Assembly (NCBI GenBank): GCA_002069855.1
Contig: MWCF01000055.1
Span: forward strand, 1 to 44,296
Direction: 5' to 3'
Source of the DNA: Elusimicrobia bacterium ADurb.Bin231
GTDB taxonomy: Bacteria > Elusimicrobiota > UBA8919 > MWCF01
Length of the DNA: 44,296 nucleotides
The notes under the pieces were generated by a model that had not been told where the DNA came from, did no database searches, and worked only from the letters and a program-made list of their open reading frames with translations. The translations under genes and the position numbers were made by a program. Of this stretch, positions 1 through 44,296 are shown one piece after another (position 1 is the first letter of the stretch; each line of letters starts with the position of its first letter).

Positions 1-2
1 TA

Positions 3-494
3 CTTTTTTATTTGTCCATACTTCTGATTCCGTGTCTGTTTATTGCCGGTTATATCATATATAGAAAACGCGCGATAAAATCCATGCCAGGATCGGCTTT
101 CTTGAATATGGAAGATCCGTATTCAAAAGCCATGGATGCCATTTTCGCACTTGAAACCGGCGATTTGCTTAAACGCGGCGCAGTCAAAGAATTTTATTTG
201 ATATTGACAAGGATAGTTCGCGGTTACCTGACAGAAGTTTTTAATGTCAATATCATAGATATGACCACTTCGGAAACTGTAAGAGAGTTGAAGACTGCGG
301 GAATTGTAAAAAAGGATTTGTCCATATGCCGTGATTTTTTTGTGTTTGCGGATCTTGTTAAATTCGCCAAGCATATTCCTTCGGACTCGGATATATCGTC
401 CAGTTTAGAAGAGGCAAAAGAGATTATACAATTGGGGCATGTAGATTCATGTCCACCTCAAATTCCCGTAAAAAATTTTCAGGAGAATAAGTAA
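3..494 (+). CDS. C-terminal part of a DUF4381-like Bat-operon membrane protein (5' truncated by window edge)
   Basis: The reading frame is open through the left edge, so only about the last 160 residues are present and the true start is outside the window. What remains begins with a hydrophobic membrane segment followed by a basic stop-transfer patch. A cytoplasmic helical domain comes next, with a Tyr-rich E-F-Y...Y-L stretch, a T-x-x-E, and a closing ADLVKFA. The same module recurs at the C-terminus of BatD in this window (about residues 500-570, ending ADLIRF), so the two proteins share a tail domain. DUF4381 proteins sit between DUF58 and BatA genes in Bat/MoxR operons; that family assignment rests on position and pattern. 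The stop overlaps the next start by one base (TAATG), indicating translational coupling. Confidence 0.6.
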   Translation, partial: LFYLSILLIPCLFIAGYIIYRKRAIKSMPGSAFLNMEDPYSKAMDAIFALETGDLLKRGAVKEFYLILTRIVRGYLTEVFNVNIIDMTTSETVRELKTAGIVKKDLSICRDFFVFADLVKFAKHIPSDSDISSSLEEAKEIIQLGHVDSCPPQIPVKNFQENK

Positions 495-1480
495 TGCGTT
501 TTTGTTATCCGTATTTTCTTGTTTTGATACCTTTGTTTGTGACGGCATATTTTTTGCTTGTGAAAAACCGGAAATTGAAAAGAAGAGGTATAATAATTTC
601 AGATATCAAAATAATTTCTGGTTCAGATTCCGCGCCCGCAGGCATAAAATTTTTATCGCGTATTAGAATTCTTGCAGTACTCCTGATGATCCTGTCACTG
701 GCCCGTCCGCAGGGAGGCGAAAAATCTTCGGAGATAACCAAAAAGGGCATAGATATAATTTTATGCTTAGACACTTCAACTTCTATGCTGGCCGAAGATT
801 TTAAACCGCACAACCGGTTAGTGGTTGCGAAACAGGCTGTGAAAAAATTTGTCAAAGGCAGAAAAACTGACAGAATCGGAGTTGTGGTTTTTTCAGCTGC
901 CGCATTTACGCAATGTCCGCTGACTACGGATTACGGTTCTTTGCTTGATTTTATAGATAAAGTGGAAATAGGTATGACTCAAACAGACGGCACTGCCATA
1001 GGCACGGCTCTTCTTACCGCAGTCGGCAGATTAAAAGATTCCGTATCCAAAAGCAAAGTGATAATATTACTTACCGACGGAAGAAACAATGCCGGGGAAG
1101 TGGACCCGGTTACTGCGGCAAAAGCAGCGGCAGCTTTCGGCATAAAAGTTTATTCAATAGGCGCTGCAGGCATAGGTCCGGCTCCGTATCCTGTTGACGA
1201 TCCTGTATTCGGAAGGAGGTATGTGCAGATGAAAGAGGATCTGGATGAACAAACTCTTTCCGGCATATCTCTTGCCACAGGAGGCATGTTTTTCCGTGCC
1301 ACAGACAAGGCGTCTTTGGAAGAAATATATAAGAAAATAGATGCGCTTGAAAAAACTGATTTTAAGATAGACGAATATACAAATTACAGAGAACTGTATA
1401 GATATTTTTTGTTCCCTGCGGCATTATTGTTTTTATTGGAAATTATTTTATCAAATACGATTTTTAGGACGGTGCCGTAA
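494..1480 (+). CDS. batA: BatA-like VWA-domain membrane protein
   Basis: 328-residue von Willebrand A protein of the Bat operon. Two hydrophobic segments (about residues 5-23 and 55-70) precede the VWA domain. This carries a complete MIDAS metal site: D93-T-S95-T-S97, T167 in the DGTAIGTAL stretch, and D195 in LLTDG. A further membrane span lies near residues 306-322. The VWA domain should face the periplasm, anchored on both sides. BatA and BatB pair with MoxR AAA ATPases in envelope stress tolerance or protein-complex assembly, but their molecular role is not well defined. An AGGAG lies just upstream of the ATG at 494, and both ends overlap neighbours by one base. No MoxR gene is visible; it is probably upstream of the window. 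Confidence 0.88.
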   Translation: MRFCYPYFLVLIPLFVTAYFLLVKNRKLKRRGIIISDIKIISGSDSAPAGIKFLSRIRILAVLLMILSLARPQGGEKSSEITKKGIDIILCLDTSTSMLAEDFKPHNRLVVAKQAVKKFVKGRKTDRIGVVVFSAAAFTQCPLTTDYGSLLDFIDKVEIGMTQTDGTAIGTALLTAVGRLKDSVSKSKVIILLTDGRNNAGEVDPVTAAKAAAAFGIKVYSIGAAGIGPAPYPVDDPVFGRRYVQMKEDLDEQTLSGISLATGGMFFRATDKASLEEIYKKIDALEKTDFKIDEYTNYRELYRYFLFPAALLFLLEIILSNTIFRTVP

Positions 1481-2496
1481 TGATATTTTCCGCGAAATTT
1501 TATTTATATTTGACTGCTGTGATGCTGCCTGCTATCATTTTACTTGAATTTGCCGTGGAGCATAGAAAAAGAAAATTTCTTAAAGATATGTTTTCCACGG
1601 ATATAACTAAAAAATTGTTTGTTAATTATGATCCCAGGATTCTGGAATTAAAAAAGGTTTTGCGTATAACAGGTTTTTTGCTTATTCTGTTTGCTCTTGC
1701 CGGCCCCAGATTCGGCATGCGTTTTGTAAATATCAAAAGACGCGGCGTGGATATAATACTTGCCATAGATGTTTCTAAAAGCATGCTTGCTCCGGACATA
1801 AAGCCTACACGCATAGAAAAGGCAAAAGACGAATTAGGCAGATTGGTTAATATGCTGTCAGGAAACAGGATAGGAATTATAGCATTTGCCGGCAAACCGT
1901 TTTTACAGTGTCCGATTACTTTGGATACCGGCGCAGTTCGGCTGTTTTTGGATTCAATAAATACGGATATGATACCTATACCCGGCACAGCCATAGGAGA
2001 GGCGATACAGCTTGCTGCCAAAAGTTTTCTAAGCGGGGAGAAACAGTATAAAGCTCTTATACTGCTTACCGACGGCGAAGATCATGAATCAAACCCGACG
2101 GATTATATTTCCCTTGCCAAAAGAGAAGGTATCCGCATTTATACCATAGGATTCGGTACAGTCAGGGGAGATTTGATTCCGGAGAAAGACGGTTCGGGCT
2201 CGGTGGTAAGTTATAAAAAAGATAAAAAGGGCGAAACGATTATGACCAGACTGAATGAAGATGCGCTTAGGGAACTTGCATTAAAAACCGGCGGCGAATA
2301 TTACGGCGCTTCGGACGGCGGTATAGAGGTTAACAGAATAGCGGAAAGCGTATCCGAAATGGAAAACAAACAATTGAGTTCCGGCAAATATGATATGTAT
2401 GAAGAAAAATACTATTATTTTCTTCTCGCGGCTCTCGTGCTTGTTTTGACGGAAATGTTCTTGCCTGACAAAATGCCCGGAAGGTTGAAGATATGA
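1480..2496 (+). CDS. batB: BatB-like VWA-domain membrane protein
   Basis: 338-residue paralogue of the preceding BatA with the same plan: N-terminal membrane spans (about 5-24 and 62-76), a VWA domain and a C-terminal span (about 312-328). The MIDAS residues are intact: D97-V-S99-K-S101, T170 in the PGTAIGEA stretch, and D198 in LLTDGED. The start overlaps the BatA stop by one base and the stop overlaps the BatC start by four bases (ATGA). The run is therefore a translationally coupled operon with presumably stoichiometric products. An intact MIDAS in both proteins suggests both still bind a divalent metal and an acidic ligand. Function beyond the Bat family assignment is not visible. Confidence 0.88.
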   Translation: MIFSAKFYLYLTAVMLPAIILLEFAVEHRKRKFLKDMFSTDITKKLFVNYDPRILELKKVLRITGFLLILFALAGPRFGMRFVNIKRRGVDIILAIDVSKSMLAPDIKPTRIEKAKDELGRLVNMLSGNRIGIIAFAGKPFLQCPITLDTGAVRLFLDSINTDMIPIPGTAIGEAIQLAAKSFLSGEKQYKALILLTDGEDHESNPTDYISLAKREGIRIYTIGFGTVRGDLIPEKDGSGSVVSYKKDKKGETIMTRLNEDALRELALKTGGEYYGASDGGIEVNRIAESVSEMENKQLSSGKYDMYEEKYYYFLLAALVLVLTEMFLPDKMPGRLKI

Positions 2497-3188
2497 GGAT
2501 AAGATTACTATTGCTGTTTCTATTCTTTTTGTTTTCAAATATGCCTGTTTCCGCGTCGGTGCGGTCCGATATAGAAAGAGGGAACAAATCGTTCCGTAAG
2601 GAAAAATATGACGCCGCTATGGAAAAATATCGTAAAGCCGCAGATAAAAATCCTGATTTAAGCGAAGCACATTTCAATATGGGAGATGTTTATTATCGCT
2701 CCGGAGATTATGATAATGCGTTTGAATATTTCGATAAAGCCACCCGTGCTAAAGACGAGGTGTTGAGGAGCAAAGCATATTATAACGCAGGCAACGCCCT
2801 TTTTAATCTTGGTAAGCTTAAGGATGCCTCGTTGCTTTACAAAAAATCTCTGGAATTGGATCCGGACGACAAAGACGCGAAATTTAATTATGAATTTGCA
2901 TTGCGGAAAATGAAGGAAGAAAAGGAAAAAAAGGATTCGCAAAAAAAGGACCCCGGCAACGGCAAAGAAACCGGGAAAAAAGATAAAAATAAAAAAGGCG
3001 ACTCAGATAAAGAAGAAAACATGCCCCGCGGTTCGGAAAAAGATAAGGAAAAAGGCGATCAGCAAAAACAGGGTATGTCTAAGGAAGACGCTTCCAGATT
3101 GCTGGAATCCGCTGGGCAGGAAAAAAGGCCCGCAGGCAAAGCGAATATGAAATCACAGTTGTTTCAGATACCGGAAAAGGACTGGTAG
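2493..3188 (+). CDS. batC: BatC-like secreted TPR protein with charged C-terminal tail
   Basis: 231 residues. A signal peptide (about residues 1-22, ending PVSAS) is followed by three TPR units at about 25-54, 56-88 and 94-127. The tail (about 139-205) is nearly all Lys, Glu, Asp, Gly and Gln and is probably disordered. The architecture matches BatC of Bat operons, a periplasmic TPR adaptor thought to organise the BatA/BatB complex. The start overlaps the BatB stop as ATGA. The last 25 residues regain mixed composition and end in KDW, so the charged stretch is an internal linker and not the true end. Adaptor role is inferred from TPR and position. Confidence 0.8.
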   Translation: MRIRLLLLFLFFLFSNMPVSASVRSDIERGNKSFRKEKYDAAMEKYRKAADKNPDLSEAHFNMGDVYYRSGDYDNAFEYFDKATRAKDEVLRSKAYYNAGNALFNLGKLKDASLLYKKSLELDPDDKDAKFNYEFALRKMKEEKEKKDSQKKDPGNGKETGKKDKNKKGDSDKEENMPRGSEKDKEKGDQQKQGMSKEDASRLLESAGQEKRPAGKANMKSQLFQIPEKDW

Positions 3189-3193
3189 GAAAA

Positions 3194-4981
3194 ATGAAAA
3201 AAATAATTCCGATTATTCTTTTTTTGATGTGCGCGAAAACATACGCCGGTATTAATATTAATGCCTCAGTTGATAAAAACAGGATAGCTTTTGGGGAATC
3301 GGTTTCTCTTACAGTCAATGTTTCCGGAGACATCTCCGGTTTACCCAAACCGGCGCTGCCCGCTTTCCCGGATTTCGATGTTTATTCGTCAGGGACATCC
3401 CAGAACATCTCTTTTGTAAACGGGAAGGTTTCTTCATCTATCACTCATAACTTTGTTTTATCTCCGCGGAAAACCGGTAAGTTTACAATAAGCGGCATTA
3501 CATTGTCCGTCGGCGGAAAAACATATTTCACAACACCTATAAATATAGAAGTTATTCCCGCCGGTTCGTCTCAATCTGTTCCAGCGCAGCAGAAGCAGAG
3601 CATGGGCTCTGCTCCTGAAACCGACGATAGGGGTATGTTTATTACGGCGGAATTGGATAAGCGCAACGTTTATGTGAATGAAGGCGTAACATACACGTTC
3701 AGATTTTTTTCTTCAAGAAGGATGGTGGCGGCGCCTCAGTATATGCCGCCGAATTTTACAGGTTTTGTTACGGAAGATCTTCCGCCTCAGAAAAATTATC
3801 AAACGCAGATAAACGGCAAAGTGTATAATGTGATTGAAATAAGAACAAAATTGTTTCCCGTGACTCAAGGCGTTTATGAACTGGGATATGCGTCTTTGCG
3901 TGTAAGAGTGCAGGATTTCGGCGGCTCTCCTTTCGGCAGCATTTTTGATGATGATTTTTTCGGAAATTTTTTCGGCGCTTCCCAGGAGATTGTGTTAAAG
4001 TCGAAACCCATACAGGTGAAGGTCATGCCTTTGCCGGAATCCGCCAAACCTGCCGGATTTTCGGGAACTGTTGGCAGTTTTAATGTCAATGCCTCTGTCG
4101 ATAAAAATACAGTTGAGCAGAATAGCCCGGTTACATTGAGTGTTGCGGTTTCCGGCTCGGGTAATATAAAATCTATTTCTGCGCCTAATCTGCCTGATAT
4201 GCCGGGGGTAAAAAAATACGAAACAATTTCTTCTTTAAATATCGCAAAGTCGGAATCAAATGTTTCCGGTTCCAAAACGTTTAAAACAGTTATAATTCCC
4301 GAGAGGGTGGGTGTTTTAAAGATTCCGCAGGTTGAATACATATTTTTCGATCCGGGCAAACGGGAGTATGTTGCCAAGAAGACACAGGCATTATCAATTA
4401 AAGTAGTGCCGTCCATGGACGTCATTTCCGGCGGAGGTCATATATCCGGGAAAGCATCTGTTTCGGAGAGAGATATCCGTTTTATAAAAACCGACATTGG
4501 AAAACAGAACGATTCCAGGTTGTGGAATATCGCGAGCCTGTTGCTGTTGGGGCTTTCAGCTGCATTGCTTCTTTCCTCCGTTGTTTATAGGAATGTGATA
4601 CTTGGAAATATAAAAGGAATATGGTTTTTCGGCAAAAGAAAAGCGTTGAAGAAATTTTTGAAAAAAATCGGGAATCTTAATAGCGAACAAATTCCCTTAA
4701 AAGAGTATTATGGGTTGATTTTTGAGTATCTTATGGAATACCTTTCATCCAAAACCGGATGCCAGTTAACAGGGTTTACATTAAATGAGATAGAAAACAT
4801 TTTGTTGGAAAAGAATCTTCCCGAAGAATACGTCATAAAAATACGTAACTTCCTCGAAGAAGCGGATTTGATAAGATTTACGCCTGATTCCGCGTCGCAT
4901 GGCGAAAAATATTTGTCGTCGAATCCGTCTGAAAATCTATGCGCGCTTATTAAAAAGGCGGATAAGGTATGGAAAAAATAA
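3194..4981 (+). CDS. batD: BatD-like oxygen-tolerance family membrane protein
   Basis: 595 residues. A signal peptide ends near A18 (TYA-G). Beta-rich extracytoplasmic domains follow, with two copies of a NASVDKN-type motif opening successive Ig-like modules (about residues 24 and 297). A single membrane span lies at about 443-465, followed by a cytoplasmic helical tail. This is the BatD layout, in which the protein is anchored with most of its mass in the periplasm. The tail resembles the C-terminal domain of the truncated first gene. A GG-rich ribosome-binding site precedes the ATG by about 5 bases. The 3' end runs into the next gene, whose two possible starts overlap it by 13 or 1 bases. 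Confidence 0.8.
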   Translation: MKKIIPIILFLMCAKTYAGININASVDKNRIAFGESVSLTVNVSGDISGLPKPALPAFPDFDVYSSGTSQNISFVNGKVSSSITHNFVLSPRKTGKFTISGITLSVGGKTYFTTPINIEVIPAGSSQSVPAQQKQSMGSAPETDDRGMFITAELDKRNVYVNEGVTYTFRFFSSRRMVAAPQYMPPNFTGFVTEDLPPQKNYQTQINGKVYNVIEIRTKLFPVTQGVYELGYASLRVRVQDFGGSPFGSIFDDDFFGNFFGASQEIVLKSKPIQVKVMPLPESAKPAGFSGTVGSFNVNASVDKNTVEQNSPVTLSVAVSGSGNIKSISAPNLPDMPGVKKYETISSLNIAKSESNVSGSKTFKTVIIPERVGVLKIPQVEYIFFDPGKREYVAKKTQALSIKVVPSMDVISGGGHISGKASVSERDIRFIKTDIGKQNDSRLWNIASLLLLGLSAALLLSSVVYRNVILGNIKGIWFFGKRKALKKFLKKIGNLNSEQIPLKEYYGLIFEYLMEYLSSKTGCQLTGFTLNEIENILLEKNLPEEYVIKIRNFLEEADLIRFTPDSASHGEKYLSSNPSENLCALIKKADKVWKK

Positions 4982-5700
4982 TGATCAGTTTACGAAAAAT
5001 GTTTATGATAGCTGTTTTTGTTTTCTTCGGCAGCATTGCGTTTGCCGATAATTTAACGGAGGATTTTGACGAGGCGTGTTCTTTATACAAAAACGGCAGT
5101 TATGAACTCGCGCTGGAAAAGTTTCTCTCTTTAGAAAAAATGTCGCCTTCGGATTCGATTTATTATAATATAGGCAATGCCTATTATAGGCTTGGGAAAG
5201 TCGGTAATGCTATGGTTTATTATGCCCGCGCCGAAAAAATATCTCCTTACGACGAAGACATAGAGTTCAACATAAAGCATATTTCCATGATGATAGACGA
5301 GAAGGATTATGAAACATCCAATTTCGCAAAATTAAAAATTCATTATTGCTTTTTTATATTTGCCCTTGTTTCCTTTATTTTTTCCTTGGTTCTCTCAATT
5401 AAAATAGCGCGTCCAGGGATAAGAGTCTTCTGGCCTTTTTTAATCTCTCTGATGTTGTTTATTATGGGCTTTTGGATTTATACATGGCGTTTTGTGCGAG
5501 CTAAAGAGCATGTTGCCGTTATTCTAAAAAACAATGCCGAAGTTCGCACCGGTCCTGATGAAAGTTTTAAAATAAGCGCAGTTCTTCCCGAGGGTAAAAA
5601 GGTGCTTGTTATACGAAAATCTTCGGATTGGATCGAAATAGGGATAAAATCACTTGCCATTAAAGGCTGGCTGCCGTCGCGGGAACTTGAAATAATCTAA
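4969..5700 (+). CDS. batE: BatE-like TPR and bacterial SH3 membrane protein
   Basis: 243 residues from the first ATG. An alternative ATG at 4981 gives 239 residues and recreates the TAATG coupling used elsewhere in this operon, so it may be the true start; a signal peptide ending SIAFA is present either way. TPR repeats span about 31-105, two membrane helices about 122-143 and 150-170, and a bacterial SH3 domain about 178-243 (NAEVRTGPDE, then SSDWIEI and GWLPSREL). SH3 domains of this kind often bind cell-wall or peptide ligands. The TPR, two-TM and SH3 order is typical of BatE and closes the Bat operon. No transcription terminator is evident before kdsA. Confidence 0.75.
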   Translation: MEKIMISLRKMFMIAVFVFFGSIAFADNLTEDFDEACSLYKNGSYELALEKFLSLEKMSPSDSIYYNIGNAYYRLGKVGNAMVYYARAEKISPYDEDIEFNIKHISMMIDEKDYETSNFAKLKIHYCFFIFALVSFIFSLVLSIKIARPGIRVFWPFLISLMLFIMGFWIYTWRFVRAKEHVAVILKNNAEVRTGPDESFKISAVLPEGKKVLVIRKSSDWIEIGIKSLAIKGWLPSRELEII

Positions 5701-5721
5701 AATAGTTTGTAAAATAAATCT

Positions 5722-6528
5722 ATGAAAACCGACAGATTGCTGCATGTGTGGAATAACTGCCGTTTGAAAAAACCATTTTTTATTGCCGGTCCTTGTATAA
5801 TTGAAAGTAAAGAGATGACCTGTGAAATTGCGGAGGAACTTAAATCCGTATTTTCGCGTTTGGGTATGCCTTTTATTTTCAAGGCGTCTTATGACAAAGC
5901 TAACAGAACTTCAATAAAATCTTTCAGAGGTCCCGGAATAGACCGCGGGTTGCAAATTCTCCGGTATATTAAAAAGAAACTGGGTGTTCCTGTAATTACT
6001 GATGTTCATTGTACGCACGATGTGGAGGAGGTTGCCTCTGTCGCGGATATTATCCAGATTCCGGCGTTTTTGTGCAGGCAGACGGATTTAATAATTTCTG
6101 CAGCGAAGACCGGCAAAATAGTAAATGTCAAAAAAGGCCAGTTTCTTTCTCCATATGATATGCAGAATGTTGTAGAAAAAATAAAGTCCGCCGGGAACAA
6201 TAGAATCATTTTGACGGAACGGGGCACAAGTTTCGGTTACAATAATCTTGTCGTTGATATGCGTTCCATAGTTGTAATGAAGAAATTCGGTTTTCCCGTA
6301 GTTTTTGACGCTACGCATTCAGTGCAAATTCCAGGCGGGCTTGGTAATGCTACAGGAGGGCAGAGCGAATTTATTGTCCCTTTGGCTCGCGCTGCGCTGG
6401 CAGCAGGAGCGGACGGTATATTTATGGAAGTGCATCCTGATCCGGACAGGGCTCTTTCCGACGGAAAAAATTCCGTAAAACTTTCGCATTTGCGAGAATC
6501 GCTTAAAAAGATTTGTTCCTCTTGCTGA
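5722..6528 (+). CDS. kdsA: 3-deoxy-8-phosphooctulonate synthase (Kdo8P synthase), metal-dependent class
   Basis: 268 residues, normal length. It condenses phosphoenolpyruvate with arabinose 5-phosphate in the Kdo pathway for lipopolysaccharide. The opening IAGPC25IIES carries Cys where the metal-independent E. coli enzyme has Asn. H199 (DATHSVQ), E236 and D247 (MEVHPDPDRALSD) complete the metal ligand set described for the Aquifex-type class, so this enzyme should need a divalent metal. FKASYDKANR and DVHC are family motifs. Only 21 bases separate it from the Bat operon and no clear Shine-Dalgarno is visible. kdsC follows after one small gene; kdsB and kdsD are not in the window. Confidence 0.95.
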   Translation: MKTDRLLHVWNNCRLKKPFFIAGPCIIESKEMTCEIAEELKSVFSRLGMPFIFKASYDKANRTSIKSFRGPGIDRGLQILRYIKKKLGVPVITDVHCTHDVEEVASVADIIQIPAFLCRQTDLIISAAKTGKIVNVKKGQFLSPYDMQNVVEKIKSAGNNRIILTERGTSFGYNNLVVDMRSIVVMKKFGFPVVFDATHSVQIPGGLGNATGGQSEFIVPLARAALAAGADGIFMEVHPDPDRALSDGKNSVKLSHLRESLKKICSSC

Positions 6529-6554
6529 AAGAAGCAAACATTCGGGAGGTAGTT

Positions 6555-6809
6555 ATGATTTGTTATAATTGTAAATCTGAAAATAAGGAAAAGGCCAAGG
6601 TTTGTAAAAAATGCGGAGCCGATTTGACATACATTCCATGGCGCCCCGGCATAAAATGGCATATCAAAGTGCTGGGTGTTATATATGCGGTGGTTGTAAT
6701 CGCCTTTTTTACGGCAAGAGTATTTCTTGATAAGTATGACAGAAATCTGCCGACGTGGGAATCGGAATATCCGATGTATGATATGACAAAAGGCAGTGCT
6801 ACAAAATGA
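6555..6809 (+). CDS. Small zinc-ribbon membrane protein
   Basis: 84 residues from ATG 6555, chosen because a strong GGGAGGT lies 4 bases upstream. A longer in-frame start at 6513 would overlap kdsA and lacks such a site. The N-terminus is a treble-clef style zinc ribbon with C3-x2-C6 and C17-x2-C20, followed by one membrane helix at about residues 37-55 and a short polar tail. The 3' end overlaps kdsC by four bases (ATGA), so it is co-translated with Kdo synthesis genes. No family name is recognised. The zinc ribbon would lie on the cytoplasmic side by the positive-inside rule, and no enzymatic function is visible. Confidence 0.7.
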   Translation: MICYNCKSENKEKAKVCKKCGADLTYIPWRPGIKWHIKVLGVIYAVVVIAFFTARVFLDKYDRNLPTWESEYPMYDMTKGSATK

Positions 6810-7345
6810 AGAACCTTAAAAAAGCTGCGCAAAAAGCAAAAAAAATAAAACTCATTGCAACGGATATAGACGGTGTTTTAACGGATGGTAAGATAATCAT
6901 ACTGGAATCCGGTGAAGAGATTAAAGAATGGGATACTTGCGACAGATTGGCGTTTACTATCTTGCGGAATCACGGCAAACATCTCAAAATCGCGTGGATA
7001 ACAGGAAGAAAATCCAAACAAGTCGCGGCCCGTGCACGGGAAGTCGGAGTTCATTACCTCTATCAACGATGTATGAACAAATTGGTCGCGGTAAAAGAAA
7101 TAATGAACAAAGAGAATATTAAGCTGGACGAGGTTGCTTTTATTGGAGACGATCTGTTGGATTTGCCTGTGCTGTCCAGATGCGGTTTTGCTGTATGCCC
7201 GTCGAATGCCGTGTCGGAAGTTAAAGAGGCAGTTGATTATATAGCTAAAGCAGCCGGCGGCCGCGGAGTTTTTCGGGAAGTCGTGGAACTCATTTTCAAA
7301 TCTCAGGGATTATGGAAAACCGTAATACAACACTATTCTTCTTAA
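6806..7345 (+). CDS. kdsC: 3-deoxy-D-manno-octulosonate 8-phosphate phosphatase, HAD family
   Basis: 179 residues, the usual KdsC size. HAD motif I is ATD20-I-D22-GVLTDG; a WITGRKS segment serves as motif II; motif IV is IGDDLLDLPVL with GFAVCPSNA following. This is the C0 capless HAD arrangement that acts as a tetramer and dephosphorylates Kdo8P to Kdo. It starts inside the zinc-ribbon gene (ATGA overlap) and its last 34 bases overlap the LptC-like gene in another frame. The kdsC-lptC-lptA-lptB order matches the conserved LPS export operon of many diderms. The family also includes related phosphatases of sialic and other keto acids, but the kdsA context favours KdsC. Confidence 0.9.
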   Translation: MKNLKKAAQKAKKIKLIATDIDGVLTDGKIIILESGEEIKEWDTCDRLAFTILRNHGKHLKIAWITGRKSKQVAARAREVGVHYLYQRCMNKLVAVKEIMNKENIKLDEVAFIGDDLLDLPVLSRCGFAVCPSNAVSEVKEAVDYIAKAAGGRGVFREVVELIFKSQGLWKTVIQHYSS

Positions 7346-7833
7346 TTTCTTTATTGTTTTTTTCCTGTGGCAAAGGCGGGATGAAAAAGATTGTTATTAC
7401 TGAAACGATGCCTGAGCGAATTGTGAAAAACTTTTCGATCGACAAATATATTTCTGGAGATAAAATCTGGCAATTCACCGCCTCCCGCGCAGATATTTAT
7501 GACAAAAGAAATACCGTTTATGCTATAGGCGTTGATATGCTTTATTATGAATCAAGTGTGCCAGGGACAGCTATAACGGCATCCTCCGCTGTGATAAATA
7601 TAAATACCGGTGATGTCAGCGCGTTCGGCAATGTCGTAATTAATTCTCTCTCGGGGAATACCACGCTGTACACGGAAGCGATAAATTACGACGGAAAAAC
7701 AAAAAAAATTATTTCGGATTCCTTTGTCAGGCATGAAAGATCCGACGCGACTATTACGGGGCAAGGTATGACCGCTTCGGGCGATCTATCCGAAGTTATT
7801 ATACAAAAAGACGTAAGAGTGATAAAAAAATGA
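7312..7833 (+). CDS. lptC: LptC-like LPS export protein, probable lipoprotein
   Basis: 173 residues. The N-terminus has a short hydrophobic stretch ending LLFFSC19GKGG, a plausible lipobox, so the protein is probably lipid-anchored and not TM-anchored as in E. coli. The remainder is beta-rich, with WQFTASRADIYD and GNVVINS segments typical of the LptC/OstA-like jellyroll that passes LPS across the periplasm. It overlaps kdsC by 34 bases and the LptA-like gene by four (ATGA). Sequence conservation in LptC is low, so the call rests on length, fold pattern and position between kdsC and lptA. Confidence 0.78.
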   Translation: MENRNTTLFFLISLLFFSCGKGGMKKIVITETMPERIVKNFSIDKYISGDKIWQFTASRADIYDKRNTVYAIGVDMLYYESSVPGTAITASSAVININTGDVSAFGNVVINSLSGNTTLYTEAINYDGKTKKIISDSFVRHERSDATITGQGMTASGDLSEVIIQKDVRVIKK

Positions 7834-8492
7834 ATGTGAAACGCATATTCTTTACGCTGCTGGGTTTATTGGGAGGAATATTTTTTATTTCCGATTTTTT
7901 ATTGTCCGCGCCGCCGCTTACAATTACGAGCGATAAAATGAAAATAATCTCTCAAGGCGAAGTAAGCGAATTTATAGGGAATGTGCTTATTGTCCAGGGC
8001 AATTTGACAATAAAAGCGGATGTGGTGAAGGCAAATGATAAAACCGGCCTCATTTCCGCTAAAAATGATATAATCGTGCATTATTCCAGTGATTCGGTTT
8101 CAACCTATGCATGGGGGGATAGCGCGGAATATGACAAGAACCGCAGCACAGGCGTTTTAATAGGTAATGTAAGGGTCAAAAGGCATCTTTCGGAATCCGC
8201 CACGGATTTTGTCACTCTTACCTGCGACAGGCTGGATATTATGTCTGCCGGCGAGCGGCTTCGCGGGATAGGGAACGCAAGGATTGTTCATCCCAGCGGT
8301 ATTGCGGAAAGCGACGAAGTATTTTACGATAATGCCAAGGACGAAATTATTCTTTCAGGGACTCCTGCCCGCATTCAGAAGCACGACGGCGGAACCTCTA
8401 CCGAATATTACGGAGATAGGATCATACTTGATATAAAAACGGAAAATGTTACAATTACAGGGAATGTGCGCACAAAAATAATGATGAAATGA
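7830..8492 (+). CDS. lptA: LptA/OstA-like periplasmic LPS transport protein
   Basis: 220 residues with an N-terminal hydrophobic signal (about 8-27, cleavage probably near LLSA-PP). The OstA pattern begins at once with ITSDKMKIISQGEVSEFIGN and continues through several short beta repeats ending in GNV or GNARI, as expected for the LptA beta-jellyroll. The protein is somewhat longer than E. coli LptA (185 residues) and may hold an extra set of strands. LptA bridges LptC in the inner membrane to the outer-membrane LptD/E translocon. Coupled to lptC by ATGA and followed by lptB. Confidence 0.83.
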   Translation: MNVKRIFFTLLGLLGGIFFISDFLLSAPPLTITSDKMKIISQGEVSEFIGNVLIVQGNLTIKADVVKANDKTGLISAKNDIIVHYSSDSVSTYAWGDSAEYDKNRSTGVLIGNVRVKRHLSESATDFVTLTCDRLDIMSAGERLRGIGNARIVHPSGIAESDEVFYDNAKDEIILSGTPARIQKHDGGTSTEYYGDRIILDIKTENVTITGNVRTKIMMK

Positions 8493-8519
8493 TTATGCGT
8501 GTCTAATCGGGCTCAATCC

Positions 8520-9239
8520 ATGAAAATAAGAGTAGAAAATATTATTAAAAACTACGGCAAGAGGCGGGTTGTCAACGGCATAACTCTGAATATAAACGAG
8601 GGAGAGATACTCGGGCTTCTGGGACCTAACGGTGCGGGCAAGACAACAAGTTTCCATATAATAGTGGGATTGATAAAGGCGGATTCAGGGCATATCTATT
8701 GCGGCGATGAGGACATAATAGATTATCCGGTGCATGCCAGAGCTCAAAAGGGTATAGTTTACCTTTCTCAGGAGCCTTCTGTTTTCAGAGGATTGACTGT
8801 GGAGGACAATATTCTCGCCGTGCTCGAGATGCTCAATTACAGTGAGAAAGAGAGAAAACGCAGAGCTGAAGATTTAATGAAACAGTTTAATGTTTTTCAT
8901 CTTCGCGACAGGTATTCTCATAGCCTTTCCGGAGGAGAGAGAAGAAGAACGGAAATTGCCCGGGCGTTGACGGTTTCTCCGCGGTTTATACTCCTTGACG
9001 AGCCTTTTGTCGGGATAGATCCGATAACGATTAACGATATACAGACAATCATACGAACACTGAAGAACAACGGCATTGGCATTATTCTTACGGATCATAA
9101 TGTACGCGAGGCGTTAGAAATAATAGACAGGGCATACATTATTTATGACGGAAAGATATTGATGGAAGGTTCCGCGAAAGAGTTGATAGACAGCGCCGAA
9201 GCGAGAAAGATATATCTTGGAGAGGAGTTTAAAATGTAA
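8520..9239 (+). CDS. lptB: LPS export ABC transporter ATP-binding protein
   Basis: 239 residues from ATG 8520; a GTG at 8499 would add seven residues. The shorter form is preferred because MKIRVENIIKNYG aligns with the usual LptB start and matches its usual length of about 240. Walker A is GPNGAGKTT (about 35-43, K41), the Q-loop lies in YLSQEPSVFRGL, the ABC signature is SLSGGERRR, Walker B with its Glu is ILLDEPFVGIDP, and the H-loop is ILTDHN. These are LptB-specific features, including the VGIDP and DHNVRE segments. It powers LPS extraction with LptF/G, which are not in this window. It lies 27 bases after lptA. Confidence 0.93.
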   Translation: MKIRVENIIKNYGKRRVVNGITLNINEGEILGLLGPNGAGKTTSFHIIVGLIKADSGHIYCGDEDIIDYPVHARAQKGIVYLSQEPSVFRGLTVEDNILAVLEMLNYSEKERKRRAEDLMKQFNVFHLRDRYSHSLSGGERRRTEIARALTVSPRFILLDEPFVGIDPITINDIQTIIRTLKNNGIGIILTDHNVREALEIIDRAYIIYDGKILMEGSAKELIDSAEARKIYLGEEFKM

Positions 9240-9267
9240 AATATAGATTGATTTTTCTAAAAAAAAT

Positions 9268-9273
9268 TATAAT
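9268..9273 (+). promoter_or_regulatory. Possible -10 element upstream of hpf
   Basis: A perfect TATAAT lies 22 bases before the hpf start codon in the only sizeable gap after lptB. The best -35 (TTGATT, 9248-9253) is only 14 bases upstream, shorter than optimal. A start close to the ribosome-binding site would leave a very short leader. This is weak evidence in an AT-rich genome. Confidence 0.25.
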
Positions 9274-9295
9274 ATATATAAGATTGGAGGGCATA

Positions 9296-9838
9296 ATGGA
9301 TATACATATAACGGCGCGAAAATTAAAAGTGCCGGATTCTGTGTTTGAATATATTCGCGGAAAGATGGAAAAATGTCGTAAATTTTTCAAGAATATAACG
9401 AGGATAGATGTCACGATAAGCAAGCAAAAATACATACACACCGTGGATGTTCTTTTGCATCTGACCGGACAGACGATAAGAGTTACGCAGGAGTCGGAAG
9501 ATATTAGGTCCGCGGTAGATTTGTCTGTGGACAAAATAGAAAAGCAATTGCGCAAACGCAAGGAACGTATAAAGGATCGCAGGCGCGGATACGAGAAGGT
9601 TGCTTCGGATGAATTTGTTCAAGACGCATCATGGCTTGTCGAACTTACCAGAAGAAAACTTATTCCGGAAAGCATGGATTTGCCGCAGGCAAAAAGGCAT
9701 TTAGAAATAAATAATTTTATGTTTTGGATTTTTAAAAATATGGAAAGCGGACTTTTAAGCGTAATTTATCGAAAAGCGGATTTAAGTTACGGGCTTATGG
9801 AAATAGAAAAGAATAAAAATAAGCAGCGCAAGGTTTGA
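9296..9838 (+). CDS. hpf: Long-form ribosome hibernation promoting factor
   Basis: 180 residues from ATG 9296, fixed by GGAGGG five bases upstream; an earlier in-frame start lacks a site. The N-terminal S30AE domain (about 1-100) starts MDIHITARKL and has the basic helix KQLRKRKERIKDRRR. The C-terminal part (about 120-175) has the dimerisation-domain pattern SMDLPQAKRHLE...FWIFKN...VIYRKADLSYGLME. This makes it the long HPF that dimerises 70S ribosomes into 100S particles in stationary phase. The hpf-ptsN-hprK-rapZ order parallels the rpoN-hpf-ptsN-rapZ-npr cluster of proteobacteria, here without rpoN. Confidence 0.92.
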   Translation: MDIHITARKLKVPDSVFEYIRGKMEKCRKFFKNITRIDVTISKQKYIHTVDVLLHLTGQTIRVTQESEDIRSAVDLSVDKIEKQLRKRKERIKDRRRGYEKVASDEFVQDASWLVELTRRKLIPESMDLPQAKRHLEINNFMFWIFKNMESGLLSVIYRKADLSYGLMEIEKNKNKQRKV

Positions 9839-9906
9839 CGATTTTCCGCAAATCGCATATTGTTGCTATATTTTGGATTTGTTTTGAATGAAGGAGGAGT
9901 TTAAAG

Positions 9907-10365
9907 ATGAAAGTATTGGATTTTTTGTCGGAAGGATGTATTATAACGGATATAAAAGGGAAAACAAAAAATGAGGCGATATCTGAATTGATCAATGTTC
10001 TTTCCAAGGAAAAACTCATAAAAGATATTGATTCCGCAAAAGACGCTATAATTAAAAGAGAAGGGATCGGTTCCACCGGCATAGGTCAGGGCGTAGCCCT
10101 TCCTCATGCCAAATGCGAAGAAACGACTAAAATCATTGCCGCATTGGGTATATCAAAAACGGGAGTCGATTTTGATTCTCTCGACGGCGAACCTGTTTAT
10201 ATAATCTTTCTTATGGTCGCCCCGCCTAAATCAGTCAGTGAACATCTGAAAGCGTTGGCAAAAGTTTCAAGACTGCTCAAAGATAAATTTTTCAGACAGT
10301 CCCTGAGAGAAGCTTCAACCGCCCGCGACATAGTTAAAATAATAAAAGAAGAAGATGCTCTGTGA
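9907..10365 (+). CDS. ptsN: PTS EIIA-Ntr family regulatory protein
   Basis: 152 residues, full-length EIIA-Ntr. The phosphorylated histidine is H67 in GVALPHAKCE, preceded by the EGIGSTGIGQG signature. No membrane segment or fused EIIB/EIIC domain is present, so it is the free-standing regulatory form. A strong AAGGAGGAG lies about 8 bases upstream of ATG. EI and HPr genes occur 8 kb downstream and HPr kinase is the next gene, so a complete phosphorelay PEP-EI-HPr-PtsN can be built from this window. No sugar-specific EIIB/EIIC is encoded here. Confidence 0.9.
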   Translation: MKVLDFLSEGCIITDIKGKTKNEAISELINVLSKEKLIKDIDSAKDAIIKREGIGSTGIGQGVALPHAKCEETTKIIAALGISKTGVDFDSLDGEPVYIIFLMVAPPKSVSEHLKALAKVSRLLKDKFFRQSLREASTARDIVKIIKEEDAL

Positions 10366-10427
10366 GGATTTGAAAAGATAAAAAGATTCTTGCAGTATTG
10401 TTATTTGTCTTCCGGAGGGAAGTGAAA

Positions 10428-11375
10428 ATGGCCGAAGGAATTACCGTACGAGCTCTCTTCGAGAAAAAGAGAGCGGATTGGAAACTTGAAATTCTTGCCG
10501 GCGAAAATGGTCTTGATCACCAGATAGCGTCTCCGGAAACGAATTTTCTCGGTTTGGCTCTTGCCGGCTTTTTTGAGTATTTTCCGTCTAACCGGCTGCA
10601 GATTTTAGATCTTTGCGAATCCGAATTTATTAAAAGACACGGTGTTGAAAAAGATATAATAGAAAAGATATTTTCGTATGAAATCCCTGCTGTCGTAGTT
10701 GTGAAAAATATAGAAGTTCCACGAATTATCATTGACACTGCAGGTTCACACGATATTCCTCTTTTAAGGACATCAATGGAGCCGGGCTGGCTGATAACGG
10801 AACTTTCGGAATATATGGAAGAGGCCTTAGCGCCTTCCGTAGTGAAACACGGCGTTTTAATGAATGTTCTCGGCATGGGTGTTTTGATTCTCGGGAAGTC
10901 ATCCATCGGCAAGTCGGAATGCGCTCTGGAACTTGTGAAAAGAGGGCATCTTTTGGTCGCCGATGACATTGTCGAGATTAAACGTCGTTCCGGAGATATC
11001 CTTGACGGGTCCGGCGGCGAACTTATCAGGCATCATATGGAGATTCGCGGCATTGGCATTATTGATATAAAAAATCTTTTTGGCATATCCTCGGTTATGG
11101 ATACAACAAAAATAGAACTTGTGGTTCAGCTGGAAGAATGGCAGGGAGAAAAAGAATACGAACGATTGGGCATAGATGACAGATTCTTGGATATATTGGG
11201 GCTGCGGATACCGGAAGTGACTATTCCGGTAAAACCCGGCCGAAATCTTGCCGCCATAATAGAGGTGGCGAGTATGAATCAGCGCCTTAAATTAAGAGGT
11301 TATCATACGGCGAGAGAACTTGACCGCAAATTGATAGAAATAATGAAGGAAAGAGGCAGCGGCGGAGCCGTATAA
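10428..11375 (+). CDS. hprK: HPr kinase/phosphorylase
   Basis: 315 residues from ATG 10428, preceded by CGGAGGGAAG; an upstream in-frame start is rejected because this site is much stronger. The N-terminal domain spans about 1-130. The kinase domain has the HprK P-loop GKSSIGKSE (156-164), H141, the D179-D180 pair, and the family signature EIRGIGIIDIKNLFG (205-219). It phosphorylates Ser46 of HPr and also reverses the reaction. The HPr encoded at 17839 has Ser exactly at 46, so both partners are present. Outside Firmicutes HprK commonly sits with ptsN and rapZ, as here, and controls a regulatory PTS. Confidence 0.94.
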   Translation: MAEGITVRALFEKKRADWKLEILAGENGLDHQIASPETNFLGLALAGFFEYFPSNRLQILDLCESEFIKRHGVEKDIIEKIFSYEIPAVVVVKNIEVPRIIIDTAGSHDIPLLRTSMEPGWLITELSEYMEEALAPSVVKHGVLMNVLGMGVLILGKSSIGKSECALELVKRGHLLVADDIVEIKRRSGDILDGSGGELIRHHMEIRGIGIIDIKNLFGISSVMDTTKIELVVQLEEWQGEKEYERLGIDDRFLDILGLRIPEVTIPVKPGRNLAAIIEVASMNQRLKLRGYHTARELDRKLIEIMKERGSGGAV

Positions 11376-11396
11376 TTTTTATTGTTGCGAGGCAAT

Positions 11397-12260
11397 GTGA
11401 AGAGAACGGAGTTTTTCATCATTACTGGAATATCGGGAGCAGGCAAAAGCCAGGCAATAAAATGTTTTGAGGATCTGGGATTCTTTTGCGTGGGCAATAT
11501 GCCTCTTTTTTTAGTTGACAAATTTCTTGCTTTAAGTTTGAATTCAAAAGATGCAAGATTCAGAAAAATAGCGCTTGTGATTGATATAAGAGAAGGGGTA
11601 ACCCTTGCTGATTTCTACGGAGTAATGTCAAATCTGCCGGTAAAGCCCGGAGTGATCTTTTTTGACGCGTCAAACGAAACTATTATAAGGCGTTTCAGCG
11701 AGACCAGAAGGAAACATCCTTTGGGCAGAAGGGTTTCAGACGCTGTAAAACTTGAAAGAACTATTTTAACGGAGATTAAGGCACATGCGGATAAAGTAAT
11801 AGATACCACCAATATGACTTTGCAGGAACTTAAAGAAACCATAGCATCGGTTTTAAAAATATCTCAAAAAACGGAAATGCGTCTTTCCGTGATATCCTTT
11901 GGATATAAATATGGAATTCCTCCGGACGCGGATATAGTTATGGATGTCCGGTTTCTGCCGAATCCGAATTATATAAGATATCTGAAAAAGATGACAGGCC
12001 GGGACGGGAAGGTGGACAGATATTTGATGAAATTTCCGCAGACAAAAAAATTTATGAAAGCGTTTTTTGGTATTGTCGACGACATAATTCCCCAATATGT
12101 GAAGGAAGGGAAATCGTATCTTACTATAGCCATCGGTTGTACCGGAGGCAGGCACAGGTCAGTAGTAATAGCGAATAGATTGAAAAAATTTCTTATAAAG
12201 AATAAATTCTTGGTGATTGTCCAGCATAGAGATATAGACAAAGAGAGGGGGATTTTATGA
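11397..12260 (+). CDS. rapZ: RapZ-family RNase adaptor / P-loop nucleotide-binding protein
   Basis: 287 residues from a GTG at 11397 with GAGG five bases upstream; a TTG at 11382 would add five residues. The Walker A is GISGAGKS near the N-terminus, followed by FEDLGFFCVGNMP (usual family form VDNLP). The C-terminal domain carries the conserved IGCTGGRHRSVVIA. In E. coli RapZ binds glucosamine 6-phosphate and directs RNase E to the GlmZ small RNA. Whether that RNA role exists here is unknown; conservation with hprK and ptsN suggests a cell-wall sugar or PTS signalling role. Overlaps the following gene by four bases. Confidence 0.9.
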   Translation: MKRTEFFIITGISGAGKSQAIKCFEDLGFFCVGNMPLFLVDKFLALSLNSKDARFRKIALVIDIREGVTLADFYGVMSNLPVKPGVIFFDASNETIIRRFSETRRKHPLGRRVSDAVKLERTILTEIKAHADKVIDTTNMTLQELKETIASVLKISQKTEMRLSVISFGYKYGIPPDADIVMDVRFLPNPNYIRYLKKMTGRDGKVDRYLMKFPQTKKFMKAFFGIVDDIIPQYVKEGKSYLTIAIGCTGGRHRSVVIANRLKKFLIKNKFLVIVQHRDIDKERGIL

Positions 12261-13132
12261 AACCCGCGCCCGCATCTCCTGTGAAAAAAAAGATCAAAAT
12301 AGACAAACAAACGAAAAATATTTATATAGACACCGGGTATCCGTTGCCTGAAAAGTATAATGAAGATATAATCGTCGTTTTGCCCCGTGATCCGTACTGG
12401 ATATTTGTTTATTGGGAAATCAATGACGATACAATTAAAAGAATAACCAACGGATACAGCGCGGCAGCGCTTAAACAATCCGAGATAGTGCTGAGATTGC
12501 ATGCTGTCGCGGGCGTTAAAGTGCAGGGGAGTAATTCTCCGAGACATACTGATTTTCCCGTGTCTTTAAGCTGTCAAAATTGGTATCTAAAGGTATCAAA
12601 ACCGGGGCGCGCGTATTGGGTGGAACTTGGTATAAAGACTCTATCCGGCAATTTTATTTCGCTTGCGCGTTCCAACCGCGTGGAACTGCCAAGCGGGGAT
12701 GTGTCAACAGAAGACAGCTCCGAATGGATGTCTGTAAGTGAAAAATACGGTGAACTTTTATCATTGTCCGGAGTAGATAAAATAGGCGCGAGTTCTTTTG
12801 AAATAGCCCGTATTCTCGCTCATCGCTGGAAATTAATCGGCGGGTCGTCTTCCGGCGGATCAAAAGGTATTCCGGAGAAAGGCATCTCTGTTTCTCGTAA
12901 TTCCGGTGCTTTCCGTCTTCAGGCGGATGCCGATGTGGTTATTCGCGGCTCTACCGAGCCCACGGCAAAACTGTTTGTCAACGGCAAACGGATATTGATC
13001 GGCTCTGCCGGCGTTTTTCGCATCGGGACTAATTTTCCCGACGGCAAACAGGAATTTGTTATAAAAGCAGTTTCCGATAAAGGTGACGAAGAGAGAAAGA
13101 TTATCATCACCGTGGAAAGGAAGACCAAATAA
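12257..13132 (+). CDS. DUF4912 protein with C-terminal Ig-like domain
   Basis: 291 residues. After a Lys-rich leader, residues about 28-55 have the DUF4912 hallmark YPLPEKYNEDIIVVLPRDPY followed by WIFVYWEI. The domain continues to about residue 190 with WYLKVSKPGRAYWVELG and LARSNRVELPSG. The last 70 residues (about 220-290) form a separate beta-domain with ADVVIRG and AKLFVNGKRI, similar to Ig-like or carbohydrate-associated modules. The function of DUF4912 is not established. Genes of this type often precede GH57 branching enzymes, as here, so a role in glycogen handling is plausible. ATGA overlap with rapZ makes co-expression likely. Confidence 0.78.
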   Translation: MKPAPASPVKKKIKIDKQTKNIYIDTGYPLPEKYNEDIIVVLPRDPYWIFVYWEINDDTIKRITNGYSAAALKQSEIVLRLHAVAGVKVQGSNSPRHTDFPVSLSCQNWYLKVSKPGRAYWVELGIKTLSGNFISLARSNRVELPSGDVSTEDSSEWMSVSEKYGELLSLSGVDKIGASSFEIARILAHRWKLIGGSSSGGSKGIPEKGISVSRNSGAFRLQADADVVIRGSTEPTAKLFVNGKRILIGSAGVFRIGTNFPDGKQEFVIKAVSDKGDEERKIIITVERKTK

Positions 13133-13179
13133 TCCTGCCGTGTGTCTGGGAACGAGGCGTTTGAGATTTCAATGCGATT

Positions 13180-14760
13180 ATGGAAAAAGGATATTTGTGT
13201 ATTGTACTGCACGCTCATCTTCCGTTTGTTCGTCATCCCGAATACAGGGACTTTTTAGAGGAGGATTGGTTTTATGAAGGGATGACGGAAACGTATATAC
13301 CTTTGCTTGACATGTTTGAAAGACTTTTGCATGAAGGCATACGGTTTCGTATTACCATGTCTCTTACGCCCACCCTTTGTGCCATGATGTCGGATAGATT
13401 GCTTATAAATCGGTATAAGTCGCGACTATCCGGTCTTATGGAGTTTTCCGAAAAGGAACTTTTCAGAACTAAGGACCATCCGCTGTTTCACAAAACAGCC
13501 CGGATGTACAATGCAAAATTAAAAACCTGTATAAAGATGCTCGAAAAACACCGGGGCAATCTGTTGCACGGTTTTAAAAAAATCGCAGATTCCGGATGTC
13601 TGGAAATTATTACCTGCTGCGCCACTCACGGATTTTTGCCTTTGATGATTCATCGGGAATCTAAACGCGCTCAGATTCGTGTCGCTGTAGAAGATTATGC
13701 GGAAAAATTCGCCGTTCGTCCAAAAGGTATATGGCTTGCCGAATGCGCATATTCTCCTGGTGACGATTATTTGTTGAAAGAATCCGGGATAAGATATTTT
13801 TTTTCGGACACTCACGGAATATTGTTCGGCTCTCCTCGTCCGGCATACGGAATATTAGCGCCAGTGTATTGCCCGTCCGGTGTCGCTGTTTTTGCCAGAG
13901 ATATGGAATCAGCCCATCAGGTCTGGTCTGCGGATATAGGGTATCCGGGGGATTCGCGCTACAGAGAATTTTACAGGGATGCCGGCTACGATCTGGAGTA
14001 TGATTATGTAAAGCCGTATCTCCATTCCGACGGGATTCGAAGGAATGTCGGATTTAAATATTATAAAGTAACAGGTAAGGTAGAACTTTCAGAGAAACAG
14101 CCGTATGACTATGAACAAGCCCGTCAGGCAGCCGCTATTCATGCTGGGAATTTTATGTTTAATAGAGAGAAACAGATAGAACATCTCTACGGGATTCTGA
14201 AAAAAAAGCCGATAATAACTTCCATGTATGACGCGGAACTTTTTGGCCATTGGTGGTACGAAGGCCCGGAATTTCTTGAGTTTTTATTTCGTAAGATTTA
14301 CTATGACCAGAAAACAATCAAGGTTGTTACTCCTTCCGAGTATATGGAGATTCATAAAGATTATCAGGTAGTTCAACCGTCTATGTCTTCATGGGGAGAC
14401 AAAGGTTACAACGAGGTATGGCTGAATCAATCCAATGACTGGATATACAGGCATCTGCATAAAGCCGCTTCATTGATGATACGACTGGCCCGTTCCAATC
14501 CTCGCGCACGGGGTTTAAAAAAGAGAGCATTAAATCAGGCTGCCCGGGAGTTGCTTCTTGCGCAGTCTTCGGATTGGGCTTTTATAATGTCAACCGGCAC
14601 AACAGTCCCTTATGCACATAAAAGGACCAAAGATCATCTGCATTATTTTATGAAAATTTACGAAAGTGTGAACAATAACAGTATCGAAGAAAAATTCATA
14701 TCGGAATTGGAACAAAGGGATAATGTGTTCCCGAATTTAAATTATAGGGTTTACGCTTGA
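13180..14760 (+). CDS. GH57 glycoside hydrolase, 1,4-alpha-glucan branching enzyme type
   Basis: 526 residues, the size of GH57 branching enzymes from Thermus and Thermococcus. The opening HAHLPFVRHPE and EEDWFYEG...E-x-YIPLL are class hallmarks. The catalytic nucleophile is expected at E188 in GIWLAECAY and the acid/base at D351 in SMYDAELFGHWWYEGP. A VWSADIGYPGDSRYREFYRDAG segment and the C-terminal helical domain with WGDKGYNEVWLN also fit. It should introduce alpha-1,6 branches into linear glucan in the cytoplasm; no signal peptide is present. The DUF4912 gene precedes it and a second GH57 of a different subfamily lies two genes on, indicating a glycogen module. Confidence 0.87.
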   Translation: MEKGYLCIVLHAHLPFVRHPEYRDFLEEDWFYEGMTETYIPLLDMFERLLHEGIRFRITMSLTPTLCAMMSDRLLINRYKSRLSGLMEFSEKELFRTKDHPLFHKTARMYNAKLKTCIKMLEKHRGNLLHGFKKIADSGCLEIITCCATHGFLPLMIHRESKRAQIRVAVEDYAEKFAVRPKGIWLAECAYSPGDDYLLKESGIRYFFSDTHGILFGSPRPAYGILAPVYCPSGVAVFARDMESAHQVWSADIGYPGDSRYREFYRDAGYDLEYDYVKPYLHSDGIRRNVGFKYYKVTGKVELSEKQPYDYEQARQAAAIHAGNFMFNREKQIEHLYGILKKKPIITSMYDAELFGHWWYEGPEFLEFLFRKIYYDQKTIKVVTPSEYMEIHKDYQVVQPSMSSWGDKGYNEVWLNQSNDWIYRHLHKAASLMIRLARSNPRARGLKKRALNQAARELLLAQSSDWAFIMSTGTTVPYAHKRTKDHLHYFMKIYESVNNNSIEEKFISELEQRDNVFPNLNYRVYA

Positions 14761-14766
14761 TTTTAT

Positions 14767-15531
14767 ATGCAACCGGTTAATTGCCTTTATTTTTATCGCG
14801 ACGGCAGGCATTATGATAGCCGCAACAATGCTTTTACTGAGGATATCCCTTTTTATCTGAAATGGATTAAGCAGACAGGGATGCCTGCATTGGAATTGGC
14901 ATGCGGCACTGGCAGATTGACTGTGCCATTAGCTGCACAAGGCGTGCGTATGACAGGATTGGATATTTCCGAGCCTATGTTGCGAACGGCAAAGGAAAAG
15001 GCTTCTAAAAGGAATGTTGATGTGGAATGGGTATATTCAGACTGCAGAAATTTTAATATTGATAAAAGGTTTAAAATCATAATATTCCCTTTTAATTCAA
15101 TCGCTCATCTTGAGGACGAAGAAAGCGTTGATTTGTGTTTTTCTTGTGTTAAGAAACATCTGCATGAGTTTGGTAGATTTATCGTTGATACTTTTAATAT
15201 TCGTATGGATTATCTTACCAGAAATCCGAAGGTGCGATATCCATTAGTTCAATATCCTGATCCGGACGGACGGGGAATGGTTACAATAAGCGAAAGCACG
15301 TCGTATGATGCTGCAACTCAAATTTGTCGCGTAAAATGGTATATTACAATTGAAAATATTCCAGGGGAAGAGACTGAAGAATATAATTATAGAGTTTTTC
15401 ACCCGCGAGAACTGGATGCTTTGCTGCGGCACGGAGGTTTTAACATAGAATATAAATACGGCAACTATGACGAAACGGCTTTTTCGGCAATTTCGCCGAG
15501 GCAGATTTTAATTTGTAACGTACATAAATAA
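14767..15531 (+). CDS. Class I SAM-dependent methyltransferase, substrate unknown
   Basis: 254 residues. Motif I is LELACGTGR (about 42-50), followed by MTGLDISEPML (acidic ribose-binding residue) and IIFPFNSIAHLED as motif IV. This is the Rossmann class I methyltransferase pattern, most like Methyltransf_25/41-type domains. The C-terminal half (about 150-254) is beta-rich, as in small-molecule methyltransferases. It lies six bases downstream of the GH57 branching enzyme and just before a second GH57, so a polysaccharide or capping substrate is possible, but nothing in the sequence identifies it. No membrane segment. Confidence 0.8.
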   Translation: MQPVNCLYFYRDGRHYDSRNNAFTEDIPFYLKWIKQTGMPALELACGTGRLTVPLAAQGVRMTGLDISEPMLRTAKEKASKRNVDVEWVYSDCRNFNIDKRFKIIIFPFNSIAHLEDEESVDLCFSCVKKHLHEFGRFIVDTFNIRMDYLTRNPKVRYPLVQYPDPDGRGMVTISESTSYDAATQICRVKWYITIENIPGEETEEYNYRVFHPRELDALLRHGGFNIEYKYGNYDETAFSAISPRQILICNVHK

Positions 15532-15594
15532 CAAAAAATTAATTTGTTTTAAACTATTTTTAAAAAATTGTCAAAAATGTTTTTATATTTAATG

Positions 15595-15610
15595 GAGTCT
15601 TATCAGACTC
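15595..15610 (+). promoter_or_regulatory. Short perfect hairpin in the leader of the GH57 amylase gene
   Basis: GAGTCT, a TATC loop and AGACTC form a perfect six-base-pair stem with a four-base loop. It ends 13 bases before the start codon of the GH57 gene and lies just upstream of its CGGAG ribosome-binding site. No U-run follows, so it is not a terminator. It could be an mRNA 5'-end stabiliser, a protein-binding hairpin or chance. Confidence 0.3.
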
Positions 15611-15623
15611 GGAACGGAGTTTT

Positions 15624-17735
15624 ATGAAAAAGATTAATTTTATTTTCGGTGTGCATAATCACCAGCCGGTAGGCAATTACGATTCGGTATTTAAATGGGC
15701 TACAGAATCGGCGTATCAGCCGTTTTTAGAGGTGATTGAAAAGTACGACGATGTGAAAATAGTTTTTCATTATACGGGCTGTCTTATTGATTATCTTGAT
15801 GTCAATATGCCGGGAGTAATTCAAAAAGTGAAGAATCTGGTGAAAAGCGGCCGCGCGGAAGTTTTGACAGGTGGTTACTATGAGCCCATAATGCCTGTTA
15901 TCCCGGACCGGGACAAAACAGGTCAAATAAAAAAACTTACGTCTTATGTAACAAAAACATTTTCCTGCAAACCCAAAGGCATGTGGCTGGCGGAAAGAGT
16001 ATGGGAGCCCTCTTTGGCAAAAGTGTTGAGCGAATCCGGCGTGGAATATGTGGTGCTTGATGATTCACACTTTCTGGCTTCCGGAATAAACGAAGAAAAA
16101 CTGAGGGGATATTTTATCACGGAAGAGCAGGGCGTGAGCCTAAAGATATTCCCGATCAGCCAAAAATTGAGATATATCATTCCTTTCGCTTCTCCTGAAG
16201 AAACAATAGAGTATCTTGCGAAAGAAGCGTCGGAAGACCCTTCCCGCTTGCTTGTAATGGCTGACGACGGCGAGAAATTCGGTATTTGGCCGGAGACGCA
16301 TAAGACATGTTACGCAGAAAACTGGCTTGACAGATTTTTTTCTCTTATTCAGAAAAATTCTTCCTGGATAAACATGACGACTTTTGAAAGTTATGTAAAG
16401 GATTTTTCCGCGCGTGGACGTATCTATCTCCCGGCTGCTTCTTATTTTGAGATGTCGGAATGGTCATTGCCGTCTGAGGTCCAGGTTGAATTTGAAAAGA
16501 TGTCTTTGAATTCGGATGCCGCGTTAAAACGATTCCTTAAGGGAGGAATTTGGAGAAATTTTTTAACCAAATATCCCGAATCCAACAACATGCATAAGAA
16601 AATGCTTTATATCAGCGATAAAATAGAAACACTTTCCTTGAAAAACGTCAAGAATAAAAAGATTTTGGCAGACTCAAAAAAGCATCTGTATATGGGCCAG
16701 TGCAACTGCGCTTATTGGCATGGAGTTTTTGGAGGGCTGTATCTTCCGCATTTGAGGCACGCGGTATATAAAAATCTTATAGAGGCTGAATGTATCGCAC
16801 AATCCGCGGCTCCTTCTTCACCCCCGGATGTGGAAATTTTTGATATTGATAGAGATGGAGAAGAGGAAGTTGTGTTCTCCGGGGAAAAAATATCTTTTTG
16901 CGCCAAGCCGTCTTACGGAGGAATGATAACGGAAATTGACTATAAACCCGCCCTCTTCAATTTGTCGGATGTTTTAACAAGAAGGTTTGAAGCGTATCAT
17001 ACAAGGGTCAAAAAAGCCGTTATTAAAAAGGAAAATCATAAGCTTGAAGTAATACATGGCGTTTATTACACTAAGGAGCTTGGGCTGGAAAATTATCTAA
17101 AATACGACTGGTATAACCGAGGTTCCGCTATAGATCATTTTTTCGGTACAGACACAACTCTTGAAAAATATTCCTGTTGCGAATACCGGGAACTTGGCGA
17201 TTTCGTGAATCAGCCGTACAAATTGGAAACGGCAAACAAGAAGCCAGCAAAGAACGGCATAAGATTATTCAGGGATGGTTGTCTATGGACAGACAATGGA
17301 ATTATTCCTGTAACTGTGGTTAAACGTATCGAAATTATTAATAATAAAATGATACTGAAATATGAAATTATCAATAATTCTGCCGGAGAATACGAATTCT
17401 GGCATGGTTCGGAATTCAATATTTCTTTTTCATCGCCTTGCGGAGATGGCTGTTGTCTTTCTTCCGGAGACAATAAAATAAAATTCGGAGAATTGGGAGA
17501 ATTCCGGAATTGCAATCTTCTTGAAGCTATAGATCCTTTTCACCGTTTGAAATTATCGTTTACCGCAGTAGGGGATTCCTCTTTCTGGGCTTTTCCGTTA
17601 TGGACTGTTTCGTTGTCTGAAGGCGGATTTGAGAAGACCTATCAGGGTTCGTCGATTACGGCGCACCGGAAAATATTTCTTGCGCCTAAGCAGAAATATG
17701 CTTTTGAAATAGCACTGAGTATTGACTGCGAATAA
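15624..17735 (+). CDS. GH57 4-alpha-glucanotransferase / alpha-amylase family enzyme
   Basis: 703 residues, close to the Thermococcus litoralis GH57 4-alpha-glucanotransferase (659). The N-terminal catalytic barrel opens FGVHNHQPVGNYDSVF. The nucleophile should be E124 in GMWLAERVWEP and the acid/base D214 or D215 in VMADDGEKFGIWPE. A helical middle domain with LYMGQCNCAYWHGVFGGLYL and a C-terminal beta-sandwich (about 430-700) correspond to DUF1925 and DUF1926. No signal peptide, so it is cytosolic. It would disproportionate or shorten glucans and complements the branching enzyme upstream. The subfamily is clear; hydrolase versus transferase activity is not decidable from sequence. Confidence 0.88.
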   Translation: MKKINFIFGVHNHQPVGNYDSVFKWATESAYQPFLEVIEKYDDVKIVFHYTGCLIDYLDVNMPGVIQKVKNLVKSGRAEVLTGGYYEPIMPVIPDRDKTGQIKKLTSYVTKTFSCKPKGMWLAERVWEPSLAKVLSESGVEYVVLDDSHFLASGINEEKLRGYFITEEQGVSLKIFPISQKLRYIIPFASPEETIEYLAKEASEDPSRLLVMADDGEKFGIWPETHKTCYAENWLDRFFSLIQKNSSWINMTTFESYVKDFSARGRIYLPAASYFEMSEWSLPSEVQVEFEKMSLNSDAALKRFLKGGIWRNFLTKYPESNNMHKKMLYISDKIETLSLKNVKNKKILADSKKHLYMGQCNCAYWHGVFGGLYLPHLRHAVYKNLIEAECIAQSAAPSSPPDVEIFDIDRDGEEEVVFSGEKISFCAKPSYGGMITEIDYKPALFNLSDVLTRRFEAYHTRVKKAVIKKENHKLEVIHGVYYTKELGLENYLKYDWYNRGSAIDHFFGTDTTLEKYSCCEYRELGDFVNQPYKLETANKKPAKNGIRLFRDGCLWTDNGIIPVTVVKRIEIINNKMILKYEIINNSAGEYEFWHGSEFNISFSSPCGDGCCLSSGDNKIKFGELGEFRNCNLLEAIDPFHRLKLSFTAVGDSSFWAFPLWTVSLSEGGFEKTYQGSSITAHRKIFLAPKQKYAFEIALSIDCE

Positions 17736-17838
17736 AGATTTACGGGTTTGGGTTGTTGCGTATTTCAGTTTTATATTAGGATGATATTTTAATTGCGTAA
17801 GGGAAAAAATTTGTTTTCTTGTTTTTGGGAGATTTAGC

Positions 17839-18105
17839 ATGATGGAAAAAAAAATAACAATACAAAACAAACTGGGGTTGCATGCCAGACCTGCCGCTTT
17901 GTTTGTTCAAACAGCCTCCAGATATAAGTCGGCAGTGAAAGTATTGCTCGGGGAGCAGGTGGCCGACGGCAAATCAATTATGGGCCTTATGATGCTGGCT
18001 GCCGGTCCAGGAGTTGAGATTTGTATATCTGCGACAGGCCCGGACGAAAAAGAAGTTATAGATTCTTTGGAATCGCTAATAATAAACAAGTTTGCAGAGG
18101 AGTAG
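17839..18105 (+). CDS. ptsH: Phosphocarrier protein HPr
   Basis: 88 residues. The EI-phosphorylated residue is H15 in LGLHARPAALFV, and the HprK target is S46 in DGKSIMGLMMLAAGPG; both fall at canonical numbers when the first of two adjacent ATGs is used. GGGAG precedes the start. The glycine-rich AAGPG supports full HPr identity and argues against a diverged paralogue. With EI immediately downstream and HprK and PtsN upstream, this is the hub of a regulatory phosphorelay. No EII permease is in the window, so it may signal carbon or energy state to glycogen enzymes and other targets instead of moving sugars. Confidence 0.95.
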   Translation: MMEKKITIQNKLGLHARPAALFVQTASRYKSAVKVLLGEQVADGKSIMGLMMLAAGPGVEICISATGPDEKEVIDSLESLIINKFAEE

Positions 18106-18132
18106 AAAAGGCTTTGCTCCTGTGGAGGCAAT

Positions 18133-19851
18133 ATGTTATACAAAGGTATTCCAGCCGCACCGGGAATAGGAATAGGTACGGCGTTTGTCATTAATGATAC
18201 TGAATTTTGCACAGTAAAAAGGAACATAGCAAAAGAGGATATCCCATCGGAAACGGAGAGATTCAAAAAAGCGCTCAACGAAATCCGCAGCGAGCTTGAG
18301 AAAACAAAAAAGAAAGCGGAAAAACTTCTTGGTAAGAAACATGTGAAATTATTTGACGCGTATCTCTTTGTAATAGACGATCCCATGTTGAAAGACGACG
18401 TGCTTTCTAAAATCGTTTCGGACAGAGTAAACGCGGAATACGCGCTGCACGAAGTCCTTAATAAAAATTTAAAAGCTTTTGATAAAATCAAGGATGAATA
18501 TTTTAAAGAGCGCGGAAGAGATATTTTGGATGTGGCCCGCCGCGTGTTAAAATATCTTTCCGGCGCCCACAAGAAAAAAATTATAAGCGTTCCGGAAAAT
18601 TCCATTGTTTTCGCGGCGAATCTCACTCCCACAGACGCGATTGCCATAAAAGAAGACGGTATAATAGGATTTGCCATAAATATGGGAGGGAAAACTTCAC
18701 ACTCCACAATAATGGCGCGCGCGTTGGAAATTCCGGCGGTTGTGGGGATGAATGATATAACACAGCATGTTCATGACGGCGATATAACAATAATTGACGG
18801 CATAGAAGGCGTTGTTATAGCTAATCCTGACAAAGATACTCTTGAAAATTATAAACGGCGCAGAAACATGTTTTTGGCGGAGAGAGAGGAATTAATTCTT
18901 ATAAGGGATTTGCCGTCTGTTACTAAGGACGGTAAAAAAGTTGTGGTGTCCGCGAATATAGAAATTCCGGAAGAAGTTAAATCCGTTATTGCCTACGGTG
19001 GCGAAGGTATCGGATTATTCAGGACGGAGTACCTTTATCTTAATCGTAAGGGGTTTCCGTCGGAAGAGGAGCAGTACGAATCCTACAGAAGCGTTGCCGA
19101 AAAGATGTTCCCGAATCCTATTGTCATAAGGACTATGGATCTCGGAGGTGACAGATTCCTTTCGTATTTTCATTTAAACGAAGAAAAAAATCCTTTTCTG
19201 GGCCTGCGTGCCATAAGATTTTGTCTTAAACATCCGGATATTTTTAAGATTCAATTACGCGCTATTCTGCGCGCTTCCTCTCTTGGTAATATTAAAATGA
19301 TGTTTCCTATGATTTCAGGCGTCGGCGAACTCAGAGATGTTAAAAAGATACTGGAAGAGACAAAACAGGAACTTAAACAAAAGGGTGTCCCATACGATGA
19401 ACATATGGAAGTGGGCATAATGATAGAGATCCCGTCCGCTGCATTAACAGTCGATGTTCTTGCCAAAGAAAGCGATTTTCTTTCAATAGGCACAAATGAT
19501 CTTATTCAATATACTCTTGCTGTGGACAGGGTAAATGAATACGTCGCGCAACTTTATGAGCCTTTGCATCTATCCATTCTCCGCCTTTTAAAAAATATAA
19601 TAGACGCAGGGAAAAGCGCGGGCAAATGGGTTTCTATGTGCGGAGAAATGGCAGGAGAACCGTCCTATACGGAGATATTATTGGGATTGGGACTTGAACA
19701 TTTCAGTGTTGCGCCTTCATCTCTTTTAAGAGTAAAAAATGAAGTGAGAAAAGCGAATTACTCGGACGCGGCGAAAACAACCGATGAAATTCTTAACGAA
19801 GCTGACAGGGATCTGTTGGTAAAAAAAGTAAAACAAAAAAGGATTTATTGA
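18133..19851 (+). CDS. ptsI: Phosphoenolpyruvate-protein phosphotransferase (enzyme I)
   Basis: 572 residues, full length. The active histidine is H190 in GGKTSHSTIMARALEIP, preceded by the N-terminal HPr-binding helical domain. The C-terminal PEP-binding barrel has GIGLFRTEYLYL, TMDLGGDRFL, EIPSAAL, SIGTNDLIQYTLAVDR, and the catalytic Cys in VSMCGEMAGEP. GGAGG lies four bases before ATG 18133. It transfers phosphate from PEP to HPr His15. Linked to ptsH with a 27-base gap and to lepA with a one-base gap, so the three genes are probably one transcript. Confidence 0.96.
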   Translation: MLYKGIPAAPGIGIGTAFVINDTEFCTVKRNIAKEDIPSETERFKKALNEIRSELEKTKKKAEKLLGKKHVKLFDAYLFVIDDPMLKDDVLSKIVSDRVNAEYALHEVLNKNLKAFDKIKDEYFKERGRDILDVARRVLKYLSGAHKKKIISVPENSIVFAANLTPTDAIAIKEDGIIGFAINMGGKTSHSTIMARALEIPAVVGMNDITQHVHDGDITIIDGIEGVVIANPDKDTLENYKRRRNMFLAEREELILIRDLPSVTKDGKKVVVSANIEIPEEVKSVIAYGGEGIGLFRTEYLYLNRKGFPSEEEQYESYRSVAEKMFPNPIVIRTMDLGGDRFLSYFHLNEEKNPFLGLRAIRFCLKHPDIFKIQLRAILRASSLGNIKMMFPMISGVGELRDVKKILEETKQELKQKGVPYDEHMEVGIMIEIPSAALTVDVLAKESDFLSIGTNDLIQYTLAVDRVNEYVAQLYEPLHLSILRLLKNIIDAGKSAGKWVSMCGEMAGEPSYTEILLGLGLEHFSVAPSSLLRVKNEVRKANYSDAAKTTDEILNEADRDLLVKKVKQKRIY

Positions 19852-19852
19852 G

Positions 19853-21655
19853 ATGCTCCGTCTTGAGAATATTAGAAATTTTTCAATTATAGCGCATATA
19901 GACCACGGGAAATCTACTCTTGCGGACAGATTGCTTGAATACTGCAATGTGATAAAAGGTTCTCACCTGAATCAGGTTCTGGATGCCATGGATTTGGAGC
20001 GGGAGAGAGGCATTACCATCAAAGCCAAGGCCGTCCGTCTGAAATACCTGTCAGGCAACGGGACTGAGTATCAATTGAATATCATAGATACGCCTGGTCA
20101 TGTGGATTTTACTTATGAAGTTTCGCGCTCTCTCGCCGCTTGCGAAGGTTGTTTGCTTTTAATTGACGCCTCACAGGGCGTGGAAGCCCAGACGCTGTCG
20201 CATTATGAACTTGCCAAACAGCATAATCTGAAAATAGTTCCTGTAATAAACAAAATAGACCTTCCGCATGCCGATATCGCAAAAACAAAAAGTCAAATAG
20301 AAAAGATTTTAAAAATATCGGAACCACCGGTCCTTATTTCCGCAAAGAATAATATCGGCACTAATGAAGTGCTGGATGCTATTATTGATAGAATACCGTT
20401 GCCGATCGGAGGAAAGGACAGACCCCTTAAGGCATTGGTCTTTGATTCTCACTATGACTCATTCAGAGGAGTTGTAGTTTATATAAGGGTTTTTGACGGC
20501 GAAATCTCCGCGAACCGGCAAGTGGTATTTTGTTCTAATCTTGAAGGATATACAGTGGAAGAAGTCGGATATTTTCAATTGGGGATGCAGAAAATCGACA
20601 GGTTGTCCGCCGGAGAAGTCGGGTATGTTATACTTGGGATCAAGGATATACATAAAATAAAGATAGGAGACACTATTACCGACGCTTCCAAGCCCACAGA
20701 CCAAGCGCATGAGGGGTACAGGGATGTAAAACCCTTTGTGTTTTGCGGCTTGTACCCTGTAAATCCCGGAGATTACGAAAATTTGACAAAAGCCATAGGC
20801 AAATTGCACCTTGAGGATTCTTCCTTTTTTTATCAGCCGGAAACTTCCACAGCTCTTGGATTCGGATATAGATGCGGATTCTTGGGGCTTCTGCATATGG
20901 ATATAGTAAAAGAGCGTTTGCAGAGAGAATTCAATCTGAATCTGATAGTTACTTCCCCGAATGTCAGATATAAAATAGATACGATAGGTCAGTCGGGAAC
21001 TGTTTGTATCGATGTTGAAAATCCTTCAAAATTTCCAGAGAGACATGATATAAGCAAAATATACGAGCCGTATATAATGGCCACTATAGTGCTTCCGTCT
21101 CAATATCTAGGCAATGTTATGACTTTGTGCGAAAGCAAGCGCGCCGATTTTCTGGATATGACCTATATAACCGAGGAGAAAGTAAAGTTAGTATATGAAA
21201 TGCCTCTCGCCGAGGTGATAATGGATTTTTATGACGGTTTGAAGTCAGTATCTTCCGGGTATGCTTCATTTGACTATGAAATGTCCGACTATAAAGAATC
21301 AGATGTCGTAAAACTGGATATATTGGTGAATAATGAGACCATAGACGCATTTTCTTTTGTCGTTCACAAAGATAAGGCAGTATCCTGCGGCAGAAAACTT
21401 GTTGAAAAATTGCGCAGCCTGATACCGAGGCAGCTCTTTGAGATTCCGGTACAGGCCGCTATATTCGGCAAAATTATAGCAAGAGAGAATATAAGATCTC
21501 TCCGCAAAGATGTTATTGCCAAATGTTACGGAGGGGATATCTCGCGCAAACGAAAATTGCTGGAAAAACAAAAAGAAGGAAAAAGAAAGATGAAGCGATT
21601 GGGCAATGTGTCCATTCCGCAGGAGGCGTTTATAGCTTTATTGAAACTTGAATGA
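19853..21655 (+). CDS. lepA: Elongation factor 4 (LepA) GTPase
   Basis: 600 residues, typical length. G1 is AHIDHGKST (14-22), G2 lies in RERGITIKAKAV, G3 in DTPGHVDFTYEV, G4 is NKIDLP. The LepA-specific C-terminal domain is recognisable from FFYQPETSTALGFGYRCGFLGLLHMDIV to the ISRKRKLLEKQKEGKRKMK basic tail. LepA back-translocates or remodels ribosomes and helps 30S biogenesis. It begins one base after the ptsI stop. The intergenic stretch after it is the first plausible transcriptional boundary since ptsH. Confidence 0.97.
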   Translation: MLRLENIRNFSIIAHIDHGKSTLADRLLEYCNVIKGSHLNQVLDAMDLERERGITIKAKAVRLKYLSGNGTEYQLNIIDTPGHVDFTYEVSRSLAACEGCLLLIDASQGVEAQTLSHYELAKQHNLKIVPVINKIDLPHADIAKTKSQIEKILKISEPPVLISAKNNIGTNEVLDAIIDRIPLPIGGKDRPLKALVFDSHYDSFRGVVVYIRVFDGEISANRQVVFCSNLEGYTVEEVGYFQLGMQKIDRLSAGEVGYVILGIKDIHKIKIGDTITDASKPTDQAHEGYRDVKPFVFCGLYPVNPGDYENLTKAIGKLHLEDSSFFYQPETSTALGFGYRCGFLGLLHMDIVKERLQREFNLNLIVTSPNVRYKIDTIGQSGTVCIDVENPSKFPERHDISKIYEPYIMATIVLPSQYLGNVMTLCESKRADFLDMTYITEEKVKLVYEMPLAEVIMDFYDGLKSVSSGYASFDYEMSDYKESDVVKLDILVNNETIDAFSFVVHKDKAVSCGRKLVEKLRSLIPRQLFEIPVQAAIFGKIIARENIRSLRKDVIAKCYGGDISRKRKLLEKQKEGKRKMKRLGNVSIPQEAFIALLKLE

Positions 21656-21670
21656 TCAAGTATTTTTATA

Positions 21671-21699
21671 TTGCGAAATCCGGATAAATATTATAAAAT
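21671..21699 (+). promoter_or_regulatory. Candidate sigma-70 type promoter upstream of response regulator
   Basis: TTGCGA (21671-21676) and TAAAAT (21694-21699) are separated by 17 bases in the 156-base gap after lepA. It would start transcription roughly 105 bases before the response-regulator ATG. Moderate consensus match in AT-rich sequence; no independent support. Confidence 0.35.
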
Positions 21700-21811
21700 T
21701 ATAGAAAATGTCAAAGAAACCTTAACTCGTTCTAATTTCTTATTGTAATGTAAAGATCGCCGCAGAGTCGGCATAATTTGCTGGTGTCGCTAATTTTTTT
21801 TGCGGATTTTT

Positions 21812-22540
21812 ATGAAAAATATTTTGGTTTTTGGCCAGGAAGAGGAACTTTGCAGTTTGATTAGAGAGCCGTTGATGCGGGAAAATCTTGCCTGTGCTTT
21901 TGTGGGCAAAACAGGAGCATTGTTCAAAAAAATGTCGTCTTCTAAGGAAGAAAAACCTGAAGCCATAATAATTGATCTGGACTTGTCTGATGATATTTCC
22001 GGTTGGGATATATGTAAAATATTAAAGGGTGAAAAAGAAACCAAAAGAATACCGGTAATTATGACTTCCGGGAAATATACGACGCCTGCTGATATAGTAT
22101 TCGGATTCCGATTGGGTATTGATGATTATGTGATTAAGCCGTTCAACCCTAATGTGTTCGTTGCCAGATTAAAAGCCATTCTGCGTAGAAATTCCTTCTC
22201 GTCTGATTTACAAAGAAATACCAGGCATATACTTCTTGCCACTAAAGACAGAAGCATAATAGTAGACCTGGAAAAAAGAACCGTCAATCTGTATGCCGAT
22301 GGGAAGCACGGAATAACAAAATTTTTCACTCCTAAGGAATTTGATTTGCTGTGCTTGTTTATTAAAAAAAACAATCAGACGCTGTCCCGCGAAGCCATAG
22401 GGGAAGCAATTTGGGGACAGAGCTTTTTCGACACCTCCAGAACAATAGATAAACATATCGAAAAACTCCGCAGAAAATTAGGGAAACTTGGGAAAAACAT
22501 AAGGAGTGTGTACGGTATCGGATACAGGTTTGTAGCATAA
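21812..22540 (+). CDS. Orphan OmpR/PhoB-type response regulator with atypical acidic pocket
   Basis: 242 residues from ATG 21812. The receiver domain (1-120) has the likely phosphoacceptor D55 in IIIDLDLSDD, the switch Thr in VIMTSG, and Lys in DDYVIKPF. The usual acidic pair after strand 1 (DD in VVDDE) is replaced by Gly-Gln in ILVFGQEEEL, so Mg2+ binding and phosphorylation may be weakened or use the following Glu residues. The C-terminal winged helix (about 150-240) has KFFTPKEFDLLCLF and TIDKHIEKLRRKLG, the OmpR DNA-recognition pattern. No histidine kinase is adjacent. An ECF sigma gene follows 38 bases downstream. Confidence 0.85.
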   Translation: MKNILVFGQEEELCSLIREPLMRENLACAFVGKTGALFKKMSSSKEEKPEAIIIDLDLSDDISGWDICKILKGEKETKRIPVIMTSGKYTTPADIVFGFRLGIDDYVIKPFNPNVFVARLKAILRRNSFSSDLQRNTRHILLATKDRSIIVDLEKRTVNLYADGKHGITKFFTPKEFDLLCLFIKKNNQTLSREAIGEAIWGQSFFDTSRTIDKHIEKLRRKLGKLGKNIRSVYGIGYRFVA

Positions 22541-22578
22541 AATTTATCCGGATATGAAATCATCGGAGTTATCGAAAA

Positions 22579-23202
22579 ATGTCGAGCATCGAAGAAAACA
22601 CAAAAATAGACACCAAATTCTGCGGGAATGGCGGGGATGTTGATATAAAACTACTGGTCGGAAAGGCAAAGGCAGGAGACCGGATTGCTTTCAATGCTAT
22701 ATTTACATTATACAAACAGCGGATATTCGCAATATCTATCAGATATCTTCATAACGAACAGGATGCCGCGGATATTGTGCAAGAAACTTTTTTAAACGCC
22801 CTTAAGTTTTTATATAAGTTTAATGAAAAATCCGATATCAGCACATGGCTTGTTCGCATATGTCTGAACCTTTGCTGGCAAAAACGCAAACATATCGCAG
22901 AAAAAAATAAGTTTGAAGTTTCTTTAGATATTAATTATGAAAACGAAGAAGGCGATTGCGTAAAACAGGTTGTAAGCGGAGAAGCGCAGCCGCATGATAT
23001 CCTTGAACAGCAGCAGGAGTCCCGTAGAATTAGAGATATATTGGATTCTTTGAAAAAAAAATACAGGGAATTGATAATTTTGAAAGAACTGGAAGGATAT
23101 TCTTACGAGGAGTGCGCCAGGATACTTGATATATCTGAAGGCACTGTAATGTCCAGATTGCATAGAGCCAGAAAGATACTTATCAAGAAACTTTCTGGAT
23201 AA
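22579..23202 (+). CDS. ECF-family RNA polymerase sigma factor
   Basis: 207 residues. Region 2 (about 35-100) has LYKQRIFAISIRYLHNEQDAADIVQETF and the DISTWLVRICLN helix. Region 4 (about 145-203) has ELEGYSYEECARILDISEGTV and SRLHRARKIL. Regions 1 and 3 are absent, which defines the ECF group. A long acidic linker joins the two. ECF factors are usually controlled by a co-encoded anti-sigma factor, but the next gene is a secreted propeller and no zinc-finger anti-sigma gene is present. Control may come from the adjacent response regulator or a distant gene. Targets cannot be read from the sequence. Confidence 0.9.
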   Translation: MSSIEENTKIDTKFCGNGGDVDIKLLVGKAKAGDRIAFNAIFTLYKQRIFAISIRYLHNEQDAADIVQETFLNALKFLYKFNEKSDISTWLVRICLNLCWQKRKHIAEKNKFEVSLDINYENEEGDCVKQVVSGEAQPHDILEQQQESRRIRDILDSLKKKYRELIILKELEGYSYEECARILDISEGTVMSRLHRARKILIKKLSG

Positions 23203-23403
23203 ATTTTTATACCATAAAAGTCGTGCTGTCTGCCAGAAAGAGTAACTGAATCATACAAATTTGCAGTCAAATAAACAGTAAGATAATTGTGCTGATTACC
23301 GCGTCATCAAGTTTGGTAAAATAAAAAAAATAATAACTTGCGCCGTAAAATATCAAGTTCAGTATAACGCGCAAAGTTCAAACTTTAAGGAGGATTATTT
23401 TGT

Positions 23404-25341
23404 ATGAAAAAATTTGTTTCATTGTTTTATTGTTTCTCATTATTGACAGTGTTGCGTGCCAATGTCGTAATGTTGAAAGAAAAAGAGATTACCGCAAAAG
23501 AATGGACTGTGTACAGGCAGCCGACAAATTATAATTGTCTTGCTGTTGAAAACGAAGTATTGTGGATAGGTACGGATATTGGCGTGTTGGAAGTGGACAC
23601 GAAAGAACTTACCTATCGCTTTCATAACGATAAAGACGGCCTTGCCGGTAATGATGTGAGGGCCATTGAAATAGATAATACTGGCGCTAAATGGTTCGGG
23701 ACCTTCGGCAACGGAGTTTCAAAATACGACGGAAGTTCATGGACTACGTATAATATGGCTAATAGCGGGTTAGCAAGCGATTATGTAAAAGTAATAGCAC
23801 CGGATCCTTTAGGAAATATATGGTTCGGGTTTAGTACGTATCAAGAAAAGCAGGAAACCGCAGTCGGGACTTGTCGATTTGACGGTAAAAACTGGAAAAG
23901 ATATACTATGGATACCGGTCTTGTGGATAATCGGGTGCAGGACATTTTAATAACCGATGCCGGAAAGATTATCTGGTTCGCGACATTTCAGGGTGTTTCA
24001 AAATATGAAACGGAAACAGATACATGGACGACATTGAATAGGATTAATAGCGGTCTTCCTGATAATGAGATAGGGTGTATTTCAAGCGATGAGCGGGGAA
24101 ATATATGGTTTGGCACAGAGAATGCCGGGATAATAAAATTTGACGGTACCAGTTGGACGGGCTTTTGCAGCGAAAACGGTTTGTATCATGATGATGTTAC
24201 AGATGTATTGCCGGATCCTACGGATGGAAAGATTTGGGTAATATATGATTATAAAGGCGGCGGCGCCACTGTATACGACGGACAAGCATGGACATCCTAC
24301 GACATATCCAATACCGGTTTGTCAGGAGACTATATTGGAGCATGCGTCATAGATCAATCCGGGAATAAGTGGTTTATTAATGACAGCTGGAAAAAGGCCA
24401 GAGGAGGCAATCCCACAACTCCAGGAATAACAAAGTTTGACGGCAAAACTTGGACGAAATATGTGTTGTCCAATATGCTTCCGAGCAATACAATGCAATG
24501 CGCCTTTGTGGATAGTTCAGGTGTGTTGTGGTTTGGGACATCATCTGCCGGCGCAATAAAGATGAAGGATGGCATATGGAGCGTGTGTGACACATCAACA
24601 GGATTGGCGGACAATACTGTTTTTGATATTTGTGAAGACAAAAATGGATTTAAATGGTTTGCGACTTTACACGGTTTGTCCAAATACGATGGTAAGAACT
24701 GGACGACTTTTAATCGTTCTAACAGCGGATTAACGGAAAATTATATAAAATGCATAGCTTCTGACAATAAAAATTCCATATGGTGCGGTACGTATTATGG
24801 CGGTGTCGCAGTTTATAACGGCAAAAAATGGACTTCGTACACAACAGGGAACAGCAGTTTAACGCACAATTATGTAACCGCAATAATGATTGAACCGGAT
24901 GGAAAAAAGTGGATGGGCACATACGGGAAGGGGGTTTGTGTCTATGACGGTAAGAAATGGAAGACCTATAATGTTTCTAACAGCGGATTGGTAAATGACA
25001 CTGTCAATGCCATATTTTTAGATAGCAAGGGTAATAAATGGATAGCAACTTCTGCCGGTATATCCGTATTTGACGGGAAAAACTGGAAAAGTTATACAAC
25101 AAAGAACGGCTTGTCCAGTTTAGGTATACTGGATCTCACGGCTGACTTCAATGGTGCTGTATGGGCTGGGACTTACAACGGCGCAGCCGTATTTTCCGGC
25201 GAAAAATGGAAGATGTTTAATGTAAGAAACAGCGATTTGCCAACCGAGACTGTCACCTGTGTCGTGGTGGATAATACAGACGTCAAATGGTTTGGAACTG
25301 ATAAGGCGGGTATTGTAAAATTTACCGGAACAAGAAAGTAG
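23404..25341 (+). CDS. Secreted two-component-regulator-type propeller protein, 14 blades
   Basis: 645 residues. A signal peptide (about 1-19, ending VLRA) is followed only by beta-propeller repeats. I count 14 units of about 42-50 residues, each with G-x-x-WFGT-x-x-G, a YDG-x-x-WT motif and an N-SGL-x-x-N/D turn. Fourteen fits two seven-bladed propellers. The repeats are Reg_prop-like, usually the sensor half of hybrid histidine kinases, but no kinase or membrane domain is fused here. AAGGAGG lies upstream of ATG 23404. It may be a free-standing extracytoplasmic ligand-binding protein. An ECF sigma factor precedes it and thiol-redox proteins follow, 11 bases downstream. Confidence 0.82.
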   Translation: MKKFVSLFYCFSLLTVLRANVVMLKEKEITAKEWTVYRQPTNYNCLAVENEVLWIGTDIGVLEVDTKELTYRFHNDKDGLAGNDVRAIEIDNTGAKWFGTFGNGVSKYDGSSWTTYNMANSGLASDYVKVIAPDPLGNIWFGFSTYQEKQETAVGTCRFDGKNWKRYTMDTGLVDNRVQDILITDAGKIIWFATFQGVSKYETETDTWTTLNRINSGLPDNEIGCISSDERGNIWFGTENAGIIKFDGTSWTGFCSENGLYHDDVTDVLPDPTDGKIWVIYDYKGGGATVYDGQAWTSYDISNTGLSGDYIGACVIDQSGNKWFINDSWKKARGGNPTTPGITKFDGKTWTKYVLSNMLPSNTMQCAFVDSSGVLWFGTSSAGAIKMKDGIWSVCDTSTGLADNTVFDICEDKNGFKWFATLHGLSKYDGKNWTTFNRSNSGLTENYIKCIASDNKNSIWCGTYYGGVAVYNGKKWTSYTTGNSSLTHNYVTAIMIEPDGKKWMGTYGKGVCVYDGKKWKTYNVSNSGLVNDTVNAIFLDSKGNKWIATSAGISVFDGKNWKSYTTKNGLSSLGILDLTADFNGAVWAGTYNGAAVFSGEKWKMFNVRNSDLPTETVTCVVVDNTDVKWFGTDKAGIVKFTGTRK

Positions 25342-25352
25342 GTGAGAAAATA

Positions 25353-26870
25353 ATGTATTTTAGTGAAATATTTAAGAAGTATCATTGCCGAATATTGTTA
25401 TTTTTACTGATATTTATTTATACGGCTGATTGCCGGTGCGCCGCATATCCGAAAAAGGTAATGAGCGGTTATAATCCGGTTTTTATAGAGGCTGTGGTTT
25501 CTCCTTACGATAGGCAGAGTATTTCGCTCAACCGCCTGCTGTATATCATTTCAAACAGGTTCGGCAGCAAGGTAACTGTAAAATTTTATTTTGCCGTTGA
25601 ATATGATTCCGCTAACGACAAATTTACCGCTTCCGGAGGAATAAAGGAACTGGAAGAGATATATAGAAGAGGTCATATATTGCGGTATAATAGGAAAAAT
25701 TTTTGGGATTATGCTATTGCCCGCGATCAGAACATATATAATCCCGATTGGATTCCAGAAGCGAATTTCGCGGGTTTCGGCGATAGTGAAATAAAAAGTA
25801 TGGCAGCTGCGTCCTCGGATTCACGAGTGAAATCTTTACTGCTGGAAAGCCATAACTTTATAAAAGAAGAAAACTTGGAACCCGGAACATATTTGTTTAT
25901 CGCAGGAAAAAAATTTGAAAAATGGTCTTCCCGGTTATCTGAAACAGCCGCCTATATCAACGGGTTGCTGCCTGAAGAAGACAGGATTAAAAATATGCCT
26001 ATTTATCCCGGCAAGCCAGATAAAGAAATTACTGTTCTGGCAGTTGCGAATCCTTACGGAACCGGCAGCAATATAGGTATCGGCCGTTCTTTGCTTGGAA
26101 CGGATTTATTAGCTGTAAAAATGGAAATAATCAATTATGAAGACGATTTCGGCAGAAAGTTGATGAAAAAAGAAAAATTAACCTTTTTGCCGACTTTTCT
26201 TGTAAAGAAGAATGATGTAAAAAGAGAAGAGAAGCTTTCCCAGTTGAATGTGGCAGGTCTGCTTGTGCCGAGCGTGTCGTCTCAATATTATGTGATTCCA
26301 AGCACATTTGTCGTATACGGTTTTTATCCGTTTAATCCTGTCAGAAACAATGAATTGACTGTTTTTGTTATGAGCCATTGTCCATGGGGCTCTGCCACGA
26401 TGCTTCAATTGCTTCGGGAAAAGAATCGTTCATTAAGTAGTATTTCCGATATAACGGTAAAGTTTAGATATATAGTGGAATCTTCGACCTATCCCGCAGT
26501 GTCTCTAACTGATTTTAAAGCCTTCAACGGTTTGCCTGAAGTGGAAGAAAACATCAGGCAGATAATAATACAAAAATATTATCCGGAGAAATTTCTTGAT
26601 TATCTTGAAGCCCGGTCTTCGGATGTGTCTTCTACTCTTGTTTATAAGGCATTTGAAAAAGCATCTATACCTGAGCAGGATGTCAAAGATAAGATAGAAA
26701 CAGAGGGCGTGAAACTTCTCTGTATCGAAGCGGAATTATGCAGAAAATTCGGTATTTCCGCGAGCCCGTCATTTTTATGGGAAAACAGGTATCTTTTGGA
26801 TTTGGACGAATTTAAATTATTGCCGCGATTCCGGCGGTTGAATATATCAGTCAAAGGTTCCTGCAGATGA
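25353..26870 (+). CDS. Secreted tandem thioredoxin/DsbA-like protein with one monothiol CPWG site
   Basis: 505 residues with an N-terminal hydrophobic signal (about 13-30). Three thioredoxin-like modules can be discerned. The first (about 42-215) has SPYDRQS in place of CxxC and a DsbA-type helical part (LRYNRKNFWDYAIARDQNIY). The second (about 225-320) keeps only the TFLPTFLV strand. The third (about 335-495) has HC343PWG, i.e. only the first cysteine of a CxxC, a helical part with QKYYPEKFLDYLEARSS and a cis-Pro-like SASPSFLW. The same helical motif recurs in the protein encoded at 28738. A single-cysteine DsbA fold suggests a chaperone, glutaredoxin-like or binding role. It overlaps the DsbD-like gene by ATGA. 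Confidence 0.68.
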   Translation: MYFSEIFKKYHCRILLFLLIFIYTADCRCAAYPKKVMSGYNPVFIEAVVSPYDRQSISLNRLLYIISNRFGSKVTVKFYFAVEYDSANDKFTASGGIKELEEIYRRGHILRYNRKNFWDYAIARDQNIYNPDWIPEANFAGFGDSEIKSMAAASSDSRVKSLLLESHNFIKEENLEPGTYLFIAGKKFEKWSSRLSETAAYINGLLPEEDRIKNMPIYPGKPDKEITVLAVANPYGTGSNIGIGRSLLGTDLLAVKMEIINYEDDFGRKLMKKEKLTFLPTFLVKKNDVKREEKLSQLNVAGLLVPSVSSQYYVIPSTFVVYGFYPFNPVRNNELTVFVMSHCPWGSATMLQLLREKNRSLSSISDITVKFRYIVESSTYPAVSLTDFKAFNGLPEVEENIRQIIIQKYYPEKFLDYLEARSSDVSSTLVYKAFEKASIPEQDVKDKIETEGVKLLCIEAELCRKFGISASPSFLWENRYLLDLDEFKLLPRFRRLNISVKGSCR

Positions 26871-28474
26871 AAAAAAAATATCAATTTGCATATCTATTTT
26901 TACTAATCACACTTATACCCTATTCATTGTTATCAGGATTAATATTTGAACCTGGCGAAACTATTTCTTTTGGGAGATTGAAAAAAGGAGAAACGGCAGT
27001 AAGAACAATAACAGTATATAATACAGATAGATCACCGGTTGTTATCAACAGGATTTACGGAGATTGTTCATGTATTACTTATGAAATTTCTGAAAAAGTT
27101 ATTCCTGCTTATGGTGAAACCGGGATTGTTCTAAAATTCAATTCAACGGATGAACCTGCAGGAGCGTTTTCAAAAACTATTTTTATAAGTTATGCCGGAG
27201 GCGAAAAGAAAATTATGGCTGCGGGAGAAGTGCTCGTCCCGGATACCGCCGTGCCTGTTAAATTAAATATTGAATCTAAATCATCAAGTTTATCAAATGG
27301 CGATGACAGCGATTCTTCTGCGGATGCATCCGCAGAAGCGGTTATGCCAGTATCTCATGTTTATCCGGTCTATATCGCGTATTTTTATACACCGGGTTGC
27401 GGAGATTGCGCCATGGCCAAGAAAATTATCAGAAATACAAGCAAAAACTTTCCAGATATTATAGTTAAGGAGTATGATACCCTTTTGCGCGACAACCGTG
27501 TTTTGCTCGAGGGTCTTGCTGATGTATATTGCCTTGCGGAAAATGATTCCATTGCTCCGCCTGTGGTTTTTATTTCCTGCTCTTCCGGAAAAAAGTATTT
27601 GCAGGGGAGAGACATCTCCGTTCCCGCGCTTGAGAAAATTGCAGTCAATTGCAACAAAGAAAATATAGTTTCTTACATCGCGCCCTGGGATATGATAACT
27701 GCGTCTGAAAGGATTTCCGCTTCGAAAAAAATAAAAAATCGGTTTGAAAATCTCAGGATAATGCCGATATTGTTTGCGGGATTGACAGACGGAATCAATC
27801 CCTGCGCATTCGGGGTTATCATATTCTTTATTACGTATGCCACGATGATTCTCAAAAAAACGCGCTACGAATTGCTTGGGATCGGTATAAATTTTGTAGC
27901 AGGTGTTTTTATAGCGTATTTTCTAATGGGTATCGGGATAGTGAAATTTGTTGAAATAATGAAGAATATTCATTCCATCGCAAAGATATTTTATTTCGTT
28001 ATGGGAGTTGTGTTGCTCTCTTTGTCCGCAGTGAGTTTCATTGATTGGTATTCATTGCGAAAACACGCGTCAGGAAGACCCGCAAAAATGATTTTGAAAC
28101 TACCCTCTTATTTTTTTGAAAAAATCTTTTCCGTTATAGAAAAATATCTCAAATTCAGATATTTTGTTATATTCAGTTTTTTAACGGGATTTGTTATTTC
28201 TCTTCTTGAATTTGTTTGTACTGGCCAGATTTATTTTCCGACAATTATGTATATTGCCGGGTATCCTGAACTTTTCAATAAAGCTGTTTTTTATCTTATA
28301 ATATACTGTTTCGCTTTTGTTGTGCCGCTTATCGCTGTATTTATTTTTGTGTTTTTCGGGTTGAAATCCGAGAAATTAGAATCGCTTCTTAAACGGCATA
28401 CAGCCACTGTAAAATGTTTTAACGGAATAATTTTTGCTGCGCTTGCATTTTTTATGTTTTTTTCTTTGAAATGA
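26867..28474 (+). CDS. DUF1573 - thioredoxin - CcdA/DsbD-like transmembrane reductase fusion
   Basis: 535 residues. A signal or TM segment (about 6-24) precedes a DUF1573 beta-domain (27-125) with GDC67SC69 at its tip. After a Ser/Asp-rich linker (137-160) comes a thioredoxin-like domain with YTPGC178GDC181 (165-270). The C-terminal part has six or more membrane helices (about 300-535), with INPC313AFGV and EFVC451TGQ as the paired membrane cysteines of the CcdA/DsbD family. In that family electrons pass from cytoplasmic thioredoxin through the membrane cysteines to periplasmic thiols. Here the periplasmic acceptor domains are N-terminal, as in DsbD, but of different kinds. Clients are probably the neighbouring secreted proteins. 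Confidence 0.8.
   Translation: MKKKYQFAYLFLLITLIPYSLLSGLIFEPGETISFGRLKKGETAVRTITVYNTDRSPVVINRIYGDCSCITYEISEKVIPAYGETGIVLKFNSTDEPAGAFSKTIFISYAGGEKKIMAAGEVLVPDTAVPVKLNIESKSSSLSNGDDSDSSADASAEAVMPVSHVYPVYIAYFYTPGCGDCAMAKKIIRNTSKNFPDIIVKEYDTLLRDNRVLLEGLADVYCLAENDSIAPPVVFISCSSGKKYLQGRDISVPALEKIAVNCNKENIVSYIAPWDMITASERISASKKIKNRFENLRIMPILFAGLTDGINPCAFGVIIFFITYATMILKKTRYELLGIGINFVAGVFIAYFLMGIGIVKFVEIMKNIHSIAKIFYFVMGVVLLSLSAVSFIDWYSLRKHASGRPAKMILKLPSYFFEKIFSVIEKYLKFRYFVIFSFLTGFVISLLEFVCTGQIYFPTIMYIAGYPELFNKAVFYLIIYCFAFVVPLIAVFIFVFFGLKSEKLESLLKRHTATVKCFNGIIFAALAFFMFFSLK
27315..27338 (+). repeat. Perfect 24-bp palindrome inside the linker of the CcdA/DsbD-like gene
   Basis: The left arm CTTCTGCGGATG is followed immediately by its exact reverse complement, with no spacer. 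It lies within codons for the disordered Ser/Ala/Asp linker between DUF1573 and thioredoxin domains. It could fold as a strong mRNA hairpin or act as a symmetric protein-binding site. No second copy was noticed in the window. Confidence 0.6.
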
Positions 28475-28645
28475 AAAATTCACAACTTTTTCACAATTTT
28501 TATTATAATATATGGTAGTGGAAGTTGAAAATCGGGTTTTATACAGTGCGCGAATATTTCACGCTCATGCATTTTTTCATCGCGTAGAACAAAACAGAGT
28601 AGAATGAAAGTCGCCATTTAATTTTTTAGACAATATAAATATTAC

Positions 28646-28674
28646 TTGACATTTTTATTTATTTAAATTAAAAT
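28646..28674 (+). promoter_or_regulatory. Strong sigma-70 type promoter upstream of the rhodanese/DsbA-like gene
   Basis: A perfect TTGACA (28646-28651) and TAAAAT (28669-28674) are spaced by exactly 17 bases. They lie in the 263-base gap after the CcdA/DsbD-like gene, about 64 bases before the ATG at 28738. This is the best promoter match in the window and probably drives 28738-30681 and the following Cys/His-rich gene. The rest of the gap holds no visible gene. Confidence 0.65.
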
Positions 28675-28737
28675 TATATACAAAGGGCAAATTTTGTGGG
28701 CGTCCTAACAATTTGGATGTATTTAGGAGGATTTCAA

Positions 28738-30681
28738 ATGAAGAAAACATGCTGGTTGTCTTTAAGTTGTTGCAGTATCAGTGATATGCCATTGAAATTA
28801 ATATTATCAATTGTGTATGTTGTTTCGATTATTACCATTTCGTTTGCTTCGACAAAAAAACCCGTAGGAACTCTTGACCTTGTTATTTCTACTGATGTAG
28901 CAGATGCTACCGGAATACCTATGGAAAAATTTACCAGAGAGACCAAGCCGACATATTTAACTAATGACGCTATACTTATTGATGTTGAAACTTCCGATAT
29001 ATTCAATCAGGAGCATTTGGACGGTGCTATAACAATTCCGGAATCCGAACTCGGGAATATGTTTATTGAGATTACGCGTCTTGCCCAAAGAGGAATGGTT
29101 CCTGTTGTAAGGGTGTATGCGCACAAGGATGTCCAAAAAGCCAGGGACTTTGCCAAACGGCTAAAATCTTTCGGTGTGCCTATGGTTTATTATCTTGATT
29201 TTACATTAGAAGATTGGAAAAAAAGGGGGAATCCAGTTGTTACGCGTGTCCCGCATTATGTGCCTGCGGAATCCGCCTCCGTCCAATCCGGGATTAAGGA
29301 GAAAGATATTATTCGTCCCGATGCTGAACCGCCTATCATAGGTATTGCAATGGATCCAAACGAAATTAAACCCGCCAATTATGTTACTCTCGGTAAAACT
29401 TTGAAGGTGTCTGAATTGATCAATCAAAAATTGCAGGTAAAAAATATTTACAAAGAGACGCGCATAGTACAAATCGGAATTTTTCCTCCTTCGGAGATTA
29501 ATGTCCCTTTAAAGGAAGGATACACCGAAATTCCTAATTCTGTCTGGGTTCAGCCGGAACAACCCGAATTGGAAGTTACGGCCAATAGCGTACGCGATAT
29601 AGAAATATATATCAAAATTCCCCGCGAGGAAAGCAATTTTAACCAAAAATATCAGGCAATGATAGAGGTAAAGACCAAAAAAATGCGAGAAGAAGAAACA
29701 TTTGTCCTCGCATTGAATATACCGATATTTTTAACAACTGAAAAGATTGGCGAAGAGAATCCGAAACTACATATAGTAACAACAGGCGATACGGAAGTGG
29801 GAGATAATTATCTTGCTGACATAGAATTTTTCGGGACATTGCCGAAGTCATTTCAGACTTTGAAGGTGGAAAAATTTGCCCCGTCTTCCAAAGAAGGTAA
29901 GGCGTTAATCAAAAAATATGACATCGATTTTTTGCCGGCCTATATATTTAATAATAAAGTGGAAGAACTTTCCAATTTTAATGAATTATCCGAAGATAAA
30001 AAATTGATTAAATTAAGCGATTCTAATTATCTTTACGCTCCGGGCGCCCGGCCTGGGATTTACACAAAGCGCAAGAAGACGTATAACACCTTGGAAATAA
30101 TAACCACAAGCAACAATCTAAATTATGTAAAGGTAATGAACAAACTTCTGCCGCTATACAAAGAAGGCAAGATCTCCAAAGATATAAAAATATCAGTTAA
30201 TTTTATGGAACAGATGCTCAATGTCCCTCCTACATCCAGTATGGGTCAGCTGGCTGCCGCCGGTGGTGTTTTGCCGCCGGATCCGAATCAGCCGGAATTC
30301 GACGAGGCGAAGCGGCAGTTATATATACAGAAATATCATCCGGATAAATTTATGGATTATTTGTTGTTGCGGGGACAGAATATTTATACGACATACTGGG
30401 AAAATAATCTTTTAAGGGCCGGTTTGAATGATCAGGATATTAAAAAAATGAAAAATTTTTTATTTGAATCTTCTACGGATTCTGTAGTTAAAGACAATTA
30501 CAAAATTGCCAATTCTCTGGGAATCAAAATGTCAGGTACCAGTACATCGGTATTCTTATTGCTGGATAACTGGGTTTTGATAAATGATCCTTCCCTTTTG
30601 GAAAAGTACGCGGCGTTTCGTAAAGCCGATTTGCAGGATTTAAAAGGGTGTTGCGGAAAAACAGCAGTAAGCAGACAATAA
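28738..30681 (+). CDS. Secreted protein: catalytically dead rhodanese-like domain plus cysteine-less DsbA-like domains
   Basis: 647 residues from ATG 28738, set by AGGAGG six bases upstream. A signal or anchor segment spans about 18-38. A rhodanese-like domain (65-168) has ILIDVETSDIFNQEHLDGAI, but where the catalytic Cys loop belongs it reads RVYAHKDVQ, so sulfurtransfer by the usual mechanism is unlikely. A beta-sandwich (about 195-335) follows, then a thioredoxin-like part (343-445, DIDFLPAYIF) and a DsbA-like part (450-625). The latter has TTSNNLN in place of CxxC and QKYHPDKFMDYLLLRGQNIY, clearly related to the protein at 25353. The only clustered cysteines are near the N-terminus (5, 11, 12) and the CC at 638-639. 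Likely a scaffold or thiol-protein chaperone. Confidence 0.65.
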   Translation: MKKTCWLSLSCCSISDMPLKLILSIVYVVSIITISFASTKKPVGTLDLVISTDVADATGIPMEKFTRETKPTYLTNDAILIDVETSDIFNQEHLDGAITIPESELGNMFIEITRLAQRGMVPVVRVYAHKDVQKARDFAKRLKSFGVPMVYYLDFTLEDWKKRGNPVVTRVPHYVPAESASVQSGIKEKDIIRPDAEPPIIGIAMDPNEIKPANYVTLGKTLKVSELINQKLQVKNIYKETRIVQIGIFPPSEINVPLKEGYTEIPNSVWVQPEQPELEVTANSVRDIEIYIKIPREESNFNQKYQAMIEVKTKKMREEETFVLALNIPIFLTTEKIGEENPKLHIVTTGDTEVGDNYLADIEFFGTLPKSFQTLKVEKFAPSSKEGKALIKKYDIDFLPAYIFNNKVEELSNFNELSEDKKLIKLSDSNYLYAPGARPGIYTKRKKTYNTLEIITTSNNLNYVKVMNKLLPLYKEGKISKDIKISVNFMEQMLNVPPTSSMGQLAAAGGVLPPDPNQPEFDEAKRQLYIQKYHPDKFMDYLLLRGQNIYTTYWENNLLRAGLNDQDIKKMKNFLFESSTDSVVKDNYKIANSLGIKMSGTSTSVFLLLDNWVLINDPSLLEKYAAFRKADLQDLKGCCGKTAVSRQ

Positions 30682-30728
30682 ACAAAAAATTTATAAAACG
30701 GCATTATTGTAAGATTTAGGAGGCAGAC

Positions 30729-31673
30729 ATGAAAACAAAGAACATGTTGGCATTATGGAAGAAACGGCTTGTTGTCTACAATTATTTGAACTCTCGGAAA
30801 TTAAGAAAACTGCGGTCTGCTGGCGATGGGATGGATATAAAGAAAGCTTTCCTTTTTGCCGGTTTGTATGCATATAGAATAATTGCCGTGTCCGTTATAT
30901 TCATTATCGGTTTTACATCCAATGTGAAGGCCGGTCCTTCCATTACCGTGATAGGAGGAAATTGGGATCTCGGCAGTCAGATCGCCGGTAGCAAGTTCCA
31001 GACATCCGCTAATAAATGGTCTATACAGGGTTCTCCTGACGGCAAAGAGGATATACAGATTAAAGTTACTTCAACAGGTCAATGGGTTCCTGACCCAGCA
31101 GGCGTTGGAACATCAAAAAATCAATTTGCATTAAGGCGCGACGGTCCTGCCGGCCAGGTTATTACCAATTCGTATGCCACATTTGAAAAAGATTTCAAAA
31201 GAACCGATATGAAAAACTTCGGTTTGTGGTTTCAAACCCCTCCGATAGGAAGCGAAGGCGGCCCGCATACTCTGACTGTTACACTTACTGCCACTAACTG
31301 GCGGGACTGGTGCGGCGGATATAAATGGAGCAACAGATGCTGGTACAACGGCGGTCACTGGGGGCATCAAGGCCATTGTTCCTTCTGCGATGCCATTTGT
31401 CTTCACCGCGGCGGCTGCGATTGGGACGGTATAGTTGCGCATTATAACGATTGTAATACAGGCGGATGTACCCATTGCCATGTATGCCATCATATATGGG
31501 GCGGCAGACATTGCTATTTCCATTATTGGACACACTGCCATCAGGCGCTTGCGTATTGCCATTATCATGGGTATTGTATGAATCATCATCGTTCAGGCGG
31601 GCATGATCACTGCGATTGGCATAGTAACCATGCCAATCACTGGTCAATAAGATTTTGTGCGTGTAAAGAATAA
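30729..31673 (+). CDS. Secreted protein with an extreme Cys/His/Trp-rich C-terminal domain
   Basis: 314 residues. A perfect AGGAGG (30718-30723) sits five bases before the ATG. The first 36 residues are basic; a signal-peptide-like helix follows (about 39-68, ending SNVKA-GP), and an internal ATG at residue 35 could be the real start. Residues 70-188 form a beta-sandwich-like domain with no cysteine (ITVIGGNWDLGSQIAG, SKNQFALRRDG, HTLTVTLTATNW). Residues 190-314 contain 17 Cys, 22 His and 10 Trp in motifs such as CTHCHVCHH and HYWTHCHQ. No heme CxxCH repeat pattern dominates, although single CxxC and CxH pairs occur. It could be a metal-binding domain, a disulfide-dense module or a substrate of the modification genes downstream. 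No family is recognised. Confidence 0.72.
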   Translation: MKTKNMLALWKKRLVVYNYLNSRKLRKLRSAGDGMDIKKAFLFAGLYAYRIIAVSVIFIIGFTSNVKAGPSITVIGGNWDLGSQIAGSKFQTSANKWSIQGSPDGKEDIQIKVTSTGQWVPDPAGVGTSKNQFALRRDGPAGQVITNSYATFEKDFKRTDMKNFGLWFQTPPIGSEGGPHTLTVTLTATNWRDWCGGYKWSNRCWYNGGHWGHQGHCSFCDAICLHRGGCDWDGIVAHYNDCNTGGCTHCHVCHHIWGGRHCYFHYWTHCHQALAYCHYHGYCMNHHRSGGHDHCDWHSNHANHWSIRFCACKE

Positions 31674-32025
31674 GAGAGATTTTTTCTGTTCTCGCAGATG
31701 GATAAATTCAGGCGTGTGATTTTCCTGCCGCTTTTTCGCATATGGCTCAATAGAAGCCGGTAAATATTGCCTTAATAGTCGGTGTTTTTCTTTTTTATGT
31801 TACGTTTTATGATTGAAAAATCCGTCGGCTATAGAATTTTTGTGTTCAACCTCAGTTGTACATATAAAAAGTTAAAAACCGGCAGTGCGCAAAAAAAAGA
31901 TTTATAAAAGTTTATTTCTATATAAAATTATGAAATCTTGCAGTGAATCCCGATATATGTCGGGATTTCGTATTTTTGAATTTTGGAAAGAATATCAAAA
32001 AGTGGTTCATTTGTAATGATATATT
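31674..32025. other. 352-base intergenic region without a visible gene
   Basis: AT-rich spacer between the Cys/His-rich gene and the U32 cluster. No open frame with a ribosome-binding site was found. It holds one strong hairpin near its right end (listed separately) and several TATAAA-like stretches around 31900-31927, none with a convincing -35 partner. It is the likely boundary between the secreted redox genes and the modification locus. Confidence 0.5.
31946..31967 (+). terminator. Hairpin with T-rich tail between the two accessory blocks
   Basis: AATCCCGA and TCGGGATT form a perfect eight-base-pair stem around a six-base TATATG loop, followed by TCGTATTTTT. This fits a modest rho-independent terminator for the upstream Cys/His-rich gene, 270 bases after its stop. 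It also sits only 58 bases before the first U32 gene, so it could be an attenuator or dispersed palindrome. Confidence 0.45.
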
Positions 32026-33087
32026 ATGAAAATCGCATTGGGAATTGAGGGTTCAAGAACGACTGAAGATATAGAAAAACTTGTCCGCGCCGGCGCAGAC
32101 GAATTTTTTTGTGGAATACTTACGGATGATTGGGCCAAAACGTACGGCTATGCGCTTTCTATTAATAAAAGATTTGATCCGGGTACGCAGTTCGCGACTT
32201 TTGAAAATCTGAAAAAAATAACGGATAAAATCCATTCTCTTGGGAAAAAGATATTTATTACTTTTAACGCGCATGATTACACAAATGATCAATTGCCTTT
32301 ACTCCGGCAGTGTTTGGAATGCACCAGCGAATTGAAACCAGACGCGGTTATAGTAACCGACATGGCATTGCTTGTATTGCTTAAAATATGGAATCTCGGT
32401 TTAAAAATACATATAGGCGGGGATGCCGGATCGTATAATTACAGATCCGTTTCATTTTTTAAAAAACTCGGTGTTAATAGAATAAAGTTTCCAAGAGATA
32501 TGACAACAGACGAGATGGCAAAAGTGATAGAAAAATCAAAAGACCTTGGTATGGAATATGAAGCGTTTATTATGGACCAAAGATGTCCTTTTAGCGGCGT
32601 AGGATGCAGAAGCAGTCATGCTTTTGGACCTCGCGATTTTTGCTATCAGTCATGGCGCAAGATTCTTATTTCTCGCTTGCCGTCGCACACGTCTGTTTAC
32701 AGCAGCTCTATTGCGGACGAGGGTAACATTCCGAAAATTTCCGTTGCCGCCGCTCGCGCTTGGAATGAAAACTCTGCTTTATACAAGATGTGGACCGCGG
32801 GCGGGTCGTTTGCTATGTCAAAACCGAGAGATAATATCTTGAGGGAATGCGGGTTGTGCGCTATACCCAAATTAAAGAGTATAGGAGTTGATTCCCTGAA
32901 AGTTGTTGCCAGAGGCAAATCTCTTCCAGGAAAGCTTATGCAGCTTGAACTTATCAAAAGGGTTATTGATAACGAAAACGCCGATTCTGGATATTGCATG
33001 CGTTTGCGAGATAATTTTTCTATTTGTAAACTTGGATATAATTGTTACTATCCTGAGACAAGGGGCATTTTAGAAAAAGAAAATTAA
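32026..33087 (+). CDS. U32-family protein (UbiU/RlhA-like), copy 1
   Basis: 353 residues. TIM-barrel U32 pattern: RAGADEFFCGI near the N-terminus, a catalytic-type stretch YEAFIMDQRC187PFSGVGC194, C206 in DFCYQSW, and EC275GLC278AIPKLKSIGVDSLKVVARGKS. A final CKLGYNCYYPE (C334, C340) is shared by all three paralogues. U32 proteins were named peptidases, but well-studied members (UbiU/UbiV, RlhA, TrhP) are Fe-S enzymes that hydroxylate quinone precursors or RNA without oxygen. The C-x6-C spacing and two further cysteines suggest a [4Fe-4S] cluster here. Start ATG 32026 lacks a good Shine-Dalgarno. Substrate unknown; context is a YcaO/radical-SAM locus. Confidence 0.82.
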   Translation: MKIALGIEGSRTTEDIEKLVRAGADEFFCGILTDDWAKTYGYALSINKRFDPGTQFATFENLKKITDKIHSLGKKIFITFNAHDYTNDQLPLLRQCLECTSELKPDAVIVTDMALLVLLKIWNLGLKIHIGGDAGSYNYRSVSFFKKLGVNRIKFPRDMTTDEMAKVIEKSKDLGMEYEAFIMDQRCPFSGVGCRSSHAFGPRDFCYQSWRKILISRLPSHTSVYSSSIADEGNIPKISVAAARAWNENSALYKMWTAGGSFAMSKPRDNILRECGLCAIPKLKSIGVDSLKVVARGKSLPGKLMQLELIKRVIDNENADSGYCMRLRDNFSICKLGYNCYYPETRGILEKEN

Positions 33088-33176
33088 TGATTGGTGCGGT
33101 TAATGCTTGCATAGATATTGTGTTTGTCGGATTATTTTGAAGCCGTTGGGACTGTCTGCGAAATCGGAAGATTAAT

Positions 33177-34232
33177 ATGAAATTAATGGTGGGTATTGAA
33201 GATTTTACATCGGAAAGCGATATTGAAGAACTGGTCCGCGCCGGTACCGATGAATTTTTTACTGGTATTATACCTAAGGAATGGGCTGGTATTTACGGGT
33301 ATCAGGTGTCATTGAACCGGCGGGAGTGGAGTCCGAATCAATTTCATTCGTTTGAAAAACTTCGGGTTATTGCCGATACAATCCATTCGCTTGGCAAAAA
33401 GATAGCCGTAGCTTTCAATGCTCCGGATTATTACGCGGGTCAACTGCCGTATATTAAAAAGTATTTCCACAAACTTAAAGAATTAAGAATAGACGCTTTA
33501 ATAATAGCGGACTTATCGCTTCTGTTTATGTTGAAAGAGTGGGAGCTGGAATTTGACATTTATATGAGCGGCACCGCTGGGGCATACAATTCCCGCGCTG
33601 TGAAACATTATGCGCATTTAGGCGTTAAACGTATTTTATTCCCGAGAGATATGACGCTTGACGAAATGAAGAATGTCATAGAGAACACATCGCATTCCGG
33701 AATTGAATACGAAGCGTTTATGATGGGAGAACGATGCCCTTTTACGGAATCATACTGCCGAACCACCCACGGGTTTGCTTCCATTTTATTTTGTCATCAT
33801 CTGTGGGGAAAATCTCCATACTTGAGGTTGCAGTTTGGATTCTATAAAATATACGAAAAAGAAGGGAACAAGAATATTGTTGATTATATCAGCCGTCCGT
33901 CAATAGATCTGATAAAAAAATGGAATTATAATTCTGCTCAGTACAAGGGGTGGGCAAGCGGCGGGCTGGCTATGACTTTAAATTTTTTCGATATGGCCGT
34001 AGAGGAATGCGGATTGTGTGCAATACCGGTGTTGGCGGCCATAGGTGTACATTCTCTGAAAATAGTCGGCAGAAGTCGTCCGGTGAAAACTAAACTTGTT
34101 CGCGTAAGACTTGTTAAAAATATACTTGACAATATTAAACTCGGTTCTGCGTACGCAAAGGAATTGAGGAACAATCCGGATTTGTGCGCATTGGGTTACA
34201 AATGTTATTACCCCGAGGCGAGAAACAGGTGA
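33177..34232 (+). CDS. U32-family protein (UbiU/RlhA-like), copy 2
   Basis: 351 residues, a full-length paralogue of copy 1 with the same landmarks in order: RAGTDEFFTGI, YEAFMMGERCPFTESYC, LFCHHLW, EECGLCAIPVLAAIGVHSLKIVGRSRP and the terminal LCALGYKCYYPEAR. All five core cysteines are kept. Residue differences are spread evenly, so the duplication is old and both copies seem under selection. An 89-base gap separates it from copy 1 and seven bases from copy 3. It may form hetero-oligomers with its paralogues or the UbiV-like relative, by analogy with UbiU-UbiV. Function is inferred from family only. Confidence 0.82.
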   Translation: MKLMVGIEDFTSESDIEELVRAGTDEFFTGIIPKEWAGIYGYQVSLNRREWSPNQFHSFEKLRVIADTIHSLGKKIAVAFNAPDYYAGQLPYIKKYFHKLKELRIDALIIADLSLLFMLKEWELEFDIYMSGTAGAYNSRAVKHYAHLGVKRILFPRDMTLDEMKNVIENTSHSGIEYEAFMMGERCPFTESYCRTTHGFASILFCHHLWGKSPYLRLQFGFYKIYEKEGNKNIVDYISRPSIDLIKKWNYNSAQYKGWASGGLAMTLNFFDMAVEECGLCAIPVLAAIGVHSLKIVGRSRPVKTKLVRVRLVKNILDNIKLGSAYAKELRNNPDLCALGYKCYYPEARNR

Positions 34233-34239
34233 GAATGAA

Positions 34240-35148
34240 ATGGAAATAACCGTAGGGATAGACGAAAAGACCTCGCAAAAAGATTTGGATATGTTATTGT
34301 GTGCTGGCGCCACGGAATTTTATTGCGGTATTATGCCGTTTGAATGGGCTAATAAATATGCAGTTCAGGTCTCAACAAATAGACTTGCCGGAGAAAAGTA
34401 TCAATTTGCTTCTTTCAATAGTTTAACGGCAATAGTTGAAAAAATTCATTCCGCGGGTAAAAAGGTTTATGTCTCTTTTGACGCTCTTTATTATACCAAA
34501 GATCAGTTGCCTTATTTCCCCAAATATTTAAATATACTTAAGAAACTGGAAATTGACGGATTGCTTGTTTCCGATGTTTCATTGTTATTATTTTTACGGG
34601 AAGAACATTTTAAGTTTAAAATTATAATGAATGGCAATGCGGGAATTTATAATTCCCGCTCTTTGAAGTATTTCCGGAAATTCGGAGTTTCAAGGATTAT
34701 TTTTCCCATGGATATGACTGTTTCGGAGATAGAAAAGATAATTGTTTTAACATCGGATCCGGGATTGGAATACCAGGCGTATATATCCGCAGAAAGATGT
34801 TTGTTCAGCGCTGCATATTGCCATGTCTCTCACGGATTCGGCAAATTATCGGATTTTTGCAGGTTTTTATGGAATAAAGAAATATTTGTCAGAATCCCGG
34901 TAGAAAATTATCAGGGCATTATTTCGAAAAAAGAAATTACCGATATCGTTAAACTTATTCCCAAACCCGATATAAAACTTTTAAAAACGATGAAAAATAA
35001 TGCAGGTCAGTATAATTTATTTGCAGGCAGTGGGATAGAGAATATTATAGGATTGAAAGAATCTTTGCGTTCAACTTGCGGATTATGCGCGATTTCAATG
35101 CTGGAAAAGATCGGTGTTACAGCTCTCAAGGTTGTAAGCAGGGTCTAA
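34240..35148 (+). CDS. U32-family protein (UbiU/RlhA-like), copy 3, frame broken near the C-terminus
   Basis: 302 residues before a stop at 35146-35148. It keeps FYCGIMPFEWANKYA, YQAYISAERCLFSAAYC, DFCRFLW and STCGLCAISMLEKIGVTALKVVSR, so the barrel and the Fe-S cysteines are present. The paralogues continue for about 50 more residues ending LGYxCYYPEAR; that segment is found here in the -1 frame directly after the stop. The product therefore lacks the conserved C-terminal motif unless the frame is restored. A one-base loss in the GGG at 35141-35143, or a deletion of about 13 bases (the joined protein is about four residues short there), would explain it. Confidence 0.75.
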   Translation: MEITVGIDEKTSQKDLDMLLCAGATEFYCGIMPFEWANKYAVQVSTNRLAGEKYQFASFNSLTAIVEKIHSAGKKVYVSFDALYYTKDQLPYFPKYLNILKKLEIDGLLVSDVSLLLFLREEHFKFKIIMNGNAGIYNSRSLKYFRKFGVSRIIFPMDMTVSEIEKIIVLTSDPGLEYQAYISAERCLFSAAYCHVSHGFGKLSDFCRFLWNKEIFVRIPVENYQGIISKKEITDIVKLIPKPDIKLLKTMKNNAGQYNLFAGSGIENIIGLKESLRSTCGLCAISMLEKIGVTALKVVSRV

Positions 35149-35303
35149 AATTATTGCGATTGGAACACATAAAAGATATTTTAGACATGCAGGAAAATGG
35201 GAATAATGCCGCACACTGTATAAAAATGAAAGCGCTGCCGGAATTATGCCGGCTTGGGTATTTATGTTATTATCCTGATGCGAGGAGGGATACTGATTTA
35301 TGA
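35142..35303 (+). pseudogene. Out-of-frame C-terminal remnant of U32 copy 3
   Basis: In the frame starting at 35142 the sequence reads GLKLLRLEHIKDILD through LPELCRLGYLCYYPDARRDTDL, matching the ends of copies 1 and 2 (KLVRVRLVKNIL and LCALGYKCYYPEAR). Its stop overlaps the next gene as ATGA, the coupling expected if copy 3 originally ended at 35303. It has no ribosome-binding site or plausible start of its own. Either the break is recent, it is a sequencing or assembly error, or translation recodes here. No classical slippery heptamer is visible before the stop. Confidence 0.75.
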
Positions 35304-36223
35304 CAGAATTGGCTATTCATATACCAAGTAGAGCGACAATAGACGCTCTTGATTATCTGGATGCTAAATTTCCGGAATTGGATCTTGGTTCTGAGGGAGA
35401 GCAGTTTAGTTATTGTCCGGAATTATGGGTCAAGCGATTGTTTTCAAATATTAAGGATTTGGGATCTATTACGAGAGTATATTTCGGGAACGAGTTTTGC
35501 CAGAGGCTGATTCCGTCATTGGAAGAATTAAAAGAAGCCAGAAAAATCATTTCAGAAAAAAAACTTGCGTTTACCCTGGTTACTCCGTATGTTACAGATT
35601 CCGGCTTGGAAAAGATAGAACCGCTTTTGGTATATCTCTCCGGCTTAAAAGAAACAGGTATGGAAGTAGTGATAAACGACCCTGGAGTTCTTGATATGGT
35701 GCTGGAATATAAAAACCTGATTCCTGTGATGGGCCGGTTAAAGGATCCAATGAAAAGAATGGCGCGTTTTGTACATCAATTGCCGCAACTTTCTCCTTCT
35801 CAAAAAGATGCCCTGTCTTCTACAAATATTAGCATAGAGGCATATCAGAAATATCTGCTGGATCTGGGAGTGGAGCGCGTTGAGTATGATCTTGTGCCTC
35901 AGGGTATAAGCATAAATTTCAATACTTTGCCATTTAGGGCAAGTTTTTATTATCCGTGGACGTATATTACGACCGGAAGAATTTGCGAAATGGGGTCGTT
36001 GCACCAGAAAGATGAAGACAAATTTACCTTATATAATCCTTGCGGTAAGGAATGCCAAAAATATTATGCCTCATGGCTGACAGAATGGCCGGGTTCCAGC
36101 AACAAGATATTTGCTTTTGGCAATACAATTTTTATGCTTTGCGAAGCTCCGCCTGATGTACTGAAACGGTATATAACACAAGGATTTGATAGAATAATAT
36201 ATCAACCGGTTATACCTATGTAA
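35300..36223 (+). CDS. UbiV-like U32-related TIM-barrel protein
   Basis: 307 residues with no start-of-barrel similarity to copies 1-3. It resembles the more distant UbiV-type branch: ITRVYFGNEFCQRLIPS, FTLVTPYVTDSGLEKIEPLL, and LGVERVEYDLVPQG. Cysteines at 39, 229, 248 and 252 (the last two as CGKEC) match the one-plus-three pattern that I recall for the [4Fe-4S] ligands of E. coli UbiV. UbiV works only as a heterodimer with UbiU in anaerobic hydroxylation. Here it follows three UbiU-like genes and overlaps the last by four bases, so a hetero-complex is a natural inference. No ubiquinone gene is nearby, so the substrate is probably different. Confidence 0.68.
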   Translation: MTELAIHIPSRATIDALDYLDAKFPELDLGSEGEQFSYCPELWVKRLFSNIKDLGSITRVYFGNEFCQRLIPSLEELKEARKIISEKKLAFTLVTPYVTDSGLEKIEPLLVYLSGLKETGMEVVINDPGVLDMVLEYKNLIPVMGRLKDPMKRMARFVHQLPQLSPSQKDALSSTNISIEAYQKYLLDLGVERVEYDLVPQGISINFNTLPFRASFYYPWTYITTGRICEMGSLHQKDEDKFTLYNPCGKECQKYYASWLTEWPGSSNKIFAFGNTIFMLCEAPPDVLKRYITQGFDRIIYQPVIPM

Positions 36224-36293
36224 GAACCTGACGGTTAAAATTTAAGAATAATCGAAAAATTATCTATTGCGATAGCCGTCATTATTTTCTTGT

Positions 36294-36310
36294 TTAATAA
36301 CTGTTATTAA
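36294..36310 (+). promoter_or_regulatory. 17-bp palindrome covering the translation start region of the first radical-SAM gene
   Basis: TTAATAAC, one T and GTTATTAA form a perfect inverted repeat ending six bases before the ATG at 36316. It occupies the position of a ribosome-binding site, and no Shine-Dalgarno is visible there. It could be an operator or a start-site hairpin. AT-rich palindromes of this size can occur by chance. Confidence 0.35.
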
Positions 36311-36315
36311 CTTTT

Positions 36316-37740
36316 ATGATACGTATAGAAATTACCGATTATTGTAATAGGCGTTGTGAATACTGTTTTTTTAACGACAGGCTGAGCGCTAAAAGTGCGG
36401 AAATGAGTATTGCGGATTTTAAAACCGTTCTTGATTATTGCGCCGCCGAAAATATAAATTTTGTTTTTATTCAAGGCGGCGAACCTACAGCGCACAGCAA
36501 TTTCCGTGAAATTATTCGTTTATTAAACAACAGGGAATTTAAGTACACTCTGTTTACAAACGGCGTTTTTGATACCTCTCTGATAAAAGAACTACTGCCC
36601 GCACAAGATAATGAAGTTCTCTTGAATTATAATAGGCCGGATACTTACAGTTCTCCCGGCGACTGGGATTTAGTCAATAGAAATATCGAAGAAATAATTT
36701 CTAAAGGCATAAATTTTAAACTTGGATATACGATGTACGAAAGCAATCCGGATTATACCTTTTTCCTGAATGCCATAGAAAAATACGGCTTAAGAAAAAT
36801 TCGGTGGGATTTGGCGCGTCCGTCACGCAGTTTCACAAATAGATTTTTTGATTTTAAGGAATTTTTTGAAATGAAAAAAACGCTTGCCGAATTTCTTAAA
36901 GAAATAATTAACAGAGGTTGTTACTGCGAGTGGGATTGTCCGTTGCCTGCTTGTATGTTTTTATCTGAGGATTTTGATTTTGTAAATTATAAGATTGATT
37001 TAACCTGTCATTCCAATTGCGGCGCAATGATTAATATAGGCGCCGGTCTGCGCATATCCGGTTGCCCGGCGGGAATGGATTTCAGAGATATATATCTTAA
37101 GGATTTTCAATCATTATCTCAAGCGCAACTTTTTTTGAATGCGGAATTCGATTCAATAAGAAATAAAGTTTGGTTGTCGGATGATTGTATAGATTGTGTT
37201 TACAGATATGCAGGGGAATGTCAGGGCGGTTGTATAGGGCATAAACGAATGCGCGAGGATAAGATTATAGATAAAACGGATCTTAAAAAATTTTTGGAGA
37301 CATCACCGTCTGTCGCGGGATATCCGCAAAATAACAAAATGCCAATCAAGATTGATGAAAATATTTTAAACAAGGCCGTGACAAAATATAGTTCCATGTT
37401 GGAAAAAGACATGAAAAATCCATTTTTGCTTTTTAGTCTGGGTCGTTGCTATGAATATCTTGAATTGTATGATAATGCGATACTGTGTTATGAAAAAATC
37501 AAGCGTACCCATCATAGTTATCTTATTGCAGGATATAGATTGGATTTGGTTTATCAGTTAAAAGCGATTCAAACAAATAAAAAAAATATTCGCGCGTGGA
37601 AAAGGTTGCGGGATATTTGTGCCAATATTTTTGAGAATCCGGAAATCTTCAAAAATTACGTCAGACAATATTCTTTTGATGGAATGTTCGGCGCGGGCGA
37701 CCGGCAGTATGTCATTAATGCCGACAGGGATAAAAAATAA
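36316..37740 (+). CDS. Radical-SAM protein with SPASM-like cysteines and C-terminal TPR, copy 1
   Basis: 474 residues. The radical-SAM cluster motif is YC10NRRC14EYC17, followed by QGGEPTAH (54-60) as the SAM-binding GGE. A cysteine-rich region holds C202, C204, C208, C213, C231, C235 and C250. A SPASM-like set follows at C291-x2-C294-x7-C302-x3-C306 (DDCIDCVYRYAGECQGGC). Auxiliary Fe-S clusters of this kind are typical of peptide-modifying radical-SAM enzymes. Residues about 345-470 form TPR-like helices (FLLFSLGRCYEYLELYDNAI), possibly for substrate or partner binding. It has a near-adjacent paralogue two bases downstream and sits within the U32/YcaO locus. Reaction unknown; peptide or protein modification is the most likely class. 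Confidence 0.85.
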   Translation: MIRIEITDYCNRRCEYCFFNDRLSAKSAEMSIADFKTVLDYCAAENINFVFIQGGEPTAHSNFREIIRLLNNREFKYTLFTNGVFDTSLIKELLPAQDNEVLLNYNRPDTYSSPGDWDLVNRNIEEIISKGINFKLGYTMYESNPDYTFFLNAIEKYGLRKIRWDLARPSRSFTNRFFDFKEFFEMKKTLAEFLKEIINRGCYCEWDCPLPACMFLSEDFDFVNYKIDLTCHSNCGAMINIGAGLRISGCPAGMDFRDIYLKDFQSLSQAQLFLNAEFDSIRNKVWLSDDCIDCVYRYAGECQGGCIGHKRMREDKIIDKTDLKKFLETSPSVAGYPQNNKMPIKIDENILNKAVTKYSSMLEKDMKNPFLLFSLGRCYEYLELYDNAILCYEKIKRTHHSYLIAGYRLDLVYQLKAIQTNKKNIRAWKRLRDICANIFENPEIFKNYVRQYSFDGMFGAGDRQYVINADRDKK

Positions 37741-37742
37741 AT

Positions 37743-39119
37743 ATGGTAGTGAGAATCGAGCTTACTAATTATTGTAACCGTCATTGTCCTTACTGTTTTT
37801 TTAACGATCAACTGACTATGAGTCCTCAGGAAATGTCTCTTGAAGAAGTTCACCGTATTCTTGATTATTGCCGGAAAGATGGGCTGAATTTTGTATTTTT
37901 GCAGGGCGGAGAACCCACTTTGCATTCTAAATTCAAGGAGATATTGAATTTACTCAAGACCCGTAATATTTCTTACGGCTTGTTCACAAACGGTATATTC
38001 GATACCGGATTGCTGGATTATTTTGACACGGCAGCTACCAGCGATATAGTGCTGAATTACAATCATCCGTCAACATATTCCCGCGAATCCGATTGGGAGT
38101 TGGTAAATAGAAATATAGATGAAATTGTGCGGCGCGGATTGTCTTTTAAAATCGGTTACACTTTGTATGAAAAAAAGCCGGATTATCAATTTGTTCTTGA
38201 TATACTGCAAAAACACGGCTTGAATAAATTGCGTTGGGACCTTGCCCGTCCCTCCGGCAAATATACTAATAAATATTTTTCCCTAGAAGAATTTTTCGAG
38301 ATGACGCCCATTGTGGCAACTTTTATGAAAGGTGTTGAAAAATATGCCGGTTTACAGCGAACGGATTGTCCAATCCCGGTTTGTATGTGGTTTGCTGAAC
38401 AACTTGATTTTGTTAATTCCAAGGTCAATCTTTCCCCCCCGTGCGGGAATGGATTAAATATAGGGCCTGGTTTGGTAGTGAGAACTTGTCCGGCAAGCAT
38501 AGAAATAAAGGATGTTCGTCTTACGGATTTTCAGACACTCGCGCAGGCGACTGATTTTATTACAACCTGCGAGAATCGATTTCGTTGGGGCCTGTGGTTG
38601 TTGGATGACTGCAAGAATTGTATTTATCGTGTTACTAAGGAATGTCAGGGCGGGTGTCTGGGCCATAAGAAAGCTGGTTCAGCGTTTTCAATAGGTCGCA
38701 AAGAACTTGAAGAATATCTTTGTGCAGTTCCATCCTTTATGGAAAAAAGCGAAGATATAATACCTGACTATACGAAACAAGCAGATGATATTCAGTCCAT
38801 ATTACGGCATTACATTGGTTTATACGAGGGAGGGAAAAGGTCTGTTTTCTTGACCTACAGCATAGGACGGTGTTATGAAGCGTTGTCTGATTATGATGAA
38901 GCTATTCGATGGTATTGCCGGGTGTTAGATAGGGAACGGGGACATATAGTAACCAAGAATCGGATTGATCTATTGTATCATATTAAAGCCGTTAAATGCA
39001 ATCCAGAGAATAAACAGGTATGGAATCGGCTGCTTCAGGCTTTGATCAAACTTGAAAATTTATCCTCTGCGAAAGAAATAATAAAAAAATTTGATATAAA
39101 AAATATACAAATAAATTAG
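37743..39119 (+). CDS. Radical-SAM protein with SPASM-like cysteines and C-terminal TPR, copy 2
   Basis: 458 residues, a paralogue of copy 1 along its whole length. The radical-SAM motif is YC11NRHC15PYC18 and the GGE motif is LQGGEPTLHS. RWDLARPSGKYTNKYF and LGHKK match copy 1 closely. The SPASM-like set is DDCKNCIYRVTKECQGGC. The middle region has fewer extra cysteines than copy 1, which may mean a different auxiliary-cluster ligation. The TPR tail (about 340-450) includes FLTYSIGRCYEALSDYDEAI. No ribosome-binding site is seen; the two-base gap suggests coupled translation. Two divergent copies point to two substrates or two sites, or to a heterodimer. Confidence 0.85.
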   Translation: MVVRIELTNYCNRHCPYCFFNDQLTMSPQEMSLEEVHRILDYCRKDGLNFVFLQGGEPTLHSKFKEILNLLKTRNISYGLFTNGIFDTGLLDYFDTAATSDIVLNYNHPSTYSRESDWELVNRNIDEIVRRGLSFKIGYTLYEKKPDYQFVLDILQKHGLNKLRWDLARPSGKYTNKYFSLEEFFEMTPIVATFMKGVEKYAGLQRTDCPIPVCMWFAEQLDFVNSKVNLSPPCGNGLNIGPGLVVRTCPASIEIKDVRLTDFQTLAQATDFITTCENRFRWGLWLLDDCKNCIYRVTKECQGGCLGHKKAGSAFSIGRKELEEYLCAVPSFMEKSEDIIPDYTKQADDIQSILRHYIGLYEGGKRSVFLTYSIGRCYEALSDYDEAIRWYCRVLDRERGHIVTKNRIDLLYHIKAVKCNPENKQVWNRLLQALIKLENLSSAKEIIKKFDIKNIQIN

Positions 39120-39128
39120 GAACTAATT

Positions 39129-41156
39129 ATGTTGAAGAAATGTCCAAAAATTTATACCTACGATCAGGATAAGGCATTGAATCCTGAAGATACCGTAAGA
39201 ATAGCTTTTTTAAGGCTTGCCAGATACAATAAAAAACTGATAAAAAGGTTTTATAGCAATAATAATTATTTTGGCATACCGCAATATATGACAGAAAGCA
39301 TTCCTGAACTCCGGCACAAATATTATCCGAGTTCGACGAATGGCAAAGGCGCGACTGAATCTCAGGCGCGCGCAAGTTGTATAATGGAATTCGTCGAAAG
39401 ATACAGCAGCGGCAAATATGCGGGATGGATAAAAAAACGGTATTGCGATATGTCTAATGATGAAGTCCTGCCGCTTGAAAGTGTGGCAGTCAGTCTGGAT
39501 TACCGTGAAGAAGATCTGCGGGAGATAATAGATGAAATGAAATGCCTGCCTATGGATTGGGCAAAAGGCGAAAACCTATTCACAAAGCGAAGCGTTTATT
39601 TGCCGGGAATATTGTTTGAAACCTGCAGTACCGGTCAGGCTGCCGGAAATACTTTGGAAGAGGCTGTGCTGCAGGGATTATGTGAATGCGTGGAGCGACA
39701 TTCCGGCGCGCAGGTGCAATGGACAGATACCGAATACCCCACGATTAAAAAGGATACTATAGACAGCTCGGTGATAAATGAATTGTTAAAAAAAATAGAA
39801 AGCCGTAACGTTGACGTAATCATTAAAGATTTCAGCGATATTATGAAGATTCCGACAATAGGAGTTTTACTGATAGACATGCGGAACAAAAGTAATATCG
39901 GCTGCAGTATCGGTGTTTGCCCGGATAAAGAAAAAGCGCTTATAAGGGCGTTGACTGAATCCGTACAGAGCCCGGCTGGATATAGCGACAGAATGTTGAA
40001 AAATCGAACAGGATCATATTATTACGATAAATATGAACAAGCGGAACATTTGATAAAAGGAGAGTCGAAGAGTTTTCAGCGGGTAATAGACATAAGAGAT
40101 AATGATATTAACGAAGAAATTTGCCGGATAGTCAACATATTGGGCGATGCTGGGCATGAAGCGATGTATGTTGATATGACGGACAGCGTGCTTCAAATAC
40201 CGGTGGTGTGGGTATATGTCAGGAATGCTTTTTTATCTTTCAGATCTCATCCTTTGCCATTCTGGATAGGGAAAATATATTCCGGGTTGAAAAAAGACGA
40301 CGCCGCATGCCGCCATTTTCTCAGAGTACGAACGGTGCGGAATAATCATTCGATGGATACTCTGGATTATTTTCATATAGCCATATGCTATCAAAACAAG
40401 AAGCAATACTCCGCCGCGATAGATTATTTCGAGAAATCCATGGATTCTGATTTACGGGATACAGAGCGCGCCGTAGGATATTTTCAAATTGCAGTTTGTA
40501 ACATATCTCTTGGGAAATATGAAGTAGCATTGAATACGCTTGAAAAAGCTCTTGAACTGGATAGAACCAACGGCGATGTTTTGCTCCAGATGGGCAATTG
40601 TTACAGATTGCTAAGAAGGTATGAAATTGCCGTAAAATATTATAAATCCGCGTTCGATCCGGATATAAAACTTCTCGAAAAATGGGAGCCGCATTTTTAT
40701 ATGGGTATGTGTCTGGCGAATCTCGGAGATTATACGGGAGCGGAGCGTTCTTTACGCTCTTCCATTGAGTATGACCCTAAAAAATGGGTTGTTTATAATT
40801 TTTTAGGTCGGGTTTATGCTGAAAAAAAAGAATATGACAATGCCATTGCTGCTCTCGAAAAAGCTATACAAATAAATCCGTCCGCCGCCTTGAATTATAA
40901 TACTATGGGTGTATTAATGAGAGATAAAAAAGATTATACCAATGCCATAGCAATGTTCATCAAAGCAATAGAGTTGAATCCCATGGAATGGAGCAATTAT
41001 ACATTGCTCGGAAATACATATAGACAAATAGGTGACTATGAATCCGCGGTTAAGACATATGAAACTGTTTCGCGGATTGTTACCGACCCGGAAGTCGCGC
41101 GCATAGTGAAACAAAATCTGGACGATTTAAGATCTCGCATGGGTAAAATATTATGA
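39129..41156 (+). CDS. YcaO-domain protein fused to seven TPR repeats
   Basis: 675 residues. The YcaO domain (about 1-405) has the ATP/Mg motifs ATESQARASCIMEFVER (E87, E90), EEAVLQGLCECVERHS (E178, Q182, E186), and LIRALTESVQSPAGY (R273, E277, Q280). The C-terminal PxPxP of azoline-forming YcaOs is absent; SHPLPF is the nearest equivalent. About seven TPR units fill 408-660. YcaO enzymes phosphorylate amide backbones to make azolines, thioamides or amidines in peptides and proteins; E. coli YcaO has a TPR-like tail and affects RimO-dependent S12 modification. No E1-like, TfuA or dehydrogenase partner is present. PP-loop genes follow with an ATGA overlap, hinting at thioamide-type chemistry. 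Confidence 0.88.
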   Translation: MLKKCPKIYTYDQDKALNPEDTVRIAFLRLARYNKKLIKRFYSNNNYFGIPQYMTESIPELRHKYYPSSTNGKGATESQARASCIMEFVERYSSGKYAGWIKKRYCDMSNDEVLPLESVAVSLDYREEDLREIIDEMKCLPMDWAKGENLFTKRSVYLPGILFETCSTGQAAGNTLEEAVLQGLCECVERHSGAQVQWTDTEYPTIKKDTIDSSVINELLKKIESRNVDVIIKDFSDIMKIPTIGVLLIDMRNKSNIGCSIGVCPDKEKALIRALTESVQSPAGYSDRMLKNRTGSYYYDKYEQAEHLIKGESKSFQRVIDIRDNDINEEICRIVNILGDAGHEAMYVDMTDSVLQIPVVWVYVRNAFLSFRSHPLPFWIGKIYSGLKKDDAACRHFLRVRTVRNNHSMDTLDYFHIAICYQNKKQYSAAIDYFEKSMDSDLRDTERAVGYFQIAVCNISLGKYEVALNTLEKALELDRTNGDVLLQMGNCYRLLRRYEIAVKYYKSAFDPDIKLLEKWEPHFYMGMCLANLGDYTGAERSLRSSIEYDPKKWVVYNFLGRVYAEKKEYDNAIAALEKAIQINPSAALNYNTMGVLMRDKKDYTNAIAMFIKAIELNPMEWSNYTLLGNTYRQIGDYESAVKTYETVSRIVTDPEVARIVKQNLDDLRSRMGKIL

Positions 41157-41917
41157 GAACAATAGCTCATTTGTTTTCTGGCGGCACAGATTCCGCGTAT
41201 GCTGCTGTTTTAATGGCAAAAACTTACGATAAAATTCATTTATTAACATATAATCGGCATGGCTTCAGAAATGTGGAAAACTCCAAAAATTATGCGGAAA
41301 AATTAATGAATATTTATGGGAAAGAAAGGATTTCTCATTTCATAATAAATATAGATAATGAATTTAAAACTTTAAGCTATGGGAACTATTTGCCCAATCT
41401 TACGAGATACGGGTTTTTTAACCTTATGGTGTGCGGATTGTGTAAACTTGCCATGCATTGGCGAACTATAATTTATTGTCTGGATAACGGGATAAAATAT
41501 GTTTCCGACGGCTCCGGAAGGGAAATGTTGCCGGATCAATCGCAAAACGATTCGGTGATAAAAGAAATGCGCGCGTTTTATAAAGATTTCGGGATACAAT
41601 ACTTTACCCCGATTTTTGATATTAATCCCGAAGAAAGAGAACAAACGCTGTATGATATGGGAATAAGTAAAACTCTTCGCATGAAATGGAGCGAAAAGAC
41701 TTGGGATTTGCAGCCGTTTTGTTTTCAAGAATATCTGAATTTGCTTTTTATTCAATATAGTTGTGATGAAAGATATTACAAAATATTCATAAAACACCCG
41801 AAATTTTTAAAATACCGTGATAAGATGCTTTCTTTTCACAGCAGCAAACGTGAGGAAATCAGAGGATTAATTAAAGAATATATATCCGGAATTAAAGAGT
41901 TAAAACATCTTTTGTAA
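41153..41917 (+). CDS. PP-loop ATPase (adenine nucleotide alpha-hydrolase superfamily), copy 1
   Basis: 254 residues. The pyrophosphate loop is FSGGTDS (8-14) at the end of the first strand. C94-G-L-C97 lies in a strongly conserved core followed by KLAMHWR and KYVSDGSGREM. PP-loop enzymes adenylate a carbonyl or phosphate group so that sulfur or nitrogen can displace AMP (ThiI, TtuA, QueC, LarE, CtaC). The CxxC could hold an Fe-S cluster or a persulfide, but this is unproven. No ferredoxin-like or THUMP RNA-binding domain is attached, so a tRNA role is less favoured. It overlaps the YcaO gene by four bases and is followed by a paralogue. Confidence 0.8.
   Translation: MRTIAHLFSGGTDSAYAAVLMAKTYDKIHLLTYNRHGFRNVENSKNYAEKLMNIYGKERISHFIINIDNEFKTLSYGNYLPNLTRYGFFNLMVCGLCKLAMHWRTIIYCLDNGIKYVSDGSGREMLPDQSQNDSVIKEMRAFYKDFGIQYFTPIFDINPEEREQTLYDMGISKTLRMKWSEKTWDLQPFCFQEYLNLLFIQYSCDERYYKIFIKHPKFLKYRDKMLSFHSSKREEIRGLIKEYISGIKELKHLL
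41411..41518 (+). repeat. Duplicated tract shared with 42210-42317 (PP-loop paralogues)
   Basis: This 108-base stretch encodes residues 87-122 of copy 1 and aligns without gaps to 42210-42317 of copy 2. I count 11 mismatches over 108 bases and 4 over the last 75, with one run of 32 identical bases from 41444. Flanking parts of the two genes are far more divergent. Silent sites are mostly identical, which suggests gene conversion. Confidence 0.6.
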
Positions 41918-41951
41918 TCCTCTTTATAGAATATTCGAAAAGGATTAAAAT

Positions 41952-42710
41952 ATGAAAGAAATAGCACATTTGTATTCCGGAGGCACGGATTCCACATATG
42001 CGGCAATTTTGATGCTCAAAATTTACGATAAAGTGCGACTGCTTACATATGACCGGCTTGGTTTTAAAAATGTTCACCTTTCAAAACGATATGTGGCGAA
42101 ATTGCAAAAGATATTTGGATATGACAGAGTGACGCATACTATAATGAACATAGATTCGGAATATAAAATCCTAAGCAGAGTCGACAATTATACGGAGTTT
42201 TTCAAATACGGTTTTTTTAATCTTATGACTTGCGGATTATGCAAACTTGCCATGCATTGGCGAACTATAATTTACTGCCTGGATAACGGCATAAAATATG
42301 TTTCCGACGGTTCCGGAAAAGAGATGTACGTGGATCCATCCCAGCATTCAGCTGTTATCCCGGAAATGCGGAAGTTGTATAAAAGATTCGGGATTCAGTA
42401 CCTTTCGCCATCCTTTGACACCTCCCCTGAAGAAAGGGAAGGCGTTCTGTTTAAAATGGGCATAAGCGAACGGCAGGTAATTAAATGGACTGACGCGACA
42501 TGGGAATTACAACCTATATGCTCGCAGGAATATTTGCACCTTTTGCATGTCCAGTATAAATGCAAAAAACGAATATTTCAATTACGCGACCTTCAGCCGG
42601 ATTATTTGAAGTATGAAAAAAGGATGCTGGATTTTCATAAACACAAACGTGAAAAGTTAGTGTGGCTTATAGAAAGGTATATTGCCGCGAATAAGATTGT
42701 TACTTCTTAA
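41952..42710 (+). CDS. PP-loop ATPase (adenine nucleotide alpha-hydrolase superfamily), copy 2
   Basis: 252 residues, collinear paralogue of copy 1. YSGGTDS occupies the same positions (8-14), and C94-x2-C97 and SDGSGKEM are kept, so both copies should be active. The C-terminal third diverges (WELQPICSQEYLHLLHVQYKC against WDLQPFCFQEYLNL). AAAGGA precedes ATG 41952. Retention of two PP-loop, two radical-SAM and three UbiU-like copies in one locus suggests parallel processing of related substrates or hetero-oligomeric enzymes. Specific chemistry cannot be assigned; sulfur transfer or amidation are the options known in the superfamily. Confidence 0.8.
   Translation: MKEIAHLYSGGTDSTYAAILMLKIYDKVRLLTYDRLGFKNVHLSKRYVAKLQKIFGYDRVTHTIMNIDSEYKILSRVDNYTEFFKYGFFNLMTCGLCKLAMHWRTIIYCLDNGIKYVSDGSGKEMYVDPSQHSAVIPEMRKLYKRFGIQYLSPSFDTSPEEREGVLFKMGISERQVIKWTDATWELQPICSQEYLHLLHVQYKCKKRIFQLRDLQPDYLKYEKRMLDFHKHKREKLVWLIERYIAANKIVTS
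42210..42317 (+). repeat. Second copy of the duplicated PP-loop tract
   Basis: Partner of 41411-41518, residues 87-122 of PP-loop copy 2. The two tracts lie 799 bases apart in direct orientation, so recombination between them could delete or fuse the two genes. Confidence 0.6.
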
Positions 42711-42727
42711 ATTTCAAGGAGGGGCTA

Positions 42728-42886
42728 ATGCGGAATGTCAAAAAATATTTTCAAAGGGCAGCGCTGTTTATTATTCTCAGCGCCGCTCTTCTTATGCCTT
42801 GGCGCATGAGATGTTGGTTCTCCGAGAAATTATTTTTGTTTAATAAAAAACATAAGGGTAAACTGGACAGTTTATTATTTGATTGA
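42728..42886 (+). CDS. 52-residue small ORF with strong ribosome-binding site, candidate membrane peptide or precursor
   Basis: An AAGGAGGGG (42716-42724) lies three bases before ATG 42728, the best ribosome-binding site in the modification locus. The frame encodes 52 residues ending with TGA at 42884-42886. A basic N-terminus (RNVKKYFQR) is followed by a hydrophobic stretch (about 11-24) and then a basic, aromatic tail containing the only Cys (C29), RCWFSEKLFLFNKKHKGK, and LDSLLFD. It could be a small membrane protein, or a leader-type precursor for the YcaO, radical-SAM, U32 or PP-loop enzymes that flank it. There is no glycine-rich or repeat core typical of known azole peptides. The ribosome-binding site and context carry the call. 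Confidence 0.5.
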   Translation: MRNVKKYFQRAALFIILSAALLMPWRMRCWFSEKLFLFNKKHKGKLDSLLFD

Positions 42887-42923
42887 AGGATAAAAAAATA
42901 TTTTATCGCCAGTTGATTCCAAT

Positions 42924-43661
42924 ATGAACGCACCTAAAAATAGCAGAAAAAACATTCTTGATTTAGATATGAGATTGCGTGTGGCGTACAATCACGACCG
43001 CGGTATGATTGAACAGCTCGGCGACTATAAACAATATGTCCAATCAGTTTATATTGTTCCCAACTTTAATGTTTTTCCGAATTCTGGAGCTGTATTATTA
43101 AAAAAAATAAATTGGGATAGATACGATGAGGAAGCCGGATGGGTGATAAGAGAATTAAAGAAGAGCGAAATAAAGACATATTTGTTGTTGAATGCGACAA
43201 ATTTTGATCCTGATATAGTGAGAGGATACGAGATAAGCGAGTTGAGGAAGTATCTAAGAAAGATGGTGAAGGAGTACGGGTTGGAGAAGGCGGTTATATT
43301 CAGCATACCATTGGCGCAGCGAATAAAGGAAGATCTGCCTGAGCTCGGTCTTGAGGTATCCACAAATGCGGGAGTCGACTCTCTTGAGAAGGCGCGGTAT
43401 TGGCAGGATGCCGTGGATATAGAGGGTATATGTGTTCACCAGCGTTTGAACAAAAGGATAGAGATACTTAAACAGATAAAAACATATACCGGGTTGAAAC
43501 TTTCCGCGATTGTCAACAGTTTTTGTCTTGTGGAATGTCCGAATGAAATTTCGCATAACAATTTTTGTTCATATAAAGGGCATTCTTCGCCTGCGTATGA
43601 TTGTGGCTCGGTAATTATTGAAAAACTGTGCCCGCCAATCTGGAGCATTATAAAGGTATAA
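42924..43661 (+). CDS. U32-like TIM-barrel protein, N-terminal part (frame broken)
   Basis: 245 residues before a stop at 43659-43661. From LRVAYNHDRG onward the pattern is a U32-like barrel: VSTNAGVDSLEKARYW, then IVNSFC201LVEC205PNEISHNNFC215, AYDC227GSV and EKLC236P. The motif of Cys-x3-Cys-Pro and a following His resembles a distinct U32 branch related to UbiV, not copies 1-3. The remaining barrel (NLEHYKGIIDIVKLEGR) and a TPR tail continue in the -1 frame from 43634. M16 at 42969 is an alternative start; neither start has a clear Shine-Dalgarno. It is distantly related to the other U32 proteins of the locus and closes the visible cluster. Confidence 0.7.
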   Translation: MNAPKNSRKNILDLDMRLRVAYNHDRGMIEQLGDYKQYVQSVYIVPNFNVFPNSGAVLLKKINWDRYDEEAGWVIRELKKSEIKTYLLLNATNFDPDIVRGYEISELRKYLRKMVKEYGLEKAVIFSIPLAQRIKEDLPELGLEVSTNAGVDSLEKARYWQDAVDIEGICVHQRLNKRIEILKQIKTYTGLKLSAIVNSFCLVECPNEISHNNFCSYKGHSSPAYDCGSVIIEKLCPPIWSIIKV

Positions 43662-44296
43662 TAGACATCGTCAAACTGGAGGGAAGATCCGCGGATACCA
43701 AGGTGTTGATGCGCGAGGTTAAGCATTTTTCCGAAAATTTGGAGTCTTATAACTATTGTTTGCCGGATGAGCAGCTGGTTTCTTCTTATCCGTTTTATCA
43801 TCCGTATAATGTCAATGAGGAACCAGCCGAGGTTTTTGAAAAGGTTAATTTATGCGATAGGAATTGTATTGATTGCAATTTTTGCCGAAAGATGTGGGAA
43901 TCCTTTTATAAACCTGGTGAGCATATAGATTATTATTTGAATGGCTGTATGTATTTTCGCAAGAAACAATATGGATTGGCATTGGATTGCTTTGAAAAGT
44001 ATACATCGTTGCACGGGCAGATAGACGAGTTGTTATTGTTTCGAAAGGCGGTCTGTTATAAGGAACTTGGCGAGTTTGTTCGAGCAATGGAATTGTTGAA
44101 ACGATTAAGTTCGGGCAGATATTTACTTATTCCTGATGTCAGGATAAATCTTGGGCAGTGTTATCTTGCTATGGGTGAATATGCAGAAGCAGTGAAGGAG
44201 CTGGAAACTGCGCAAACGCAAGAAGGAAGCAGTGTTAATATTCTGGTGCATCTTGGCATAGGGTATGAGGGGCTGGGGAAGTTCGAAGAAGGATTA
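43634..44296 (+). CDS. Continuation of the U32-like protein with TPR tail, -1 frame, truncated by window edge
   Basis: From 43634 to the right edge the frame has no stop codon (221 codons). It reads ANLEHYKGIIDIVKLEGRSA, the missing end of the U32 barrel, then NLCDRNCIDCNFCRKMW, a tight four-cysteine cluster. TPR units follow (CMYFRKKQYGLALDCFEKY, AVCYKELGEFVRAMELL, GQCYLAMGEYAEAVKEL). Adding one C to the CCC at 43631-43633 would join it to the preceding frame as KLCP-ANLEHYK. No start codon or ribosome-binding site explains it as a separate gene. The cysteine cluster before TPRs mirrors the SPASM-TPR order in the radical-SAM proteins upstream. The 3' end is outside the window. Confidence 0.75.

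Follow-up and report, generated by a model that had tools for sequence, protein, structure and literature searches.

The window, i.e. the whole stretch of 44,296 nucleotides that was analysed, is an entire contig of Elusimicrobia bacterium ADurb.Bin231 (MWCF01000055.1), and its last gene therefore reaches the contig end. A block of enzyme genes on the forward strand occupies its final part, starting with three genes described in the initial annotation as UbiU-like members of the U32 family. Pfam matches place all three in this family (32026–33087, 33177–34232 and 34240–35148), but only the first two are intact. The first protein (32026–33087; 353 residues; PF01136, 4e-24) retains the four-cysteine pattern and has TrhP (68 bits) and UbiU (51 bits) as best NCBIfam matches, both well below their cut-offs; the second (33177–34232; 351 residues; PF01136, 3e-30) matches E. 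coli UbiU in BLASTP at 6e-13. The third gene (34240–35303) is frame-shifted near 35140, and its C-terminus carries on from the frame 34240–35148 in that of 35076–35303. The UbiU equivalog level is not reached (67 bits, against an NCBIfam cut-off of 440); in the alignment with UbiU two cysteine columns match, and the other two cysteines are present, albeit loosely aligned. The next gene (35300–36223) encodes 307 residues with no match in Pfam or NCBIfam. It can be called UbiV-like, as had been proposed, since C67, C229, C248 and C252 occupy the alignment columns of the four cysteines that bind the [4Fe-4S] cluster in E. coli UbiV (PMC6747719).

Two radical-SAM genes follow (36316–37740, PF04055 1e-15; 37743–39119, PF04055 4e-18), encoding proteins with 42% identity to each other and a short C-terminal TPR. 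Both the CX3CX2C motif, here CNR(R/H)CxYC (CNRRCEYC in the first protein), and a C-terminal cysteine set, CX2CX7CX3C, characteristic of SPASM radical-SAM proteins, could be identified; we term them SPASM-like, as the second spacing is CX7 and the usual one CX5. The gene at 39129–41156 encodes a protein of 675 residues in which a YcaO domain (PF02624, 1e-53) is joined to a long TPR superhelix, the architecture of E. coli YcaO. The best Foldseek match of its predicted structure (pLDDT 90.7) is E. coli YcaO itself (4q85), full-length over about 610 columns. An asparagine-ladder reading of the TPRs was dropped, as the residues, inspected by eye, were not in the positions it requires.

The two PP-loop ATPase genes downstream (41153–41917 and 41952–42710; 59% identity) have weak Pfam matches (QueC/DUF7411). 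The first matches YcfA in a profile comparison (8e-30), and YcfA (9kq6) is also the best fold match of its predicted structure (pLDDT 88.7). This family has the PP-loop motif and an invariant cysteine, C109, aligned with C113 of YcfA. Judged from profile and model, both proteins are relatives of YcfA, the thionation enzyme of 6-thioguanine; no YcfC, its PLP partner, could be identified among the window genes scanned. A possible short ORF of 52 residues (42728–42886) lies behind AGGAGGGG. The block ends with a further U32-TPR gene (42924–44296; weak U32 match at 42924–43661), which had been noted earlier and is indeed present, but is both cut by the contig end and broken by a frame-shifting deletion near 43600–43640, as can be seen by comparison with its paralogues; it represents one gene.

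By Pfam and NCBIfam matches and the UbiV cysteine alignment, the gene identities of the initial annotation were thus essentially correct. Its description of overlaps and tiny gaps holds inside the block, with intergenic distances of -4 to +92 bases, but not for the 213 bases ahead of the last gene, nor for the 352 bases with a terminator-like hairpin (31945–31968) which separate the block from the gene upstream. No structured RNA, tRNA or tandem repeats were found in the window.

This upstream gene (30729–31673, probable start at 30831) was missed as a candidate precursor when the locus was said to show no exporter, protease or RiPP recognition domain, although indeed no RRE, leader, protease or dedicated exporter was found among the genes scanned. 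It encodes a protein with a Sec-type signal, an N-terminal domain of about 150 residues and a tail of 124 residues rich in Cys, His, Trp, Tyr and Gly (22 His, 17 Cys, 10 Trp, 8 Tyr). The tail is a composition outlier, peaking at 0.48 Cys+His+Trp per 60 residues; the next of 587 ORFs, a ferredoxin-type protein, reaches 0.23. No close homologue was found, and the protein is unmatched in the scanned third of the genome. We regard it as the best single candidate for the substrate of the enzymes. Against this role it can be held that the gene is single-copy while the enzymes are multi-copy, and that it may be part of another unit, given the 352-base gap, the hairpin and the mere 47 bases that separate it from the preceding gene (28696–30681), which encodes an exported rhodanese/thioredoxin-fold-like protein (PF00581, 2e-5).

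Paralogues of the block genes are found on at least four further contigs of the same genome, about one third of which was read as stretches. There are at least five YcaO-TPR, five U32-TPR, four UbiU-like, two UbiV-like, three radical-SAM-TPR and three close PP-loop copies, with about 47–54% identity between paralogues. YcaO-TPR, U32-TPR and PP-loop genes are linked on contig C93, YcaO-TPR and U32-TPR on C103, and UbiU, UbiV and a TPR gene on C105; the third radical-SAM-TPR copy lies isolated among housekeeping genes. These blocks occupy small contigs broken at near-identical repeats, C93 and C105 carry IS sequence, and the U32-TPR copies show mosaic identity. Together with the two frame-broken genes of the window, such features could point to a decaying, repeat-driven gene family that has little function left and sits in a region that is mobile or recombining. 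We consider this very unlikely: the frames of most copies are long and intact and retain the motif residues, and frames broken near repeats may be errors in a fragmented metagenome assembly. An origin from phages or plasmids was rejected, as the PP-loop protein is absent from phages and plasmids hold only distant YcaO and radical-SAM relatives; scans of viral contigs gave no YcaO relative and a single radical-SAM fragment of 30% identity. A defence system was rejected as well, the PADLOC matches being weak (viperin-like for the radical-SAM proteins; SspD, 6e-4).

None of the other genomes among 295 searched in the phylum contains the complete set, nor any YcaO-TPR, radical-SAM-TPR or U32-TPR protein of this kind, so that the locus is only partly conserved between genomes and a pathway common to the phylum was rejected. 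The neighbourhood check suggested with the initial annotation did reveal a recurring part: UbiU, UbiV and PP-loop genes are neighbours in four other genomes, and UbiV-like and PP-loop genes lie at most 7 kb apart in five of ten genomes including this one (expected 0.26), also in other genera. The recurrence of these pairs and the linkage retained among the in-genome paralogues support a genuine association of the enzymes rather than a chance alignment of genes. In genomes G032/G192 and G084, UbiU, UbiV and PP-loop genes are surrounded by genes for B12-radical-SAM, FAD amine-oxidase-like, GNAT, DegT aminotransferase or ArnT-like membrane proteins, i.e. glycan- or lipid-like clusters. Since guanine is the substrate of YcfA and quinone precursors are those of UbiU/V (PMC7994395, PMC6747719), the UbiU/UbiV, YcfA-like and radical-SAM enzymes might instead make an unusual lipid, sugar or nucleobase, with the YcaO-TPR protein recruited as an amide-activating step. 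We find this small-molecule pathway possible but doubtful, as those clusters have no YcaO-TPR, U32-TPR or radical-SAM-TPR genes, glycosyl-, acyl- and aminotransferases are all missing from the window block, and TPR tails fit protein partners.

No TfuA (PF07812) is encoded anywhere in the genome assembly and PxPxP is absent from the YcaO-TPR protein, by which a standard TfuA-dependent thioamidated RiPP and an azoline-forming RiPP cyclodehydratase, respectively, were rejected; without TfuA, sulfur must arrive by another route. In the ATP motif Sx6-7Ex3Qx3ExxER the residues E, Q, E, E and R are retained, but the first Ser is replaced by Ala, which is a point against the modification set proposed below, though the same change occurs in roughly one in four of 80 Desulfobacterota YcaO relatives. 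E. coli YcaO thioamidates ribosomal protein uL16, and its TPR domain may aid uL16 binding (PMC13063428). This target, and the solitary Desulfobacterota YcaO-TPR genes with non-conserved neighbours, would also suit enzymes that independently modify housekeeping proteins or RNA (e.g. a ribosomal protein in the case of YcaO, tRNA in that of U32), gathered by duplication into no single pathway, as would the isolated third radical-SAM copy. Such a collection seems unlikely, however, as five is a high number of diverged YcaO copies for a housekeeping role, the paralogous contigs retain the same gene types, and the genes overlap or almost touch. A cluster shared with Desulfobacterota was rejected, since none of the 80 YcaO loci has window-type neighbours and 15 genomes have no radical-SAM relative.

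We tentatively propose, at somewhat less than an even chance, that the block encodes a lineage-specific anaerobic post-translational modification set acting on at least one protein of the bacterium. One pathway acting on a protein, peptide or possibly RNA had been envisaged before; of these a protein is favoured, because of the TPR tails and a YcaO built like that of E. coli, while conservation of the whole set was not borne out. On the best reading, the chemistry would include exchange of C=O to C=S. The YcaO-TPR enzymes would use ATP to activate a backbone amide in which sulfur replaces oxygen (or an azoline forms), and the YcfA-like PP-loop enzymes may carry out or supply a second step, either C=O to C=S exchange or amide activation. 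O2-independent hydroxylation could be the task of the UbiU/UbiV-type and U32-TPR proteins, and the radical-SAM/SPASM-like proteins could introduce cross-links or act on C-H bonds in other ways. Three enzyme types bear TPR tails, which might serve substrate docking or enzyme assembly, and the many diverged paralogues may reflect several substrates or several sites. The tail of the 30729–31673 protein would receive its modifications prior to export and then be exposed on the outside, perhaps binding metal. Observed are the genes present, their key cysteines and motifs, the folds, and the pattern of linkage and paralogy; all reactions, the substrate and the purpose are inferred. It is also conceivable, though improbable, that the paralogous cassettes, with docking common to their TPR-tailed YcaO, U32 and radical-SAM enzymes and YcfA-like thionases, hypermodify Cys/His/Trp-rich exported proteins into thioamide- and hydroxyl-bearing surface material with metal-binding or redox function.

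If the proposed modification set exists, a single substrate would undergo YcaO- and YcfA-type sulfur-inserting amide chemistries together with hydroxylation independent of O2 and radical chemistry, and TPR tails would be a docking device common to unrelated modifying enzymes. We know of no protein substrate of UbiU/UbiV-type hydroxylases, so this would be the first. The locus offers defined enzyme pairs and one explicit candidate substrate for co-expression.

No paper naming YcaO, U32 and radical SAM together was found, in agreement with the earlier statement that no described pathway with this set is known. Individual parts do resemble known systems. In McrA maturation in methanogens one protein bears several modifications, YcaO thioglycine among them, and the nearest NCBIfam model of the window YcaO is methan_mark_1; the score, however, is 115 against a cut-off of 365, and neither McrA context nor TfuA is present. 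Bufferins and oxazolins provide the notion of a Sec-exported Cys-rich modified substrate (PMC12452194), but their enzymes are wholly unlike those of the window, and no MNIO enzyme or DUF2063 partner was matched among the genes scanned in 18133–44296. With the UbiU-UbiV hydroxylase the locus shares paired U32 proteins with [4Fe-4S] cysteines; it differs in scores far under the UbiU/UbiV equivalog cut-offs, the lack of quinone genes alongside and the extra U32-TPR fusions. The YcfA system shares sequence profile, fold and the C113/C109 cysteine, in a different context without YcfC or a NUDIX gene beside the PP-loop genes here. With E. coli YcaO and the DVU2210-type YcaO-TPR proteins of sulfate reducers, the window YcaO shares TPRs behind the YcaO domain (PMC13063428, PMC7774982), the lack of PxPxP and TfuA, and a fold match over the full length. 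The Elusimicrobia proteins have more TPRs (675–859 residues, compared to about 576) and occur in five copies, and whereas the Desulfobacterota neighbourhoods contain no U32, radical-SAM-TPR or PP-loop genes, the YcaO-TPR gene of the window is linked to all three.

All genes from position 32026 to the end of the contig, which the window spans entirely within a draft genome of 1.77 Mb, lie on the plus strand. Domain scans confirmed the two radical-SAM genes, each with TPR remnants, the YcaO-TPR gene (39129-41156) and the two PP-loop genes (41153-41917 and 41952-42710), whereas of the three UbiU-like U32 genes in the initial annotation two are intact and the third is frame-shifted. The further U32-TPR gene is present, albeit broken: compared with its paralogues, this single gene has suffered a deletion that shifts the frame, and the contig end truncates it. 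Searches of Pfam and NCBIfam gave no match for the UbiV-like protein (35300-36223), but the assignment is borne out by alignment with E. coli UbiV, which matches all four cysteines shown to hold the [4Fe-4S] cluster of that enzyme (PMC6747719). A possible short ORF of 52 residues (42728-42886), basic and hydrophobic and preceded by a perfect AGGAGG, could be identified between the PP-loop and U32-TPR genes.

The genome contains five YcaO copies, all of the TPR form, and their YcaO domains share only 46–54% pairwise identity, indicating that the duplications are old. U32-TPR genes are found on this contig (C55) and on contigs C47, C103 and C93 (two copies, with an additional close PP-loop gene); C105 carries UbiU-like and UbiV-like genes beside a TPR gene, and C28 a third radical-SAM-TPR gene, alone. 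Stretches of U32-TPR and TPR sequence are 90–98% identical in DNA between copies, which points to recombination among them. Contig breaks fall at these repeats, the same 55-mer terminating C55 and C103; C93 has transposase sequence at its end, as does C105 at its start, to judge from how the latter looks and from 127 bases that match another contig's end. On C47 (stretch L036, 157-3894), TrpG/PabA- and TrpE-type genes directly precede a U32-TPR gene, a neighbourhood that may be meaningful, since UbiU/V-type hydroxylases are thought to use prephenate, which derives from chorismate.

Among 295 genomes of the phylum, UbiV-like genes occur in 38, PP-loop relatives in 22 and YcaO above the cut-off in 15. 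The joint conservation expected of a single pathway is partial: the UbiV-like/PP-loop pair recurs, whereas close radical-SAM relatives and U32-TPR were found in none of these genomes other than ADurb.Bin231. Both members of the pair are present in 10 genomes and lie at most 7 kb apart in five (ADurb.Bin231 included), against 0.26 expected from random placement (P about 1e-6), a statistic in which two of the five genomes share a genus and are not independent, and hits-per-genome counts were entered by hand. In three genomes (G032, G192 and G084) the genes around the pair include B12-radical-SAM and FAD genes and others of glycan or lipid type. The stretches read there (L058, L237 and L056) hold conserved clusters of UbiU, UbiV, a YcfA-like PP-loop gene, several B12-radical-SAM genes and a gene for a zinc-ribbon (HMPTM) radical-SAM protein, and probably represent an undescribed lipid or glycan pathway. 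UbiV-like genes occupy up to seven places per genome (e.g. in G154), and we know of no quinone role for them in this phylum. In a scan of 84,980 species genomes, which reaches only YcaO-TPR relatives with one of two short peptide motifs and retains the best 80, so that others may exist, the relatives recovered come from Desulfobacterota-type records and are all about 24–31% identical; window-type neighbours were not found beside these YcaO genes.

As initially proposed, no described pathway with this combination was found in the open-licence literature, nor any description of the amplification or of U32 and SPASM enzymes fused to TPRs. The individual parts are of known kinds; the locus is real and unusual, more complex than earlier described and restricted in conservation, and its substrate is a candidate only.

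That candidate is the product of 30729-31673, the gene immediately upstream of the enzyme block: it combines a Sec-type signal (best when started from Met at 30831), a domain and a 124-residue tail that contains 22 His, 17 Cys, 16 Gly, 10 Trp and 8 Tyr. Counting Cys, His and Trp together, its density reaches 0.48 in 60 residues, double the value of the runner-up among 587 ORFs (about 0.6 Mb of genome), and the third of the genome that was read contains no other ORF with such an extreme Cys/His/Trp/Tyr-rich tail. As a strong terminator-like hairpin (31945-31968) intervenes and a rhodanese/thioredoxin-like gene ends 47 bases upstream, the gene is tied to the enzymes by position alone. Bufferins provide a precedent for Sec-exported, modified Cys-rich proteins (PMC12452194), and we regard the tail as a conceivable but rather unlikely substrate. 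The domain of this protein is weakly matched (E 0.0015) in a gene of genome G034 (L203, 382-2010), encoding a surface protein with a similar N-terminal domain and a C-terminus resembling the FGE/C-type-lectin variable region seen in targets of diversity-generating retroelements. The genes directly upstream (25353-30681) encode envelope proteins with thioredoxin-like, DUF1573, CcdA/DsbD-like membrane and rhodanese-like parts, which suggests extracytoplasmic thiol chemistry. Elsewhere, among glycogen-type genes, a methyltransferase (14767-15531) matches the model for daptide RiPP methyltransferases with 4e-31, under the model cut-off.

The analysis establishes the families, cysteines, folds, linkage and paralogy of the enzymes, and we tentatively read them as a protein-modification set, a reading we hold at slightly less than an even chance. 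The YcaO-TPR protein would activate an amide and form a thioamide, the YcfA-like PP-loop enzymes would perform an O-to-S or amide-activation step, the U32 pair would hydroxylate independently of O2, the SPASM-like enzymes would contribute radical chemistry, and the TPRs could serve in docking. TfuA was not found in the genome assembly, and PxPxP is absent from the YcaO-TPR protein of the window. The model of this protein (pLDDT 90.7) matches the fold of E. coli YcaO over its full length; the latter, which installs a thioamide in ribosomal protein uL16, dimerises through its TPR domain, and this domain may also aid substrate binding (PMC13063428). For the PP-loop protein, modelled with high confidence (pLDDT 88.7), the nearest solved structure is Erwinia amylovora YcfA (by fold, E 1e-10), and profile comparison likewise favours YcfA (8e-30) over QueC (3e-6). 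C113 of YcfA, which together with YcfC forms 6-thioguanosine (PMC6225789), corresponds to C109 of the window protein, a residue invariant in the family alignment.
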